Below are positions 1-64,000 of a DNA stretch of 64,000 nt, one piece after another. Location: contig NC_009142.1 in the NCBI RefSeq assembly GCF_000062885.1, positions 186,001-250,000 on the forward strand, in the 5' to 3' direction. A program made the translations under genes and the position numbers. The DNA comes from Saccharopolyspora erythraea NRRL 2338. GTDB lineage: Bacteria > Actinomycetota > Actinomycetes > Mycobacteriales > Pseudonocardiaceae. The notes below the pieces were generated by a model. That model made no database searches. It was not told where the DNA came from and was given only the letters and a program-made list of their open reading frames with translations. Every line of letters starts with the position of its first letter. Position 1 is the stretch's first letter.

Positions 1-617
1 TTCTCGGCCACGTCCTTCTCAAGCGTGGCCCGCACGAGCGCGGCGGCGAGCCGGGCCAGGTCCTTGTCACCGACCAGCTCGGCGAGCCGCTTCGCGTCCT
101 CGGGCAGGCCGACCTTCTTGGCGCCGGAGAGGGCCTTCTTGTCGAAGTAGGGGCGCAGCTCCGGCCAGACGGCCTGGGCCTCGCGGCAGAAGATGTCCGC
201 GCCGACCGGTCCGAGGCCCTTGACCTCCTGCAGCTTGCTCTTGAGCGCCTTGATGCCGCCTCCGGCCTCGTCGCGCAGCTTGCGCAGGTCGCCCCGGTAG
301 CGGTCGAGCAGGTACTCGGCGCCGTCGCCCAGCGAGGTCGCCGTGCTCTCGTCGTAGCGGACGTAGTGCCCGCGGCCGAGGGCGTCCACCCGCTGCTGCC
401 AGGTCGCGTCGCGCATCTTCTGCGGGGTGCCGAACTCGGCCAGCTCCCGCGCGGCCGACACCGCGATGCCGGCCTTGATCCGCGTGGACAGCAGCACCGA
501 GAGCACCAGCAGCCGGTAGAGCGGGGCGGGCTTGTCCTCGAGCTTGATGCCCGCCTCCTCGGCGTACGTGGTGCCCGCCCGGTCGAGCAGGTCGCGCACG
601 GCGGTCTTCGTCGACAT
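1..617 (-). CDS. HhH-GPD endonuclease III-like protein (C-terminus beyond window)
   Basis: The frame opens at ATG 615-617 behind a strong ribosome site (GGAGGTGGG) and runs off the left edge with no stop, so about 205 residues are visible. A helix-hairpin-helix segment (KGLGPVGAD) and flanking helices resemble the endonuclease III/HhH-GPD fold of base-excision DNA glycosylases. The lysine that follows the hairpin glycines in EndoIII (GRKT) is not evident; the sequence reads GAD there. No Fe-S cysteine cluster is visible in the part present. A DNA-repair or DNA-binding role is inferred from the fold only, and catalysis is doubtful. It is divergent from the cupin regulator at 713. Confidence 0.6.
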   Translation of the reverse strand, partial: MSTKTAVRDLLDRAGTTYAEEAGIKLEDKPAPLYRLLVLSVLLSTRIKAGIAVSAARELAEFGTPQKMRDATWQQRVDALGRGHYVRYDESTATSLGDGAEYLLDRYRGDLRKLRDEAGGGIKALKSKLQEVKGLGPVGADIFCREAQAVWPELRPYFDKKALSGAKKVGLPEDAKRLAELVGDKDLARLAAALVRATLEKDVAE

Positions 618-699
618 CGGTTCCCACCTCCCTTTCCGCGTCTACCCGGCTCGTGCCGTGGGCACACTCCGGCCACGCGCGTCGGCGCGGAAGTCGACC

Positions 700-705
700 T
701 ATGGT
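700..705 (+). promoter_or_regulatory. -10 element TATGGT, leaderless promoter
   Basis: TATGGT ends 7 nt before the GTG at 713, so transcription would start at or next to the start codon. No ribosome site is needed and none is clear. No convincing -35 is visible. Confidence 0.5.
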
Positions 706-712
706 GGGTGGC

Positions 713-1306
713 GTGTCGGATCAACCGGAAACCCCAAACGGCTCAGCGGGTCAGGCGCTGGCCGGTCTGGGCGGCCGGATCGGCCGCCTGCGCACCGAGC
801 GCGGCCTCGACCAGGCGACCCTGGCGCGGCGGGCCGAGTTGGAGCAGACGCACCTGGCCGGTGTCGAGTCCGGCACCGCGACGCCGTCGCTGCCGGTGCT
901 CGCGCAGCTCGCCGAGGCGCTCGACGTCGGTCTCTCGGAGCTGTTCACCGACGCCAGGCCCGGGCCCGCGGCGGTGGTGCTGCGCGGCGACGAGGTGCCG
1001 TCGGTCGACGACGGCGGCATGTCGGTGCAGGTCCTGACGCCGCGCGCGGTGATCCCCGGCCTCTACGCGGCGCGGTACCGGCTGTCGTCGGCCAGCTCCG
1101 CAGTGCGCCCGGTCCGCCACGTGGGCCACGACTGGCTCTACGTGCTCAGCGGTGAGCTGCACGTGGAGTTCGAGTCGGACTCCACGACGCTGCGGGCGGG
1201 CGACAGCGTGAGCTTCAGCTCGAAGGTCCCGCACAAGCTCTCCGCGGTGGGCGGGCAGGACGCGGAGTTCCTCGCGGTCGGCGCGACCCTGCTCACGCCG
1301 ACCTGA
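713..1306 (+). CDS. XRE-family regulator with C-terminal cupin domain
   Basis: A 197-residue protein. Residues about 22-77 form an XRE helix-turn-helix (GGRIGRLRTERGL followed by QATLARRAEL). Residues about 125-190 form a cupin beta-barrel containing H-V-G-H-D-W and a GDSVSF turn. This is the common HTH_3 plus Cupin_2 regulator layout, in which the cupin binds a small ligand. GTG 713 is chosen because a TATGGT hexamer lies just upstream; ATG 701 overlaps that hexamer and ATG 653 has no ribosome site. Its target is unknown. It is convergent with the HAD phosphatase, with only 6 nt between the stop codons. Confidence 0.8.
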   Translation: MSDQPETPNGSAGQALAGLGGRIGRLRTERGLDQATLARRAELEQTHLAGVESGTATPSLPVLAQLAEALDVGLSELFTDARPGPAAVVLRGDEVPSVDDGGMSVQVLTPRAVIPGLYAARYRLSSASSAVRPVRHVGHDWLYVLSGELHVEFESDSTTLRAGDSVSFSSKVPHKLSAVGGQDAEFLAVGATLLTPT

Positions 1307-1312
1307 CGCCGG

Positions 1313-2125
1313 TCACCACCAGCGTTCGAGCACCTGCGCCACACCGTTGTCGTTGTTGGTGGCGGTCACCTCGTCGGCGACCGCCAGGGCCGCCTCGTGG
1401 GCGTTGCGCATCGCGACGCCGTGGCCCACCCAGGAGAGCATCGGCACGTCGTTGGGCATGTCGCCGAAGGCGATGACGTCCGCCTGGTCCACCCCGAGAT
1501 CGGCGGCGACCGTGCGCAGCCCGCTCGCCTTGTCCACCCCCGCGGCCGAGAACTCGATTATCCCGGCGCCGGTGGAGTAGGTCATCTCCAGCCGGTCGCC
1601 GACGACCTCCTCGGCGATCGCCGCCATCTGGGCGCTGTTCATCGCGTCGTGCAGCACCAGCAGCTTCACCGCGGGCTTGCCGACGAGCTCGTCGGGGGCG
1701 GCGACGTGGATGTCGGAGTTGGCCCAGACCTGCAGGAAGCCCTCCTCGGCGAGGAACTGCTCGTGCACGCGGTCGTGGGCGCCGCCGGTCGTGCGCTCCA
1801 CCGCGACGGCGCAGCCGGGCATCTCGTGGTGCAGCTCGTGCACCACGTCGTGCAGCGTCACGGTGTCGATCTCGGTGCTCGCGAGCACCGCGTCGGCCTT
1901 GGTGTCGTAGAGCACGGCGCCGTTGGCGCACACCGCCACCCCGGACACGCCGAGCCCGGCCACCACCGACGGCATCCAGCGCGGCGGCCTGCCGGTCACC
2001 AGCACGAAGGGGACGTCGTCGGCCACGACCCGCCGCACCGTCGCGGCGGTGCGGGAGCTCACCCGCTCCATCGAGTCGAGCAGCGTCCCGTCGACGTCCG
2101 AAGCCACCAGGCCAGGTTTGCGCAC
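1313..2125 (-). CDS. HAD-superfamily Cof-type phosphatase
   Basis: A 270-residue cytoplasmic hydrolase with all four HAD motifs: DVDGTLL (residues 10-16, nucleophile D10), TGRPP (motif II), the lysine in VDKASGL (motif III) and GDMPND near residue 221 (motif IV, Mg2+ site). The insertion between motifs II and III fits the C2B cap of the Cof/SupH subfamily, which dephosphorylates sugar phosphates and similar small metabolites. The substrate cannot be read from sequence. The start is GTG at 2125; a CAGGAT hexamer lies 6 nt upstream, so it may be leaderless, though this is a weaker -10 than those listed for other genes. Confidence 0.85.
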   Translation of the reverse strand: MRKPGLVASDVDGTLLDSMERVSSRTAATVRRVVADDVPFVLVTGRPPRWMPSVVAGLGVSGVAVCANGAVLYDTKADAVLASTEIDTVTLHDVVHELHHEMPGCAVAVERTTGGAHDRVHEQFLAEEGFLQVWANSDIHVAAPDELVGKPAVKLLVLHDAMNSAQMAAIAEEVVGDRLEMTYSTGAGIIEFSAAGVDKASGLRTVAADLGVDQADVIAFGDMPNDVPMLSWVGHGVAMRNAHEAALAVADEVTATNNDNGVAQVLERWW

Positions 2126-2200
2126 GGCACCATCCTGCCCGGTCGCGGCCGCGCGCCGGACGGGGGTCCGGCCACGTCCCCGCCGCAGTCGATCACCCGA

Positions 2201-2206
2201 TACGGT
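2201..2206 (+). promoter_or_regulatory. -10 element TACGGT, leaderless promoter
   Basis: TACGGT ends 7 nt before GTG 2214. The spacing implies a leaderless transcript. Confidence 0.5.
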
Positions 2207-2213
2207 CAGAGGC

Positions 2214-3086
2214 GTGCGCGTAGGAATCGTGATTCTGCCCGAGCACCGGTGGTGGGCGGCTGAACCGCTGTGGCGGATGGCGGAGGAGTACGGCTTCGCC
2301 CACGCCTGGACCTACGACCACATCGGCTGGCGGCCCGGCCTGGAGCGGCCCTGGTTCGACGCGGTCACCACGCTGACCGCGGCGGCGACGGTGACCAGCA
2401 CGCTGCGCATCGGCACCTTCGGGTCGTCGCCGGACTTCCGCCACCCGGTGCACTACGCACGCCAGCTCACCGCGCTCGACGACATCTCCGACGGCCGCCT
2501 CACGCTCGGCCTCGCCGCCGGCGGCGTCGACTTCGACGCGCACGTGCTCGGCGGCTCGGAGCTGCCCGCGAGCGCGCGGGTGGACCGCTTCGCCGAGTTC
2601 GTGGAGGTGCTGGACCAGGTCCTGGTGCACGACAGCACGACCTACCGCGGCGAGTACTTCACCGCCGTGGACGCCCGGCGCGCGCCGGGCTGCGTGCAGC
2701 CGCCCCGGATGCCCTTCGCCATCGCCGCCAACGGCACCCGGATGATGCGCCTGACCGCCAGGTACGGCCGGGGCTGGATCGCGGCCGGCGGCTACACCGA
2801 CGACCTGAACACCTGGTGGCGCGCGGTGGCCGACCTGTCGATGCGCTTCACCGACGTCGTGGCCGAGGAGGGCGGCGACCCGGCGCGCATCGACCGGTAC
2901 CTGTCGCTGGACGCTGCGCCGGTCTACTCGCTGTCCAGCGTGGAGTACTTCCGCGAGGTGGTGGGCCGGGCCCACGAGCTGGGCTTCACCGACGTGATCA
3001 GCCACTGGCCGCGGCCGGAGGAGCCCTACGCGGGCAAGGAGTCCACAGTGGAGGAGATCGCCTCCGAGGTGCTGCCGGAGCTGTGA
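2214..3086 (+). CDS. LLM-class F420-dependent oxidoreductase
   Basis: A 290-residue luciferase-like (bacterial luciferase/F420 oxidoreductase) TIM-barrel protein. Family marks include the N-terminal strand RVGIVILPEH, the TYDHIGW segment, the LTALDDISDGR segment typical of LLM enzymes, and the LGLAAGG turn that lines the cofactor phosphate. Actinobacterial members use F420 or FMN for hydride transfer to varied substrates, and none can be assigned here. The start is GTG 2214, chosen because TACGGT sits 7 nt upstream. It is divergent from the HAD phosphatase and convergent with the amidase. Confidence 0.85.
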   Translation: MRVGIVILPEHRWWAAEPLWRMAEEYGFAHAWTYDHIGWRPGLERPWFDAVTTLTAAATVTSTLRIGTFGSSPDFRHPVHYARQLTALDDISDGRLTLGLAAGGVDFDAHVLGGSELPASARVDRFAEFVEVLDQVLVHDSTTYRGEYFTAVDARRAPGCVQPPRMPFAIAANGTRMMRLTARYGRGWIAAGGYTDDLNTWWRAVADLSMRFTDVVAEEGGDPARIDRYLSLDAAPVYSLSSVEYFREVVGRAHELGFTDVISHWPRPEEPYAGKESTVEEIASEVLPEL

Positions 3087-3117
3087 CGGGCTCGGACGGG
3101 CGCGCTGGTACCGGCGC

Positions 3118-4218
3118 TCAGTTCAGGGCGGCGGAGCGGATCTCGTCGAGCCGGTCGTAGGCCAGCTGGCCTGGGCAGAGCGTCTGTCCGACATCGCGGT
3201 GGGCGAAGATCGCAGGCAGCCGGACGGCCGCGCCCGGCGGGTGCAGCGACCCCTCGCCGCCGGTCGACACCAGCTCCACCGCGGAGTCCGGCGCGACCCC
3301 CGACTCGCGGAGCTTCCAGCCGATGATGGCGCCCGCGGCGGTGAGCGCGTCGGAGGTGGGGACGACGTCCTGGAAGTTGCCGAGCATCGCCACCCCGAAG
3401 GTGTTCGGGTTGAAGCCCATCGCGTGACCGCCGATCACGTCGCGCTCCAGTCCCTGCGCCCGGCCTTCGAAGATGGTGCCGCACTTGTCGACCAGCGCGT
3501 GGTAGCCGATGTCGCCCCAGCCCAGGTGCACCGCGTGGTACTCGAAGATGCCGCGCACGATCGCGGCGGAGTCCGCGCAGCCGTAGTCGTTGGTACCCGC
3601 CGTGTGGTGCACGGTCGCCGCCCTGGTCTCGGTGGGCTGCGGCGTCCACTTCATGTTCCGCTCGTCGGCACCCCAGTCGGCGCGCCGGACCAGCGGCGGC
3701 GGGGCGGACGCGTGCCGCGGCGTCGCGGTGGTGGACGACGGCGCCTCGGGGACCGGCGAGGGAGCGGCGCTCGGTTCGGCTGAGCGGCCCGCCGGGGCCT
3801 TGGGCGCAGCGGCGACCGGCGTCCTGCCGAGTGACGGCCGGAGGGCGACCAGCCGCAGCTCACCGGTCACGTCGTCGCCGCCGCGGGTGGCCCGGACCTG
3901 AACACCGGTCGTGCGGCCGGTCCACACCGGCTCGCTGCCCCGCGCGGAGGTCAGCTCGGCTTCGGTCCACGCGCCCCAGCCGCCCTCGGTCAGCGGCCGC
4001 AGCTCGACCCGGTCGGGAGCCTCGCCGGACCAGGTGAGCCCGACCATGCTGAACGGCTGGTCGAGGCGCACCTCGCGCTGCCCGCCGCGGCTCGGCGTCT
4101 CGCCCAGCGGCACGACCGCCGTGCCCCCGGCAGGTGCCTCCGGCGGCTCGGCCCGCACGCTCGTGGCAAGCGCGGCGGTCAGCAGCAGGACGCACGGGAA
4201 GCTCAGCCCCAGACGCAT
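3118..4218 (-). CDS. Secreted PGRP-type N-acetylmuramoyl-L-alanine amidase
   Basis: A 366-residue exported protein. A signal peptide covers residues 1-23 (cut near VRA-EPP). A beta-rich region follows, then a Pro/Ala/Ser linker at about 140-175, then a C-terminal Amidase_2/peptidoglycan-recognition domain. The domain opens with the PGRP signature RRADWGADE near residue 178. It carries the zinc-ligand pair region VHHTAG (H204/H205) and the C-terminal AHRDV and TLCPG motifs that supply a histidine and a cysteine. The family cleaves the lactyl-amide bond between muramic acid and the stem peptide. The enzyme would act outside the membrane in wall turnover. A GAGGTG ribosome site precedes ATG 4218. 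It appears monocistronic. Confidence 0.9.
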   Translation of the reverse strand: MRLGLSFPCVLLLTAALATSVRAEPPEAPAGGTAVVPLGETPSRGGQREVRLDQPFSMVGLTWSGEAPDRVELRPLTEGGWGAWTEAELTSARGSEPVWTGRTTGVQVRATRGGDDVTGELRLVALRPSLGRTPVAAAPKAPAGRSAEPSAAPSPVPEAPSSTTATPRHASAPPPLVRRADWGADERNMKWTPQPTETRAATVHHTAGTNDYGCADSAAIVRGIFEYHAVHLGWGDIGYHALVDKCGTIFEGRAQGLERDVIGGHAMGFNPNTFGVAMLGNFQDVVPTSDALTAAGAIIGWKLRESGVAPDSAVELVSTGGEGSLHPPGAAVRLPAIFAHRDVGQTLCPGQLAYDRLDEIRSAALN

Positions 4219-4309
4219 GGCGGCACCTCAGCTCGCTCTCGGCGGACCTGGCGAGTATCGAGTGCCGGATCGGTGACCGCCGACCTCGCGAACCCCGAAG
4301 AGTGACCCG

Positions 4310-5563
4310 CTACGCGGGCAGGTTGGGTCGGCCGTGTGACGGCGCGGGCTCGTGCCTGGCCGCTTCCGGCGGCCGGTGGATCGGCGGGTGCATGCGGAAG
4401 TGCGCCACCGCCGCCGCGATCAGGAACGCGATGCCCAGCAGCGTGTAGGCGTTGCCGACGATCTGCTGCGAGAACGTCCAGTCCAGCTCTCGGTCGTCGG
4501 TGTTGGGCAGGAACCACTGCGGGCCGACCAGCACGGTCAGCGCGCCGAGCCCGGTCGACAGCAGCACCCCGTACCAGCGGTGGCGCACCGACATCGCGAA
4601 CAGCAGCGCCAGCACCGGTCCGGCCCACACCCAGTGGTGCGACCACGAGATCGGCGAGACCAGCAGCACCAGGACCGCGTTGACCATCAGCGCCAGCGGC
4701 ACGTTGCGCACCCGCAGGGCGTAGCGGATGCCGAGCACGGCCAGCGCCAGCAGCACCAGCGACCCGGCGACCCACAGCACGTTCAGCGGGAGCCCGGTCA
4801 GCTCCTGCTTGGCCAGCAGGCTGCGCAGGGTGAGGTTGCCCGCGTAGACGGTGCCCAGGGAGTCGCCGGTGGACAGCATCTTGTCCAGCCACCAGTCGGC
4901 GGAGTCGTCGGGCGCGGCCAGCAGCCCCAGCAGCACGGTCGCGGCGAAGGTGACGCCTGCCACCGCGGCGGCGCGGAAGTCCCGGCGCAGCAGGAACAGC
5001 AGCAGGAAGCCCAGCGGGGTCAGCTTGATCGCCGCCGCGATGCCCACGAGCAGACCGCGCGGCCACCGGGTGCGCGGCAGCAGGCAGTCCGCGGCGACCA
5101 GCGCCATCAGCACCAGGTTGATCTGGCCGTAGTTGAGCGTTTCCCGGGTCGGCTCGATCAGCGTGAGCAACGGCATCAGCACGGCGGTCACCACGGCGAC
5201 CTGCCCGGCGCGGTTGGCCAGGTAGGTCGACGAACGCGCGAGCGAGTACGCCGTGAGCAGGAGCGCCAGGTGCGAGCACACCGCGACGGTCACCACCGCC
5301 GCGTCCGAGGACATCCAGGTCAGCGGGGTGAACAGGATCGCCGCGAACGGCGGGTAGATGAACGGCAGCGTGCCGGAGTCGGGGCTCTCGGGCGTGAGGT
5401 CGTCGCCGTACACCTCGTGGCCGGTCAGCCACGCGCGGGCACCGAGCCGGTAGATGTCGGTGTCCATGTAGCCGCGGGTGTCGATCCAGTGCACGAACCA
5501 GATCGACAGGACCTGGAGGACGATCGCCGTGGCCAGCAGGTAGCGCTCGCGCGTGCGGGTCAC
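4310..5563 (-). CDS. GT87 (DUF2029) polyprenyl-phosphate-dependent mannosyltransferase-like membrane protein
   Basis: A 417-residue polytopic membrane protein of the GT-C fold with roughly 10 hydrophobic spans. The early loop DTDIYRLGARAW carries the acidic residues expected of GT87 enzymes. The WPRGLLVGIAAAIKLTP and LVSPISWSHHWVW segments are family hallmarks. Mycobacterial relatives are alpha-(1,2)-mannosyltransferases acting on lipoglycans with polyprenyl-phospho-mannose as donor; the acceptor here is unknown. GTG 5563 is preferred to the upstream in-frame start because GGAGGG and GAGG lie upstream and the N-terminal extension is Pro/Arg rich. The gene resembles the GT87 gene at 29822. Confidence 0.8.
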   Translation of the reverse strand: MTRTRERYLLATAIVLQVLSIWFVHWIDTRGYMDTDIYRLGARAWLTGHEVYGDDLTPESPDSGTLPFIYPPFAAILFTPLTWMSSDAAVVTVAVCSHLALLLTAYSLARSSTYLANRAGQVAVVTAVLMPLLTLIEPTRETLNYGQINLVLMALVAADCLLPRTRWPRGLLVGIAAAIKLTPLGFLLLFLLRRDFRAAAVAGVTFAATVLLGLLAAPDDSADWWLDKMLSTGDSLGTVYAGNLTLRSLLAKQELTGLPLNVLWVAGSLVLLALAVLGIRYALRVRNVPLALMVNAVLVLLVSPISWSHHWVWAGPVLALLFAMSVRHRWYGVLLSTGLGALTVLVGPQWFLPNTDDRELDWTFSQQIVGNAYTLLGIAFLIAAAVAHFRMHPPIHRPPEAARHEPAPSHGRPNLPA

Positions 5564-7185
<1,622 letters not shown>

Positions 7186-7188
7186 CGC

Positions 7189-9150
7189 GTGACCGACCGG
7201 ACCACTGAAGCCCCAACCGCGGCGGCGGGGGAGAGCAAGCTCAGCGACGTCGCGTCGGTGCGCGCCGGCGGTTCGCAGGTGGCCGCCGAGCAGGTGCTCC
7301 AGCGCGTCGTGTTCCCCCGCGACGAGGACCCGCTGGACGTCCGTGCGCTCTACATCGACGAGCCCGAGACGCTGTCCAGCTCGGCCACCGTCGTCTCGCG
7401 GCGCTCGGTGCGGGTCCCCTCGCACAGCAAGCTCTCGTTCGCCTCGTACTTCAACGCCTTCCCGGCCAGCTACTGGAAGCGCTGGACGAAGGTCAGCGAG
7501 GTCGTGCTGCGGCTGAAGGTCAGGGGGGCCGGTCGGCTCGACGTCTACCGCTCCAAGCCCAACGGTGACAGCGTGCACCTGCAGGGCACCCACGTCAGCA
7601 GCCAGGACACCTGGACCGACCTGGAGTTCCGGGTGTCGCTGGCGCCGTTCGAGGACGGCGGCTGGATCTGGTTCGACGTGTTCACCAACGACGCCTCGCT
7701 GGAGGTCGACGAGGCGGCGTGGACCACGGACCTGGATCTGCCCCGGCAGAAGGTCGTCGTCGGCACCACCACCATCCGCCCGGCCGACTGCGTGACCGCG
7801 CTGAAGACGCTGGGCGAGGACCCGCAGGTCCTCGACGTCGTGGAGCGCGTCGTGGTCGCCGACCAGGGCCCGCAGAAGATCCGCGACACCGAGGGCTTCG
7901 ACGAGGCCGCCGCCCGGCTCGGCGACAAGCTGCAGGTGATCGAGCAGGCCAACCTCGGCGGTGCCGGAGGCTTCGGCCGGGTGATGTACGAGGGCGTCTA
8001 CAACTCCGACGCCGAGCAGGTCATGCTGATCGACGACGACATCGCGCTGGAGCCCGACGGCGTGCTGCGCGCGAACGCCTTCGCCCGCGCGTCGTCGCAG
8101 CCGGTCATCGTCGGTGGCCAGATGCTCAACCTGCAGGCCCGCTCGCGCCTGCACACCATGGGCGAGGTCGTCGACATCGGCGGCGCGATGTGGCGGCCGG
8201 CGCCGGGCGCGGTGACCGACCACGACTTCGCCAAGAAGCCGCTGCGCCGCAGCAAGAAGCTGCACCAGCGCGTCCACGCCACCTACAACGGCTGGTGGAT
8301 GTGCCTGTTCCCGCGCGAGGTCATCGAGCGCACCGGCCTGCCGCTGCCGCTTTTCATCAAGTGGGACGACGCGGAGTACTCGCTGCGCGCCGGCGGCCAC
8401 GGCTACCCGACGGTGACGCTGCCGGGTGCGGCGATCTGGCACATGCCGTGGACCGACAAGAACGACGCGACCGACTGGACCGCGTACTTCCACACCCGCA
8501 ACCGCCTGATCCTCGCCGCGCTGCACAGCCCGGACGAGGTGAAGGTCCCGATCGTCAAGCAGGGCCTCAAGCTGGCGCTGCGCCACCTGCTGTCGATGGA
8601 GTACTCGACGGTCGCGGTGCAGCAGAAGGCCCTGGAGGACTTCATGGCCGGGCCGGAGGGGCTCTTCGAGTCCCTGCGCACGGCGCTGCCCGAGGTCCGC
8701 GAGCTGCGCAAGCACTACGAGGACGCCCAGACCCTGCCGTCGGCCCGGGAGTTCCCGCCGCCGTCGGCCGACCCGGTGATGGCCGAGGGGCTGCTCAAGC
8801 CGCCGGTGAACCCGGCGGTGATCGCGGCCCGCGCGTCCAAGGCGCTGCTGCACAACCTCAAGGAGCCGAACCGGGAGGCCGCCGACCGGCCGCAGCTCAA
8901 CGTGCCCGCCGCCAGCGCCCGCTGGTTCCTGCTCGGCAACCTCGACAGCGCGACGGTGTCCAACGCCGACGGCAGCGGGGTGGCGTTCCGCCGCCGCAAC
9001 CCGGAGGAGTTCCGCAAGCTCGGCCTCCGGGCGCTGGCCAACTACCGCAGGCTCGGCCGGGAGTGGTCCAGGCTGCGGGAGGCGTACCGTGCGGCCCTGC
9101 CCGAACTCACCAGCGCCGAGTCCTGGAAACAGGTCTTCGACCAGAAGTGA
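7189..9150 (+). CDS. glfT2: Bifunctional galactofuranosyltransferase GlfT2
   Basis: A 653-residue GT2-family enzyme that polymerises the arabinogalactan galactan with alternating beta-(1,5) and beta-(1,6) galactofuranose residues from UDP-Galf at the inner membrane face. An N-terminal beta-sandwich contains FATYFNAFPASYW-like sequence. The GT-A domain carries the metal-binding DDD at residues 282-284, the acidic pair in KWDDAEY near 393 and a histidine in AAIWHMPW. A helical C-terminal domain follows. Length and motifs fit Rv3808c (637 residues). Start GTG 7189 lies 3 nt after glf, so the two are translationally close and probably co-transcribed. Confidence 0.97.
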   Translation: MTDRTTEAPTAAAGESKLSDVASVRAGGSQVAAEQVLQRVVFPRDEDPLDVRALYIDEPETLSSSATVVSRRSVRVPSHSKLSFASYFNAFPASYWKRWTKVSEVVLRLKVRGAGRLDVYRSKPNGDSVHLQGTHVSSQDTWTDLEFRVSLAPFEDGGWIWFDVFTNDASLEVDEAAWTTDLDLPRQKVVVGTTTIRPADCVTALKTLGEDPQVLDVVERVVVADQGPQKIRDTEGFDEAAARLGDKLQVIEQANLGGAGGFGRVMYEGVYNSDAEQVMLIDDDIALEPDGVLRANAFARASSQPVIVGGQMLNLQARSRLHTMGEVVDIGGAMWRPAPGAVTDHDFAKKPLRRSKKLHQRVHATYNGWWMCLFPREVIERTGLPLPLFIKWDDAEYSLRAGGHGYPTVTLPGAAIWHMPWTDKNDATDWTAYFHTRNRLILAALHSPDEVKVPIVKQGLKLALRHLLSMEYSTVAVQQKALEDFMAGPEGLFESLRTALPEVRELRKHYEDAQTLPSAREFPPPSADPVMAEGLLKPPVNPAVIAARASKALLHNLKEPNREAADRPQLNVPAASARWFLLGNLDSATVSNADGSGVAFRRRNPEEFRKLGLRALANYRRLGREWSRLREAYRAALPELTSAESWKQVFDQK

Positions 9151-9198
9151 CCCCCGAACCACCGAGCCTGAGCGCTTAACCCAACCCCCGGAGACGAA

Positions 9199-9783
9199 GT
9201 GGCTGCAGACCTGACCACGGCGGCTCCTGCCGAACCGCAGGATTCCGCACAGACAGACGAGGCGAAGTCGACGGTCACCCCCGAAACCGTCGCGTTGCGC
9301 AAGGTGCAGGGCGCGCTGGCCAAGCCGCAGGTGGTCAAGGCCGCGCGTGCGATGTCGCTGTTCGGCGAGCACGCGGGTGGCTGGCTGGCCATCGGCGCCG
9401 TCGGTGCGCTGGTCGACCGCAAGCGCCGCGGTGAGTGGATCACCGCGGCCGCGGGCGTCGCCCTCGCGCACGGCGCATCCATCGGGGTCAAGCGGGTGGT
9501 GCGCCGGCGCCGCCCGGCGGACCCGCAGGTCGAGGTGCTGGTCGGCACCCCGAGCAAGCTGAGCTTCCCGTCCTCGCACGCGACGTCCACGACGGCCGCC
9601 GCGGTGCTCTACGGCGGGTTGACCGGCAAGAAGCTGACCCCGGTGCTGGTGCCGCCGATGATGGTCAGCCGTCTTGTCCTGGGGGTTCACTATCCGAGCG
9701 ACGTGGTCGCCGGTTCCGCGCTCGGCGGTGTCGTGGCGTGGGGCGTCCGGCGATTCATCAGACGGCGGAGGAACCGTGGCTGA
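9199..9783 (+). CDS. PAP2-family phosphatase, decaprenylphosphoryl-5-phosphoribose phosphatase candidate
   Basis: A 194-residue membrane-associated phosphatase with the three PAP2 signatures: K-R-V-V-R-R-R-R-P (from K98), PSSH (124-127) and SR plus GVHYPSD (157-168). It sits between glfT2 and ubiA, as Rv3807c does in M. tuberculosis, where the product is proposed to remove the 5-phosphate from decaprenylphosphoryl-5-phosphoribose before DprE1/DprE2 epimerisation. That role is inferred here from position. GTG 9199 has a GGAGAC ribosome site. The 3' end overlaps the start of ubiA by 8 nt. Confidence 0.88.
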   Translation: MAADLTTAAPAEPQDSAQTDEAKSTVTPETVALRKVQGALAKPQVVKAARAMSLFGEHAGGWLAIGAVGALVDRKRRGEWITAAAGVALAHGASIGVKRVVRRRRPADPQVEVLVGTPSKLSFPSSHATSTTAAAVLYGGLTGKKLTPVLVPPMMVSRLVLGVHYPSDVVAGSALGGVVAWGVRRFIRRRRNRG

Positions 9784-10900
9784 CAACAAGGAAACCGCGG
9801 CCGTCCGGGAGGACGAGGCCGCCGAGACCAAGGAAGAGCAGACCCGGGCGGAGCAGACCGAGACCCGCGCCGCGGAGGCCAAGGCGGAGGTCGAGGCCGA
9901 CGCCGAGGGCACGATCGGTTCGGAGTTCGGCGACGAGGTCCTCGAGCCCGAGGCGACCAAGGTCTCCGACGACCCGAAGGACAAGTCGTCGGACGCCTAT
10001 CACGCGAAGGTCACCGCGAAGGCGGGCACGCCCGCCGGCCTGGCCACCGGCCTGGTCAAGGAGCTGCGCCCCAAGCAGTGGGTCAAGAACGTCCTGGTGC
10101 TGGCCGCGCCGTTCGCTTCCGGCCGGCTGCTCGAGACCGGCGTCCTGCTCGACGCGGTGCTCGCGTTCGTCGTCTTCTCGATGGCCGCGTCGGGCATCTA
10201 CTTCATCAACGACGCGATCGACGTCGACGCGGACCGGCAGCACCCGACCAAGCGCAACCGCCCGATCGCGGCGGGCCTGATCCCGCTGCCGATCGCCTGG
10301 GTGGTCGCGGTGCTGCTGCTGGGCGGATCGCTGCTCATCTCGGCGTTCATCAGCTTCCCGCTGGTGGTCGTGATGGCGGTCTACATCGGGGTGCAGCTCG
10401 GCTACTGCTTCGGTCTCAAGCACCAGCCGGTGATCGACCTGTGCATCGTCGCCTCCGGCTTCCTGCTCCGGTTGGTGGCCGGTGGTGCGGCCGCCGAACT
10501 GGCGATCTCGCAGTGGTTCCTGCTGGTCACCGCGTTCGGATCGCTGTTCATGGTGGCGGGCAAGCGCTACGCCGAGGTGAAGCTGGCGCTGGAGACCGGC
10601 GCGAAGATCCGCAAGTCGCTGAAGGCGTACTCGCCCTCCTACCTGCGGTTCGTGTGGGCCATCTCGGCCGCGATCACGATCATGTCCTTCGCCCTGTGGG
10701 CCTACGACATCCGTGAGATCGAGCAGTCCCGCTGGGGCCTGATCTCGATCGTCCCGTTCGTGATCGCCATGCTGCGCTACGCCGTGGACGTCGACCGAGG
10801 CGTCGCGGGCGAGCCGGAGGAGGTGGCGCTGAAGGACAAGGTCCTCCTGGTCCTCGGCGTGATCCTCGCAGGCTTCCTGTTCCTGGCGTTCTACCTGTAG
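9776..10900 (+). CDS. ubiA: Decaprenyl-phosphate phosphoribosyltransferase (UbiA family)
   Basis: A 374-residue membrane prenyltransferase that transfers 5-phosphoribose from PRPP to decaprenyl phosphate, the first step to the arabinose donor. The UbiA signature at residues 145-163 (N-D-A-I-D-V-D-A-D-R, then H-P-T-K-R-N-R-P) gives the Mg2+-binding aspartates. About nine hydrophobic helices follow. Residues 1-90 are an unusual charged, Ala/Glu/Lys-rich extension that M. tuberculosis Rv3806c (about 300 residues) lacks. GTG 9776 has GGAGG 4-5 nt upstream and overlaps the previous stop codon. A strong terminator follows. Confidence 0.93.
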   Translation: MADNKETAAVREDEAAETKEEQTRAEQTETRAAEAKAEVEADAEGTIGSEFGDEVLEPEATKVSDDPKDKSSDAYHAKVTAKAGTPAGLATGLVKELRPKQWVKNVLVLAAPFASGRLLETGVLLDAVLAFVVFSMAASGIYFINDAIDVDADRQHPTKRNRPIAAGLIPLPIAWVVAVLLLGGSLLISAFISFPLVVVMAVYIGVQLGYCFGLKHQPVIDLCIVASGFLLRLVAGGAAAELAISQWFLLVTAFGSLFMVAGKRYAEVKLALETGAKIRKSLKAYSPSYLRFVWAISAAITIMSFALWAYDIREIEQSRWGLISIVPFVIAMLRYAVDVDRGVAGEPEEVALKDKVLLVLGVILAGFLFLAFYL

Positions 10901-10912
10901 CCCAGGCATACG

Positions 10913-10945
10913 AAAACGCCCCCGGCTCCGGCCGGGGGCGTTTTT
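10913..10945 (+). terminator. Intrinsic terminator of the glf operon
   Basis: A perfect 14-bp stem (10913-10926 with 10931-10944) with a TCCG loop, ending in TTTTT. The A-tract on the left arm would also make it work for the minus-strand genes beyond it. Confidence 0.92.
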
Positions 10946-10981
10946 GGTTGTGTACGGGGGATCAGACAGACTCGGCAGCGT

Positions 10982-11176
10982 CTAGCGGCGCAGGTCCAGC
11001 CCGCCGCTCTTGACCTCACCGAGGAAGCTCGCCCACGCCCGGCGACTCACGCGCAGCGTGCCCCCGTCCCTGTCCTTGGTGTCGCGGATGTGGGTCCGTA
11101 AGTCCTCGATCGCCAGCTCAACGCAGTTGCTTGGTCCGCTTCCGCTTCGGCTGCTCTTGCGCCACGTCAGGCTCAT
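10982..11176 (-). CDS. DUF397 protein
   Basis: A 64-residue small protein with the DUF397 pattern: WRKSSRS near the N-terminus, NCVELA in the middle, RDTKDRDG, then a W-F-hydrophobic C-terminal helix. DUF397 proteins usually sit beside XRE-DUF5753 regulators in actinomycetes. Scr1/Scr2-type pairs in Streptomyces affect antibiotic production, and a toxin/antitoxin-like relation has been suggested for some. The gene overlaps the end of the upstream regulator gene by 59 nt, an unusually long overlap that suggests translational coupling. Confidence 0.85.
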   Translation of the reverse strand: MSLTWRKSSRSGSGPSNCVELAIEDLRTHIRDTKDRDGGTLRVSRRAWASFLGEVKSGGLDLRR

Positions 11177-12023
11177 CTTCCAAGGTCCTTATCTGCGAGC
11201 GGATGAGCAGCGAGGTCTCCTCGCCGCTCAATGCGCTCTCGGCGACCTCGGTGAACATGTCCGCAAACCTGGTCACATCGTCCCCATTCTCCACCCAGGT
11301 CCCGCCTGCGGCGGAGTCCACGTAAACGGCAGGCGGATCCTCTACGTCGGAGTAACCGAGGATCGTGAACGCACCGTCCATGCTTCCGTAGGCTCCTGCG
11401 CCGAACGGAAGCAGTTGAAGGCACACGTTGTCGCGGTCGGCCAGCTTCAGCAGGTGGCGTAGTTGTTCGATCATGACTTCCCGCCCGCCGACCGTTCGGT
11501 GGATCACCGACTCGTCGATCACCGCGTGGAGCATCAGCGGAGAGGGTGGACTCAACCTCGCCTGCCTGCTGAGTCTCGCCGTCACGTACCGTTCCGGCGG
11601 CGTGCTGTGGAACTGCTGACCACCGAGGTTGATCGCGCGGGCGTATCCGTGCGTCTGGAGGAGTCCTGGAACCACATGGGGTTCAAGAATCCGTGCCGTA
11701 TCGGCTTCGTTCTCCGCGCGGAGGAATGCTCGCAGGGCCTTGGAGCTTCCGGCCGGAGTCACCACCCGCGTCGCCTGTTCCGCCGCGTCCTCCCACATCG
11801 CCGCGGCTTCGACGCGTTCGTGGTCTTCCGCGCCGTAGAACGCGAGCAGTGCCTGCATCGTGGCCCAGCCCGGGCGCACGTGTCCCGTTTCGTACCGTGA
11901 CACCGTCGATTCGGCAACGCGGAGGAGTTCGCTCGAATCCGCGAGAGATTTCGCTGCACGGTCCCGAAGACCGAGGAGGAGTTGTCCGAGTCGGCGTTTG
12001 CGCCGGGTGGGCGTGGCTGGCAT
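11118..12023 (-). CDS. XRE-family regulator with DUF5753 domain
   Basis: A 301-residue transcription regulator. An N-terminal XRE helix-turn-helix (residues about 10-75, with VAESTVSRYETG as the recognition region) is followed by DUF5753, recognised by EPHVVPGLLQTHGYAR and the later LQLLPFGAGAYGSMDGAFTI. The domain is thought to sense a ligand or partner protein. ATG 12023 is preferred to an upstream in-frame TTG. It pairs with the DUF397 gene by overlap. It is divergent from the small Cys-rich gene at 12171, the same arrangement as the second regulator at 18570. Confidence 0.88.
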   Translation of the reverse strand: MPATPTRRKRRLGQLLLGLRDRAAKSLADSSELLRVAESTVSRYETGHVRPGWATMQALLAFYGAEDHERVEAAAMWEDAAEQATRVVTPAGSSKALRAFLRAENEADTARILEPHVVPGLLQTHGYARAINLGGQQFHSTPPERYVTARLSRQARLSPPSPLMLHAVIDESVIHRTVGGREVMIEQLRHLLKLADRDNVCLQLLPFGAGAYGSMDGAFTILGYSDVEDPPAVYVDSAAGGTWVENGDDVTRFADMFTEVAESALSGEETSLLIRSQIRTLEDEPDVAQEQPKRKRTKQLR

Positions 12024-12170
12024 GCGCCTGAGCTTATCGCCGTTTTCGATCAACGGGCTGCACTCGATCGACTGAAAATAGCGCGCAATTGCACCTGTCG
12101 GCTTGTGTGTCCGGGTGCGGCTCCAACAAGATCAGCGCCGACGGCGACGGCTGAGGGCAGGAGAAGCGCC

Positions 12171-12419
12171 GTGATCGACTCATCGCATTTCCCCGCCTGG
12201 CGCTACTACTGGTTGCCGGTACCGGACAAGTCCAGTGCGTACGGGTTCGTGCGGCATGCGTTTCCCGGTAGCCGGATCAACTCCGGCCCAGCCGGTTCTG
12301 CTTTCTGCGGTGAGGATTTCGCACTCGCCACGCCTTCGGAGATGGACTGGATACGTGCGCCCACCTGCGAGCGCTGCAATGAGAACCTCAAGGAACTGAA
12401 AGGTGGGGCGGGAAGGTGA
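12171..12419 (+). CDS. Small Cys-rich (zinc-ribbon-like) protein
   Basis: An 82-residue protein with a C-terminal pattern C-G, six residues, T-P-S-E-M-D-W, then A-P-T-C-E-R-C. It shares this pattern with the 76-residue protein at 18134. Three cysteines and an upstream histidine could bind Zn2+, though this is only inferred. GTG 12171 has an AGGAGA ribosome site. It is divergent from the XRE-DUF5753 regulator and overlaps the next small gene by GTGA. It probably forms a regulatory unit with its neighbours; the molecular function is unknown. Confidence 0.75.
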   Translation: MIDSSHFPAWRYYWLPVPDKSSAYGFVRHAFPGSRINSGPAGSAFCGEDFALATPSEMDWIRAPTCERCNENLKELKGGAGR

Positions 12420-12577
12420 GCGCGGCACCGGACTCGTCCGAGATCACTTCTGCCGACTCGGGCCTCGGTGGGCCGACTCCCGAGGACGTCCTGTGGCTCG
12501 TGCACGAGTCGATCGACTGGGCGCGGGTCGGTCCCGACCTGCTGAGAAGAGTCGTCGAGGGAGTGCGAGCGCTCTGA
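12416..12577 (+). CDS. 53-residue acidic small protein, overlapping
   Basis: GTG 12416 overlaps the preceding stop codon (GTGA) and the frame stays open for 53 codons to TGA 12577. The product begins with an acidic Ser/Asp/Gly-rich stretch and ends in an amphipathic helix containing DVLWLVHESIDW and LLRRVVEGV. Start-stop overlap and the GGAAGG ribosome site inside the upstream gene support real translation. I do not recognise the family. It may bind the partner regulator, as small proteins at such loci often do. Confidence 0.55.
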   Translation: MSAAPDSSEITSADSGLGGPTPEDVLWLVHESIDWARVGPDLLRRVVEGVRAL

Positions 12578-12625
12578 GGGCCGCCCGGTGCCGTTGATTC
12601 CCCGGCCTCCGGCACCGGGCTACGC

Positions 12626-12672
12626 GGCCGGTCGGCGCGGGCGTGCCCCTTCCCGCGTCCCGCCGACCGGCC
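12626..12672 (+). terminator. Long GC-rich hairpin after the small-gene pair
   Basis: A 12-bp perfect outer stem (12626-12637 with 12661-12672) encloses a second CGCGGG/CCCGCG pairing. There is no T-tract. Confidence 0.5.
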
Positions 12673-12700
12673 GCCCTAAGCGGATTCAAGCGGAAAATAC

Positions 12701-12733
12701 CTGGCCGTCCGTCCACAAGGGACGAACGGCCAG
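12701..12733. terminator. Hairpin between convergent units
   Basis: CTGGCCGT (12701-12708) pairs with ACGGCCAG (12726-12733), with an inner CGTCC/GGACG pairing and one mismatch. It lies between the small-gene operon and the VC0807-family gene and may end transcription in both directions. Confidence 0.5.
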
Positions 12734-12778
12734 GGCTGCCTACGAGCTTCCGGCGACCGGTGCGCTGTCAGCGCATGC

Positions 12779-13528
12779 TCATCCGGCGTGCGCGGCCTGC
12801 TTGAGGCGCCGTTGCCGCCGGGCCCCGTAGATCATCGTCCAGGTCAGCAGCAGTGCGATCGTTCCCATGCCGAGCACCGCGGACAACGCGACCATCACGT
12901 CGATGGGCAGCACGAAGGCGAGGCCGACGCGCAGGGCCGCTTCGGCGAGCAGCACGACCGCCCACACCGCGGTCATGAAGATGAAGCTGCGGCGGAAGCC
13001 CGGGTTCGTTTCCCAGAGGCCCTCCCACGCCTCGACGTCGTCGCCGGCGGAGCGGAACCGCCTCGCGGCGTGGAACATCGCGGGCTTACCGAAGAAGCAG
13101 CTCGCGAGGAAGATCAGGCCGGTGATGCCGGTTCCCAGCGAGTCCTTGATGACGAGGGTGCGGTCGTCCCCGGAGACCAGGACGAGCGGGAGCGCGAGCA
13201 GGTACGTCAGCAGCATGAAGCCCGCGAAGGGCTCGAGCTTCCCGGCCCGGAAAGCGACGAACAGCAGCCGCGCCCCGGCCACCCCGGCTCCGGCGAGCAA
13301 CGACACGTGCTCGCTGAAGCCGTAGGAGCGCAGGCCGTAGTAGGCGGCCATGGGCAGACCCACGTCCACCAGCAGTCCGCCGAAGATCTTCAGGAACTTC
13401 CGGACCGGCGAGGCCGGCTGCGTCTGAGGCAGGGTCACCGTGGGGCTTTCGTCGGGCATGGGCCTTTCGTCGGGCGAGCCTGCGAGGCTCGCGCCGGCGG
13501 TTGTCGTGCGGTACTGCGAAGTCGTCAT
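12779..13528 (-). CDS. VC0807-family integral membrane protein
   Basis: A 249-residue protein with about six hydrophobic helices after a 45-residue polar N-terminus. The segments GLPMAAYYGLRSYGF, a phosphate-like GKPAMFHAARRF loop and WAVVLLAEAALR match my recollection of the VC0807/septation-protein-A-like family. No function is established. ATG 13528 begins 2 nt after the stop of the carotenoid oxygenase gene, so the two form an operon, probably under the divergent PadR regulator. A retinoid- or apocarotenoid-related role is only a guess from context. Confidence 0.7.
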   Translation of the reverse strand: MTTSQYRTTTAGASLAGSPDERPMPDESPTVTLPQTQPASPVRKFLKIFGGLLVDVGLPMAAYYGLRSYGFSEHVSLLAGAGVAGARLLFVAFRAGKLEPFAGFMLLTYLLALPLVLVSGDDRTLVIKDSLGTGITGLIFLASCFFGKPAMFHAARRFRSAGDDVEAWEGLWETNPGFRRSFIFMTAVWAVVLLAEAALRVGLAFVLPIDVMVALSAVLGMGTIALLLTWTMIYGARRQRRLKQAAHAG

Positions 13529-13530
13529 GA

Positions 13531-14940
13531 TCAGGCGTCCAGTTCTGCGTCCGGGATCCAGGATCCGTGGAATCCGGTGGGCACCCGGCGGGGCAGGTGC
13601 ACGGTGGCCACCGGGGCGGCGGTGAGGTCGGTGGCGTCGAGCACGACGAGGTCGGAGCTCTTGCCGGAGCGGTCGCTGACGATGGAGAGCAGCCAGCCGT
13701 CGTCTTCGTCGCGGCCGCCGGCCGCGGCCACGAACACGGCCTCGCCCGCGGTCCGGTCGGCTCCGAGTTCGTGCGTCTCGCCGATGCCGGTGGCGGTGTC
13801 GTACTTGACGATCGCGGCGCCGGTGTTCGAGTCGTCCAACTGCTCGGCGACGGTGTACAGGTATCGGTTGTCCCGGCCGACGCGGTTCTCGTTCAGCGTC
13901 GGGAACTCCACTCCCCGGTCGTCGATCGCCTGCTCCCGCACGGAACCCGACGCCAGGTCGAAGATCCAGCGGTGCAGGGTGCTGCGACCGGTACCGGAGA
14001 ACTCGGCGGCCGGCCCGCCGTCGCGACGGGCACGGCCGTCGCCGCCCAGGCGCGACCACCCGCGGCGGAAGGTGTCCCTGTCCCAGCGCACCGCGTCCAG
14101 CACGATGCGTCCGGCCGGGTCCTCGCGGGCGTTGCCGACGTGGAAGACGTAGCAGGGATCGATCTCGAACCAGCGCACGGTCGGTTCCCCGTCGCGCGCC
14201 ATCACTCCCAGCCGAGCGCCGTAGTCGTCGTTCCACCGGTAGGGGAGGGCGCGACCGACCAGGTCCAGGTCGAAGGTCACCGGGAGGTCCAGCCAGATCA
14301 CGTGGTTCTCGGTGATGGCGAAGTCGTGCATCATCGTCGCGCCCGGAACCTCGACGACCTGGCTGCGGACGAGCTCGCCCGCGGGTGACAACCGGTGGTA
14401 GGTCAGGTGCGGCGGCCGGAAGCCGCACCCGAAGAAGTGCAGCTCGCCGGTGTCCGGGTCCTCCTTGGGGTGGGCCGTCATCCCGTTGGTCAGCCGCCCG
14501 TCGAAGGCGCGCGGCCCCTCGGTGTCCAGGCCGGCGGTGAGCTCGTAGGGCAGCCCGCCCTCGCAGAGCGCGAGCAGATGCCCGGAGTGCTCGATGACGT
14601 GGGTGTTGGCCGGGGTGACCGACCGGTCGAGCGTGGCGCCGTCGCCGGCCTCGAAGCGGCCTTCGAGCAGGTTGGTGCGGACCCAGCGGTTCCGGTACCA
14701 CTCCGCGCGGCCGTCGCGGATCCGGATGCCGTGCACCATGCCGTGTCCGGCGAACCAGTGCCCCGGGTTCTCCCCCGGCAGCGGGTTGGGCCCGTTCCGC
14801 AGGTACCGGCCGGCCAGCTCCCGGGGCAACGTGCCGGTCACCCGCAGGTCGTGGACCTCGACCTCGTCGGGCACGGGTTCCAGGTGGCCGACGAGGTGGA
14901 CCGGTGGCGCGCTCGACGCCGCCTCGGCGACTTCCGTCAT
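13531..14940 (-). CDS. Carotenoid cleavage oxygenase (RPE65/CCD family)
   Basis: A 469-residue non-heme iron dioxygenase that cleaves carotenoid or related polyene double bonds. The four iron-ligand histidines appear as H157 (TAHPK), H205 (MMHDF), H267 (FHVGN) and H458 (FHGSW). The early motif YLRNGPNPLP and GHWFAGHGMVHG are family hallmarks. It probably acts on a membrane-derived polyene; no carotenoid synthesis gene lies in the window. The start ATG 14940 faces the PadR gene across a 133-bp region holding a PadR-type operator, so repression by PadR is likely. Confidence 0.92.
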   Translation of the reverse strand: MTEVAEAASSAPPVHLVGHLEPVPDEVEVHDLRVTGTLPRELAGRYLRNGPNPLPGENPGHWFAGHGMVHGIRIRDGRAEWYRNRWVRTNLLEGRFEAGDGATLDRSVTPANTHVIEHSGHLLALCEGGLPYELTAGLDTEGPRAFDGRLTNGMTAHPKEDPDTGELHFFGCGFRPPHLTYHRLSPAGELVRSQVVEVPGATMMHDFAITENHVIWLDLPVTFDLDLVGRALPYRWNDDYGARLGVMARDGEPTVRWFEIDPCYVFHVGNAREDPAGRIVLDAVRWDRDTFRRGWSRLGGDGRARRDGGPAAEFSGTGRSTLHRWIFDLASGSVREQAIDDRGVEFPTLNENRVGRDNRYLYTVAEQLDDSNTGAAIVKYDTATGIGETHELGADRTAGEAVFVAAAGGRDEDDGWLLSIVSDRSGKSSDLVVLDATDLTAAPVATVHLPRRVPTGFHGSWIPDAELDA

Positions 14941-14987
14941 TTGTTTCCCCTCGGGGCAAGAGATGCCGGCAACTTCGGCGATGACTT

Positions 14988-15048
14988 TGACATGTCACCA
15001 TGAACATGTCAACTATGACAGGTGTGCAGTGACATGACGGTTTTGTCA
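14988..15048. promoter_or_regulatory. PadR-type operator cluster
   Basis: The region contains the perfect palindrome TGACATGTCA (14988-14997). It also contains ATGT-N8-ACAT (14992-15007), the spacing typical of PadR-binding sites. TGACATGAC (15030-15038) and TTGTCA (15043-15048) repeat the half-site. It lies between the divergent oxygenase and PadR genes and probably controls both. Confidence 0.7.
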
Positions 15049-15073
15049 GGTAGAGTCGGGTTCGGAGGTAACG

Positions 15074-15625
15074 ATGTCGCTGCGCTACGCCCTGCTCGGA
15101 CTGCTGGCCGACGAACCGCAGAGCGGTTACGACCTGACTCAGCGGTTCGAGCGGTCCCTGAAGCGCTACGCCTGGCACGCCAGGCATAGCCAGATCTACC
15201 CGGAGCTGAACAAGCTCGCCGCCGACGGCCTGATCGCGGTCGTGGAGGAAGGGGCGCGCGGACGCCGCACCTACGCGCTCACCGAGGCGGGCCGGGAAGC
15301 GCTGCACGGCTGGCTCATGGACTGGTCCTCCCTGCAGCCCGTCCGCAACGAGTTCGTGCTGCGGCTCTTCCTCATGTCAGTCCTGGATCCGTCGGAAGCA
15401 CTTCCGCTGCTGCGCGGTATCCACGAGCACGCGAAGGAGGAGGTGGCCGAGCTGGAAGCAAGGGTGGAAGCGGCCGGCGGCCCCGACGGGGAGTGGGGTT
15501 TCGGACGGCTCGCCGGGGAGTACGGCGTGCGCCAGTACCGGGCCATGGTCGAGTGGGCGGAATGGGCGGAGAGCGAACTGGCACGGGCGGTGCCGGACGA
15601 GGGCTCCGGCGACACCAGCACGTGA
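15074..15625 (+). CDS. PadR-family transcriptional regulator
   Basis: A 183-residue regulator with the PadR winged helix at the N-terminus (SLRYALLGLLADEPQSGYDL, then SQIYPELNKLAADGLI and GRRTYALTEAG). A Vir_act_alpha_C-like helical dimerisation domain covers residues about 90-170. PadR proteins usually repress a divergent detoxification or catabolic gene and release on ligand binding. GGAGG (15064-15068) lies 5 nt before ATG 15074. The operator cluster just upstream suggests autoregulation. Confidence 0.9.
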   Translation: MSLRYALLGLLADEPQSGYDLTQRFERSLKRYAWHARHSQIYPELNKLAADGLIAVVEEGARGRRTYALTEAGREALHGWLMDWSSLQPVRNEFVLRLFLMSVLDPSEALPLLRGIHEHAKEEVAELEARVEAAGGPDGEWGFGRLAGEYGVRQYRAMVEWAEWAESELARAVPDEGSGDTST

Positions 15626-15854
15626 GTCCGACGGGGTCGAACCGCCGCTCCTGCCCACGGCCCGGCGAACCAGGTCGCCTGATCGAGGCGATCCGGCGTC
15701 CCGGCCTACCGCAGCGGTGAACATCGCGCTGCCGCCAGGAAGCACCCGTCGAGGCCCGCCGCCACCGGAATTGTTCATCCGCGGATCACCCGTTCGGAGG
15801 TGGCCCTTCACCGTACGGGGCAAAAGTGGGAGTCCCCGAACCCTGGAGGTTGCC

Positions 15855-17429
15855 TTGTCCGATCCCACCACCGTTTCGCGCCGGAGCGTGCTGCTCGGCG
15901 GCACGGCCGCCGGCGCCGTCGCGCTCTCCACGGGCGCCGCGCTGCCCGCTGCCGCGCAGCAGGGTGCCGGCTTCGCCCGCCGCGGCGAGGTGTTCACCCT
16001 CGGCGTCGCCTCCGGCGACCCGGCCCCCGACGGCGTGGTGCTGTGGACCCGGCTCGCCGCCGACCCGATCGCCGAGGACGGCATGGGCGGCATGCCGGAC
16101 AAGACCTTCCCCGTGCAGTGGGAGGTCGCCGAGGACGAGCGGTTCCACCGCGTCGTCCAGCGCGGTGAGGCGCAGGCCGCCCCGAGCCTCGGCCACAGCG
16201 TGCACGTCGAGCTGACCGGGCTGCGCCCGGACCGCGAGTACTTCTACCGCTTCCGCGCCGAGGGCGCCGTCTCGCCGGTCGGCCGCACCCGGACGGCGCC
16301 GCTGCCGGGCGCGATGACCGAGCTGACCATGGCCTTCGCCTCGTGCGCGCAGTTCGAGCACGGCTTCTTCACCGCCTACCGCCACCTCGCCGAGGAGCAC
16401 CCGGACCTGGTGCTGCACCTGGGCGACTACCAGTACGAGTACAAGGCCGGCGACTACGTGATCCCCGGCGGCAACATCCGAGACCACGCCGGCCCCGAGA
16501 CCACGACGCTGGCCAACTACCGACAGCGGCACGCGCAGTACAAGTCGGACCCGGACCTGCAGTTCGCGCACGCGGCCGCGCCGTGGGTCGTGGTGTGGGA
16601 CGACCACGAGCTCGACAACAACTGGGCCGACGAGATCCACGAGAAGCCGGAGAAGCCGCAGCCGGACTTCCTGGAGCGCCGCAAGGCCGCCTTCCAGGCG
16701 TACTACGAGAACATGCCGCTGCGCCGGGCCCAGATCCCCAAGGGGATCGACCTGCGGCTGCACCGCCGCATCGAGTGGGGCCGGCTGGCGACGTTCCACA
16801 TGCTCGACACCCGCCAGTACCGCGACGACCAGGTCGGCGGTGACAAGGTGCCGACCACGGACCCGGCCCGGCTGGACCCCGCGCGCAGCCTGACCGGCGC
16901 GGAGCAGGAGCGCTGGCTGCTCACGAACCTGCGGTCGTCGCAGGCGCGCTGGGACGTGCTCGGCCAGCAGGTCATGTTCGCCGAGATCGACCTGGCCGAG
17001 GGTGACGCCGAGGGCTACAACCCCGACGCCTGGGACGGCTACGTCGGATCGCGGCAGCGCGTCATCCAGGGCTTCCAGCAGGGCAAGGTGCGCAACCCGG
17101 TCGTGCTGACCGGTGACGTGCACAAGAACTGGGCCAACGACGTGCAGAGCGACGGCCGCACGGTGGCCACCGAGCTGACCACCACGTCGATCACCAGCGG
17201 TGGCGACGGCTCGGAGTCGTTGACCGAGAAGGAGAAGGGCTACCTGCGGGACAACCCGCACGTGCGCTTCTACAGCAACCAGCGCGGCTACATCCGCACC
17301 AGGTTCACCGAGGGCGAGCTGCGCGCGGACTACCGCGTGGTGCCGTACGTGTCGAAGCCGGGCGCTCCGGTGCGCACCGCCGCCAGCTTCGTGGTCGAGG
17401 ACGGCAGGCCCGGCCTCAACCCGGCGTGA
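15855..17429 (+). CDS. phoD: Alkaline phosphatase D (PhoD), Tat-exported
   Basis: A 524-residue secreted metallo-phosphodiesterase/phosphomonoesterase. The N-terminus carries a twin-arginine signal (SRRSVLLGG, followed by a hydrophobic stretch and an AAAQQ cleavage region). The catalytic domain has FASCAQFEHGFF, LHLGDYQYEY, VWDDHELDNNW and LTGDVHKNW, which supply Fe/Ca ligands in PhoD. The enzyme releases phosphate from diesters such as wall teichoic acid outside the cell. The start is TTG 15855 with GGAGG 5 nt upstream; an upstream GTG-type extension lacks a ribosome site and would bury the Tat signal. Confidence 0.92.
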   Translation: MSDPTTVSRRSVLLGGTAAGAVALSTGAALPAAAQQGAGFARRGEVFTLGVASGDPAPDGVVLWTRLAADPIAEDGMGGMPDKTFPVQWEVAEDERFHRVVQRGEAQAAPSLGHSVHVELTGLRPDREYFYRFRAEGAVSPVGRTRTAPLPGAMTELTMAFASCAQFEHGFFTAYRHLAEEHPDLVLHLGDYQYEYKAGDYVIPGGNIRDHAGPETTTLANYRQRHAQYKSDPDLQFAHAAAPWVVVWDDHELDNNWADEIHEKPEKPQPDFLERRKAAFQAYYENMPLRRAQIPKGIDLRLHRRIEWGRLATFHMLDTRQYRDDQVGGDKVPTTDPARLDPARSLTGAEQERWLLTNLRSSQARWDVLGQQVMFAEIDLAEGDAEGYNPDAWDGYVGSRQRVIQGFQQGKVRNPVVLTGDVHKNWANDVQSDGRTVATELTTTSITSGGDGSESLTEKEKGYLRDNPHVRFYSNQRGYIRTRFTEGELRADYRVVPYVSKPGAPVRTAASFVVEDGRPGLNPA

Positions 17430-17465
17430 TCCGGGCGGAGCCGGGACCGGTCCCGGCGTGACCGC

Positions 17466-17498
17466 GCCGTGGGGGTCGCCGCGAGCGGCCCCCACGGC
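17466..17498. terminator. Hairpin between convergent phoD and the repeat-protein gene
   Basis: A 10-bp perfect stem, GCCGTGGGGG (17466-17475) with CCCCCACGGC (17489-17498). There is no T-tract; it is placed between two convergent genes. Confidence 0.6.
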
Positions 17499-17507
17499 GT
17501 CGCCGTG

Positions 17508-18134
17508 TCAGTGCGACGCGGGCGCGAGGATCTCCACGCCTGGCGGGACGAACGCGATGTCGACCTTGTACGGTCCGCGCACCGGCTCCGGCCAGTTGAT
17601 CAGCTCCCATTCGAGGCGGTGGCTGAGCATGTCGTTGCAGCGCAGGCGATGCCGTCCGACGTATTCGTGATCAACGGGATCGGCGGCTCCCCGGAAAGCC
17701 GAGGCCAGGTCCGGGAAAGCGTCGGTCACGTCCGGGAAAGCGTCGGCGGACTCGGGGAGCGCGGCGGCCACGTCCAGGAAAGCCGGCTCCGGGAACGCAT
17801 CGGGCACGCCCGGGAAAGCATCTGCAAGACCCGGGAAAACGTCCGCGGGATCCGGGAAAGCCTCGGCCGCCGGAAGATCGTCACGGCCCGCCGGGAATTC
17901 GATCATTTCCCGCGCCGACAGCTCATCCCAGTCCACTCGCGGCCACTCGATCTCTTCCTGATCTTCGGACTCCGCTTCGGCACGTGCGCCGCACAGGTGC
18001 TCGACCGTCACCGTTCCGGGACCGGCGTGTGCGTGCTGCCCCTTTCCTCCGCGCAGCGGGAAAACCGCCAGGGCCACCGCGGCGGCGCAGCCGAGCAGCA
18101 GAATTCCCGCGGTGCCGCTGAGAACCGGATGCAT
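17508..18134 (-). CDS. Membrane-anchored protein with DAFPD heptad repeats
   Basis: A 208-residue protein. One N-terminal transmembrane helix (residues about 6-27) is followed by an acidic region and then seven-residue repeats of the type (A/P)DAFP(D/G)x, encoded by 21-bp DNA repeats at 17690-17872. A non-repeat C-terminus follows with NDMLSHRLEWEL and VPPGVEIL. ATG 18134 shares one base with the stop of the upstream Cys-rich gene (TGATG), so the two are coupled. I do not recognise the family. The repeats may mediate protein contacts at the membrane. Confidence 0.65.
   Translation of the reverse strand: MHPVLSGTAGILLLGCAAAVALAVFPLRGGKGQHAHAGPGTVTVEHLCGARAEAESEDQEEIEWPRVDWDELSAREMIEFPAGRDDLPAAEAFPDPADVFPGLADAFPGVPDAFPEPAFLDVAAALPESADAFPDVTDAFPDLASAFRGAADPVDHEYVGRHRLRCNDMLSHRLEWELINWPEPVRGPYKVDIAFVPPGVEILAPASH
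17690..17872. repeat. About nine 21-bp tandem repeats in a coding region
   Basis: The unit begins CCGGGAAAGC. Boundaries fall at 17711, 17732, 17753, 17774, 17789, 17810, 17831 and 17852; one unit is shortened to 15 bp. All changes keep the reading frame, giving a heptad DAFPD-like protein repeat. Confidence 0.85.
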
Positions 18135-18364
18135 CAGATCTTCCTTTCCGGGGCATCGCAGAGCATGCGCGCCTGCTCCATGCAGCAGGCGCAGGTCGGT
18201 GCCAGCCAGTCCACGTAGGACGGATCGGGGATCAGGACTGTTTTGCCGCACAGCGTTTCCCGTTCCTCCCCCTCGCGAGGCGGTGAGGTGGGGCGCAGCG
18301 CGTGCCGTTCGCCCGCGATGGGACGCCAGTATACGGTCGGCCGATAAGACGAGATTCCGAACAC
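18134..18364 (-). CDS. Small Cys-rich protein, paralogue of the 12171 gene
   Basis: A 76-residue protein with ETLCGKTVLIPDPS, VDW and APTCACCMEQ. The shared pattern with the 12171 protein is C-G, a short hydrophobic run, P-S, D-W, A-P-T-C-x-x-C. A Zn2+-binding role is plausible but unproven. It is upstream of and coupled to the DAFPD repeat protein and divergent from an XRE-DUF5753 regulator. This repeats the layout at 11.1-12.6 kb. Confidence 0.75.
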   Translation of the reverse strand: MFGISSYRPTVYWRPIAGERHALRPTSPPREGEERETLCGKTVLIPDPSYVDWLAPTCACCMEQARMLCDAPERKI

Positions 18365-18395
18365 CGTTGTCTCCCAAGGCAGAACGACAGATCGA

Positions 18396-18443
18396 GCGGC
18401 GGCTCCGGCCGGGAGATCGGGGAGTCGCCGCCGGAGCCGCCGC
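18396..18443. promoter_or_regulatory. 14-bp-stem hairpin in the divergent region
   Basis: The left arm at 18396-18409 is perfectly complementary to 18430-18443. It lies between the Cys-rich gene and the regulator gene and would be in the 5' leader of one of them. A 5' attenuator or operator role is possible. Confidence 0.4.
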
Positions 18444-18569
18444 CGGCGAGAACCCTATGAATGGAACGGTCCGACGCGCGAGTCCCTAAAAGGGTGATCG
18501 ATTTCCTTGCACCGCCATGCCAAGGTGATCGGGAAGAATGACCGGCTTCTTGAATTCGAAGGAATTTTC

Positions 18570-19394
18570 ATGACCGTCGCCAACCCGCCCGTCGCGCGGC
18601 TGCAGCTCGGCCAACTGCTCCGGGAACTGCGCGAGAGCGCGGGTAAGAAACGCGAGGACGCAGCGGAGGTGCTGGAGTGCCAGGCACCCAAGATCAGCAA
18701 GATCGAAACCGGCCGTTCCACCATCAGCGCCGGTGACGCGCGTCTGCTGATCGACCTCTACGGCGCCAACGGCAACACCGCGCAGACCGTCCTGGAGCTC
18801 GCCCGCGAGGCCCGCAAGCGCACCCAGGTCCGCGTCCCGGACTGGGCGCGGCGCTTCGTCGCGATGGAGAGCATCGCCGACGAGATCCGCGGCTACGAAC
18901 CCGAGCTCGTGCCGGGCCTGCTGCAAACCGCGGAGTACACCCGCGCGCATGCGATGGCCACCGATCCCGGCCAGGTCGACCGGCTCATGGCGGTCCGCGA
19001 GGAGCGGCAGACGCGGATGTCCGGAGGCAACGTCCCGCTGCTGCACGTCGTGCTCAACGAGGCCGTGCTCCTGCGCCCGGTCGGAGGACCGGAGGTGATG
19101 GGCGGTCAGCTCCGCCACCTGCGCGAGCTGGTGGAGTCCCCGGAGATCACGCTCCAGGCCCTGCCGTTCCACACCGGCGCGCACGCAGGCATGGGGTCGT
19201 CGTTCGTGATGCTGCACCTGCGGGAGTCCGGCAGCACGGTGGTCTACGTCGAGGACCTCTACACCGCCGGCTACCTCGACGGCGGCTCCCACGTCGAGCG
19301 CTACGGCGCGGCCTTCGACCGGTTGCGCGAGTCGGCCCTCGACGAGGCGGAGACGACCGCGCTGCTCGAACGGCAGATCAAGGAATACGCCTAG
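18570..19394 (+). CDS. XRE-family regulator with DUF5753 domain
   Basis: A 274-residue regulator. The XRE helix-turn-helix spans residues about 10-65 (CQAPKISKIETGR is the recognition part). DUF5753 follows with YEPELVPGLLQTAEYTR and LQALPFHTGAHAGMGSSFVM. ATG 18570 has an AAGGA ribosome site (18559-18563). Unlike the first regulator, no DUF397 gene follows it. It probably controls itself and the divergent Cys-rich operon. A GC-rich hairpin at 19402-19449 ends the unit before emb1. Confidence 0.88.
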   Translation: MTVANPPVARLQLGQLLRELRESAGKKREDAAEVLECQAPKISKIETGRSTISAGDARLLIDLYGANGNTAQTVLELAREARKRTQVRVPDWARRFVAMESIADEIRGYEPELVPGLLQTAEYTRAHAMATDPGQVDRLMAVREERQTRMSGGNVPLLHVVLNEAVLLRPVGGPEVMGGQLRHLRELVESPEITLQALPFHTGAHAGMGSSFVMLHLRESGSTVVYVEDLYTAGYLDGGSHVERYGAAFDRLRESALDEAETTALLERQIKEYA

Positions 19395-19401
19395 GTCCCT
19401 C

Positions 19402-19449
19402 GGCACCACCGGACGAGGCGGCGGCCGCATCCGCCGCCGGTCCGGTGCC
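19402..19449 (+). terminator. GC-rich hairpin after the second XRE gene
   Basis: GGCGGCGG (19417-19424) pairs with CCGCCGCC (19431-19438), extended by CCGGA/TCCGG and GGCAC/GTGCC with bulges. There is no T-tract. Confidence 0.45.
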
Positions 19450-19596
19450 GGACCCGCCTCGACCACGTCACCTGCCTCGACACGGCGCCCGCCGATCGTG
19501 GCGGCGTGGTCCGGAGAGCCGCCGCGGGGGTGAACGCCCATGCGGCCGGGGACGCCGAGCGGGCGAATCGCCGAAACGATCACACCTTCGCGGCGG

Positions 19597-19622
19597 GTTG
19601 TTCGTCAGTATGGTCAAACAAC
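19597..19622 (+). promoter_or_regulatory. Putative emb1 promoter with flanking inverted repeat
   Basis: A -10 hexamer TATGGT (19609-19614) lies between the arms GTTGTT (19597-19602) and AACAAC (19617-19622). Transcription would start near 19621. The repeat may be an operator for the emb1 operon. Confidence 0.4.
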
Positions 19623-19650
19623 AGTCCGAACTCCCCAGCAGGGAGAGCCG

Positions 19651-22600
19651 GTGAACCACCCGATCGGTTCGGCCGTACTCGAACGTCCCGCCGAGCCCGG
19701 CCCGGAGCGACCGGAGCGCAGGAGCGCTCCGCTGTGGCTCGCTCACTTCGTCGCGCTCACGGTCGGTTTGCTGGGGCTGGTCTGCGCTTTGTCTTTGCCG
19801 TTCGCGCCGGTGTGGTCCGACCGCACCGAGGTGCGGTGGCCGTCCGTGCACGCCGGTACGCCGGACGCGCCCGGCACCGGCACGACGCTCGACGACGGGC
19901 TGCGGTCGACCACGGCGCTGTTCGCGCCCTACCGCCCAGCCGAGTTCCACGCGGCGGTGCCGTGCGCGACGCTGCGGAGCGCGGACGGAACGGTGTTCTC
20001 GACGCTGCCGCCGGGCAGCGACCGCGAAGGCATGGTCCTCGCGGTCCGCGAAGGTGAGCCGCGGCTCCTGCTCGGGCAGCGGGAGGTGGAGCTCCCACCG
20101 CTCGCCGGCGACTGCACGCTCAACGTGAACGCCGACTCCGCGCAGTCCGTGGTCACCGTCGGCGCCTCCACCACGAGGCTGCCCGGTGTCGCGGCGCCGG
20201 AGATCTTCACCTTCAGCACCGATCTCGAACCTGTGCAGGCCGCCACGCTCTCGGTCACCGCGCGCACGTTCTCGTGGTTCGACACCACACCGACCGAGCA
20301 GAAGCGCGGCATGGTCACCGGCGCGCTGCTGATGGCCGCTCTCTCACTGCTGTTCCTGGTGGTGACCGCACCGCCGGCGATGTCGGCGCTGCGCGGGGCC
20401 GCGCGGCTCAGGACCTGGCTGCTGCTGCCGGTCGACGCCGCCGTGCTCGGGATCCTCGCTTGGTGGCTGGTCATCGGCCCGATCAGCGACGACGACGGCT
20501 TCGCGATGATGACCGTCCGCAACTTCGAACCGACCGGCGACATCGGCAACTACTACCGCTGGTTCAACGCGTCGGAGACACCGTTCACGCTGGTGCAGCA
20601 CACGATGCGGTGGTTCGCCGACCACAGCCTCGCGCCGGTCTGGCTGCGGCTGCCGAGCGTGCTGGCGGGCGCGCTCACCTGGGTCGTGCTCAGCAGGGGC
20701 GTCGTCGGCCCGCTGTGCGGACCGGGCTCGCGGCTGCGGGCGCACCTGCTCGCCGCGGTGTTCTTCCTGGCCTGTTGGCTCCCATTCGACCTCGGCGTGC
20801 GTCCCGAGGCGTTCGTCGCGCTGGGCACCACCGTGCTGGTCGCGGCACTGCTGAAGGCCGAGCACTCCGCGGGCCCCTTCGCTTGGCTCGGCCTGGCCGC
20901 GGTGGCCGCCGGCCTGACCGTCGCGGTGACACCGACCGGCGTCGCGGCGCTGGTCATCGTGCTCGTGTTCTCGCCGCGCATCGGGCGGTTGGTCGTGCGG
21001 CCGGGAGCGGTACCGGCGTGGCTGGCGATTCCCGCGCGCATCGCACTGGTCGGGTGCGCCGGATCGGTCGGCCTGGTCGCGATGTTCGCCGACTCGACGT
21101 GGAACGGCGTGGCGCAGGCGACCTGGCTGCACGACGAGTTCGGCCCGAGCCTGGGCTGGTACCAGGAGTTCAACCGCTACAACGTGCTGCTCGGCACGAC
21201 GCACTGGGGCGCGGCGGGCAAGCGGCTCGCGGTCTTCCTGGTGGTCACCGCGGCGCTGATCGCGGCGGGCTGCGTGCTGCGCGGGCTGCACCGCTCGACG
21301 CGGACGCCCGACGTCGCGCTGCTGCTCGGTGCGGTGGCCGCGATCTTCGCCGCGCTGTGGCTGACGCCGTCGAAGTGGACCCACCACTTCGGCTCGCTCG
21401 CCGGCCTCGGTCCTGCTCTGCTGGCGGTGACCGTCGTGATGCTGACGCGGGTGCGCGCGCCGCGGGAGGCGCGGGTGCTGGGCGTCTGCGGTGCGTCGGC
21501 GGCGTCGCTGGCGGCCGGATTGGCGTTCATGGGGCCCAATGCCTGGTACCTGTACTCCGACATCGCGATGCCGTGGTCGGACGCACCGGTCGATCCGCTG
21601 GACCAGCCGGTGCTGTGGCTCGCGGTGGGCGTGGCGTCCGGTCTGGTCGCCTACGCCGTCGTGCTCCTGTCGCGGCGCGGGGAGGCCGAGGCACGGCAGG
21701 CGTGGACCACCATGCCGTCGTCGGTGCTGGCGTTGGCGGCGCTGGCCTCGACGATCGTGCTGCTCGGCTCGTTCACGACCGCATACCGGGAGACGGGCGA
21801 CCGATTCTCGGTCGCGCGCACCAACTGGCACAGCGTCACCGCCACGAGCTGCGGTGTCGAGGACGAGGTCGAGACGCTCCCGCTGGCCGCGACCCTGCGG
21901 GCGTTGCCGGGCGCACCGGAACCGGACGGCTTCGCCCTTTCCGGGTCGCCGCCGCCCGAGCCCGACCTGGACCCGGAGTCCAGGAAGGACGGCGAAGTCC
22001 AGCCGCAGGAGGACGTGCCGCCGGTGTGGGACAGCCGCGAAGGCGGACCGCAGAACACGGGCACCCTGACCACCGGGTGGTTCGAGCTGCCCGCGCTGGA
22101 GCCCGACCAGGTGCTCGCGATCTGGGTCGCGGGCCGGCCGGAGCAGGGCAACTCGCTCGCCGTCGAGTTCGGCACGCCGATCGGCGACGTGGTCCGGGAG
22201 CTGCGCGACCCGCCACCGACCGAACTGCCCTTCGACGACCCCCGCCACGGCAGGCCGGTCGACTGGCGCGACTTCCGCCCGTGGCGCGTGATGACCGTCG
22301 AGGCCCCCGCCGGTGCCCGCACCGTGCGGCTGCACGCCGAGGACCGGACGACCGACGAGCAGGGCTGGCTGGCGGTCAGCGCCCCGGTGGTCCGCGACGT
22401 CGTGCCGTTGCCCGAGGTGCTCGACGCGCAGGGGCCGACGCTGGTCGACTGGCCGATGGGGCTGCTCTTCCCGTGCCGCATCGACTACCCGCGCGTCAGC
22501 GGCGGCACCGCCGACAGCCCCGGCGTGCTGGTCGCACCGCCCGCCGGTGAGGCGTCGATGGCGTACGCCCCCGACCTCGGCGGGGTCTTCGCCGGGGTGC

Positions 22601-22779
22601 CGATGCAGTCGCGCCGGATCGAACTGCCGAGCAGGCTGCGCGGCGCCCCCGGCGTCCGGTGGGGCCACGTCTACGCCGTCAGCTACGACACCGAGCGCGA
22701 CGTCTACGACCGGCACGTGACGAGGATCCGGATCGGCGGTGCGGACGGCGACGGCGCCTACCCCTTCGAAGAGCACTGA
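19651..22779 (+). CDS. Emb-type arabinosyltransferase, divergent paralogue 1
   Basis: A 1042-residue GT53 membrane protein. The layout matches Emb proteins: an N-terminal helix, a first periplasmic beta-domain (about 40-220), a long multi-helix GT-C core, and a C-terminal carbohydrate-binding region. The catalytic loop is SDDDGF with NYYRWFNASE downstream. LTPSKWTHHFGSLAG is the conserved Emb signature. Emb enzymes transfer arabinofuranose from decaprenyl-phospho-arabinose outside the membrane. It is less like mycobacterial Emb than the copy at 44408, so acceptor and linkage are uncertain. GTG 19651 has AGGGAGAG upstream. It heads a five-gene operon-like run to 28915. Confidence 0.85.
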   Translation: MNHPIGSAVLERPAEPGPERPERRSAPLWLAHFVALTVGLLGLVCALSLPFAPVWSDRTEVRWPSVHAGTPDAPGTGTTLDDGLRSTTALFAPYRPAEFHAAVPCATLRSADGTVFSTLPPGSDREGMVLAVREGEPRLLLGQREVELPPLAGDCTLNVNADSAQSVVTVGASTTRLPGVAAPEIFTFSTDLEPVQAATLSVTARTFSWFDTTPTEQKRGMVTGALLMAALSLLFLVVTAPPAMSALRGAARLRTWLLLPVDAAVLGILAWWLVIGPISDDDGFAMMTVRNFEPTGDIGNYYRWFNASETPFTLVQHTMRWFADHSLAPVWLRLPSVLAGALTWVVLSRGVVGPLCGPGSRLRAHLLAAVFFLACWLPFDLGVRPEAFVALGTTVLVAALLKAEHSAGPFAWLGLAAVAAGLTVAVTPTGVAALVIVLVFSPRIGRLVVRPGAVPAWLAIPARIALVGCAGSVGLVAMFADSTWNGVAQATWLHDEFGPSLGWYQEFNRYNVLLGTTHWGAAGKRLAVFLVVTAALIAAGCVLRGLHRSTRTPDVALLLGAVAAIFAALWLTPSKWTHHFGSLAGLGPALLAVTVVMLTRVRAPREARVLGVCGASAASLAAGLAFMGPNAWYLYSDIAMPWSDAPVDPLDQPVLWLAVGVASGLVAYAVVLLSRRGEAEARQAWTTMPSSVLALAALASTIVLLGSFTTAYRETGDRFSVARTNWHSVTATSCGVEDEVETLPLAATLRALPGAPEPDGFALSGSPPPEPDLDPESRKDGEVQPQEDVPPVWDSREGGPQNTGTLTTGWFELPALEPDQVLAIWVAGRPEQGNSLAVEFGTPIGDVVRELRDPPPTELPFDDPRHGRPVDWRDFRPWRVMTVEAPAGARTVRLHAEDRTTDEQGWLAVSAPVVRDVVPLPEVLDAQGPTLVDWPMGLLFPCRIDYPRVSGGTADSPGVLVAPPAGEASMAYAPDLGGVFAGVPMQSRRIELPSRLRGAPGVRWGHVYAVSYDTERDVYDRHVTRIRIGGADGDGAYPFEEH

Positions 22780-22994
22780 AGCGGTTGCGCGAGACCTTCG
22801 CCTGATCAGGTGCCGCGGCCGACCACTCTTTCGAGTGGACTGTCGCCGAGTGCCGGTGTGGCTGCTTTGCTTGGGGACACACGCTTTCATCGACCGTTCG
22901 CGGAATCGGTCGCGCGGCGGCCCTGCGGCTTTTCCTACATCCTGCGGTTCTGGAAACGCATCCGGAAGCGAGCACCTGATCGCGGGGAGCAGGC

Positions 22995-25900
22995 GTGGCG
23001 GATGGCAAGGGGCTGGACGTGCCGGAGCGGGGGGCGCCGGCCGAGGCGAGGGACCAGGTGGCGCCGGACGTCCGGCAACCGGCGCCGCGGGGCAGGTCCG
23101 CCCGCGTGCTGTCGGCGATCCTGGGGATCGTCGTCGGGCTCCTCGGCCTGCTCGCCGCCGTCGCGGTGCCGCTGGCGCCGGTGGTCGCCCGCGAGGTCAC
23201 CGTCACCTGGCCGGAAGCCGCCGCGCCCGCGAGGTCCACCCTGGCGTTCTTCGTGCCGTACCGGCCGGTGTCGGTGGACGTCGACGTGCCGTGCCGGGTG
23301 GTGCGGTCGGGCCAGGCGCTCGGCAGGCCCGCCACGCTGGTGAGCAGCCGCCTGCCCGGCCAGCCCACGCAGGGTTTCGCGGTGACCACGGCAAATGGCA
23401 CCGCGCTCGTCCTGGTCGGCGGGCGCGAGGCGCTGCGGGCGCCGATCGGCCGCGACTGCGCCATCTCGCTGCACTCCGACGCTTCCGGGAGCACCGCCCG
23501 GATCGGCGACCGCACCGCCACGCTCCCCGGGGTGCGGGTGGAGGACGTCGTCGCATTCGCCACCGACCTGCCGCCGGACGACGCGGCCGGGATGCGGGTG
23601 ACCGCACGGGCCGCCAACCCGTTCGAGAACGAGCCGACCGCGGAGAAGGCACTGCTGGTGTGGGGGCAGTTCCTGCTGGCAGGCCTCGCCTTCGTGCTGC
23701 TCGCCGTGCGCACGCGCGGCATCCGCGCGGTCGGTGTCGCGGCGACCACTGCGCCGCTGCCCGTCCAGCCCGGCCCGCCGGCCACCAACGGCAACCGCGC
23801 CCGCACCAACGCCGACGGCACGGCACTCCTCGCCGGCGACGGCACGGCACTCCTCGCCGGCGACGGCACGACACACCCCAACGGCGATGGTTTCGCACCC
23901 GAGGAGACCCGGCTCGGTGCCTGGCGCCGCGCGGTGTCGGGGCTGGTGGACCTGCTCGTGGTGGGCGTGGTCGGCGGCTGGTGGGTGTTCGGCCCGAACA
24001 CGCCCGACGACTCGTTCGCGAGCGTGACCATCACCAACGCGCTCAACACCGGCGACGTCGGCAACTACTACCGCTGGGAGAACGCCTCCGAGGCACCGTT
24101 CCTGCTCGCCCAGCAGCTGCTCGAACTGGTGGCCGGGTTGAGCGCGGCGCCGCTGGCCATGCGAGTGCCCAGCGTCATCGCCGCACTGCTGACCTGGCAG
24201 TTGCTCAGCCGGGGCGTCCTGAGCGCCGTCATCCCCGAGCACAGCCGCAAGCCGTCGGTTCGGGCGCTCGCCGCGCTGAGCTTCCTCGCCTGGTGGCTGC
24301 CCTTCGGCCTGGGCGTGCGGCCCGAGCCGTTCGTGGCGCTGGGAGTGGCGGCGACGCTCGCCTTCACGTTGCAGGGCGTGCGGCAGCAGCGGCTCGGCCT
24401 GCTCGGCGCCGCCGCGTTGTGGGCCGGGCTGTCGATGGCGGTGAACCCGATGGGCATCACCGCGATAGCGCCGTTCATCGTGCTCGCCGGTCGGCTGCGG
24501 CGGATGCTGCGGGTGCCGGACATGGTCCTGCTCGCAGGCATCACCTCCACCGGCCTGGTCGCGATGTTCGCCGACCAGTCGCTGGCCGGTGCTCGCGAGG
24601 CGACCCGGATGCACGGTTTCTACGGGCCGAACGTGCCGTGGTACCTGGAGATCCAGCGCTACCAGTTCCTGCTCGGCTTCGACCTCCAGGGCGACGTGGC
24701 CAGGCGCGCTCCGGTGCTGCTGACCGCGGTGGTGCTGCTGTTCACCGCGCTGCTGCTCAGCCGGGGCGCCCGCTGGCTGCCGGGTATGCGGATGGCCGGG
24801 GTCCCGGCGGGCTGCCTTGCGATCGGCCTCGCGCTGATGTGGCTGACGCCGTCGAAGTGGACCCACTACTTCGGTGCGCTCGCCGGTGTCGGTGCCGCGA
24901 CGCTGACCGCGGGGGTGGTGCTGGTCGTGGTCACCGCACGGCGGCTGGCCGGGGAGCGGACCGTGGTGCTGCTCGGCTTGCTCTGCACCGGCTTGGGTGT
25001 GGTCGCCGCGGCGTTGACGTTCGCGGGCAAGAACAACTGGTTCCTGCACTCGCACTACGGCGTTCCGTGGGGCGACGGGCCCGTGAGCCCGTTGAACAAC
25101 CCGCTGTTGTGGTCGCTGGGCGTCGGCGCGCTGCTGGTGGCAGCGGCGGTTTCCGGTGCCGTTCGCAGGGACCGGTTCGCCGCGCGTCGGACGCTGGTCC
25201 GGATGCCCGCCGTGCTCGGCGTGACGGCGGTCGGCACCACCGTGGCCGTCGTGCTGTACTCCTTCGCCGTCGCGCCGCTGCGCCAGAGCGGCAGCTACTC
25301 CGTCGGCGGGCAGAACCTGGCGAGCCTGACCGGGCAGAGCTGCGGGATCGTCGACCACGTCGTGGTCACGCCCGACGTGCCGGGCGGCAGGCTCCAGGTC
25401 TCCGGCGGCGACCCGGAGGCGGTGGGTTTCCGCCGCAACGGCGGATTCGCCTCGCCGCCGCCGGGCGGGACTGCGTGGAGCAGCTTCGGCGGCGGGCCGA
25501 TCTCCACCGGTCAGCTGACCACCGGCTGGTTCCCGCTGCCGGCTGAGCTGCCCGACTCCCGCGAGCTGGCCGTCGACGTCGCCGGCCGCACCGGGGACGG
25601 GAACCGCATCGCCCTGGAATTCGGCACGCGCAACGGCGTCATCGGCGAACGGGTGCTCGACGACACCGCGTTCGACGGCGACGAACGGCCCGCCTACCCC
25701 GCCGACCACGTCATCGAGGACAAGCCGCAGGACAACCCGTCCTGGCGGACCCTGCACTCCGAGGTGCCCGACGGCGCGACTCGGGTCCGCATCCGGGCCG
25801 TCGACGCCACCACGGACGGCGCAGGGTGGCTCGCGGTGACCGCGCCCCGCATCCGCGAGGTCGTCCCCATGGCCCAGTACCTGCGGGGCAGGTCGCCGAT

Positions 25901-26237
25901 CCTGGTGGACTGGTCGATGACCTGGTCCGCGCCGTGCCTGCAGGCGATGCCCGAGGTCGGTGGCGGACTCGCCGAACCGCCCGCGTACCTGGTCAACCCG
26001 CCGCACGGGCTCGGCTTCGGCGGCAGGGCCGCCTACGAGCGCGTGATCGGCGGCAGCTTCGCCGGTGTCCGGGAAGTCGGTCACCAGAAAGAGGTACCCA
26101 CGCGGCTACTCGGTGTCGAAGACGCTCCCCAATATGCCGAGTGGGGCCACCTGATCGAGGTCGATTACCCGCTATCGGGCAACGGCTTCGATGTTCAGAG
26201 CGTTCCGGTTTCACGGTGGGGTTGGCGAGGGGAGTGA
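22995..26237 (+). CDS. Emb-type arabinosyltransferase, divergent paralogue 2
   Basis: A 1080-residue GT53-like membrane protein of the same layout as its neighbour. The catalytic loop reads PDDSF: the two aspartates remain but the usual glycine is serine. NYYRWENASEAPF and LTPSKWTHYFGALAG follow. Between the first soluble domain and the core is a low-complexity insert with repeated GTALLAGD units. GTG 22995 has GGGGAG upstream. The C-terminal region ends next to the GT2 gene with a 2-nt gap. It may add a different sugar or linkage from the canonical Emb; that is inference. Confidence 0.82.
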   Translation: MADGKGLDVPERGAPAEARDQVAPDVRQPAPRGRSARVLSAILGIVVGLLGLLAAVAVPLAPVVAREVTVTWPEAAAPARSTLAFFVPYRPVSVDVDVPCRVVRSGQALGRPATLVSSRLPGQPTQGFAVTTANGTALVLVGGREALRAPIGRDCAISLHSDASGSTARIGDRTATLPGVRVEDVVAFATDLPPDDAAGMRVTARAANPFENEPTAEKALLVWGQFLLAGLAFVLLAVRTRGIRAVGVAATTAPLPVQPGPPATNGNRARTNADGTALLAGDGTALLAGDGTTHPNGDGFAPEETRLGAWRRAVSGLVDLLVVGVVGGWWVFGPNTPDDSFASVTITNALNTGDVGNYYRWENASEAPFLLAQQLLELVAGLSAAPLAMRVPSVIAALLTWQLLSRGVLSAVIPEHSRKPSVRALAALSFLAWWLPFGLGVRPEPFVALGVAATLAFTLQGVRQQRLGLLGAAALWAGLSMAVNPMGITAIAPFIVLAGRLRRMLRVPDMVLLAGITSTGLVAMFADQSLAGAREATRMHGFYGPNVPWYLEIQRYQFLLGFDLQGDVARRAPVLLTAVVLLFTALLLSRGARWLPGMRMAGVPAGCLAIGLALMWLTPSKWTHYFGALAGVGAATLTAGVVLVVVTARRLAGERTVVLLGLLCTGLGVVAAALTFAGKNNWFLHSHYGVPWGDGPVSPLNNPLLWSLGVGALLVAAAVSGAVRRDRFAARRTLVRMPAVLGVTAVGTTVAVVLYSFAVAPLRQSGSYSVGGQNLASLTGQSCGIVDHVVVTPDVPGGRLQVSGGDPEAVGFRRNGGFASPPPGGTAWSSFGGGPISTGQLTTGWFPLPAELPDSRELAVDVAGRTGDGNRIALEFGTRNGVIGERVLDDTAFDGDERPAYPADHVIEDKPQDNPSWRTLHSEVPDGATRVRIRAVDATTDGAGWLAVTAPRIREVVPMAQYLRGRSPILVDWSMTWSAPCLQAMPEVGGGLAEPPAYLVNPPHGLGFGGRAAYERVIGGSFAGVREVGHQKEVPTRLLGVEDAPQYAEWGHLIEVDYPLSGNGFDVQSVPVSRWGWRGE
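23814..23870 (+). repeat. 24-bp tandem repeat inside paralogue 2
   Basis: Two exact 24-bp copies (23814-23837, 23838-23861) plus a 9-bp third start encode the repeated GTALLAGD linker. Copy number is likely to vary between strains. Confidence 0.85.
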
Positions 26238-26239
26238 AC

Positions 26240-27247
26240 ATGGCCGAGGCGATCAGTCACTCTGTCCGAGTTCCGGTGCCGCAACAACAAGCCGCGGAAG
26301 AGGGCAGCCCTTCGCTGGTCTCGTACGTGCTGCCGGTCTACAACGAGGTGGAGGGCATCCGCAGGTTCCACGAAGAGCTGACCGCGGTGGTCGCGACGCG
26401 GCCGGAGTTCCGCTACGAGTTCGTCTACGTCAACGACGGTTCGGTCGACGGTTCGCTGGGAATCCTGCGCGACCTCGCGAAAAACGATTCACGGGTGCAC
26501 GTCGTCGACTTCGCCCGCAACTTCGGGCACCAGATCGCGATCACCGCGGGCCTGGACCACGCGGCGGGGGACGCGGTGATCATCATGGACACCGACCTGC
26601 AGGACCCGCCGCGGGTCAGCCTGGAGCTGATCGACGCGTGGCTGTCCGGTGCCGAGATCGTCTCGGCCCGCAGGCGCACCCGGCAGGACAGCAGGTTCAA
26701 GCGGTTCACCGCGCACGGCTACTACCGGCTGCTGCGCCACTGCGCCGAGGTCGACATCCCGGTCGACACCGGCGACTTCCGGCTGCTCGACCGGCGGGCC
26801 GCCGAGGAGCTGCGCGGTTTCCGGGAACGCAGCCGCTTCATCCGCGGCATGGTCGCGTCGATGGGGTTCCAGCAGGCCGAGGTGCTCTTCGACCGCGACG
26901 AGCGCGTCGCCGGCGAGACGAAGTACCCGATGCGCAAGATGCTGCGGCTGGCGGCCGACGGCGTGACCAGCTTTTCGACGGTACCGCTGCGGCTCATAAC
27001 CAGGATAGGGTTCGTCAGCCTCGCGCTGGCGCTGCTGGGCATCGTCTACGCGGTGGCGCTGCGGGTCTTCCTGCCCGAGGTGACCGTCTCCGGGTGGACG
27101 ATGCTGATGGTCGCGATGCTCTTCCTGGGCGGGGTGCAGATGCTGTCGCTGGGGGTGATCGGCTCCTACGTCGGCCGCATCTACAACGAGGTCCAGCAGC
27201 GGCCGCTCTACATCGTCCGGAAAGTGATCCGGTATGACCAGGACTGA
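26240..27247 (+). CDS. GT2 polyprenyl-phosphate glycosyltransferase (GtrB/DPM1-like)
   Basis: A 335-residue enzyme that would transfer a sugar from a nucleotide donor to polyprenyl phosphate on the inner membrane face. The GT-A domain has VLPVYNE (30-36), NDGSVDGS (65-72) and DTDLQDPP (117-124, metal-binding DXD). Two C-terminal transmembrane helices follow, the GtrB/Pgf-type layout. ATG 26240 has GGGGAG upstream. The gene overlaps the GtrA gene by 14 nt and follows paralogue 2 by 2 nt, so synthesis of the lipid-linked donor and its use by the adjacent Emb-type proteins look linked. Confidence 0.88.
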   Translation: MAEAISHSVRVPVPQQQAAEEGSPSLVSYVLPVYNEVEGIRRFHEELTAVVATRPEFRYEFVYVNDGSVDGSLGILRDLAKNDSRVHVVDFARNFGHQIAITAGLDHAAGDAVIIMDTDLQDPPRVSLELIDAWLSGAEIVSARRRTRQDSRFKRFTAHGYYRLLRHCAEVDIPVDTGDFRLLDRRAAEELRGFRERSRFIRGMVASMGFQQAEVLFDRDERVAGETKYPMRKMLRLAADGVTSFSTVPLRLITRIGFVSLALALLGIVYAVALRVFLPEVTVSGWTMLMVAMLFLGGVQMLSLGVIGSYVGRIYNEVQQRPLYIVRKVIRYDQD

Positions 27248-27647
27248 CCCCGGAGCACCGGTGGTCCGCGAACGGCTGGTCAGCCGCTCGCTGGTCCTCT
27301 ACGCCCTGATCGGGTGCAGCGGTGTCCTGCTCGACTACGGGCTCTTCCTGCTGCTGTTCAACCTGGCCGGCCTGCACGAGCAACTGGCCAACGCGATCAG
27401 CACCACGGCGGGGATCACCAACAACTTCGTGTTGAACGCACTGCTGAACTTCCGCAAGCGCGACCGGATCCTGGTCCGGTTCCTGCGCTTCTACGCCGTG
27501 GGCGTGGCCGGGATCGGGCTGACGTTCGTGCTGCTGCAGGTGTTCTCCGGCTTCCTCGGCGTCGACCCGAACCTGGTGAAGGCCGGATCGCTGCCGCTGG
27601 TGCTGGTCTTCCAGTACACGATCAACCGGAAGTGGAGCTTCGGATGA
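27234..27647 (+). CDS. GtrA-family membrane protein (putative lipid-linked sugar flippase)
   Basis: A 137-residue protein with four transmembrane helices. The GtrA hallmarks are ALIGCSGVLLDYGLF and the C-terminal FQYTINRKWSF. GtrA proteins are thought to flip polyprenyl-phospho-sugars or to assist their transfer. It overlaps the GT2 gene by 14 nt and the FAD oxidoreductase gene by ATGA, indicating tight translational coupling. A second GtrA protein in the window (43404) belongs to the Rv3789-like branch. Confidence 0.85.
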   Translation: MTRTDPGAPVVRERLVSRSLVLYALIGCSGVLLDYGLFLLLFNLAGLHEQLANAISTTAGITNNFVLNALLNFRKRDRILVRFLRFYAVGVAGIGLTFVLLQVFSGFLGVDPNLVKAGSLPLVLVFQYTINRKWSFG

Positions 27648-28915
27648 GGTTGGGCATCGTCGGTGCGGGTGCGACCGGGCTGACCGCGGCGTTCGACGCG
27701 GTGAAGGCCGGGCACGAGGTCACCGTGCTGGAGGCGTCGGACGAGCTGGGCGGGCTGGCCGCCTCGATCGAGGTCGGCGGCAACTCGCTGGAGCGCTTCT
27801 ACCACCACAGCTTCAAGACCGACCGCGCGGTGATCGAGCTGGTGCACGAGCTGGGGCTCGGCTCGAAGCTGCGCTTCCACAAGCCCAGCATCGGCATCCA
27901 CCTCGACGGCCGGATGCACGACTTCGGCACGCCGCTGGAGATGCTGCGGTTCCCGGAGTTCTCGATGCTCGACCGGGCGCGCTTCGCCGCGTCGTCGGCG
28001 GCGCTGAAGCTGGTCCGCGACGGCGAGCGGTTCAACTCCGTGCGCGCGCTGGACTGGATGCGCCGCTGGGCGGGGCCGAGGGTGACCGAGACGATCTGGG
28101 AGCCGCTGCTGACCGGCAAGTTCGGTTCGCGCGCCGGGGAGATCTCGATGGCCTGGCTGTGGGCCCGCATCCACTACCGCACCTTCGAGCTCGGTTACGT
28201 GCACGGCGGTTTCGACCAGGTGTACCGGGCGCTGCTGGAGGCGGTGACCGACCGGGGCGGCAAGGTGGAGTTCGGCAAGCCGGTCTCGTCGATCCGCCAG
28301 CCCGGCACCGAGGTCGAGGTGCGAGCCGGCGACGACGGCAGCAGCTACACCTTCGACCACCTCATCGTCACGGTGCCGCAGCCGGTCTTCGCCAAGGCTG
28401 CGGGCACCGCCTCCGACGACGTGCTCTGGCGCAACCAGTACCTCGGCGCGACCTGCTTCATCCTCGAATGCGACCGCAGCCTGATCCCGTACTACTGGCT
28501 GAACATCAACGACCCGGCCTTCCCGTTCCTGGCGGTCGTCGAGCACACCAACATGGTCGACCCGGCCGAGTACGGCGGCAGGCACGTGGTGTACGTCGGC
28601 AACTACGTGCCGCGCGACGACTGGCGGTTCACGACCGAGCCGGAGGAGCTGCTCGAGGCCTACGTTCCCTGGCTGCGCAAGCTGAACCCCGGGTTCGACC
28701 TGTCGTGGGTGCGGGACTGGCACTTCTCGAAGGCGGGTTTCGCCCAGCCGGTCGTGACCCCGCAGTACCGGGCCCTGATCCCGCCGCACCGGACGTCGAT
28801 GCGCAACGTCACGCTGGCGACCATGTCGCAGATCTACCCGCAGGACCGCGGTCAGAGCTACGCGATCCAGATGGCCCACGACGTCGTGCGCAGCCTCGGA
28901 CTCGACCGCCCGTAG
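27644..28915 (+). CDS. FAD-dependent amine-oxidase/UGM-like oxidoreductase
   Basis: A 423-residue flavoprotein. The N-terminal dinucleotide-binding motif GAGATG (residues 7-12) and EASDELGGLAAS match the NAD(P)/FAD-dependent amine oxidase and protoporphyrinogen-oxidase-like group, which is structurally related to UDP-galactopyranose mutase. WEPLLTGKFG and the C-terminal MSQIYPQDRGQSYAIQMA close the fold. The substrate is unknown. Because it overlaps gtrA by ATGA and follows a polyprenyl-sugar synthase, I infer that it oxidises or isomerises a sugar at the nucleotide or lipid-linked stage. It is convergent with GPP34 with a 9-nt gap. Confidence 0.75.
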   Translation: MRLGIVGAGATGLTAAFDAVKAGHEVTVLEASDELGGLAASIEVGGNSLERFYHHSFKTDRAVIELVHELGLGSKLRFHKPSIGIHLDGRMHDFGTPLEMLRFPEFSMLDRARFAASSAALKLVRDGERFNSVRALDWMRRWAGPRVTETIWEPLLTGKFGSRAGEISMAWLWARIHYRTFELGYVHGGFDQVYRALLEAVTDRGGKVEFGKPVSSIRQPGTEVEVRAGDDGSSYTFDHLIVTVPQPVFAKAAGTASDDVLWRNQYLGATCFILECDRSLIPYYWLNINDPAFPFLAVVEHTNMVDPAEYGGRHVVYVGNYVPRDDWRFTTEPEELLEAYVPWLRKLNPGFDLSWVRDWHFSKAGFAQPVVTPQYRALIPPHRTSMRNVTLATMSQIYPQDRGQSYAIQMAHDVVRSLGLDRP

Positions 28916-28924
28916 CAACGTCGT

Positions 28925-29677
28925 TCAGTCTCCGCCTCCGCCTCCGCCGCCGTCGCCTCCACCGTCACCGCCGTCGCCTCCGCCGCCGTCGCTTCCGGAC
29001 CTCGTCGGCACGGCGGAGGCGAGCGCGAAGCTGGTGTCCCGCATCGCCTCTGGCCGGAAGGTCACCACGCCGATCCCGCGCCGCGGGTTCATCCGCCGGG
29101 GGAAGGCCCGGTCGCTGATGCCCAGCTCGCCGTGCAGCCCGACCGCGGCCACGAGGTCGGACAGGAACAGCAGACGTGCGTCGAGCGCGCGCCGGCCGGC
29201 GGTGGGGGCGCGCAGCTCCGCGATCAGCGCGTCGCGCACCGCGGTGTCGGGGCGGTGGCGTTCCCGGGCGATGAAGCGGGTCAGTCCCGTGGCGGGTTCG
29301 ACGCGAAGCAGGCCGCGGTGGGCGAGCGCGGCGCGGTGGCGGGGCAACGCGTCGTGGTGCCGTCGGACCCACTTGTAGTCCAGCGGTATCGGACCCGCTT
29401 CGCGCCGCTGCAACAGCTCGGCCAGGAGGTGGTCCGCCCACCAGAGGCCGGTGCGCTCGGCGGCGAGCAGCTCGATCACGGCGTGCTCGAACCGGAAGAA
29501 GCGCAAGCCCGGCAGGGCGGATTCCTCGAACCGGACCAGCAGCCTCCCGCGCAGAGCGAGCTCGCCCAGTTCGGCCACCGCGCAGGCGGCCGCGACCCGG
29601 GTGGACTCGCGCAGCTTCCCCGATTCGCGGTGCGCGAGCAGGAGCAACTCCTCGGGCAGCGTCAAGGCGCGCGACAT
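28925..29677 (-). CDS. GPP34-family protein
   Basis: A 250-residue protein with the GPP34 (Golgi phosphoprotein 3-like) pattern: LTLPEELLLLAHRESGK at the start, the acidic and aromatic middle, and RLLFLSDLVAAVGL. Eukaryotic GOLPH3 binds phosphatidylinositol-4-phosphate; the actinobacterial role is not known. The C-terminus is an unusual Gly/Asp low-complexity tail of about 25 residues, encoded by CCTCCG-type repeats at 28929-29000. It is divergent from the second GT87 gene. I see no evidence that it belongs to the wall pathway beyond position. Confidence 0.85.
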   Translation of the reverse strand: MSRALTLPEELLLLAHRESGKLRESTRVAAACAVAELGELALRGRLLVRFEESALPGLRFFRFEHAVIELLAAERTGLWWADHLLAELLQRREAGPIPLDYKWVRRHHDALPRHRAALAHRGLLRVEPATGLTRFIARERHRPDTAVRDALIAELRAPTAGRRALDARLLFLSDLVAAVGLHGELGISDRAFPRRMNPRRGIGVVTFRPEAMRDTSFALASAVPTRSGSDGGGGDGGDGGGDGGGGGGGD

Positions 29678-29809
29678 GCGCCCAGCGTGCCCGGACTACT
29701 TCTGCGGCAGTACCGCTGATCGCGGTCCGGCGATCCGGACGCCGATGCGCGAGGTGTGCGTCGTGTACGCACCGTGCTGAAAACGCCACGAACGGGGGTC
29801 GCTGGTCCG

Positions 29810-29815
29810 TAGGCT
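29810..29815 (+). promoter_or_regulatory. -10 element TAGGCT, leaderless promoter
   Basis: TAGGCT ends 6 nt before ATG 29822, the GT87 start. Confidence 0.5.
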
Positions 29816-29821
29816 GGCGCG

Positions 29822-31024
29822 ATGGTCAGCGAAGCTCCGCCGCGCCATCCGCCGGCGCTGCCCGAACGGCTCCGCCGGGTGGCCGACGGCAGGCTGCGGC
29901 TGGTCCTGGTGGTGTCCGCGCCGGCGCTCGCCGGCTGCCTGGGGACGCTGGTCTCGGTGTACTCGTTCTGGGGCGACTTCGAGGTCTACCGGTGGGGCGT
30001 GCACACCTGGCTCGCGGGCGGCGACTTCATCAACACCAGGGCGCCGGTCCGCAACCCCGACCCGCTGCCGTGGGTCTACCCGCCGTTCGCGCTGCTGCCG
30101 CTGGCGCCCTTCGCCCTGGTGCCCTCGGCGGTCGGCCTCGGCATGCTCGACGCCGTCGACGTGCTGGCCCTCGGCGCGACGATCTACCTGGTCACCCGCC
30201 ACGCGTGGCCCGCGGCGGGGCCGCGCGGAGCGCTGGCGGTGGCGGCGACCGGACTTCCGCTGTCGTTCGTCCTAGAGCCCGTGCACGCCTGCTTCGGCCA
30301 GGGGCAGGTCAACATCGCGCTGATGGGCCTGGTCGCGCTCGACTGCCTGGCCCGCGAGCCGCGCTGGCCGCGCGGTCTGCTGGTCGGCATCGCCGCCGCC
30401 ATCAAGCTCACCCCGGCCGCGTTCCTGCTGTTATTCCTGCTGCGCAAGGACTTCCGCGCCGCTCTCAGCGCCGTGGCAACCGCGGCGCTGTGCACCGCGA
30501 TCGGCTTCGCCGTCGACTTCACGGCGTCGGTCGACTACTGGTTCCGCCGCGGACCGGCCGCCGACGTCGCCGGACACGCGCTGAACAGCAACCAGTCGGT
30601 GCTGGGTGCGCTTGCGCGCTTCGACCTGCCGCCTTCCGCCCAGAACGCCGCATGGGCCGTGCTGTGCCTCGGAATCCTCGTGCTGACCGCCCGCATCCTG
30701 CCCCGGGTGAGCGCCCCGGCCGCGTTCGTCACCGTCGGGCTGTTCGCCGTGCTCGTCTCACCGACGTCCTGGTCGAACCACTGGGTGTGGGTCGTGCCCG
30801 GCCTGTTGCTGCTGGGCGGCAACGCGATCCGGCGCCGTCACGGCCTTCTGCCGGTGGCCGTGACGGCGCTGATCGCCGTCACGGCCCCGTGGCACTTCCT
30901 GCCCGGCGTCGGGGGAGCCGAGCTGTCCTGGACGCCGGTGCAGCACGTGGTCGGCAACACCTACGTGCTGACCGCCGTCGTCGCGCTGGTGTGGACCGCG
31001 CTGGTCACCAGGGCTGGTCGATGA
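29822..31024 (+). CDS. GT87 (DUF2029) mannosyltransferase-like membrane protein, second copy
   Basis: A 400-residue polytopic GT-C protein. Hallmarks are the early acidic loop DFEVYRWGVHTW, WPRGLLVGIAAAIKLTP, LLFLLRKDFRAA and LVSPTSWSNHWVW. These are near-identical in placement to the GT87 protein at 4310. The donor is expected to be polyprenyl-phospho-mannose and the reaction extracytoplasmic. The last 20 nt overlap the 3' end of the convergent LGFP gene. The ATG fits a leaderless start, with TAGGCT 6 nt upstream. Confidence 0.82.
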   Translation: MVSEAPPRHPPALPERLRRVADGRLRLVLVVSAPALAGCLGTLVSVYSFWGDFEVYRWGVHTWLAGGDFINTRAPVRNPDPLPWVYPPFALLPLAPFALVPSAVGLGMLDAVDVLALGATIYLVTRHAWPAAGPRGALAVAATGLPLSFVLEPVHACFGQGQVNIALMGLVALDCLAREPRWPRGLLVGIAAAIKLTPAAFLLLFLLRKDFRAALSAVATAALCTAIGFAVDFTASVDYWFRRGPAADVAGHALNSNQSVLGALARFDLPPSAQNAAWAVLCLGILVLTARILPRVSAPAAFVTVGLFAVLVSPTSWSNHWVWVVPGLLLLGGNAIRRRHGLLPVAVTALIAVTAPWHFLPGVGGAELSWTPVQHVVGNTYVLTAVVALVWTALVTRAGR

Positions 31025-31964
31025 CTGCCCCGGTGCTCTGGTCGAGCGCGATGTAGCCGCCCTCGAAGTCGACCTGCGTGCGGCCGTCGCCGACCTCGTA
31101 CGGGTTCGACGTCGGGTACCCCAGGTAGGACAGCTCGCGCCGAAGCTCGTGCCAGCGCTGCATGATCGCCCCGGTCACGAAGTGCGCGCCGCTGCCCGGG
31201 TGCCAGTACGCCGCGGCGGGCGGGTTGTCCTTGCCGGTGAACTCGTTCTGCCTGCCCAGGCCGTCCAGCGTCGTCAGCTCGTCGCTGCTGGGGTAGCCGA
31301 AGCCGTTCTCCCAGCCGTTGGCCGCCCACAGGTCGCGGATCGCGCCCTGGACCGAGTGCGCACCGGTCGCCTTCGTCCAGTACACCGACGCGCCCGCGCC
31401 GTCCCCGCCGACGAAGTGGTTGTAGACCCCGACGCCGTCAGGAGTTCCGGCCGTCGAGGAGGTCGGATACCCCAGGCGGCCGGCTTCCCAGCCCTTGTCC
31501 GACCAGAACTTGCGGATCGTCCCGGCCACCGTCTGCGCCCCGGTCGACGGGCTCCAGTACACCGAGGCGTCGCGGGTGAAGTGGTTGTAGCGGCCGACGC
31601 CGTCGGGGGTCGCGACCTCGTCGGTGGTCGGCACACCCAGCACGCGGTGCGCACCGGAGCGGACGAACCGCTGCGCGATGTCGCCGTGCAGCTCGTGCAC
31701 CCCGGTGGCCGGGGAGTGGTACAGCCAGCCGTTCTGGAAGTGCTGGTAGGAGATGTCGCCTTCGACGTACTCGGTGTCGACCGGGTTGCCGAGCAGCTCC
31801 CGCAGCCCGGCTTCGGTCCAGTACCGGAGCTCGATCGGCGTGAACGCCTGCGGGTCGGCCTGCACCGGCGTGGCCTCGCCGGACGCGGCGGTGGCGGGCA
31901 AGGAGGATGCGAGTGAGAGCGCGGCGCACGCTGCGATCGCCGCGGCAAGCCGTTTCCTGTTCAA
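31005..31964 (-). CDS. Secreted LGFP-repeat protein
   Basis: A 319-residue exported protein. The signal peptide covers residues 1-27 (LNRKRLAAAIAACAALS, cut near ATAA). The mature part is a string of about five LGFP repeats of roughly 50 residues, each with a W, a G-x-LG-x-P core and a Y-W-S/T-P/K-x-T/S-G-A-H segment (for example LGVPTTDEV and LGYPTSSTA). In corynebacteria LGFP repeats are linked to anchoring in the arabinogalactan wall, which fits this locus. The start is TTG 31964 with GAAAGGGG upstream. It lies downstream of Emb paralogue 3 on the same strand but is separated from it by hairpins. Confidence 0.85.
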   Translation of the reverse strand: MNRKRLAAAIAACAALSLASSLPATAASGEATPVQADPQAFTPIELRYWTEAGLRELLGNPVDTEYVEGDISYQHFQNGWLYHSPATGVHELHGDIAQRFVRSGAHRVLGVPTTDEVATPDGVGRYNHFTRDASVYWSPSTGAQTVAGTIRKFWSDKGWEAGRLGYPTSSTAGTPDGVGVYNHFVGGDGAGASVYWTKATGAHSVQGAIRDLWAANGWENGFGYPSSDELTTLDGLGRQNEFTGKDNPPAAAYWHPGSGAHFVTGAIMQRWHELRRELSYLGYPTSNPYEVGDGRTQVDFEGGYIALDQSTGAVIDQPW

Positions 31965-32125
31965 ATCCGATCCCCTTTCATGGCCCCGAATTGGGCTGCC
32001 ATGTACACGTGGTGCCGTGGTGGTCGGTTGCCCGTCGGCGAGCGCGTCCCCCGGTTCGCCCATCGCCGGACCCGTGAGTCTTCGAGCGCGCTGTGGCAAC
32101 CCAGAAGGTTCAAGCGCCAGAGGTG

Positions 32126-32191
32126 GGCCGGGACGGCGAGACCCCACTCCCGCCGTCCCGGCCGCGTCGGTGACCGGACCGGCCGGTCACC
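32126..32191 (-). terminator. Two hairpins after Emb paralogue 3
   Basis: A 13-bp perfect stem pairs 32126-32138 with 32151-32163. A second 9-bp stem (32169-32177 with 32183-32191) overlaps the stop codon of the gene. They probably end its transcript before the LGFP gene. There is no T-tract. Confidence 0.6.
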
Positions 32192-35186
32192 GGGCTTCGC
32201 TGTCCGATTCGGACTGCTGAGTGCCCGCGTTGCGCTCGATGTCGGGGTAGTCGTTGTCGGCCAGCGTCGGGAACCGCTCCAGGCTCGACCGGATCTCGGT
32301 CGGAACCCGCAGGTCGTACTGGCCGACCGGATGCAGGTAGCGGATGACGAAGACGTTGCCCCACGGCGCCCGCGGCGGGCCGCCCGGCAGCTCGGCGTGC
32401 AGCCTGGTCTGCACCCACTCCCGGGTCGTGCCCACCCAGGCGCCGCCCCACTCGAGGTTGCTGATGTTGTCCAGCCACTCCGGCGGCAGGCCCTCGTCCG
32501 CGGTCAGCCGCACGACCGGGGTGTCGGTGATGCCGTCGCGGATGCCGACCTGGTCCACGCATGGCCACAGCGGCGCGTTGATGTGGTTGGCCAGCACCGC
32601 CCTGCCCCGCGTCAGCTCGGTGACCGGCCGGTCGTCGGTCAGCTTGGGCTCGGCCACCGCCAGCCACGTCCGGGCACCGGTGACCTGGTCGACCACCACC
32701 GCGCGCAGCGCGCTCGCACCGGCCGGCACCTCCACCGAGAGCTGCTGCCACTCGCGGAGCGCCGAGCGGCGCAGCTCGGGGTGCAGGGTCTCGGTGACGA
32801 CCCCGGCCGGCGTCGCGAACTCGACCTCGAGGACCTGGCCGTCGAGCCGTCCCGCCACCGGGACGGTCACGTGCGGGGCGGGCTCGGCGATCGGGTACCA
32901 GCCGGTGGCCAGGCGCCCCGTGCCGGTGCTGCTGCCGTCCGGCCGCTCGTCGTGCCAGATCGTCGTCGGCTCCTCCCACGGCGAGGTCGGCAGCGGCGGT
33001 GCGGTGGTGGCGAAGTCCCCGCTCAGCTCGGCCTCACCCGGCGGACCGAGCCGTCCGGCGGGCAGTTGCACCCGCACGTCGCTGGCCAGCCCGCACCCGC
33101 CGGCCATCGCCTGCACGCCGGACCGCGCGACCGTCCAGCCCGGAGCCTGCCCGATCGGCGCGACCACGAACAGCGCCAGCATCAGCAGCACCGCGCCGAA
33201 CGACGCGGCACCCAGCACCGCGCGGTCCGGACCGACGCGCACCACCTGGCCGTGGCGCCGCCGCCACCTCGCCCACAACCACGCCGCGACCGCGACCCCG
33301 ACCCAGATCAGCGGATTTCGCAGGTAGAGCGGCCCGATGTGCGGTTCGAGGTTGTTGGTCATCGAGTCCAGGTTCAGGTGCTCGCCGAACCGCTGGCCCG
33401 CATCGGTGAAGGGCATCCACCGGTTGTCTCCGGCGAAGCTCAGCGAGACCGCACCCACCAGCAGCAGGACGCTGGCGCCGGTGACGACGAGTCCCGCGCG
33501 CCGGGGCAGCGGCGAGCGCAGCAGCACGGCCGCGAGCAGCACGGTCGGCGCGGCGGCGACGGCGTGGAAGTGGTTGACCCACTTGGTCGGGCTCAGCGCG
33601 ATCAGCACCAGCGCCACCGAGGTCGTGATGACCGAGACCAGCGTGAGCCTGCGGATCGGGTCCCGGCCCATGCCGCCGCGCCCGCTGGCGATCGCGACCA
33701 CCACGACGACCGCCAGCGTCAGCAGCACCGGCAGCCGCCGCGCCCATCCCGCGGTGTTGAGCAAAGTGTTGTAGTGCTGGAACTCCTCGTACCAGGAGAA
33801 CGACAGGTAGTACCACTGGTGGACTCGGGTGGCCTCCACGACGTCGGCGAGCGTGGCGTCGGCGAAGCCCACCGGGACGACGACCGTCGCCGAAGCCGCC
33901 GCCAGCAGCACCGCGGCGACGCGCGCCGCCCACGGCTGCGCCCGCAGCCACTGGACCAGCCACGGCAGGCAGAGCAGCAGCGGAGCGACCGCGACGACGC
34001 CGGAAGGCGACGCGGTCACGGCGAGCGCCGCGCACACCGTCGCGACGGCGAGCGCGCCGATGGACTGCCGCAGCACCGCCGCCTCGGCGAACACCAGCGT
34101 GGCCGCCGCGCACATCACGATCACCGGCTCCGGCCGCAGCGTGGTGCCGTAGGGCAGGTACCAGAGCAGGTGGGCGGCCAGCAGCGCCCACGGCACCGCG
34201 CGCAGCGTCGCGGCGCGGCCGAGCAGCGTCGCCAGCAGCACCCGCAGGAACATCCACGTCACCAGGCCGCAGACGGTCGGCACCACGCGCATCCACCACA
34301 GCGACCAGCCACCGAGCTCGCCCCACACCTGCAACAGGTACTGGCTGAGCACGAAGGGGTTCTCGGTGACGTTGAACATGTAGACGAAGTTGCCCATGTA
34401 GCCGTTCTCACCGGCGTTGCGGGCCATCATCATGTACCAGCCGTCGTCCATGTTGGACGGACCGAGGAAGATCCAGGCCACCGAGACCAGCAGGACCACC
34501 GCGTCGGCCGCGCCGAACCTGGGGAACCGCATGCCGGGCCCGGTGCCGCGCCAGACCCGCCAGGCGAGCACGAGCAGCGCGAACAGGCTCAGCCCGTGCG
34601 CGATCAGCAGCACGGTCTTCAACGCGGTCGGGGTGGACTCGTAGCGGGCGTCCGGATGCAGTTGCACGGCCAGCCCGCCGGTGTCGGCGGCCTGCGTGGA
34701 CAGCTCCGAAACCTGGGGCGGTAACAAGTCGGCGCGGTGCAGCAGCAGCACGCCGTCGCGGTCGATGCGGACCCCGCCCGCGTCGGCGCGCACGTGGTAG
34801 ACGCAGGACGTTCGCAGCGAGTCGACGAGCACTTCCTGGCCGTCGACCCAGAACCGGGCGGTGCCCGACCGCGCGGTCACGTTCATCCCCGGTCCGTCCG
34901 CGGGGTGGGTGTTGAGTGCGGCCCCGCCGTCGGCACCGACGGAGTTGAGGGCCTGGCAGGGAATCGTCGCGTCGATGTCGAGCGGCCGGTACGGGGAGAG
35001 CGGGAGCACCGTGGAGGTGGGGGCCGAACCCGCCTTCGGCCAGTTCACCACCGGCGCGTCGGCCCGGACCGGTGAGAGCACCGCCAGCACGCCGAAGACC
35101 AGGGTGAGGCAGGCGAGGCCTGCCAGCGTCCAGTGGCGGCGGCGTATCCGGGTCTGGCCATCATCCGATGGCGGAACGGCTCCCAT
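32187..35186 (-). CDS. Emb-type arabinosyltransferase, divergent paralogue 3
   Basis: A 999-residue GT53-like membrane protein: one N-terminal helix, a soluble domain (about 45-190), a multi-helix core and a C-terminal carbohydrate-binding region. The catalytic loop is MDDGW (DDG retained). NFVYMFNVTENPF replaces the usual NYFRWF-type segment, and ALSPTKWVNHFHAVAA is the Emb signature with Asn in place of the first His. It is the shortest of the four Emb-type proteins here. No clear ribosome site precedes ATG 35186. It is a candidate for a specialised terminal or branching arabinosyl transfer, which is not provable from sequence. Confidence 0.82.
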   Translation of the reverse strand: MGAVPPSDDGQTRIRRRHWTLAGLACLTLVFGVLAVLSPVRADAPVVNWPKAGSAPTSTVLPLSPYRPLDIDATIPCQALNSVGADGGAALNTHPADGPGMNVTARSGTARFWVDGQEVLVDSLRTSCVYHVRADAGGVRIDRDGVLLLHRADLLPPQVSELSTQAADTGGLAVQLHPDARYESTPTALKTVLLIAHGLSLFALLVLAWRVWRGTGPGMRFPRFGAADAVVLLVSVAWIFLGPSNMDDGWYMMMARNAGENGYMGNFVYMFNVTENPFVLSQYLLQVWGELGGWSLWWMRVVPTVCGLVTWMFLRVLLATLLGRAATLRAVPWALLAAHLLWYLPYGTTLRPEPVIVMCAAATLVFAEAAVLRQSIGALAVATVCAALAVTASPSGVVAVAPLLLCLPWLVQWLRAQPWAARVAAVLLAAASATVVVPVGFADATLADVVEATRVHQWYYLSFSWYEEFQHYNTLLNTAGWARRLPVLLTLAVVVVVAIASGRGGMGRDPIRRLTLVSVITTSVALVLIALSPTKWVNHFHAVAAAPTVLLAAVLLRSPLPRRAGLVVTGASVLLLVGAVSLSFAGDNRWMPFTDAGQRFGEHLNLDSMTNNLEPHIGPLYLRNPLIWVGVAVAAWLWARWRRRHGQVVRVGPDRAVLGAASFGAVLLMLALFVVAPIGQAPGWTVARSGVQAMAGGCGLASDVRVQLPAGRLGPPGEAELSGDFATTAPPLPTSPWEEPTTIWHDERPDGSSTGTGRLATGWYPIAEPAPHVTVPVAGRLDGQVLEVEFATPAGVVTETLHPELRRSALREWQQLSVEVPAGASALRAVVVDQVTGARTWLAVAEPKLTDDRPVTELTRGRAVLANHINAPLWPCVDQVGIRDGITDTPVVRLTADEGLPPEWLDNISNLEWGGAWVGTTREWVQTRLHAELPGGPPRAPWGNVFVIRYLHPVGQYDLRVPTEIRSSLERFPTLADNDYPDIERNAGTQQSESDSEAR

Positions 35187-35316
35187 GCTTCATAGATCTG
35201 CGATGGGGGTGAACAGGTTTACCGTTCCAGCGTCTCGAAAGGATCACGATTGCTTCCGCCCGTGGTCAGGCCGGGAGTTCCGCGGCGAGGCCCCGCCGCG
35301 GAACTCCCGGGACCGG

Positions 35317-35733
<417 letters not shown>

Positions 35734-35798
35734 GATTGGCCCCTTTCGGTCGGGCGGCCCGCCGCTGCGGCGAACCTGCCGGATGCCGTTCGCCAGCG

Positions 35799-35823
35799 AA
35801 GGTAGCGCGCAATTCAATTGTGC
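35799..35823 (-). promoter_or_regulatory. ohr promoter and OhrR operator
   Basis: A near-perfect 17-bp palindrome (GCGCAATTCAATTGTGC, 35807-35823) lies directly upstream of a -10 TACCTT on the minus strand (35804-35799). OhrR bound there would block ohr transcription. Confidence 0.7.
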
Positions 35824-35920
35824 ACAACCAAAGTGGGTTTCATCACTGTGTTCCCCTCTGAATGCCCGTGACCTGCAAAGATTGCGCACGGTTGAGTTGA
35901 GCGCCACCGAAACCGGGTGG

Positions 35921-35926
35921 TAGCTT
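35921..35926 (+). promoter_or_regulatory. -10 element TAGCTT, leaderless promoter of ohrR
   Basis: TAGCTT ends 8 nt before ATG 35935. Confidence 0.5.
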
Positions 35927-35934
35927 CGCCCGCT

Positions 35935-36444
35935 ATGAGTGCTTCGGACGCCGGGCGGGAGTCGTACCTGACCCTGGACCGCCAGGTGTGCTTCGCGCTC
36001 TACAGCGCGTCCCGCGCCTTCACCAACCTCTACCGGCCGTTCCTGGCCGACCTCGGCCTGACCTATCCCCAGTACCTCGTGATGCTCGTGCTCTGGGAGC
36101 GCGAACCGGTCTCGGTCAAAGACCTCGGCGCCGCCCTCCGCCTGGACTCCGGAACCCTGTCGCCCCTGCTCAAGCGCCTGGAATCAGCCGGGCTGGTCAC
36201 CCGCGTCCGCAGCGCGGGCGACGAGCGGTCGGTGGAGGTCGCCCTCACCGGCGACGGCCGCGACCTGCGCCGCCGCGCCGAACACGTCCCGGCGAGCATG
36301 CTGTGCGCCACCGGCATGCCGGTCGACGAGCTCGACGCGCTCCGCGACACCCTGGACCGCCTCACCGCACAGGTCGACGCCGCCGCGGAACAGGCCCGCT
36401 CGACGCTCACCGACGCGGAAAGCCCTGCCCGCCGGGGGAAGTGA
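35935..36444 (+). CDS. ohrR: Organic-peroxide-sensing MarR regulator OhrR
   Basis: A 169-residue MarR-family repressor. [15 protein letters not shown] places the peroxide-reactive cysteine at C19, followed by the winged helix [20 protein letters not shown] and [10 protein letters not shown]. Oxidation of this cysteine releases OhrR from DNA and induces ohr. ATG 35935 is chosen over the upstream ATG 35917 because TAGCTT overlaps the latter and because C19 then lies where the family expects it. Confidence 0.92.
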
Positions 36445-36493
36445 GCCGCGGTCTTCCTGCGGGCACGGGAAAGAGCGCGGTTGACGTCATCGC

Positions 36494-37693
36494 TCAGTCC
36501 GGCAGGCGCAGCGTCGCGATCGCGCCGCCGTCCTCGTGGTTCGCGAACGTCAGGCTCGCACCGAGAACGCCCGCCTGGCCGGTCGCGATCGTGAGTCCCA
36601 GGCCGTGTCCCCGGCCCCGTGCCGGTGCGGCGGTGCGGAACCGCCGCGGGCCGGTCTCGAGCAGCTCGGGCGGGTAGCCCGGACCGCGATCGCGCACCCG
36701 CAGCACCGGACCGTCCACGGTGATCACGACCGGCGGCTCGCCGTGCGCCAGTCCGTTGGCCACCAGATTCGACACTATTCGTTCCACGCGGCGCGGATCC
36801 GTGCTGACCTGGGCGTCCTTGAGCACCCGCAGCTCCGCGCCACTGGCGGCCGCGCACCGCTTCCCCAACTCCGCGGTGGAGACGTGGTCGTTGTCGGCGA
36901 CCTCCACATCGGCGTCCAAGCGGGCGACTTCGAGCACGTCCTCGACCAGGGTGCGCAGGACCGCGACCCGGTCGCGCACCAGTTCGGTGCCACGGCTGGG
37001 AGGCAGCAGCTCGGCCGCGGTGACCAGACCGGCGACCGGGGTGCGCAGGTCGTGCGCGATGTCGGCGGTCACCCGCTGTTCGGCCTCGATGCGGGCCTGC
37101 AGCGCGGCGGCCATCCCGTCGAGGGCGCCGGCCAGGTCGGTGACCTCGTCGCGCGGCCGGCGCGTGCGGGAGAACCCGGTCCTCGCGTCGAGCGCACCGC
37201 CGGCGACCTCGCGCGCGGTGGCGGCCGCGGTGCTCAACCGGCGCCCCAGGCTCGCGGCGATCATGATGGCCAGCAGTGTCGTGGTGATGACGGTGGCGGT
37301 GCCCGCGACCATGATGGTGCGGTCCAGCTCGCGGATCCCGGCCTGCTCCGACTCGAACGACGTGTGCGCCGACATCACGCGCCCGAGCACCGAGGTCGCC
37401 GCCCACAACTCGCTGCCGTCCGCCGCTTCGTCCAGGTACGTGGCGAGTTGCCCCGAGTGCGCCGCGGTTCGCAGAGGCGCGGGTAGCCCCGGATCGTCGA
37501 GCCGCGTTCCGAGGGTGAGCGAACCCGTGTCGCCGTAGGCGCGGGCGGCGAGCTCCAGCCGTTCGGCCAGCACCTGCCGCGCCTGGTCCTGCCTGGTCCG
37601 CTGCGTCACCTCGTGCACCGTCAGGCCCAGCGCCAGACTGGCCGCCGCGGCGATTCCGGCGATGCTGACGGCGAGTTTCGTGCGGACGCGCAT
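36494..37693 (-). CDS. Sensor histidine kinase (CseC-like)
   Basis: A 399-residue membrane kinase. Two transmembrane helices (about 5-27 and 126-148) bracket a roughly 100-residue extracytoplasmic sensor region. HAMP follows, then the H-box ADIAHDLRTPV (phospho-acceptor H214), the N-box RIVSNLVANGLAH and an ATP lid GRGHGLGLTIA. The first D-x-G box (VRDRGPGYPP) is present. One nt separates it from the response regulator gene. With the CseB-like regulator and the CseA-like lipoprotein nearby, an envelope-stress role is likely but inferred. Confidence 0.85.
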   Translation of the reverse strand: MRVRTKLAVSIAGIAAAASLALGLTVHEVTQRTRQDQARQVLAERLELAARAYGDTGSLTLGTRLDDPGLPAPLRTAAHSGQLATYLDEAADGSELWAATSVLGRVMSAHTSFESEQAGIRELDRTIMVAGTATVITTTLLAIMIAASLGRRLSTAAATAREVAGGALDARTGFSRTRRPRDEVTDLAGALDGMAAALQARIEAEQRVTADIAHDLRTPVAGLVTAAELLPPSRGTELVRDRVAVLRTLVEDVLEVARLDADVEVADNDHVSTAELGKRCAAASGAELRVLKDAQVSTDPRRVERIVSNLVANGLAHGEPPVVITVDGPVLRVRDRGPGYPPELLETGPRRFRTAAPARGRGHGLGLTIATGQAGVLGASLTFANHEDGGAIATLRLPD

Positions 37694-37694
37694 G

Positions 37695-38390
37695 TCAGCC
37701 GGGCACGAGCTTGTAGCCGAACCCGCGCACTGTCTCCACGCGCTCCCGGCCGATCTTGGCGCGCAGCCGCTGGACGTGGACGTCGACCACGCGCGTGTCG
37801 CCGCCCCACGCGTAATCCCACACGCGTTCCAGCAGCGCGCTCCTGGTCAGCACGACCCCGGGCTGCGCCGCGAACTCCAGCACCAACCGCAGCTCCGTCG
37901 GCGTGAGCGGCACCGACCGCCCCGCTCGGCGGACTTCCAGCGAGTCCAGGTCCACTTCGAGATCCCCGAACGTGCGGACGGCCGACGCCGGGGCCGGTTC
38001 GCGCCGCAGCCGCCGGACGACCGAGCGGATCCGTGCGACGAGCACGGAGGTGTCGAACGGCTTGACGACGTAGTCGTCAGCACCGGCCTCCAAGCCCTGG
38101 ACGACGTCGAGCGGGTCCGTGCGAGCCGAAAGCATCAGGACGGGGACGTGGCTGCACCCGCGGATGCGGCGGCACAACTCGATGCCGTCGAGGTTCGGCA
38201 GCATCACGTCGAGCACGGCGACCTGCGGCGCGTCAGCCTGGAACTCCTCCCATCCGGCCAGCCCGTCCACGGCCGTGCGGACGTCGTAGCCGTAGCGCTC
38301 CAGCGCGAGCTGCGTGGCCTCGCGCAACACCGCGTCGTCCTCGACGAGCAGCAAGCGCGAGCAGTCGCCCACGTCCTGCGACGTATCCAC
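37695..38390 (-). CDS. OmpR-family response regulator (CseB-like)
   Basis: A 231-residue regulator. The receiver domain has LLLVEDD (acid pocket D18/D19), phospho-acceptor D61 in VLDVMLPNLDG and K110 in YVVKPFD. A Trans_reg_C winged helix follows (LTPTELRLVLEFAA, RVVDVHVQRLRAKIG, VRGFGYKLVPG). The receiver resembles Streptomyces CseB (EATQLALERYG, LSARTDPLDVVQGLEAGADDY), compared from memory. GTG 38390 has GGAGGG 6 nt upstream. It is divergent from the small secreted protein and the CseA-like lipoprotein. Confidence 0.85.
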   Translation of the reverse strand: MDTSQDVGDCSRLLLVEDDAVLREATQLALERYGYDVRTAVDGLAGWEEFQADAPQVAVLDVMLPNLDGIELCRRIRGCSHVPVLMLSARTDPLDVVQGLEAGADDYVVKPFDTSVLVARIRSVVRRLRREPAPASAVRTFGDLEVDLDSLEVRRAGRSVPLTPTELRLVLEFAAQPGVVLTRSALLERVWDYAWGGDTRVVDVHVQRLRAKIGRERVETVRGFGYKLVPG

Positions 38391-38648
38391 CCACACCCTC
38401 CACGGATCCCGACGGCACCGGTCCTCGTCCCGGCCGAGCGCGCGCAACACTACAAGCGGACCGTTGCGGTTGGCCGGAGGCTTTGCAACGGCCGCTCATC
38501 GACGCACCGTCCCTGCCACCGGCGGAGACGCGATCCCGTTCGATGAACGGCTGTTACACGACTGCGGGAACAGCGCGAAGAACCGTCCCTAGCTTCTGCG
38601 TCGAAGCCGCCGATCGGAGCGGCGGCACGAGCTGGACGGAGAACGACC

Positions 38649-39080
38649 ATGCGCAAGATCTCCTTGGTGGCAGCCGCGATCACGGTCGCCACGTGCACGG
38701 CGGGCGGTATCGCGTGGAGCGACGAGACCCCGGAGCCGGTCAAGCTGATGGACAGGTGGCAGCACGCGGCCGAGCAGCCCGGGAACTTCTCCATCACCTC
38801 CCACGACGGTCTCCAGGACCTGAAGTGGACCCGGTGGGGGCAGGAAGAGGCCGTGGCACACGGCACCCTGGTCCTCAACCCGTGCGAGCCGGACTGCGCC
38901 GGCGCGCCGCCGCAGTACTACCCTGACGCGACGCTGCGGGTCGACCAGGTGCGCGAGGTCGGCGACGGGAACTACTACAGCCGCTACACGGTGACCGCAG
39001 ACGGCCTTCCGCCCGAGAAGGCCGACCAGCTGGCCAACCAGCCGGCGAACCTCCCGGAGGACGTGGCCGTGCGGTACTGA
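38649..39080 (+). CDS. Small secreted protein of unknown function
   Basis: A 143-residue protein with a signal peptide (MRKISLVAAAITVATCTAGGIAWS, cut near AWS-DE). Two cysteines (NPCEPDCAG) could form a disulfide. No domain is recognised. It is divergent from the CseB-like regulator and 30 nt before the CseA-like lipoprotein gene, so it is probably in the same stress regulon. Its job is unknown. Confidence 0.75.
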   Translation: MRKISLVAAAITVATCTAGGIAWSDETPEPVKLMDRWQHAAEQPGNFSITSHDGLQDLKWTRWGQEEAVAHGTLVLNPCEPDCAGAPPQYYPDATLRVDQVREVGDGNYYSRYTVTADGLPPEKADQLANQPANLPEDVAVRY

Positions 39081-39110
39081 GCCGGGCCGTACCGACGAAC
39101 GGAGCCGAAG

Positions 39111-39641
39111 GTGCGCGGACCACGTCGACTCGCCGGGGCGCTGGCCGTGGCGGGGGCGATCGCGACGCTCCCGAGCTGCGGACATCCCGCACTGCGCGTC
39201 GAAGGACCGGCGCCCGTGCTGACGCCGCCTCCGGCGGACGTGCGGCCCGAGCAGCTCGCGAACATCCGCAACGTCGACATCAGGCGCACGCTGCTCACCG
39301 ACCCGGCGGTTTCCCAGGGTGTCAAGGAGACCCTGGAAGCGTGCGGCGCGTGCGGTCTCGCGGACCCCGTCTACACCGATCTCACCGCCGACGGCGAGGA
39401 CGACCTGGTGGTGCGGGTGGACTCCGGTGGCAGCGGCGGCATGCTGGCCGCCTACGTCTACTCCGTGCGGGAGAGTGAGCTGCGGCAGGTGTTCGCCTTC
39501 GAGGGGCTGGACTTCGACGTGCGGGTCAGCGACGGGAAGCTCGAGGTGGTCCAGGCGGTTTTCGCGCCCGACGACCCGCACTGCTGCCCGAGCTCGCACG
39601 AAACGCGCACCTACGCCTGGAACGGCGAACGCCTGGTGTGA
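39111..39641 (+). CDS. CseA-like lipoprotein
   Basis: A 176-residue exported protein. A signal peptide leads to a lipobox-like LPSCG (cysteine near residue 23). The C-terminal half (AAYVYSV, VFAFEG, HCCPSSHETRTYAW) resembles Streptomyces CseA, the lipoprotein encoded with sigE-cseB-cseC that damps the envelope-stress response. This is by recollection and moderate in strength. No sigE gene is visible in the window, and the gene is divergent from cseB/cseC-like genes rather than in one operon with them. Confidence 0.6.
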   Translation: MRGPRRLAGALAVAGAIATLPSCGHPALRVEGPAPVLTPPPADVRPEQLANIRNVDIRRTLLTDPAVSQGVKETLEACGACGLADPVYTDLTADGEDDLVVRVDSGGSGGMLAAYVYSVRESELRQVFAFEGLDFDVRVSDGKLEVVQAVFAPDDPHCCPSSHETRTYAWNGERLV

Positions 39642-39701
39642 GTGCCTGTCTTCGGACTCGACTTGCGTGGTCGGCTCTCGAGTCGAGGACAGCCGGACGC
39701 G

Positions 39702-39758
39702 GGAAGGCCCGCGAACCTCCGGGTGGCCCATGGCCGCCGGCAGGTTCGCGGGCCTTCC
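39702..39758. terminator. 17-bp perfect hairpin between lipoprotein gene and dprE2
   Basis: 39702-39718 pairs perfectly with 39742-39758 around a 23-nt loop. It is placed between convergent genes and could end both transcripts. There is no T-tract. Confidence 0.7.
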
Positions 39759-39780
39759 GCCTGCGAAATCCAGGCGCTGG

Positions 39781-40542
39781 TCAGAAAGGCAGCTTGCGGA
39801 AGATCGCCCGCGGCAGGTGCCGCAGCACGCTCATCACCCAGCGCATCTGCACCGGAACCCAGATCGACTCCCTGCCCTTGCGCACGGCGTCGATGATGGC
39901 GGCGCCGACCTGCTGCGGCGTCTGTGCCATCGGGGCGGGCTTCATGCCCTCGGTGAGCTTGGTCTTCACGAAGTTCGGCCGCACGACCGTCACCTTCACG
40001 CCGGACTCGGCCAGCGCGTAGGTCAGGCCGGTGTAGAAGATGTCGGCACCGGCCTTCGACGAGCCGTAGACGAAGTTCGAGCGCCGCGCGCGCTCACCGG
40101 CCGGCGAGCACATCATGACGATGTGGCCGTGGCCCTGCTTGCGCAGCTTGTTCGACAGGTGCACGCCCAGCGAGATCGGGGCCACGTAGTTGACCTCGGC
40201 GACGAAGCGAGCGGCCGCCGGGTCGGTCCAGCCCTTCTCGTTGTCGCCCTGGACGCCGAAGGCCACCAGCGTGACGTCGATGTCACCGTCGGCGAACGCC
40301 TTCTCGACGACCTCGCCGTGGGTCTGCGGGTCGGTGGCCTCGAACGGAAGCGTGGTGACGGTGCTGCCGGTCTTGCGCAGCCGCTCGGCGGCGGCCTCCA
40401 CGAGATCGGCTTCCTCCGGGCGCGCCGCGAGGATGATCCGCAGCGGGCGCTGCGCCGCGTACTGCTCCGCGGTCGCCAGCGCGATGTCGGAAGTACCGCC
40501 GAGGATGAACAGGGACTGCGGGTTTCCAACCGCGTCGATCAT
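39781..40542 (-). CDS. dprE2: Decaprenylphosphoryl-2-keto-ribose reductase DprE2
   Basis: A 253-residue short-chain dehydrogenase that reduces decaprenylphosphoryl-2-keto-ribose to decaprenylphosphoryl-arabinose with NADH. The nucleotide-binding motif GGTSDIA (15-21) is the variant typical of DprE2. The catalytic S145 (MMCSPAG), Y158 and K162 (VYGSSK) form the SDR triad. It matches Rv3791 in length and motifs. ATG 40542 overlaps the stop codon of the upstream dprE1 copy (ATGA), so DprE1 and DprE2 are translationally coupled. A long hairpin follows; no aftA is downstream. Confidence 0.95.
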
Positions 40543-41903
40543 AGGGACAACCTTCGGGACAGATCGGAGTTGAAGATTCCTTCGGGATCGACGGCGGCGC
40601 GGACCTGGCGCCACTCGTCGAGACGTGGGTACATCTGCCGGACCATCTCCGGCGTGGTGCGCGAGTCCTTCGCGAAGTACAGACGGCCGCCCGCACCCAG
40701 CACCATCTCGTCCAGTTCCTCGCAGAAGCGGTGCAACCCGTCCTTGATCGGGAAGTCGACGGTGATCGTCCAACCCGGGATGGGGAACGACAGCGGCGCG
40801 CGGCTGCTGTCGCCCATCCGCTTCAGGACGTTGAGGAACGACACGTGCCCGGACTCCGCGATCCGCTGCACGAGCCTGCGCAGGGCCTCGTCCTCCTCGA
40901 ACGGCACGATGAACTGGTACTGCAGGAAACCCTTCGAGCCGTAGGCGCGGTTCCACTCGCCGAACATGTCCAGCGGGTGGTAGAAGGCGGTCAGGTTCTG
41001 CACCTGCCCGCGCCCCTGCTTCGGCGTCTTGCGGTACCAGATCTCGCTGAGCGTGCTGAACGTCAGCTTGTTGGCCAGCCCGTTGGGGAACACGTCCGGG
41101 AAGGTCAGCAGCTGCGGCGCGTCGAACTTCAGCGGATCCGCGCGCAGCTTCGGCGGCAGCTCGTCGAGCTTGGCCAGCGAACCGCGGGAGAACGCCGAAC
41201 GCCCCAGCTTCGGGCCGGTGGAGATCGCGTCGAACCACGCCATCGAGTAGTCGTAGTTCATGTCCGAGCCGTTGGAGAACAGCTCCAGCGTCTCGTCGAG
41301 GTCCTTGGTGCGGTCGGCGTCGACGATGAAGTACGCGCTCTCGGTGCGCTTCATCTTCACCTTGGCGCGCAACACGATCCCGGTCAGCCCGACACCACCG
41401 ACGGTCGCCCAGAACAGCTCCGAGCCCTCGCCGTCCGGCGTGAGCGTCCGGATCTGGCCATCGGCGGTGAGCAGGTCCATCGACACGACGTGGTTGCCGA
41501 AGCTGCCGTGCGAGTGGTGGTTCTTGCCGTGGATGTCGCAGCCGATGGCGCCGCCGATGGTCACCTGCCGGGTGCCCGGCAGCACCGGGACCCACAGGCC
41601 GTGCGGCAGCGCGGCCCGCATCAGCTGGTCCAGGCTCACGCCCGCGTCGACGTCGACGACCGCCTTGTCGCGGTCGATGTCGTGGATGCGGTTCAGCGCG
41701 GTCATGTCGATGACGGTGCCGCCGGCGTTCTGCGACACGTCCCCGTAGCTGCGGCCCAGGCCGCGGGCGATGACGCCGCGTTCGTCGGCCTCGCGCACCG
41801 CACGCGCGATGACCTCGACGTCGGGGGTGCTGACCACCCGCGCCGTCGTCGGGGAGGTGCGGGCCCACCCCATCAGTTTCCGGGTTTCCACGGCAGCGGT
41901 CAC
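40539..41903 (-). CDS. dprE1: Decaprenylphosphoryl-ribose 2-oxidase DprE1, downstream copy
   Basis: A 454-residue FAD enzyme (VAO-fold) that oxidises the 2-hydroxyl of decaprenylphosphoryl-ribose. FAD-binding segments RGLGRSYGD and [10 protein letters not shown] are intact; YFAKDSRTT carries the conserved lysine near the active site. The residue at the position of M. tuberculosis Cys387 is Thr381 ([10 protein letters not shown]), so the covalent benzothiazinone attachment site is absent. GTG 41903 overlaps the stop of the upstream copy (GTGA). Which copy is the main enzyme is not decidable from sequence; this one is coupled to dprE2. Confidence 0.93.
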
Positions 41904-43264
41904 AGGCTCAGCCTCCGGGACAGGTCGGAATGGAACACGCCTTCGGGGTCGACCGAGGCGCGGATCTTGCGCCACTCGCCGATCCGCGGGTACATCCGCT
42001 CGATCATCTCCGGCGTGGTGCGCGACTCCTTGGCCAGGTAGAGCCGGCCGCCCGCGTCGAGCACCATCTCGTCCAGCTCGCCGCACAGGCGGTCCAGGCC
42101 CGGGGTGATCGGGATGTCCACGGTCAGCGTCCAGCCCTCGCGCGGGAACGACATCGGCGCGTCGTTGCCCTTGCCGAAGGTCTTGAGCACGTTGAGGAAG
42201 GACACGTGGCCCGACGCGCTGATCTTGTCGATCGAGCGGCGGAACATCGCCTCCTGCCCGAACGGCACCATGAACTGGTACTGCAGGAAGCCGTTGGGCC
42301 CGTACACCCGGTTCCACTCGCCGACCAGGTCCAGCGGGTGGAAGAACTGCGTGATGTTCTGGACCATGCCGAACTTCGTCGGCGCCTTGCGGTACCAGAC
42401 CTCGTTGAACGCGGTGATGGTGTACTTGTTGACCAGACCGTTGGGGAAGATCGGCGGGGCGGTCATCAGCTGCGGCGCGTTGAACTTCAGCGGGTCCTTG
42501 CGAAGCTTCTTCGGCAGGTCCTCGATCCTGGCCGAGTTGCCGCGGGTCAGCAGCGCGCGGCCCAGCTTGTCGCCGCGGGCCAGCGAGTCGAACCAGGCGA
42601 CCGAGTAGATGTAGTTGTCGTCGGAGCCGTCGGTGAAGTGCTCGATCAGCTCGTCGAGATTCTTGGTCTGGACGTTGTCGACCAGGAAGTACGCCGTCTC
42701 CACCCGCTTGAGGCGGATGGTGGCGTTGAGGATGATGCCGGTCAGGCCCATCCCGCCGACGGTCGCCCAGAACAGCTCGGAGTTCTCACCGTCCGGGGTC
42801 AGGCTCCTGACCTGGCCGTCGGCGGTGAGCAGGTCCATCGCGAGAACGTGGCTGCCGAAGGAGCCCTGCGAGTGGTGGTTCTTGCCGTGGATGTCGGAGC
42901 CGACGGCGCCGCCGACGGTGACCTGGCGGGTGCCGGGCAGCACCGGGATCCACAGGCCGTAGGGCAGCAGGCGCCGCATCAGCGTGTCGAGCGAGACACC
43001 CGCGTCGACGACCACGATGGCGTTGTCGACGTCGACCTGGTGCACGCGGTCGAGCGCGGTCATGTCGATGACCGTGCCGCCGGCGTTCTGCGAGGGGTCG
43101 CCGTAGCTGCGACCGAGGCCGCGCGCGATGACGCCGCGCTCACCGGCCTCCCGGACCGCCTTCGCGATCACTTCCACATCGGGGGTGCTGATCACACGAG
43201 CCGTGGTCGGCGCGGTGCGCCCCCAGCCGGTCAGCGTCTGAAGCTCGTCCTTTACCGATCCCAC
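41900..43264 (-). CDS. DprE1 paralogue, upstream copy of a tandem pair
   Basis: A 454-residue FAD enzyme of the same family and length as the following gene, with RGLGRSYGD (48-56), [10 protein letters not shown] (flavin-linked histidine region near H126) and YLAKESRTT. The position of mycobacterial Cys387 is Thr381 ([10 protein letters not shown]). It differs from its neighbour throughout, so the duplication is old rather than recent. The start GTG 43264 is leaderless (TAGACT 7 nt upstream) and the gene heads the dprE1-dprE1-dprE2 operon. It could serve a different lipid-linked pentose or act as the housekeeping enzyme. Confidence 0.92.
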
Positions 43265-43271
43265 CCAGCCG

Positions 43272-43277
43272 AGTCTA
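43272..43277 (-). promoter_or_regulatory. -10 element TAGACT, leaderless promoter of the dprE operon
   Basis: TAGACT (read on the minus strand from 43277) ends 7 nt before GTG 43264. Confidence 0.55.
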
Positions 43278-43343
43278 TCCGCGGGTCGGGTGCCGATACG
43301 GGCGGGTGCGGCCGGTCCCCGGCGGTGTGCTCGGGGTCATCGA

Positions 43344-43349
43344 TAGACT
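43344..43349 (+). promoter_or_regulatory. -10 element TAGACT for the GtrA gene
   Basis: TAGACT at 43344-43349 would start a transcript near 43356. A GAGGTGAAG ribosome site then precedes GTG 43404, so this gene has a leader, unlike its divergent neighbour. Confidence 0.45.
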
Positions 43350-43403
43350 GCCGGGCGGACTCACGTCGTCCTCGCCTGTCGTCGCAACTCCTGAGGTGAA
43401 GCA

Positions 43404-43853
43404 GTGGCCGTGGCCGAACCAGCTGCCGAACAAGCCGCGAACCCCGAGGTCAAGCGACTCGGCGTGTTCAACCAGTTGATCCGCTTCGTAGTCGTCGGCG
43501 GCGGCTGCGCCATCATCGACTACGGCACGTACATGGCCTTGCTCGCCGGGCTCGGTTGGCCGGCGTGGGTGTCCAAGACGATCTCCTTCATCCTCGGCAC
43601 CACGGCTTCTTACCTGATCAACCGAAAGTTCACTTTCAGCGGTGCAGGGACGGGCAATGCCGGGGCGAAGGCCGGGGCGTTCGCCGTTCTGTACACCGTG
43701 ACGTTCTTCGTCAACGTCGGCACCAACCAGCTCCTGATCTGGCTGACCTCGCCCTACGCGAACTGGCAGTTCACCCTGATTTGGGTCGTGGCGCAGGGGC
43801 TCGGCACCCTGATCAACTTCGTGATGCTGAAGTGGGTCGTGTTCCGCGACTGA
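43404..43853 (+). CDS. GtrA-family protein of the Rv3789 type
   Basis: A 149-residue protein with four transmembrane helices: FVVVGGGCAIIDYGTYM, then the conserved YLINRKFTF, then VNFVMLKWVVF-like C-terminus. M. tuberculosis Rv3789 lies next to dprE1 and has been tied to the arabinan precursor, either as a flippase or as a partner for an arabinosyltransferase. Here it is divergent from the dprE operon. GTG 43404 has GAGGTGAAG upstream. A terminator follows at 43870. Confidence 0.88.
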   Translation: MAVAEPAAEQAANPEVKRLGVFNQLIRFVVVGGGCAIIDYGTYMALLAGLGWPAWVSKTISFILGTTASYLINRKFTFSGAGTGNAGAKAGAFAVLYTVTFFVNVGTNQLLIWLTSPYANWQFTLIWVVAQGLGTLINFVMLKWVVFRD

Positions 43854-43869
43854 CCCACCGCGTCGCACC

Positions 43870-43903
43870 AGCCCCCGCAGGCCCCGGCCCGCGGGGGCTT
43901 TTT
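43870..43903 (+). terminator. Intrinsic terminator after the Rv3789-like gene
   Basis: AGCCCCCGC (43870-43878) pairs with GCGGGGGCT (43891-43899) around a 12-nt loop and is followed by TTTT. Confidence 0.85.
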
Positions 43904-43907
43904 CACG

Positions 43908-44177
43908 TCAGCGGACGAAGCCTGCGCCGCGCGACGGGGCGCCGTAGGCGTTGGCGTCGCCCCGGCTGTTCTCGACGTGCGCGGTGGCGACGTGGGCGAA
44001 GTTGACCGAGAAGCGACCGCCGTCGGCGGTCTTGAGCGTCCTGGCCGATCCGGCCGCCATGAACTCGGGCAGCTGCTCGACCAGGGCGTCGGCCTCGGCC
44101 GGGTCCAGCGCGACGTGCAGGGGCTGGGCGGCACCCGAAAGGTGCAGCACGAGGTTCTGCCGGGTGTTGTTGGTCAT
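43908..44177 (-). CDS. Small conserved-looking protein of unknown function
   Basis: An 89-residue protein predicted to be soluble and beta-rich, with NLVLHLSGAAQPLHVALD, DALVEQLPEF and RFSVNFAHVATAHVE. I do not recognise a named family. It begins at ATG 44177 and ends 5 nt from the terminator of the convergent GtrA gene. Codon use matches its neighbours, and both ends look natural, which favours a real gene. Confidence 0.65.
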   Translation of the reverse strand: MTNNTRQNLVLHLSGAAQPLHVALDPAEADALVEQLPEFMAAGSARTLKTADGGRFSVNFAHVATAHVENSRGDANAYGAPSRGAGFVR

Positions 44178-44278
44178 GGATCCAGGTCACCACGCGTGCG
44201 GACGCGGTGACACCCGGTTTCACCCTGAGCTGACCGCACGGGCCCCGCTTTCGCCCAGGGCGTAGGAGGCGGCGGCCC

Positions 44279-44362
44279 GGAGCCGCCCGGCGCGAGCTTG
44301 CCGGAGCCAGGCGGCGCGAGCCGGACGCCGGAGCCGCCCGGCGCAGGCTTGCCGCCGGAGCC
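44279..44362. repeat. Two imperfect direct repeats of about 30 bp
   Basis: GGAGCCGCCCGGCGC begins both copies (44279-44308 and 44330-44362); the remainder (CTTGCCG and GGAGCC) is also shared. They lie upstream of the hairpin at 44354 in a non-coding stretch. Confidence 0.6.
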
Positions 44363-44399
44363 GTGAGGCGACGGCTGCCCGCCGCCTCACGGCTCCGGC
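44354..44399. terminator. 17-bp perfect hairpin after the canonical emb gene
   Basis: 44354-44370 pairs perfectly with 44383-44399 around a 12-nt loop. It lies 9 bases beyond the emb stop codon on the minus strand. There is no T-tract. Confidence 0.7.
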
Positions 44400-44407
44400 C
44401 GCCTACC

Positions 44408-47400
44408 TCACGGGTGCTGGCCGGGCTGCGGCTCCTCCGCGCTGTCCCCGAAGCCCTGCACGTCGTTGCGGTCGTCGGAGTTGGGCACGTCGCCGGGCAG
44501 CTGCACCGTCTTGCTCAGCGGCCCCGGCGTCCAGGTGCCCCAGTGCGTCTCGGGGTGCACCTCCATCGCCGCCTCCGCCGGGAGCGCGTCCGGCACGAAC
44601 GGGTCGACCCGGTACAGCGAGCCCCAGTCGCGGTGGATGTCGTTCTTCACGTACGTCGGCAGCTCACGCATGCTCGTCGTGATGTTCAGCCACCCGAGGG
44701 GGCCGCCGCTGTCCGGCGACGACCAGCCCTGACCGATGTCGCGCACCTCGGCGCCCGCCGACACCCGGAACTTGGGCATCTCGGCGATGCCGTTGCGGAT
44801 GCCCGGGATCTGCAGGCACGGGTGCACCAGCGCCGCGGTCCACTCGACGAAGGTCGGCGCGTCGCCGACGAAGTCGGTCATGTTGCGCAGCTGCGGCGCG
44901 CGCGGTGCGCTGACCGCGACCCAGCCGTTCGGCCCGAGCGACTGGTCGGTGGCCACGACGCGCATCTTCGTCGCGCCCTCGGCGTCGCCGCGCACGGTGA
45001 CCCGGTGGTCCCGCCATTCCGGGCCGGGGCTGACCGGGACGTAGTGGCGCTGCATGACCTGGAAGCCCTGGTCGGTGTCGCGGCCGAACTCGATGTAGGC
45101 CGAGTTGGCGCCGCCGTTGGCGCCGGCCAGCATCACGACCACCGGCACCTCGCCGTTGGCGGCGCGCTCGGGCAGGTCGTACCACTGGGTGCGCAGCTCA
45201 CCGATCCCGGTGCCGGTCTGGTCGTAGCTGCCCCACACCGGAGCGTTGTCGCCGCCGAAGCGGTGCGGCGGGGACCAGTCGGGCTCATCGGGGTCGTTGC
45301 CGTCGCCCTGCGGCAGCCCGGAGCGGTTGAAGCCCTCCAGCTTCGCCTTGAGGTACGCCTCGGGCGACTCCTTGTCCTTGAGGCGCTTGGCGGGCACCGG
45401 CACGTCCGGGCTGACCGGGGGAGCGGGTGTGGTCGGCTGGTTCGCCGAGACCTTCAGCATGCCCGCCTGCGGGTTGGCCTCCACGTACACGTAGTCGGAC
45501 AGGCCGCAGCTGGACCCGGTGATCTGCTTGACGTTGTCCGCGCCGAGGCTGTAGCTGCCCCACTGCTTCTGGATGACCTTGGCGAAGTTGGCCAGCTCGA
45601 AAACCACCAGCAGCGCGCAGATGATCGACAGCGGGGCGGTGCCCAGCCGCAGCGCGCGGCTCTGGCCCTCCATGCCGCGCGCCTTCTCGTCGACGACCTC
45701 GGGGTTGTGCGGGTCGAGCCGCAGGTGTTCGACGAACGCGACGATCATCGTGATGGCGGCGATGAGCAGGAACACCGTGCTCGCGCTGTAGCCGAGGATC
45801 AGCGGCGGCTTGTCGAACCACGGCACGCCCCACCCCGACACGTACCACCAGGCGTTGGGGCCGGTGGTGCCGAAGGCCAGCACCAGCATCAGCCCCGCGA
45901 AGAACGCCGCGCGGTTGCGCTTCGAACGCAGCACGGTGCTGCTGGTGGCCAGCGCGGTCAGCGCCGCGAGCGCGCCGCCGACGGCGGCGAACAGGCCGAA
46001 GTGGTGCGTCCACTTGGTGGGGGTCAGCGCCAGGACCACGAACGACAGCGCGGCCACGGCCAGCAGCCTGCGGCTCGGGCCGAGCGCGGCGCCGCGGATC
46101 TTGCCCCTGCGCAGCAGCACGACCGCGCAGGTCGTCAGGCACAGCATCACCAGCAGCACCGGGATGCGGCGGGTCATCGAGCCGTCCGGCGTCTGGCTGA
46201 ACAGCAGGTTGTAGCGGCTCAGCTCCTGGTACCAGTCCTGGCTGGGGCCCAGGTCGGTGCGCAGGTCGGTGGCGTCCAGGACCGACTGGAGCGTCTGGTC
46301 GGAGAAGACCACGGTCAGGATCACGAAGCCGGACGCCGCGATCGGCGCCAGCACCGGCACCCAGCCGAACTCTCGCGCACGCTTGCGCACGATCTGCAGC
46401 AGCGGCTTGAGCGCGGCGATGTAGGGCAGCACCGCCACCAGGCCGTGCGGGTTGGCGCCCACCGCCAGCGCGGCCACCACCAGGCCCAGCGCGGCGGGCA
46501 TCAGCCGCCCGGTCGCCACCGCGCGCTCCACCGCGCACAGGGCGAGCAGCGAGAACAGCACGACGACCGGCTCGGGCCGCAGGCCGTTGTTGTAGGGCAG
46601 CCAGAACGCCAGGAACACCGCCGCCGCGGCCCAGCCCGCCGCGTTGCTGCGCCGGACCTGGCGGCCCAGGCGGGGCAGCACCTCGCGGCTGATGAGCAGC
46701 CAGCTCACGATGCCCATCAGCAGGGCGGGCAGCCGCACCCACGGCGTCGCCGTGGATATCTGCACCCACAACGAGTACAGCTCGTAGAACCAGCCGAAGG
46801 GCGCCTCGGGTACGGCGAACCATCGGAAGTAGTTGCTGACGTAGCCCGCCGTCTCGCGCGCCCGCGCGATCGTCAGGATGTACCCGTCGTCGGAGGTCAT
46901 GGCGCCCATGACCCACCACACGCAGAGCGCGCCGATCACCGCGACGTCGCGGAACGTCGGCTTCCACCAGCCCGGCGGCACCAGGCGCGGCGGTCGCCGG
47001 CCCGCGCGCACGTCCAGCCTGCGCAGCGCGACGACGGAGCCGATGAACGCCAGCACGACCAGCGCCATCGCCGAGAGCTTCAGCACCGTCGCGCTGCTCT
47101 CGTAGCGGTTGTCGACGCGGGCCTCGAACGACAGGTCCCGCACGTTGTCGACCGACTCGTCGAGGTCGGAGTAGACGCCGGTGAGCTGCGGGCGCTGGTC
47201 GCCGCGGGTCGAGGCCAGCTGCTGGTCGCCGACGTTGGCGGTGGTGCCGCCCGCGTCGGAGTGCACCGAGATCGTGCAGTCGCCCGCGGGGAGCGGGACG
47301 GTGCTCAGCGACTGGCCCTTGGACAGCAGCGTCAACATGTTGTTGTCGACCTGCAGGACCAGGCCGGTCAGGTTGCCGTAGTCGGAGTTCGGCGGGTTGG

Positions 47401-47743
47401 TGCTGAGGAGGGTCCCCGGCCGCCCGTCGGTGCGGGCGTCGAGTCCGCGCGCGGTCTCGCAGGAGACGTTCGCGTTGAGCCAGACCGGGGAGAAGGACAC
47501 CAGCGGAGCCGACACCGGCTTGGTGCCCTGCGCCGTCGGCCACTTGAGGGTGGTGACCTCGTGGTTGACGGGGAGGAACGGCAGTGCCAGCGCCAGGACG
47601 GTGCCGAGCAGTCCGGTGATCGCCGCGAACAGCTTCAGCCGCGTGGCTGGAGCGTCGTGACCGTTACTCGCTGCTCGTGCCGAGGAGCCCGACGGAGTTC
47701 CGTCGTCGTCCTTCCGGCTGTCGTCGTCCTGGCCAGTAAACAC
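44408..47743 (-). CDS. Canonical Emb arabinosyltransferase (EmbA/B/C type)
   Basis: A 1111-residue GT53 membrane enzyme that builds the arabinan of arabinogalactan from decaprenyl-phospho-arabinose on the outer membrane face. The catalytic loop TSDDGYILTIAR and NYFRWFAVPEAPFGW closely follow mycobacterial EmbB. LTPTKWTHHFGLFAA is the Emb signature. The C-terminal carbohydrate-binding domain includes a typical GNLTG-type beta region. Length fits the Emb family (about 1,095). GTG 47743 is leaderless (TATTCT 6 nt upstream). Which of EmbA, EmbB or EmbC it equals is not decidable. It is the only Emb here with the full canonical motif set. Confidence 0.93.
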   Translation of the reverse strand: MFTGQDDDSRKDDDGTPSGSSARAASNGHDAPATRLKLFAAITGLLGTVLALALPFLPVNHEVTTLKWPTAQGTKPVSAPLVSFSPVWLNANVSCETARGLDARTDGRPGTLLSTNPPNSDYGNLTGLVLQVDNNMLTLLSKGQSLSTVPLPAGDCTISVHSDAGGTTANVGDQQLASTRGDQRPQLTGVYSDLDESVDNVRDLSFEARVDNRYESSATVLKLSAMALVVLAFIGSVVALRRLDVRAGRRPPRLVPPGWWKPTFRDVAVIGALCVWWVMGAMTSDDGYILTIARARETAGYVSNYFRWFAVPEAPFGWFYELYSLWVQISTATPWVRLPALLMGIVSWLLISREVLPRLGRQVRRSNAAGWAAAAVFLAFWLPYNNGLRPEPVVVLFSLLALCAVERAVATGRLMPAALGLVVAALAVGANPHGLVAVLPYIAALKPLLQIVRKRAREFGWVPVLAPIAASGFVILTVVFSDQTLQSVLDATDLRTDLGPSQDWYQELSRYNLLFSQTPDGSMTRRIPVLLVMLCLTTCAVVLLRRGKIRGAALGPSRRLLAVAALSFVVLALTPTKWTHHFGLFAAVGGALAALTALATSSTVLRSKRNRAAFFAGLMLVLAFGTTGPNAWWYVSGWGVPWFDKPPLILGYSASTVFLLIAAITMIVAFVEHLRLDPHNPEVVDEKARGMEGQSRALRLGTAPLSIICALLVVFELANFAKVIQKQWGSYSLGADNVKQITGSSCGLSDYVYVEANPQAGMLKVSANQPTTPAPPVSPDVPVPAKRLKDKESPEAYLKAKLEGFNRSGLPQGDGNDPDEPDWSPPHRFGGDNAPVWGSYDQTGTGIGELRTQWYDLPERAANGEVPVVVMLAGANGGANSAYIEFGRDTDQGFQVMQRHYVPVSPGPEWRDHRVTVRGDAEGATKMRVVATDQSLGPNGWVAVSAPRAPQLRNMTDFVGDAPTFVEWTAALVHPCLQIPGIRNGIAEMPKFRVSAGAEVRDIGQGWSSPDSGGPLGWLNITTSMRELPTYVKNDIHRDWGSLYRVDPFVPDALPAEAAMEVHPETHWGTWTPGPLSKTVQLPGDVPNSDDRNDVQGFGDSAEEPQPGQHP

Positions 47744-47749
47744 GAATGG

Positions 47750-47755
47750 AGAATA
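47750..47755 (-). promoter_or_regulatory. -10 element TATTCT, leaderless promoter of emb
   Basis: TATTCT (minus strand, 47755-47750) ends 6 nt before GTG 47743. Confidence 0.55.
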
Positions 47756-47903
47756 GTAGCCGCTGGTACGAGCCCGGCCGCGGCGTTCGGTGCATGTGTG
47801 TCTGGACACGAACGAGTGGTCACCGGTAACGCTGTGACCTGCTGACTCAGCTCCTTCTCAGGTCACTCTCAGTGTTTCGTGACCACCCGGTGACCGGTCC
47901 GCC

Positions 47904-48851
47904 TCAGCGCCGGAAGAAGTGCTCGCGCCTGCCCTGGCGAAGCAGCCGCAGCCACTCCCGGAACGCCTTCGGGTCGCGCCGGTGCCCCACGAAGTAGAGC
48001 CCGAAGCGCAGGATCTCCAGCGCGCCGATCTTGCGCATGCCCGGCTGCGACAGCAGGTAACCGCGGTTGCGGTAGGTGTAGTAGCGCTTGTTCGCGTCGG
48101 AGGGGTCCTGGGCGTGGAAGCGGCCGCCGAGCATCGGCTTGAACTCCGCGGAGCCGTCCGGGTGCACGAACCGCGTCTTCAGCGTCGTGCCGAACGGCAG
48201 GCCGGAGCGCACCACGCGCCGGTGCAGCTCGACCTCGTCGCCGCGGAAGAACAGCCGGTAGTCCGGCACGCCCACCACGTCCAGCGTCGAGGCGCGGAAC
48301 AGGGCGCCGTTGAAGAACGACGCGATGCCCGGCAGGAAGTCGCCGTCCGAACCCGGCGTGCGCAGCTCCTCCGGGGTGCGCTTCCAGGTCAGGCCCCGGC
48401 GCAGCGGGAAGGCGAGCTTGTCCGGCGTGTCGATGTTCACCACGACCGGCGACACCGCCGCGAGCTTGCGGCGGCGCGCCTCGTCGAGCAGCGTCTCCAG
48501 CGCGCGGTCGTCGCCCGGGCGGCCGTCGTCGTCGCCGAGCCACACCCACTCCGCGCCGATCGACAGCGCGTGCAGCATGCCGAGCGCGAACCCGCCCGCG
48601 CCGCCGAGGTTGCGGTGCGAGGCCAGGTAGGTCGACGGGATGGGGCACTCGGCGACCACGTCCCGCGCGGGCTGGTCCGGTCCGTTGTCGACCACGACGA
48701 GGTGGTCGGGCACGCGGGTCTGGGTCGCGATGACCTTGAGCGACTCGGCGAGCAGCTCTCTGCGGTGCCTGGTGACGATCACCGCCACCACTGACCCCCC
48801 GGGAACCTCGGGGACCTGCGGCGTCGGCTGCTGCTCGGAGTCGGTGCTCAT
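47904..48851 (-). CDS. glfT1: Galactofuranosyltransferase GlfT1
   Basis: A 315-residue GT2 enzyme that adds the first galactofuranose residues to decaprenyl-PP-GlcNAc-Rha at the inner face. VVAVIVTRHRRELL starts the GT-A fold and the DXD-like DDD is at 107-109 (WLGDDDGRP). FFRGDEVELHRR is the second acidic motif. It matches Rv3782 in size. ATG 48851 overlaps the wzt stop codon (ATGA), so the enzyme and exporter are co-expressed. This order (wzm, wzt, glfT1) ties priming and export together. Confidence 0.93.
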   Translation of the reverse strand: MSTDSEQQPTPQVPEVPGGSVVAVIVTRHRRELLAESLKVIATQTRVPDHLVVVDNGPDQPARDVVAECPIPSTYLASHRNLGGAGGFALGMLHALSIGAEWVWLGDDDGRPGDDRALETLLDEARRRKLAAVSPVVVNIDTPDKLAFPLRRGLTWKRTPEELRTPGSDGDFLPGIASFFNGALFRASTLDVVGVPDYRLFFRGDEVELHRRVVRSGLPFGTTLKTRFVHPDGSAEFKPMLGGRFHAQDPSDANKRYYTYRNRGYLLSQPGMRKIGALEILRFGLYFVGHRRDPKAFREWLRLLRQGRREHFFRR

Positions 48852-49666
48852 GAGCCCTCTTCGCTCCCGATCGAGGCCGCGGACTCGCCGATCCGGGCCA
48901 GGGTTTCCTCGCTCAGATTCTCGAAGGGGTCGTGCCCCTTGTAGTGCGTCAGCACACTGCGCAACGAGCCCCGTTCCTTGATGCCGCCCTTGTCCATCCA
49001 GAGCGCGGTGTTGCACAGCTCGATGAGGAACTCGTCGGAGTGCGAGGCGAACACCAGGATGCCCGAGCGCTTGACCAGGTCGTTGAGCCGGTCGCGGGCC
49101 TTCTCCAGGAAGTCGGCGTCGACCGCGCCGATGCCCTCGTCCAGGATCAGGATCTCCGGGTCGATCGAGGTGACCACGCCCAGCGCCAGCCGCACCCGCA
49201 TGCCGGTGGAGTAGGTGCGCAGCGGCATCTCCAGGTAGTCGCCCAGCTCTGTGAACTCGGCGATCTCGTCGATCCGCGCTTCCATCTGCTTGCGGTTCAT
49301 CCCGAGGAACAGACCCCGGATGATGATGTTCTCGTACCCGGAGATCTCCGGGTCCATGCCCACGCCCAGGTCGAAGACCGGCGCGACCTTGCCGACCACG
49401 CGGGCGCTGCCGCGCGTCGGCTCGTAGATCCCGGCGAGCAGCCGCAGCAGCGTGGACTTGCCCGCGCCGTTGTGCCCGACCAGCGCCACCCGGTCACCGT
49501 GGCGCAGGGAGAGGTTGATGTCGTGCAGGGCCTCGATGATCGGGACCCGGCTGTCGGTGCCGATCCTGCCGCCGGCCTTTCCGAGCACGGCCTTCTTCAG
49601 CGATCTCGACTTCGCGTCGAAGATCGGGAAGTCGACGGCTGCGTTCCAAACGTCGATGCTGACCAC
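48848..49666 (-). CDS. wzt: Wzt-type ABC transporter ATPase for galactan export
   Basis: A 272-residue ATPase. Walker A GHNGAGKS (64-71), signature YSTGMR (152-157), Walker B ILILDE (172-177) and H-loop H209. The signature YSTGM and the N-terminal extension are typical of O-antigen/teichoic acid exporters (Wzt/TagH). Rv3781 is the mycobacterial match. It works with the permease at 49680 to export lipid-linked galactan. The family's carbohydrate-binding C-terminal domain is absent. It is coupled to glfT1 by ATGA overlap. Confidence 0.92.
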   Translation of the reverse strand: MVSIDVWNAAVDFPIFDAKSRSLKKAVLGKAGGRIGTDSRVPIIEALHDINLSLRHGDRVALVGHNGAGKSTLLRLLAGIYEPTRGSARVVGKVAPVFDLGVGMDPEISGYENIIIRGLFLGMNRKQMEARIDEIAEFTELGDYLEMPLRTYSTGMRVRLALGVVTSIDPEILILDEGIGAVDADFLEKARDRLNDLVKRSGILVFASHSDEFLIELCNTALWMDKGGIKERGSLRSVLTHYKGHDPFENLSEETLARIGESAASIGSEEGS

Positions 49667-49679
49667 GGTTCAGCCTCAC

Positions 49680-50543
49680 TCACACCCAGTAGGAGACACG
49701 GGCACGGAAGTTGCGCAGGATCAGCAGGGCCGCTGCCCAGCCGACGACCGTGATCACGCCGACCACGATCCAGTGCCGCCAAACGATCGGGTCCCCGAGC
49801 ATGGGGCGGCGGATGATCTCCAGGAAGTGCATGAACGGGTTGATCTCGGCGAGTTTTGCCCGCTCCGCGATGGCTGGGTTCGAGCTGGCCCGGAACTGGT
49901 CGTAGTTCCACACGATGGGCGTCATGAAGAACATCAGCTGGACGATGCTCTGGGTCACCGGTGGGATGTCGCGGAAGCGGGTGGAGATGATCCCCACGAC
50001 GATCATCACCCAGCCCCCGTTGATGGCCAGCACCGCGAATGCCGGAATGGCCAGTAGCACTCCGAGACCGACTGGCTTGGGGAAGATCGCGATGAGCACG
50101 AAGTAGACGACCAGGTTGTGCGCGAAGAACAGCACCTGGCGCCACAGCAGGCGCAGCACGTGGATCGACACCGGAGACGGCAACTGCTTGATGAGGCCCT
50201 CGTTGGAGATGAAGACCTCTGCACCATCATTGATGCTGTTGCCGATGAAGCCCCAGATGATGAACCCGACCGCGAGGTAGGGCAGGTGGACGCTCAGTTC
50301 CTGGTTGAACAGCTGTGAGTACAGCAGGCCGAGTGCGGTGACCGTCACTGCCATGCTGATCGTGATCCACAGCGGGCCGATCACCGAGCGGCGATAGCGC
50401 TGCTTTATGTCTTGCCAACCGAGATGGGCCCACAGCTGACGCTGCTGGAACCCGTCGGAAATGTCCTTGAACGCCTTGCGCCAGCTCCGCGACGACGTCT
50501 CGGGCGGTGCTTCTGATCGCTCTAGCGTGCTTGTGGCCTGCAC
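49680..50543 (-). CDS. wzm: Wzm-type ABC transporter permease for galactan export
   Basis: A 287-residue ABC-2 permease with six transmembrane helices and an N-terminal amphipathic segment. DIKQRYRRSVIGPLWITIS and NEGLIKQLPSP match Rv3783/Wzm-type exporters. It forms the channel for wzt. GTG 50543 is leaderless (TACTCT 8 nt upstream). The wzm-wzt-glfT1 operon begins here; 13 nt separate it from wzt. Confidence 0.92.
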   Translation of the reverse strand: MQATSTLERSEAPPETSSRSWRKAFKDISDGFQQRQLWAHLGWQDIKQRYRRSVIGPLWITISMAVTVTALGLLYSQLFNQELSVHLPYLAVGFIIWGFIGNSINDGAEVFISNEGLIKQLPSPVSIHVLRLLWRQVLFFAHNLVVYFVLIAIFPKPVGLGVLLAIPAFAVLAINGGWVMIVVGIISTRFRDIPPVTQSIVQLMFFMTPIVWNYDQFRASSNPAIAERAKLAEINPFMHFLEIIRRPMLGDPIVWRHWIVVGVITVVGWAAALLILRNFRARVSYWV

Positions 50544-50551
50544 GGTGCGTC

Positions 50552-50557
50552 AGAGTA
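50552..50557 (-). promoter_or_regulatory. -10 element TACTCT, leaderless promoter of the wzm operon
   Basis: TACTCT (minus strand, 50557-50552) ends 8 nt before GTG 50543. Confidence 0.5.
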
Positions 50558-50735
50558 CCGACCGCCCGTGCGAGTTCCGGCCCTGGGCACCGCTCACGGA
50601 CAGCCATCGCGGATTCCGCACTTTCCGGGCGGGTTCACGCTGTCGCTCACGTCTCGTGCGGGGGTATGCGCGCAGGGTCGCGAACGCCCGCGGAAGCAGG
50701 GCTCCGCGGGTGACTCGCGGTTCCCCCGAAAACGC

Positions 50736-51275
50736 TCAGAGGTACTGGCCGGTGCCCCGGGGCTGGTGCGGGGTCTCGACGTCGCCGGTGCCCGCGGGCA
50801 GGCCGCGCCGCATCTGCTCCAGCTGCGCCCTGGCGGCCATCTGCTGGGCGAAAAGCGCCGTCTGCAGGCCGTGGAAGAGACCTTCCAGCCAGCCGACCAG
50901 CTGGGCCTGGGCGATCCGCAGCTCCGCCTCCGACGGGGTGGCCTCCTGCGCGAAAGGCAGCGACAGCCGCTCCAGCTCCTCGATGAGCTCCGGCGCGAGG
51001 CCCTGCTCCAGCTCCCGGATCGAGGACTGGTGGATCTCCTTGAGCCTGCTGCGGCTGGCCTCGTCCAGCGGCGCCGCGCGGACCTCCTCCAGCAGCTGCT
51101 TGATCATCGTGCCGATCCGCATCACCTTCGCGGGCTGCTCGACCAGCTCGTTGATGTCCTCGCCGCGCTCGCCGCCCTCGCTCGAGCCGGAGGCCGCGCC
51201 GATCGGCGCACCGTCCTCGCCGACCACGAAGACCTGGGGCCTGCCCTCGCTCTGCTCGTGCTCGCTCTGGTTCAT
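50736..51275 (-). CDS. bpa: Bacterial proteasome activator Bpa (PafE)
   Basis: A 179-residue protein of the DUF2587 family that forms a ring on the 20S proteasome and opens its gate without ATP. The helical core (VMRIGTMIKQLLEEVRAA, RELEQGLAPELIEELERL, QLVGWLEGLFHGLQ) is characteristic. The last four residues are GQYL, the gate-opening motif. Rv3780 is the mycobacterial match and is also next to wzm/wzt. ATG 51275 is 12 nt after a CAGGAT hexamer, with GGAG just upstream. It does not belong to wall synthesis, but the linkage to it is conserved. Confidence 0.95.
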   Translation of the reverse strand: MNQSEHEQSEGRPQVFVVGEDGAPIGAASGSSEGGERGEDINELVEQPAKVMRIGTMIKQLLEEVRAAPLDEASRSRLKEIHQSSIRELEQGLAPELIEELERLSLPFAQEATPSEAELRIAQAQLVGWLEGLFHGLQTALFAQQMAARAQLEQMRRGLPAGTGDVETPHQPRGTGQYL

Positions 51276-51362
51276 GGCTCCATCCTGGCTTGCCCGCGCC
51301 GGCCGGGGCGAGCGGGGATGCGATATGGGCCACCCGGAGGCGAGATGCATCGGTGTCCTCCG

Positions 51363-51368
51363 TACGGT
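51363..51368 (+). promoter_or_regulatory. -10 element TACGGT, leaderless promoter
   Basis: TACGGT ends 7 nt before ATG 51376. Confidence 0.5.
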
Positions 51369-51375
51369 GTCACGC

Positions 51376-52575
51376 ATGGCGTTCGACGTCGCTGCGGTGC
51401 GCGGGCTGTTCCCCGCGCTCGGCGATGGGTGGGTGCACCTGGACGCCCCGGCGGGTATGCAAGTGCCTGAACAGGTCGCGACCGCGGTATCGACCGCGCT
51501 GCGGGCCCCGGTATCCGGCCCCGGCGGGATCTTCCCCGCGTCGCAGCGCGCCGAGGCGATCGTGGATGCCGCCCGTCGCGCGATTGCTGACCTGGTCGGA
51601 GCCGACCCCGCGGGGGTCGTGCTCGGCCCGAGCTCGGCCGTCCTCCTGCAGCGGCTCGCCGACGCCCTCGGCGACGGCTGGATGATCGGCGACGACGTCG
51701 TCGTCTCGCGCCTGGACCACCCCGCCAACGTGGCGCCGTGGCAGCGCGCCGCGCAGCGCTCCGGCGGTTCGGTGCGCTTCGCCGAGGTCGACATCGAGAC
51801 CTGCGAGCTGCCCGCCTGGCAGTACAAGGAGCTGGTCACGCCCCGGACGAAGGTCGTCGCCATCACCGCTGCCTCCGGCGCGGTGGGCACCCGGCCCGAC
51901 GTGCGCGCCGCCGCGGAGGCCGCGGCCGAGCACGACGCGCTGGTGGTGGTCGACGCCTCGGCGGCGGCGCCGTTCGTGCCGCTGGACATCGCCTCGATGG
52001 GTGCCGACGTGGTCGCGGTGAACGCCTCGGCGTGGGGCGGGCCGCCGGTCGGCGCGCTGGTGTTCCGCAACCCCGCGATGCTCGACCAGCTCCCCTCGGT
52101 GGCGCTGGAGCCCGGCGCCCGCGGACCGGAGCGGATGGAGCTCGGTCCGCACGCCTACCCGCTGCTGGCGGGCGTGGTCTCCTCGGTCGACTACCTGGCG
52201 TCGCTGGACGAGGCGGCGATCGGCCCGCGCCGCGAGCGGCTGCTCACCTCGCTCGGATCGGTCAAGGCCTACCAGGCCGGACTGCTGGCGAACCTGACCA
52301 ACGGCCTGCGACGCCTGCGGCACGTGATGGTGATAGGCGACGCGATGCGCCGGGTGCCCTCGATGGCGTTCACCGTCAGCGGGGTCAAGGCGGAGGACGC
52401 CATCGAGCACCTCGCCGAGCGCGGTGTCTGCGCGTTCGCCGACCCCGGCACGCACGGCGTGTTCGCGGTGCTCGGCGTAGGTGAGGTCGGCGGCGCGGTG
52501 CGCGTCGGCCTGGCGCACTACACCAACGCCTTCGAGGTCGACCAGCTCGTCAGGGCCGTCGCCGAACTGGGCTGA
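51376..52575 (+). CDS. Cysteine desulfurase-fold (aminotransferase class V) protein lacking the PLP lysine
   Basis: A 399-residue fold-type I protein resembling Csd/SufS and Rv3778c. FPALGDGWVHLDAPAGMQVP at the N-terminus and VVVDASAAAPFVPLDI are recognisable. The site that should carry the Schiff-base lysine (S-x-H-K-x-x-G-P) reads NASAWGGPP (residues 216-224), with alanine where lysine is expected. The glutamine that usually follows the cofactor aspartate is also replaced. The protein is probably not a normal PLP desulfurase; it may be a binding or scaffold protein. It is next to bpa and the quinone oxidoreductase gene, as in M. tuberculosis. Confidence 0.8.
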   Translation: MAFDVAAVRGLFPALGDGWVHLDAPAGMQVPEQVATAVSTALRAPVSGPGGIFPASQRAEAIVDAARRAIADLVGADPAGVVLGPSSAVLLQRLADALGDGWMIGDDVVVSRLDHPANVAPWQRAAQRSGGSVRFAEVDIETCELPAWQYKELVTPRTKVVAITAASGAVGTRPDVRAAAEAAAEHDALVVVDASAAAPFVPLDIASMGADVVAVNASAWGGPPVGALVFRNPAMLDQLPSVALEPGARGPERMELGPHAYPLLAGVVSSVDYLASLDEAAIGPRRERLLTSLGSVKAYQAGLLANLTNGLRRLRHVMVIGDAMRRVPSMAFTVSGVKAEDAIEHLAERGVCAFADPGTHGVFAVLGVGEVGGAVRVGLAHYTNAFEVDQLVRAVAELG

Positions 52576-52773
52576 CGACCCCAGCGGCCTTCCGGTCCTC
52601 CAGTGGGCGGCACGTCTTCCGGCGGCCGTCTCCGTCAGCGGGCGGCCCGTCTTCCGGTGGGCAGCCGTCCTCCAGAAGTCCTGCCCCGCCGTTTCCGCCG
52701 TCTTCTCCGCGCGTCCGCTTCCGCGCGCCGCGCGAGCTTGCGCCTGAGCGCGAACGCCGCCGTCCAAGAGTCC

Positions 52774-52805
52774 GCGGTGGCGACGCCGCCTGGCGTCGCC
52801 ACCGC
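52774..52805. terminator. 14-bp perfect hairpin between convergent genes
   Basis: 52774-52787 pairs perfectly with 52792-52805 around a 4-nt loop. It lies between the desulfurase-fold gene and the quinone oxidoreductase gene. There is no T-tract. Confidence 0.7.
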
Positions 52806-52813
52806 CGCGGAAC

Positions 52814-53794
52814 TCAGTCGACCGTGAGCAGGATCTTCCCGCGCACGCCGCCGGCGTCCAGCGCCGAGTGCGCCCGCGCGGCCTCCCGCATCGGGATGCG
52901 GCCGTGCACGATCGGCCGCACCTTGCCCTCCTCGACCAGCGGCCACAGCCGCTCGCGGACGTCGGTGACGATCGCGGCCTTGCCGTTGGCTCCCTCGACC
53001 GGGCGGCTGCGCAGCGCGAGCAACGACATCCGTGCCCGCTTGGCCAGCATCTTGCCCATGTCGAGCTCGGCCTTGCGCCCGCCCTGCATGCCGATGACGG
53101 CCAGGTGCCCGTCGGGTGCGAGCGCGGAGATGTTGCGGTCCAAATAGGACGCGCCCATGTTGTCGAGGATGACGTCGGCGCCGCCGAGACCCTTGACGAC
53201 CTCGACGAAGTCCTCGTCGCGGTAGCTGATGGCGGGGTCGGCGCCGAGCTCGCGGCACAGCTGGAGCGTCTCCGGCGATCCCGCCGTCGCCGCGACCCGC
53301 GCGCCGAGAGCGGTGGCGACCTGGATCGCGCACGTGCCGATCCCGCCGGATCCACCGTGCACCAGCAGGAACTGCCCGCCGCGCAGACCTGCCTCCATGA
53401 CGACGTTGGACCATACTGTGCAGGTGACTTCGGGGAGCCCGGCGGCTTCGACCAGGTCCACACCGGACGGAACCGGCAGGACCTGAGCGGCGGGCACCGC
53501 GACCTGCTCGGCGTATCCACCTCCGGAGAGCAGGGCGCAGACCTGGTCGCCGACCGTCCAGCCGGTGACCCCCTCACCCAGTTCGGCGATGGTGCCCGAG
53601 CACTCGAGCCCGAGGATCTCGCTGGCTCCCTTCGGCGGTGGGTAGAAACCCCGCCGTTGCAGCAGATCGGCCCGGTTGACCCCGGCCGCCGCGACCTTGA
53701 CCAGCACCTCTCCCGCCCCCGGGCTCGGGTCCGGTTGCTCGGTCCATTCCAGCACGTCCGGGTCGCCCGGCTCTCGAATCGCGATGGCGTACAT
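52814..53794 (-). CDS. NAD(P)H quinone oxidoreductase (zinc-less MDR family)
   Basis: A 326-residue medium-chain dehydrogenase/reductase of the PIG3/QOR type. AGVNRADLLQRRGFYPPP is the substrate-side motif and VHGGSGGIGT the nucleotide-binding turn. No structural zinc cysteines are present. The family reduces quinones by NADPH; the exact substrate is unknown. It corresponds in position to Rv3777. ATG 53794 is leaderless (TACCGT 8 nt upstream). Confidence 0.88.
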   Translation of the reverse strand: MYAIAIREPGDPDVLEWTEQPDPSPGAGEVLVKVAAAGVNRADLLQRRGFYPPPKGASEILGLECSGTIAELGEGVTGWTVGDQVCALLSGGGYAEQVAVPAAQVLPVPSGVDLVEAAGLPEVTCTVWSNVVMEAGLRGGQFLLVHGGSGGIGTCAIQVATALGARVAATAGSPETLQLCRELGADPAISYRDEDFVEVVKGLGGADVILDNMGASYLDRNISALAPDGHLAVIGMQGGRKAELDMGKMLAKRARMSLLALRSRPVEGANGKAAIVTDVRERLWPLVEEGKVRPIVHGRIPMREAARAHSALDAGGVRGKILLTVD

Positions 53795-53802
53795 GGTTCA
53801 AG

Positions 53803-53808
53803 ACGGTA
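53803..53808 (-). promoter_or_regulatory. -10 element TACCGT, leaderless promoter
   Basis: TACCGT (minus strand, 53808-53803) ends 8 nt before ATG 53794. Confidence 0.5.
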
Positions 53809-53925
53809 GTCCGGCAAAAAGGGGAACGTATTCCTGGTTCTTAACCTTTGCAGGTGAACTCTTGACTTCGCCGGGTAGTTGTCTCAAGGCTGATCGTCAC
53901 GTACTCACCCGAAACGGGGGAAATG

Positions 53926-55473
53926 ATGAGTTTGCGAACCATCACATCCGGGCGTGTGACGACCGCGGTCCTCGCGAGCTGCGCTGCTCTCGCGGTGGCC
54001 GTCGCGCCCGCTTCCGCGGCTCCCTCGCGCGACCTCGGTGACCGGATCAGCGGAAACGCGGTCAACCGGCACCTGGTCGCCCTGCAGCGAATCGCCGACC
54101 AGAACGGCGGGAACCGCGCCTCCGGACGTCCGGGCTACGAGGCCAGCGTCGACTACGTCGCGAACAAGCTGCGCTCGGCCGGGTTCGACGTCACCACTCC
54201 GAAGTTCGAGTACCAGGCCTACTACCTCGACAAGTTCGGTCTCGCCGTGGCGGGACAGCCGGTCGAGGGCGACGCGCTGGAGTACTCGCCCGCGACCCCG
54301 CAGGGCGGGCTGACCGCACCGCTCTCGGTGCTGCCGCCGGACCCGACCCCGGGCTGCGAGGCGACCGACTACCAGGGCACCGACGTCAGCGGCACCGTCG
54401 TGCTGATCCAGCGCGGTACCTGCAGTTTCGCCGACAAGCAGCGCATCGCCTCAGAGGCAGGCGCGGTCGGCGCGATCATCTACAACAACGTCGACGGCGC
54501 GCTCAACGGCACCCTCGGCGACCCGGCCGACGCCCGGATCCCGACCGCGGGCGTCACCAAGCAGGTCGGCGAGGCGCTGGCCGGCCAGGCCGGTGCGGAG
54601 GTGCACCTCGACGTGCAGTCGCGGCTGGAGACCGTCAAGACCCGCAACGTCGTCGCGCAGACCCGCACCGGACGCGCCGACAACGTGGTGATGGCGGGCG
54701 CCCACCTCGACAGCGTTCCCGAAGGCCCGGGCATCAACGACAACGGCACCGGCAGCGCGGGTCTGCTGGAGACCGCGCTGCGGCTCGGCAGCACGCCCAA
54801 GGTGAACAACGCGGTCCGCTTCGCGTTCTGGGGTGCCGAGGAGTCGGGGCTGGTCGGTTCGACCAAGTACGTGCAGGGCCTGAGCTTCGAGCAGCAGCTC
54901 GACATCGCGCTCTACCTGAACTTCGACATGATCGGCTCGCCCAACGCCGGCTACTTCGCCTACGACGGCGACAACTCCGACGGCGTCGGCGCGGGCCCCG
55001 GCCCGCAGGGCTCGGCGCAGATCGAGCGCGACCTGGTCGACGCGATGGCCGCAAACGGGGTGCAGACCGAGGGCAAGGACTTCGACGGCCGCTCCGACTA
55101 CGGCGAGTTCATCGCGGTCGGCATCCCCGCTGGTGGCCTGTTCACCGGCGCCGAGGGCATCAAGACGCCCGAGCAGGCCGCGAAGTGGGGCGGCGAGGCC
55201 GGCAAGGCCTACGACCCGAACTACCACATGCCGGGCGACACCCTGGCCAACGTCGACCGGGTCGCCCTGGAGCGCAACGCCAAGGCCGTCGCGTCGGTCG
55301 TGCAGCGCTACGCCGCGAGCACCGAAGGTGTGAACGGAGTGCAGACCCGCGCGCAGCGGGCGCAGCTGCGCGGCGCCGAAGGCGCGCTGACCGCGCAGCG
55401 CGTCGCGACGGCGGAGCCGGAGCAGCACGCGCACGGCGCGGACGCGCACGGGTGCGGGCGCGACCGCGCCTGA
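53926..55473 (+). CDS. Secreted M28-family metallopeptidase with PA domain
   Basis: A 515-residue exported aminopeptidase. A signal peptide ends near ASA-APS. A PA (protease-associated) domain insert spans about 110-230 (GTVVLIQRGTCSFADK). The M28 zinc ligands appear in GAHLDSV, NDNGTGSAG, WGAEESG, NFDMIGSP and NYHMPGDT. The C-terminal 45 residues are Ala/Arg/Gln-rich and low complexity, unlike the family. Streptomyces relatives are leucyl aminopeptidases. GGGGG lies 5 nt before ATG 53926; ATG 53923 is the alternative. It probably scavenges peptides outside the cell. Confidence 0.9.
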   Translation: MSLRTITSGRVTTAVLASCAALAVAVAPASAAPSRDLGDRISGNAVNRHLVALQRIADQNGGNRASGRPGYEASVDYVANKLRSAGFDVTTPKFEYQAYYLDKFGLAVAGQPVEGDALEYSPATPQGGLTAPLSVLPPDPTPGCEATDYQGTDVSGTVVLIQRGTCSFADKQRIASEAGAVGAIIYNNVDGALNGTLGDPADARIPTAGVTKQVGEALAGQAGAEVHLDVQSRLETVKTRNVVAQTRTGRADNVVMAGAHLDSVPEGPGINDNGTGSAGLLETALRLGSTPKVNNAVRFAFWGAEESGLVGSTKYVQGLSFEQQLDIALYLNFDMIGSPNAGYFAYDGDNSDGVGAGPGPQGSAQIERDLVDAMAANGVQTEGKDFDGRSDYGEFIAVGIPAGGLFTGAEGIKTPEQAAKWGGEAGKAYDPNYHMPGDTLANVDRVALERNAKAVASVVQRYAASTEGVNGVQTRAQRAQLRGAEGALTAQRVATAEPEQHAHGADAHGCGRDRA

Positions 55474-55627
55474 GGTGGAACGGCGAGGTGCCCCGTCCGT
55501 CCTACCGGGACGGGCGGGGCACCCGCACGCAGTGCGACTTCTCGCCTGAGGCCGCGGAAACCGCGTCCGCGGGTGAAACTACGAACGTGAGAACCGGCGG
55601 TCCGAGCCCGAGCAGCATGGAGTCCCG

Positions 55628-56827
55628 ATGAAGCGCACCGTCCTCGCCGTGTCCGCGGTGGTTGCAGCGACGGCCTCGGTCACCGCGCCCGCGGTCGCCT
55701 CTCCCGAGCCCGCCGACATCCCCGGCCTGGTGCGTTTCGCCACCTTCAACGCCTCGCTCAACCGCGCCACCGAAGGCGAGCTGCTGGCGGACCTGTCCAC
55801 ACCGGACGACGAGCAGGCGCGCAAGGTCGCCGAGGTCGTGCAGCGCAACCGGCCCGACGTGGTGCTGCTCAACGAGTTCGACCACGTGCCCGGCGGCGCG
55901 GCCGTCGACGCGTTCCGCGCCAACTACCTCGCCGTCGGCCACAACGGCGCGCAGCCCGTCGACTACCCCTACGCCTACACCGCGCCGGTCAACACGGGCG
56001 TGCCGTCCGGGATGGACCTGGACAACGACGGCAGCACCGGCGGCCCCGGCGACGCGTACGGTTTCGGCCAGTTCCCGGGCCAGTACGGGATGGTGGTGCT
56101 GTCCAAGCACCCGATCGGTGATGTCCGCACGTTCCAGAACTTCCGCTGGACCGACATGCCCGGCGCCATGCTCCCCGACGACCCGGCCACGCCCGAGCCC
56201 GCCGACTGGTACTCACCGCGGGAGAAGGAGGCGCTGCGGTTGTCGTCGAAGTCGCACTGGGACCTGCCGATCCACGTCGGCGGCCGGACCGTGCACCTGC
56301 TGGCCTCGCACCCGACCCCGCCGAGCTTCGACGGTCCCGAGGACCGCAACGGCGTGCGCAACCACGACGAGATCCGCTTCTGGGCCGACTACGTCGCCGG
56401 CGCCGGCTACGTCTACGACGACGCCGGCCGCACCGGCGGCCTCGAACGCGGCGCGCCCTTCGTCATCGCCGGCGACCAGAACGCCGATCCGAACGACGGC
56501 GACAGCGCCGACCGCGCGGCCACGCAACTGCTGAACGCGCAGCGCGTCGTCGACCCGCGACCCGGCAGCTTCGGGGCCGTCGAAGCGGCGCGGAACCAGG
56601 GCGGCGCCAACACCGGTCACCGCGGAGCGCCGTTCTTCGACACCGCCGACTTCGGCGACCAGAGCCCGGGCAACCTGCGGGTGGACTACGTGCTGCCGTC
56701 GCTGCCGCTGGTCGCGCTGCGCTCAGGCGTGTTCTGGCCGGGCGGCCACGACGAGCTGTCCCGGCTCAACGACACCTCCGACCACCACCTGGTCTGGGTC
56801 GACGTGCTGGCGGCCTACCACGACTGA
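55628..56827 (+). CDS. Secreted endonuclease/exonuclease/phosphatase-fold enzyme
   Basis: A 399-residue exported protein with a signal peptide (residues 1-24). The EEP fold is shown by FATFNASLNR at the start, the catalytic glutamate in VLLNEFDHV, GDQNADPNDGD and the C-terminal SDHHLVWVDV. The family covers nucleases, sphingomyelinases and inositol phosphatases. Streptomyces relatives are annotated as secreted phosphatases or nucleases, and this one cannot be placed more precisely. GGAG precedes ATG 55628. It is 154 nt after the M28 gene; possibly both are secreted nutrient-scavenging enzymes. Confidence 0.85.
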   Translation: MKRTVLAVSAVVAATASVTAPAVASPEPADIPGLVRFATFNASLNRATEGELLADLSTPDDEQARKVAEVVQRNRPDVVLLNEFDHVPGGAAVDAFRANYLAVGHNGAQPVDYPYAYTAPVNTGVPSGMDLDNDGSTGGPGDAYGFGQFPGQYGMVVLSKHPIGDVRTFQNFRWTDMPGAMLPDDPATPEPADWYSPREKEALRLSSKSHWDLPIHVGGRTVHLLASHPTPPSFDGPEDRNGVRNHDEIRFWADYVAGAGYVYDDAGRTGGLERGAPFVIAGDQNADPNDGDSADRAATQLLNAQRVVDPRPGSFGAVEAARNQGGANTGHRGAPFFDTADFGDQSPGNLRVDYVLPSLPLVALRSGVFWPGGHDELSRLNDTSDHHLVWVDVLAAYHD

Positions 56828-56844
56828 CGCGCGGCTCATCGCTT

Positions 56845-56900
56845 GTCTTCGAACTCGCCCGGGTGGGCCAAGCGGCTTCGCCGCTTCGGAGATCGAAGAC
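56845..56900. terminator. Three-way-junction-like hairpin between convergent genes
   Basis: An outer 8-bp stem GTCTTCGA/TCGAAGAC (56845-56852 with 56893-56900) encloses two small stems (56857-56868 and 56870-56886, AAGCGGC/GCCGCTT). It lies between the EEP gene and the ABC permease gene and may be a bidirectional terminator. Confidence 0.5.
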
Positions 56901-56906
56901 GGCGTC

Positions 56907-57677
56907 TCAGTCCAGCGCGCGGCGCAGGAAGAAGCGCACGCCCAGCACGCCGAACAGCAGCGTCGCCGCCACCAGCGCGAGCACGCAGATCCACGGCGCG
57001 ATGTGCGGCACCTCCGGCAGCAGCGCGCCGCGCATCCCCTCGCTGAGGTAGGTCAGCGGGTTGAACGCGCACAGCACCTGGAACCAGCGGAGCTGGTCGA
57101 GCTGCGCCCACGGGAACTGCGTCGCGCCGGTGAACATCAGCGGCGCCAGGATCACCGCGAACATGATGTTGATGCGCCGGGGCGGCACGGCGGCTCCCAC
57201 CGTCAGGCCGACGGCGGCGCCGGACAGCGACCCGAGCAGCATGCACAGCACCGCGAACGGGAGTCCGGCGAGGTCCCACGCCACGGTGCCGAACATCAGG
57301 ATGCCGATCGGGACCATCAGCAGCGCCGCGAACAGCCCGCGCAGCGCCCCGAACAGCATCTTCTCCACCGCGACCAGGCTGATCGGCAGCGGCGCCAGCA
57401 GCCGGTCCTCGATCTCCCGCGAGAACGAGAAGTCCAGCACCAGCGGGAACGACGTGTTCTGCAGCGACACCAGGAACGCGTTGAGCGCGATCATCCCCGG
57501 CAGCAGGATCTGCTCGTAGCCGGGCTGGGTGTAACCGAGCTGGCCGAGCACGGTGCCGAAGATGAACAGCATCGCGACCGGCTGCACCAGCACCTGCGCC
57601 AGGAAGCTCGGCAGCTCCCGCCCGGTGACGAAGACGTCGCGGCCCAGGACCGCGGTGAACGCGCGGACGGAGGTCAT
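56907..57677 (-). CDS. ABC-2 type permease (DrrB-like)
   Basis: A 256-residue membrane protein with six helices. PMRALTAV-like N-terminus is followed by GRELPSFLAQVLVQPVAM and NAFLVSLQNTSFPLVLDF, then ABC-2 signature NPLTYLSEGMRGALLP. It pairs with the ATPase at 57674 by ATGA overlap. Such pairs export drugs or lipids; the adjacent MarR gene suggests induction by a small molecule. The substrate is not identifiable. Confidence 0.88.
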   Translation of the reverse strand: MTSVRAFTAVLGRDVFVTGRELPSFLAQVLVQPVAMLFIFGTVLGQLGYTQPGYEQILLPGMIALNAFLVSLQNTSFPLVLDFSFSREIEDRLLAPLPISLVAVEKMLFGALRGLFAALLMVPIGILMFGTVAWDLAGLPFAVLCMLLGSLSGAAVGLTVGAAVPPRRINIMFAVILAPLMFTGATQFPWAQLDQLRWFQVLCAFNPLTYLSEGMRGALLPEVPHIAPWICVLALVAATLLFGVLGVRFFLRRALD

Positions 57678-58657
57678 CGCAGTTCTCTCCCGGTGAGTTC
57701 GATGAACACGTCTTCCAGCGTCGCCGATCCCGGTGACAGGTCGATGATCGGAACCTGCCGCTGGTGCAGGGCCTGTGCGACCGGCCCCAGCAACGCCGAC
57801 GGCTCGCCCTCGACGTAGAGCCGCAGTCGCAGCTCCGGCTCGGCCTCGGCGGTCTGGCCGGCGCTGACCGACTCCACCCGCTCGACCCCGCGCACCGCGC
57901 ACAGCAGCTCGGACAGCTCGTGCTCGTCGACACCGGCCGACAGGACCGTCACGGCGAGGGTGCCGCTGCCGGGCAGCGACTTGATCAGCTTCTCCGGCGT
58001 GTCGAGCGTGAGCAGCTTGCCGTGGTCGACGATGCCGACGCGGTCGGAGAGCTTCTCCGCCTCGTCCATGTCGTGCGTGGTCAGCACCACCGTCACGCCG
58101 TCGGCGCGCAGCTCGGTGACGCGGTCGTGGACGAACAGGCGGGCCTGCGGGTCCAGCCCGGTCGACGGTTCGTCGAGGAACAGCACCTCGGGACGGTGGA
58201 TCAGCGCGCGGGCGATCATCAGCCGCTGGGCCTGGCCGCCGGAGAGGTCGTCGACCCTGGCCTTCGCCTTGCCCGACAGGCCCATCCGCTCCAGCAGCTC
58301 GTCGGCGAGCCGGTGGCGCTCGGACCTGCCGACGCCGTGGTAGTTGGCGTGCCAGACCAGGTTCTGCCGGGCGTTGAGCGAGCGGTCGAGGTTGACCCGC
58401 TGCGGGACCACGGCGACCTTGCCGCGGGCGGCGACCGGGTCGGCGGCGACGTCGATCCCGGCGACCCGCGCGGTACCGCTGGTCAGCAGGACCCGGGTGG
58501 TGAGGATCCCGACGGTGGTGGTCTTGCCCGCGCCGTTCGGTCCCAGCAGTCCGAACACCTCGCCGGGGCTGACCTCGAAGCTCAGCCCGTCGACGGCGTT
58601 GGACGCGCTCTTCGGGTACCTCTTGACCAGGTCGACCACTTCAACCGCAGACGTCAC
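57674..58657 (-). CDS. ABC transporter ATPase (DrrA-like)
   Basis: A 327-residue ATPase. Walker A GPNGAGKTT (39-47), signature LSGGQ (138-142), Walker B VLFLDEP (158-164) and D-loop STGLD. A C-terminal extension of about 100 residues matches the DrrA group. It energises the permease at 56907. The start GTG 58657 overlaps the end of the MarR gene by 17 nt, so regulator and exporter form one operon. Confidence 0.92.
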   Translation of the reverse strand: MTSAVEVVDLVKRYPKSASNAVDGLSFEVSPGEVFGLLGPNGAGKTTTVGILTTRVLLTSGTARVAGIDVAADPVAARGKVAVVPQRVNLDRSLNARQNLVWHANYHGVGRSERHRLADELLERMGLSGKAKARVDDLSGGQAQRLMIARALIHRPEVLFLDEPSTGLDPQARLFVHDRVTELRADGVTVVLTTHDMDEAEKLSDRVGIVDHGKLLTLDTPEKLIKSLPGSGTLAVTVLSAGVDEHELSELLCAVRGVERVESVSAGQTAEAEPELRLRLYVEGEPSALLGPVAQALHQRQVPIIDLSPGSATLEDVFIELTGRELR

Positions 58658-59132
58658 TGCTGCCCTCTCTCGCTTCGGTCGCTTCCACCGCGTCGAGCCC
58701 GTCCAGGATCGTGAGCAGGTAGGCGCGGATCACCGCCTCCTCCTCGGGGGTCGTGGGCGGGGCGATCGCGCGGAACCGAGCGCCGACCCCCTCCAACGCC
58801 TCGCGCAGCGCCTGCCTTCCCGCGGCGGTGATGCACAGCCGGACGGCCCGGCGGTCGCTGAGGTCGCGCTTCCTGCTCAACAGGCCGTCGGCCGCGAGCG
58901 CGTCCACGACCGGCGTGAGCGTGGCCGGGCGGACCCAGCAGTGCCTGGCGACGTCGCGGTGGGTGAGGCCGTCGTGCTCGGCGAGCGCGGTCAGCGCTGC
59001 CAGCGCCGTCCCGCTCAGCTGGGTGTGCGCGGTGACGGCCTGGTGCCAGTGCCTGCCGAGCCGCTGGCCGGTGAGCGCGACCAGCCGCCCCAGCGGCATC
59101 CGCTCGGGATCCGGTTCCAGCAGGCCGGCCAC
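58641..59132 (-). CDS. MarR-family regulator of the ABC exporter
   Basis: A 163-residue winged-helix regulator. HRDVARHCWVRPATLTPVVDALAADGLLSR and SDRRAVRLCIT form the DNA-binding helices and wing. It overlaps the exporter ATPase gene by 17 nt and probably represses it. GTG 59132 is leaderless (TACGAT 6 nt upstream). It is divergent from a second MarR gene at 59229; the shared 96-bp region has a small inverted repeat, so cross-regulation is possible. Confidence 0.87.
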   Translation of the reverse strand: MAGLLEPDPERMPLGRLVALTGQRLGRHWHQAVTAHTQLSGTALAALTALAEHDGLTHRDVARHCWVRPATLTPVVDALAADGLLSRKRDLSDRRAVRLCITAAGRQALREALEGVGARFRAIAPPTTPEEEAVIRAYLLTILDGLDAVEATEAREGSSDVCG

Positions 59133-59138
59133 CCCACG

Positions 59139-59144
59139 ATCGTA
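59139..59144 (-). promoter_or_regulatory. -10 element TACGAT, leaderless promoter
   Basis: TACGAT (minus strand, 59144-59139) ends 6 nt before GTG 59132. Confidence 0.5.
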
Positions 59145-59184
59145 GCGAGCGGGAACAGTTAGTCGGCAAATCATTTTCGCGCGG

Positions 59185-59198
59185 ACGGAATCATCCGT
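59185..59198. promoter_or_regulatory. Candidate MarR operator
   Basis: ACGGA (59185-59189), 4 nt, TCCGT (59194-59198) between the divergent MarR genes. The arms are short, so this is weak evidence. Confidence 0.35.
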
Positions 59199-59216
59199 TC
59201 CGATGTATCCGCCTTG

Positions 59217-59222
59217 TAGCCT
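59217..59222 (+). promoter_or_regulatory. -10 element TAGCCT, leaderless promoter
   Basis: TAGCCT ends 6 nt before GTG 59229. Confidence 0.5.
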
Positions 59223-59228
59223 GAACGA

Positions 59229-59708
59229 GTGAAGAACGTGTCCGACGCTGAAGTCAGTTGGCTGGACGGCCGGGAGATGGCCGCGTGGCGCTCCTACATC
59301 GTCGGCAGCGCCCTGCTCGAGCACCGGCTCAACCGCGAGCTCCAGGCCGCCCACGGACTCTCGATCGCCGACTACGAGATCCTCGTCCGGCTGTCCGAGC
59401 GGCCGGGCATGCGGATGCGGATGAGCGAGCTCGCCACCGAGGTGGCGCACTCCAAGAGCCGCATCTCGCACCAGATCCGGCGCCTGGAAGCGGCGGAGCT
59501 GGTGCGCCGCGAGGACTGCCCGAGCGACGGCAGGGGGGTGTTCGCGATGCTTACCGAGGCGGGCGAGCGCAGGCTGCGCGAGGCCGCTCCGACCCACGTC
59601 GCGGGCGTGCGCGATCACATGATCGACCAGATCGACCCGGAGGACCAGGAGGTCCTGGCCAAGGTCTTCGGGAAGCTCACCGCGCGCCTGCGCAGCACCG
59701 ACACCTGA
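59229..59708 (+). CDS. MarR-family transcriptional regulator
   Basis: A 159-residue winged-helix protein. MRMSELATEVAHSKSRISHQ and RLEAAELVRREDCPSDGRG are the recognition helix and wing. LSIADYEILVRLSE is the dimerisation-side helix. Ligand and targets are unknown; it may act on itself and on the divergent exporter operon. GTG 59229 fits a leaderless start; GTG 59238 is an alternative without a ribosome site. Confidence 0.88.
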   Translation: MKNVSDAEVSWLDGREMAAWRSYIVGSALLEHRLNRELQAAHGLSIADYEILVRLSERPGMRMRMSELATEVAHSKSRISHQIRRLEAAELVRREDCPSDGRGVFAMLTEAGERRLREAAPTHVAGVRDHMIDQIDPEDQEVLAKVFGKLTARLRSTDT

Positions 59709-59757
59709 CGCATCCCGGCTGTTTCCGGACCCGTCCGATTGGCTACGCTGCGATGTT

Positions 59758-59842
59758 GGAAGCGTGGCAGAGCGGCCGAATGCACTCGCCTTGAAAGCGA
59801 GCGTGCCGAGAGGCACCGGGGGTTCGAATCCCCCCGCTTCCG
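59758..59842 (+). tRNA. tRNA-Ser (anticodon UGA)
   Basis: A complete cloverleaf: acceptor GGAAGCG (59758-59764) pairs with CGCTTCC (59835-59841), with discriminator G. The anticodon loop CTTGAAA (59790-59796) gives anticodon TGA at 59792-59794. A long variable arm typical of serine tRNA and GGTTCGAATCC in the T-loop are present. CCA is not encoded. Confidence 0.95.
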
Positions 59843-59860
59843 CCGCTGTGACCAGCACGA

Positions 59861-59897
59861 ACGGAGCCCGGCGAGGACCATCCTCGCCGGGCTCCGT
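59861..59897 (+). terminator. 17-bp perfect hairpin after tRNA-Ser
   Basis: 59861-59877 pairs perfectly with 59881-59897 around a 3-nt loop. It probably ends the tRNA transcript. There is no strong T-tract. Confidence 0.75.
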
Positions 59898-59972
59898 TGC
59901 GCCTGGTCTCAAGTTCTCGCCCCAGTTGAGGGCCGAACATGCGAATCGTGCCGAGAAACGTTGTCCTCGACG

Positions 59973-60001
59973 TTGACATAGTGATCGCGGCGTCCTAACG
60001 T
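59973..60001 (+). promoter_or_regulatory. Promoter of the small HTH gene (TTGACA-N17-TAACGT)
   Basis: A -35 TTGACA at 59973-59978 and a -10 TAACGT at 59996-60001 with 17-nt spacing, the best consensus promoter in the window. The -10 lies in the left arm of the operator repeat. Confidence 0.75.
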
Positions 60002-60026
60002 CGTCAACGATCAAGACAACGTTAGG
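59994..60026 (+). promoter_or_regulatory. Inverted-repeat operator overlapping the -10
   Basis: CCTAACGTCGTC (59994-60005) and GACAACGTTAGG (60015-60026) are inverted repeats matching at 11 of 12 positions, with 9 nt between. Related ACGTTG-type boxes occur at 59958-59964 and 59970-59977. The encoded HTH protein may repress itself. Confidence 0.6.
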
Positions 60027-60029
60027 GAG

Positions 60030-60431
60030 ATGGGTGCTGTCGTGAACAGCGTTCCAGTGCGGTATCTCGGGGCGTCCGGCCTCGCCGGGCGTCTCGGCGT
60101 GTCCCGGTCAGCGGTGGCCAAGTGGCGCGAACGCCATGGACCGGACTCCTCGCACCCGTTCCCCGTGCCGGACGTCGAGATCGACGGGGTGCCGGGTTGG
60201 CGGCCGGCGCGTGTGTCCGAAGTGGAGCAATGGCGTGCGGATCTGCCGGGCCGCGGAGCCGGCGGCGGACGACCGTCGGCCGCCGAACGTGAGTACTTGC
60301 GCGCGGCTCAGTCGCGGGGCCTGAACCGGGACGAGGCGAGGCGCGTGACCGACGCCGTCGAAGAGGAACGTCCGGAGATGAGCCGGCCGGAGATCTATGC
60401 GTGGCTGTTGGCCATGTGGCGGGAAGACTAG
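60030..60431 (+). CDS. Small AlpA/excisionase-like HTH protein
   Basis: A 133-residue DNA-binding protein. RYLGASGLAGRLGVSRSAVAKWRERHG is a helix-turn-helix of the MerR/excisionase type, followed by the characteristic FPVPDVEIDGVPGWRP segment and GRGAGGGRP. Similar proteins occur on chromosomes and mobile elements of actinomycetes; here no integrase is nearby. The ATG follows a TTAGGGAG ribosome site; GTG 60042 is an alternative. Autoregulation is suggested by the operator across its promoter. Confidence 0.7.
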   Translation: MGAVVNSVPVRYLGASGLAGRLGVSRSAVAKWRERHGPDSSHPFPVPDVEIDGVPGWRPARVSEVEQWRADLPGRGAGGGRPSAAEREYLRAAQSRGLNRDEARRVTDAVEEERPEMSRPEIYAWLLAMWRED

Positions 60432-61053
60432 AAGCACGGTGGTCCTCCTGCGCGGGTCTGCTGCGAGAAGGGGTCGGGGGCGTGTAGTCGCCAGCGGTGG
60501 ATGTTCTCGCTGCGGGGACGAAGCACACCGGAGTGCTTTCACCGGCGTGTGCAAGAACGCGGTCATCGTCTTTTTCCGTTGCCGGGCCAGGTATCGGCCA
60601 TCGGCCGACCTCGTCAGCCGTGAGTACTGGTCCACGGGTCTGGATCTGAGCGGAGACGCATCTGCGGTCCAGCGCCATTTCCGTCACCGTGCGCGGCTGT
60701 GCAATGCACGGATCTTGCGGCATGGTGTGTACCGAGGGTGCGACGCCCTTGCCAAGTCGTGCCGAGCCGGTGGTGCCGCCGTCCGACGTGCGACGTTCGC
60801 CCGAGCGGTGCGGGCCGGACGACCCGGCAGATGCCGGGGATTGGACGCATCGGGACGCATTCCGGTTTCATCGGATTCGATTCCGATATGCATTTGCCGT
60901 ATGCTCGTCGAGGGGTTCTCCGAGGCTCATTATCTGATCTCAGGTGCAGTATTTCCAATCCCTGGATCAGTTGCATTCAGAAATTGCGTCCCGTCTTCCG
61001 GGTGTGGCAGTCTTTCACCCGTTCGTGTTCCCTCTGATCTTGTGCGAGGAAAA
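60432..61053. other. 622-bp stretch without a convincing gene
   Basis: Several short open frames occur on both strands, but none has a ribosome site plus coding-like codon use. The right part (60860-61040) is AT-richer than the rest of the window. It contains the near-palindrome ATCGGA, six bases, TCCGAT (60870-60887). It may be a decayed gene or a long regulatory leader of the lipoprotein gene. Confidence 0.5.
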
Positions 61054-61629
61054 TTGAAAAGGCTGATCGCGCCTGTTGCGGTCGCGTTGCTGCTCGGGCT
61101 GACCGGATGCGCCGGTTCGAACGGCGCCGACACCATTGCCCCGGCTGACGTCGCGGGCGAGAGCAGCGGCGAAACCCAGAACCAGCAGTCCGCCGGCGAG
61201 CAGCAGGCGTCCACCGGCTCCGGCACCGTGAAGTTCGGCGAGTCCGTCGAGTTCGCGCCCGAGGCCGACACCGCCCTCAAGGTCACCCTCCAGGCGCCGA
61301 CCGACCAGAGCGCCCTCGAGACGATGGTCCCGGCCGAGGGCAAGTACGTCTACATCGCCGCCGAGGCCGTGCTCACCGACGGCATCATGGGCGTCGTCAG
61401 CGGTGACGAGTTCACCCTGGTCGACGGCGAGGGCAACCGCTACGAGCAGGCGGCGGCGACCCTCGACGACATGTTCCTGGAGATGCTCGCCCCCAACGGC
61501 GAGCCCGGCACCGGCATGATCGTCTACGACGTGCCCGAGGGCACCGACCTCTCGTCGCTCAAGGTCGAGTGGGAGGCCACCGACAGCAGCGACAAGCCGG
61601 TCGGCATCGGCGGCACCTGGACCGCCTGA
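61054..61629 (+). CDS. Lipoprotein with DUF4352-like domain
   Basis: A 191-residue exported lipoprotein. The signal peptide ends in the lipobox LTGC (cysteine near residue 18). A Ser/Gln/Gly-rich linker leads to an Ig-like beta-sandwich (VKFGESVEFAP, KYVYIAAEAVLTD, MIVYDVPEGTDLSSLKVEW) resembling DUF4352/telokin-like domains. The role is unknown; such domains are common in exported Gram-positive proteins. TTG 61054 is chosen for its GAGGA site; GTG 61042 is possible. Confidence 0.75.
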   Translation: MKRLIAPVAVALLLGLTGCAGSNGADTIAPADVAGESSGETQNQQSAGEQQASTGSGTVKFGESVEFAPEADTALKVTLQAPTDQSALETMVPAEGKYVYIAAEAVLTDGIMGVVSGDEFTLVDGEGNRYEQAAATLDDMFLEMLAPNGEPGTGMIVYDVPEGTDLSSLKVEWEATDSSDKPVGIGGTWTA

Positions 61630-62051
61630 GTTCCTGGACCGCCTGAGCGTCCGCGCGCATGCGCGAATGCGCGGACACGCGGCCGCGGCGGATCAGTCCG
61701 CCTGAGCCACGGCCGGTCAACGGCTTCCGAACCGGGTCGTCACTCCCCGAGAATGGGGAGGGCGGCCCGGTTCGTCATATTCGAAGCTTGTTCTCGTGAT
61801 CACTCGGACGAATTAAAAACTACACCCTTGCGGGTGATCAGCTAGAACCAGGCACGGTTAACGCAATTCTGTTTCTGCTGGTCAGAGCACTTTCGGTCTC
61901 GATCTTCCCGACTCGCCGTTCACCGGCCATCGCCGCAGCCCGGGTTAGTGTCCCTGCGGCACCGGACCCCGCGTGGTCCGGTGCGACCGCCGAACGGATT
62001 CCCCGGGTTCCTTCCGGGACGCCGCTGACGTCACCGGGACAGGAGTCGATG
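61630..62051. other. 422-bp intergenic region with terminator and AT-rich leader
   Basis: A 14-nt direct repeat CTGGACCGCCTGAG spans the stop codon and recurs 17 nt later. A nested hairpin (GAACCGGG to CCCGGTTC, 61729-61773, with CTCCCC/GGGGAG inside) probably terminates the lipoprotein gene. The following 61780-61900 is AT-richer, suggesting a promoter region for the next gene. No gene is seen. Confidence 0.55.
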
Positions 62052-62873
62052 ATGAGATCTCGCGGAATTCGATCACCAACGATCGATTTCCGGCGCGCCG
62101 CCACCGCCGTGGTCGGCGCGCTGGTGCTGACCGGATGCGCCGGTCAGCCCCAGCTGCCGGGCACCCCGCCCCCGCTGGTGATGGTGCCCGACACGATCGC
62201 GGCGCACGAGTTGGCCGCTCTCCCGGAATCCACCACGTTCGGCGATCTCGCCGCCGCCCCCTCGGACCCGGCACCCCAGTCGGAGACGACGGGTGTGGTG
62301 GTGCGTGTCAAGCAGGACCTGGCGGTGTACGACGCACCGCACGGCCGGGCTTTCGCCCGGCTGCCCGCGACCCAGCTCGCGAATCCGACCTGGGTCCCGG
62401 CCATCGCCGAGCGCGAGGGCTGGGCGCAGGTCCTGCTGCCCTCCCGGCCGAACGGCTCCACGGGATGGGTGTGGCTGGGCGGTCCGGAGCGGACCGAGAA
62501 GGCGCGGTCGCCCTACGTCGTCGACGTCGATGTCGACAAGCGGCGGCTGGTGCTCCGGGAGAACGGCGTCGAGACCGCCTCCTGGGACGTCAGCGTGGGC
62601 GCACCGGCTTCCCCGACCCCGCGCGGGCGCACCTTCATCATGGCCGCCATCGAGGAGACCGTGACCAGGTACAGCCCGATCATCCTGCCTCTCGGCACGC
62701 ATTCGGAGACGTTCAGCACCTACGGCGGCGGCCCCGGAACGGTGGCGCTGCACGGTTGGCCGGACGCGTCGGTGTTCGGCCAGGACCGCAGCGACGGGTG
62801 CGTGCGGGTGCCCCCGGACGCACTACGGACGTTGACGTCGTTACCGCTGGGCACGCTCGTGCTCCTGCGGTGA
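62052..62873 (+). CDS. Lipoprotein L,D-transpeptidase (YkuD)
   Basis: A 273-residue exported protein. The lipobox LTGC anchors it. An SH3-like region (VVRVKQDLAVYDAP to GWVWLGG) precedes the YkuD domain, with H234 (HGW) and the catalytic nucleophile C250 in SDGCVR. The family usually has SHGC; here the second histidine is aspartate (D248), as in some actinobacterial members. It would make 3-3 crosslinks in peptidoglycan or attach proteins. ATG 62052 has GGAG 6 nt upstream; ATG 62049 is an alternative. Confidence 0.88.
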   Translation: MRSRGIRSPTIDFRRAATAVVGALVLTGCAGQPQLPGTPPPLVMVPDTIAAHELAALPESTTFGDLAAAPSDPAPQSETTGVVVRVKQDLAVYDAPHGRAFARLPATQLANPTWVPAIAEREGWAQVLLPSRPNGSTGWVWLGGPERTEKARSPYVVDVDVDKRRLVLRENGVETASWDVSVGAPASPTPRGRTFIMAAIEETVTRYSPIILPLGTHSETFSTYGGGPGTVALHGWPDASVFGQDRSDGCVRVPPDALRTLTSLPLGTLVLLR

Positions 62874-62918
62874 ACAACGAGAAATCCCCCTCCAAACCGG
62901 TAATCGAAGGAAGTGCAC

Positions 62919-63446
62919 ATGCATAAGCGATTCCTGCTCGGTGCGGTCGCCCTGAGCTCCGGGCTGCTGGCCACCGCGAGCCCGGCCCTCGCCGACAGCG
63001 TCGACAACGACGGAGTCAACGTCGCCAACGGCAACAACGTCAGCCTGCTGCCGATCCAGCTCTGCGGGAACGACATCGCGATCGTCGGGGCGGTCGTGGA
63101 GGCCTTGTCCACGACGGACACGAAGTGCGTGAACGCGCCGATCGTGGACCACCCGAGCCAGGAGACCGGCGACGTCAACGTGGTCGTGCCGCCCAAGCCC
63201 AAGCCGGAGCACGAGCACCACAAGCCCAAGCCCAAGCCCAAGCCGGAGTTCCCGTGCGCGGTCAAGCCCCCGTTCCTGCCGGGCCAGCTGCCCTGCGCAC
63301 CGGCGGCTCCCGGCCCGGCCGCACCGGCCCCGGCCCCCAGTGCCGTGAGCCCGGTGTCGCAGGCCCAGCCGCAGGTCCAGGCCGCGGCGCTGCCGACCGC
63401 GCCTGCCCCTTCCGCGGTGCTCGGCCACGTCGCGGTGACCGGCTGA
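62919..63446 (+). CDS. Chaplin-like secreted protein with Lys/Pro/His-rich tail
   Basis: A 175-residue exported protein. After the signal peptide (cut near ALA-DS), residues about 33-71 read VNVANGNNVSLLPIQLCGN, then IAIVGAVVEAL and C-x-N. The two cysteines (C49, C70), the CGN motif and alternating hydrophobics resemble chaplin domains that form amyloid surface fibres in Streptomyces. The rest is a Lys/Pro/Glu/His repeat and a Pro/Ala/Gln tail, not seen in chaplins. An aerial-hypha or surface function is inferred. ATG 62919 has GAAGGAAG 6-7 nt upstream. Confidence 0.65.
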   Translation: MHKRFLLGAVALSSGLLATASPALADSVDNDGVNVANGNNVSLLPIQLCGNDIAIVGAVVEALSTTDTKCVNAPIVDHPSQETGDVNVVVPPKPKPEHEHHKPKPKPKPEFPCAVKPPFLPGQLPCAPAAPGPAAPAPAPSAVSPVSQAQPQVQAAALPTAPAPSAVLGHVAVTG

Positions 63447-63824
63447 CGCAGCATTGCTCGGGTGAAAAAGATCAGTCGCTCGATTCGATCTTCCACCCGA
63501 AGGGGCAGAATTCTGCTCCGTGGATGGCGTGATTTCCTTGCATGGCACTAAATTCGCGTGCTGCGTAGGTCACTGCGCGCTCCACGTGGCCGTTGTCGGA
63601 TCAGGACGGCCACAACCCCCGCGGTGGTGTCCCGGCGAAGTACTCCCCCTCTCTTCGCCGGACACCACCGTGTGAGATCTCGCACTCCTCGCCCGTACCG
63701 GCGAGGAGCGGCCCCTTTCTCGCGGCGTAGCCTCCCCGCCCGGGGTCGCGGCATGGTCTGGCTGTCCTTGGTGCAACCAGGATCACTTGCGGCGGCCAGG
63801 AGCGAACGCGGCGAAAGAGACACC
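63447..63824. other. 378-bp leader upstream of the permease gene
   Basis: No gene is seen. The leader holds two strong hairpins. One is a 17-bp stem with a single bulged C (63623-63640 with 63653-63669). The other is a 9-bp stem CTCCTCGCC/GGCGAGGAG (63685-63693 with 63700-63708). It could be a terminator or a regulatory leader; I do not recognise a known riboswitch. Confidence 0.55.
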
Positions 63825-64000
63825 ATGCCGGGCAACGGGCTACTGCGCACGAAGTCGATCGAGCGGTCGATTCGTGACACCGACGAACCCAACTCCAAGC
63901 TGAAGAAGTCGCTGGGCGCCTTCGACCTCACGGTCTTCGGCGTGGCGGTCGTCGTCGGTGCGGGCATCTTCAGCGTGGCGGCCAGCACGGCGGGCAACAT
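63825..64000 (+). CDS. APC-family amino-acid permease (N-terminus only)
   Basis: ATG 63825 (GAAAGAGA upstream) opens a frame that runs off the window; 58 residues are visible. The start KSIERSIRDTDEPNSKLKKS is followed by FDLTVFGVAVVVGAGIFSVA, the hallmark first helix of YfnA/CAT-type amino-acid transporters. The substrate is unknown. Confidence 0.8.
   Translation, partial: MPGNGLLRTKSIERSIRDTDEPNSKLKKSLGAFDLTVFGVAVVVGAGIFSVAASTAGN

Follow-up and report, generated by a model that had tools for sequence, protein, structure and literature searches.

The window, by which we mean the whole 64,000-nucleotide stretch analysed here, comprises bases 186001-250000 of the 8,212,805-bp single-contig genome of Saccharopolyspora erythraea NRRL 2338. 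It contains a run of five genes on the same strand (positions are those of the window):

19651..22779, plus strand: emb1, divergent Emb-family GT-C glycosyltransferase; GTG start, 1042 aa; PF04602, PF14896, PF17689
22995..26237, plus strand: emb2, second divergent Emb; GTG start, 1080 aa; PF04602, PF14896, PF17689
26240..27247, plus strand: GT2, predicted GtrB/DPM-type polyprenyl-phosphate glycosyltransferase; ATG start, 335 aa; PF00535
27234..27647, plus strand: GtrA, GtrA-family membrane protein; ATG start, 137 aa; PF04138, E 3.5e-24
27644..28915, plus strand: FAD protein; ATG start, 423 aa; PF01593 (Amino_oxidase), NF005560

The ATG of GT2, whose open reading frame spans 25826..27247, lies 2 nt past the emb2 stop; GT2 and GtrA overlap by 14 nt, and GtrA and the FAD gene by 4 nt (ATGA). 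A preliminary description of this DNA had reported exactly this layout, with emb1, emb2, a GtrB-like GT2, GtrA and the FAD protein on one strand, and was right on every point. emb1 and emb2 are separated by 215 nt. Scanned with consensus motifs, the region gave no promoter-like site and one terminator-like site (22913-22927), fewer than the 3.1 expected there by chance.

The run sits in an arabinogalactan locus with glf, ubiA, two dprE1 genes, a canonical emb and glfT1; a galactan export ATPase gene, like glfT1, also lies within the window. The surrounding features are:

5899-7185: UDP-galactopyranose mutase (glf); family model over cut-off
7189-9150: glycosyltransferase in the place of glfT2, identity presumed
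9199-9783: PAP2
9674-10900: decaprenyl-phosphate phosphoribosyltransferase (UbiA-type)
32187-35186, minus strand: emb3, third divergent emb
39784-40542: DprE2-like gene
40542-41888: dprE1, second copy; NF053785 over cut-off
41903..43264, minus strand: dprE1 of the DPA pathway; NF053785 over cut-off
43404-43853: GtrA, a locus copy apart from that of the GT2-GtrA-FAD triplet
44408..47809, minus strand: canonical Emb arabinosyltransferase; PF04602, 670 bits

In the genome as a whole there are eight Emb-domain matches, the three low-scoring ones being emb1, emb2 and emb3, together with seven GtrA matches and one match over cut-off to the family of the FAD protein (NF005560). The best solved-structure match of GT2 is Synechocystis sll0501 (E 1.2e-79), followed by ArnC, and its sequence suggests a GtrB-like polyprenyl-phosphate glycosyltransferase. 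GtrA is a putative flippase or partner of GT2.

A scan of named genomes gave 525 candidate loci, and conservation was assessed in the 80 best of them. At all 55 loci where the FAD protein has at least 56% identity (range 56-84%), GT2, GtrA and the FAD gene occur in that order. The layout of the last two is more than chance since their 4-nt overlap recurs in 54 of these 55 triplet loci. GT2, GtrA and the FAD gene are, in short, a conserved unit. In a sample of 120 relatives a close FAD orthologue was present in six, counting the source genome, and a distant one (29-32% identity) in nine. A GT2 directly adjoins the distant homologue in 9/9 cases by profile search, in weak matches (E 5e-6 to 1e-9) of which two were confirmed in Pfam. 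In one relative, L211, an Emb gene is grouped with GtrA and GT2 and the FAD gene is missing.

Another sample comprised 296 actinobacterial genomes. Across a phylum-wide sample the FAD protein was matched at 1e-60 in only seven of 396 genomes, the source genome again included. In the six others a GT2 directly adjoins the FAD gene three times (L059, L060, L062), lies around 0.7 kb from it in L064 and around 3.4 kb off on the opposite strand in L061; a profile search of the neighbourhood in L063 found no GT2. At 25 more distant FAD loci, mostly of Chloroflexota, this type of GT2 is adjacent only in L128, with another some 3.7 kb away in L120, and this scarcity counts against explaining the five genes as one system. 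One cluster of neighbours recurs at five of those 25 loci, the three members checked being LPG_synthase_TM, and L137 has a PMT-like protein as neighbour; both observations are suggestive only.

The gene standing beside the triplet varies. Among the 55 triplet loci the partner is a divergent Emb in 23, a protein of about 570 residues in 30 and neither in two, while no locus has both. The Emb-partnered loci are all 20 from Saccharopolyspora/Halosaccharopolyspora, two from Geodermatophilaceae and one from S. jeddahensis. The two loci with neither partner are L085, where the available sequence ends just past the triplet, and L119, on a contig labelled Saccharibacteria. The protein of about 570 residues is encoded downstream of the triplet on the opposite strand in 30/35 non-Saccharopolyspora loci (30 of the 32 without Emb), and is absent from all 20 Saccharopolyspora-type loci and from the three Emb loci outside them. 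It has no Pfam match. Its structural model (pLDDT 86.7) best matches ArnT, EmbC, AglB and EmbB with E-values from 5e-7 to 8e-4, and AftA at 1e-3. It is predicted to be a GT-C enzyme on these E-values and on topology, the TM-scores being about 0.4-0.5 (below 0.52) and the rmsd 7-15 Å.

At the Saccharopolyspora/Halosaccharopolyspora loci the gene directly upstream of the triplet is the emb1 orthologue (20/20), and in at least four of them (L070, L074, L078, L080) the flank immediately upstream of emb1 contains dprE1. A full-length emb2 is found in 13 of the 20. The other seven (L066, L067, L068, L070, L071, L072 and L086) have emb1 only, some keeping short emb2-like stretches, and these absences also count against a system of all five genes. 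Of the 96 Geodermatophilus-family genomes, four have the FAD gene and 26 an Emb, and in each of the four FAD-bearing genomes Emb adjoins the triplet. The Emb neighbourhoods covered were those of 19 of the 22 Emb-only genomes (all but G642, G562 and G565) and that of the second Emb of G595, the second Embs of G633 and G607 being left out; none of them holds GT2 or the FAD gene. Many of the Emb-only neighbourhoods hold a GlfT1, dprE1 or phosphoribosyltransferase gene.

The functional linkage of the five genes proposed in the preliminary description is thus borne out by Emb standing beside the triplet in 20/20 Saccharopolyspora/Halosaccharopolyspora loci and in 4/4 FAD-bearing genomes of the Geodermatophilus family. 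What that description named as refuting it, triplets widely found without emb genes, holds in part: in 32/55 loci the triplet stands without Emb, and in 23/55 Emb adjoins it. Since 30 of these 32 have the other predicted GT-C enzyme, the module is general rather than emb-specific. The linkage to Emb is real but, because the partner changes between loci, not unique to emb; the triplet is a portable module, probably for a lipid-linked sugar, whose GT-C enzyme can be exchanged.

We considered whether an Emb might be hidden upstream of the triplet in Streptomyces-type loci, and discarded the idea: the upstream genes belong to other families, and PF04602 is absent from 32 of the 35 non-Saccharopolyspora triplet genomes. 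Near the triplet of several Streptomyces loci lies a gene of NeuB type or polysialyltransferase type (a single example of either kind was checked in Pfam), and another polymer may therefore be the target there.

The phylogeny of the Emb proteins gives a less strict picture. In a 70-protein tree, built with a quick method, emb1 and emb2 form one group with the three Embs from outside Saccharopolyspora/Halosaccharopolyspora, apart from the canonical Emb and emb3, with support of 100. The group is kept (100/99) in a second tree of 43 rows to which nine triplet-unlinked Embs contributed, and all nine fall inside it. These nine rows come from eight Pseudonocardiaceae genomes, 120 relatives having been covered. 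One of them, at L205, is emb1-like (52% identity) and has none of the cassette genes around it; in L206, L207 and L209 the unlinked divergent emb genes lie beside dprE1/dprE2. Same-clade Embs without the triplet weaken the idea of strict coupling of the whole clade and count against the five-gene explanation; either the branch arose before it was joined to the triplet, or that association was lost several times.

The donor pocket was compared with that of EmbB, using M. smegmatis EmbB numbering. According to PMC7341804 and PMC7305291, D285 and D286 are the catalytic residues, arabinose is contacted by E313 and Q431 and the phosphate by R495, and N304 and Y320 play a supporting part. Emb1 and Emb2 have all three Emb Pfam domains. 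The cassette Embs have the catalytic DD motif, and D285, D286, N304, E313, R389 and E391 are invariant in the 38 that were aligned. Position 495, Arg in DPA-bound EmbB, is His in 38/38, and the position of Y320 is Gln in 38/38, with Tyr in 22 of 29 canonical rows. The His is not special to the cassette, since it is shared by 6/6 emb3 rows, 8/9 unlinked Embs and some canonical rows: 25 of the 29 canonical rows have Arg or Lys at position 495, three have His and one has Ala, so that Arg is not a strict feature of the family. The sequences indicate a donor pocket that is altered in the divergent Emb branch, in a way that does not track the triplet.

These results bear on the main rival reading, that Emb1 and Emb2 are ordinary DPA arabinosyltransferases and the triplet, a mere neighbour, makes some other lipid-linked sugar for a different transferase. 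The retained DD, E313, R389 and E391, the DPA genes 13 kb away and the related divergent Embs found beside dprE1/dprE2 without a triplet all favour it. DPA is, moreover, probably available, with DprE1 over cut-off in 12 of the 13 genomes searched; these include all three single-Emb genomes, which undermines the notion that those organisms lack DPA. Yet in these three distant genomes (L098, L104 and L110, from Geodermatophilus, Blastococcus and S. jeddahensis) no Emb match was found other than the one adjoining the triplet, and Emb-less loci have another predicted GT-C enzyme in that place; a chance neighbour would not explain this. On balance we regard this reading as unlikely, if deserving of serious attention.

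The FAD protein scores 484.9 bits with the NF005560 model, whose cut-off is 252 and which NCBIfam names only 'hypothetical protein'. HpnE, the next NCBIfam match, scores 80.6 bits and falls far short of its cut-off of 283. The Pfam and NCBIfam scans used the open reading frame from 27314, which is N-terminally extended relative to the start at 27644. The structural model is of high confidence (pLDDT 94.5), its nearest folds being protoporphyrinogen oxidase and phytoene desaturase, followed by monoamine oxidases. Polar residues invariant over 46 relatives include H54, H55, R113, K159, R179, Y185, Y317, Y321, D401 and R402, and such a set would be in keeping with a substrate that bears phosphate or sugar. 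Identification of the protein as DprE1, and of the cassette as the DPA operon, was considered and rejected: the dprE1 model NF053785 is matched elsewhere in the window, twice, while the FAD protein matches Amino_oxidase and NF005560 and showed neither an NF053785 match nor a VAO-type FAD domain.

Phytoene desaturase and HpnE act on isoprenoids. Their appearance among the top structural neighbours and as second NCBIfam match, respectively, would fit an enzyme that desaturates or saturates the polyprenyl tail, rather than acting on the sugar, to make a special carrier. However, protoporphyrinogen and monoamine oxidases score equally well, and a changed carrier would need no strict pairing with one GT2, making this improbable. 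The preliminary description had likened the FAD protein to UDP-galactopyranose mutase, hinting at a furanose product. On that view the flavoenzyme would be a mutase converting a lipid-linked pyranose to a furanose. In its favour, Emb enzymes use a furanose donor, and the mutase encoded in the window resembles the FAD protein in its FAD-binding part and in an H-x-F stretch close by. But hhalign aligns only 96 N-terminal FAD-binding columns of the two (probability 83), there is no match to the Pfam mutase family GLF, TIGR00031 is absent among the 25 NCBIfam matches listed of 43, and no mutase occurs among the 50 structural matches listed of 1161 (E up to 0.001). The hint is therefore a weak one, and mutase activity very improbable.

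Beyond the observed gene content and order, their conservation and the exchange of GT-C partners, the best explanation, to which we assign a probability of roughly 55%, is that the five genes act together as a single glycosylation system of the cell envelope, with a portable module of three genes as its basis. GT2 would load a sugar from a nucleotide sugar onto polyprenyl phosphate at the inner face of the membrane. The flavoenzyme would then oxidise or otherwise alter the lipid-linked sugar, a role like that of DprE1 in the DPA pathway, though from another flavoprotein family. GtrA would help the product across the membrane. Outside, the GT-C enzyme encoded next to the triplet (in this case the divergent Emb1, alone or together with Emb2) would transfer the sugar, most likely to the arabinogalactan that the surrounding locus produces. 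The enzyme fed by the same module in Streptomyces and its kin would be a different GT-C, and the wall polymer would presumably differ as well. Because the genes are linked and lie in an arabinogalactan locus, the earlier suggestion that a further sugar is placed on the wall arabinan is plausible. It is a tentative proposal, somewhat short of an even chance, that the Emb branch transfers a flavoenzyme-modified sugar from its own module, not arabinose, and that a change of GT-C partner moves the module from one wall polymer to another.

Searches of an open-access library found no literature on this gene combination, which is not proof of absence, but three known systems resemble parts of it. Three-component GtrA-GtrB-GtrC systems consist of a GtrB-like GT2, GtrA and a neighbouring GT-C enzyme, and all three features are present here; the differences are that the GT-C enzyme is an Emb and that there is a fourth, flavin-dependent protein whose gene overlaps gtrA in 54/55 loci. 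We know of no such protein in published Gtr systems. The DPA pathway with EmbA/B/C, whose canonical genes lie in the same window, likewise provides a lipid-linked sugar through a flavoenzyme, with GtrA nearby and Emb enzymes as users. Here, by contrast, the carrier sugar would be loaded by a GT2 rather than a UbiA-type phosphoribosyltransferase, the flavoprotein family differs, and the Embs form a separate clade with His in place of Arg495. In the galactosamine decoration by PpgS/Rv3632/Rv3779, too, a GT2 and a partner membrane protein load a sugar for arabinogalactan; that system is not known to have a flavoenzyme, nor is its transferase known to be an Emb. PMC9671496 describes the corynebacterial PpgS-type counterpart, again a GT2 with a partner membrane protein, in arabinogalactan decoration.

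The present results offer a lead to an uncharacterised flavoenzyme that probably acts beside polyprenyl-phosphate sugars. Emb enzymes are the targets of ethambutol and, as far as we are aware, are known only as DPA-dependent arabinosyltransferases. The single-Emb genomes of Geodermatophilus, Blastococcus and S. jeddahensis, along with the exchange of GT-C enzyme in Streptomyces, make the idea of a different donor testable in organisms that are harmless. If true, an Emb branch with its own supply of lipid-linked sugar would widen what the Emb fold can transfer.

Beyond the cassette, in which divergent emb1 and emb2 accompany the triplet of GT2 (GtrB-like), GtrA and FAD protein genes, the window holds the following features.

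29822-31024 (+): GT87 protein, between cassette and emb3
31005-32147 (-): LGFP-repeat protein, likewise between cassette and emb3
32187-35186 (-): emb3, a third emb, more divergent still and in a separate clade
36494-38450 (-): two-component pair, its response regulator above the CseB cut-off
40542-43264 (-): two tandem dprE1 genes, both above the NF053785 cut-off

The kinase of the two-component pair is CseC-like, with a score under the CseC cut-off. The emb3 gene is kept in relatives of the same family. In four of the triplet loci of other genomes that lack full-length emb2 (L066, L068, L070 and L071), short emb2-like stretches remain directly upstream of GT2, which suggests loss of emb2 there.

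Two further arrangements were seen elsewhere.

L211:9071-13534: Emb, GtrA and GT2 grouped without the FAD gene, in a Pseudonocardiaceae genome
L095:11325-13043: membrane protein of ~570 aa without a Pfam match, with homologues in 30 of the 55 triplet loci, these having no Emb beside the triplet

The ~570-aa family, for which a GT-C fold is predicted, adjoins the triplet in Streptomyces and Actinacidiphila. A triplet (FAD identity 56%) also lies on a contig labelled Candidatus Saccharibacteria (L119), possibly a mis-binned actinobacterial contig.

The tandem dprE1 copies share 69% identity, and paired adjacent strong DprE1 matches also occur in several other Saccharopolyspora genomes. DprE1 matches above the cut-off are likewise found in Streptomyces and Geodermatophilaceae genomes (L168-L170, L171 and L172), most of them adjoining a short-chain-dehydrogenase-like (DprE2-like) gene. 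Two Streptomycetaceae genomes among these yielded no Emb domain; in these two, another transferase may be the user of the lipid-linked arabinose donor DPA.
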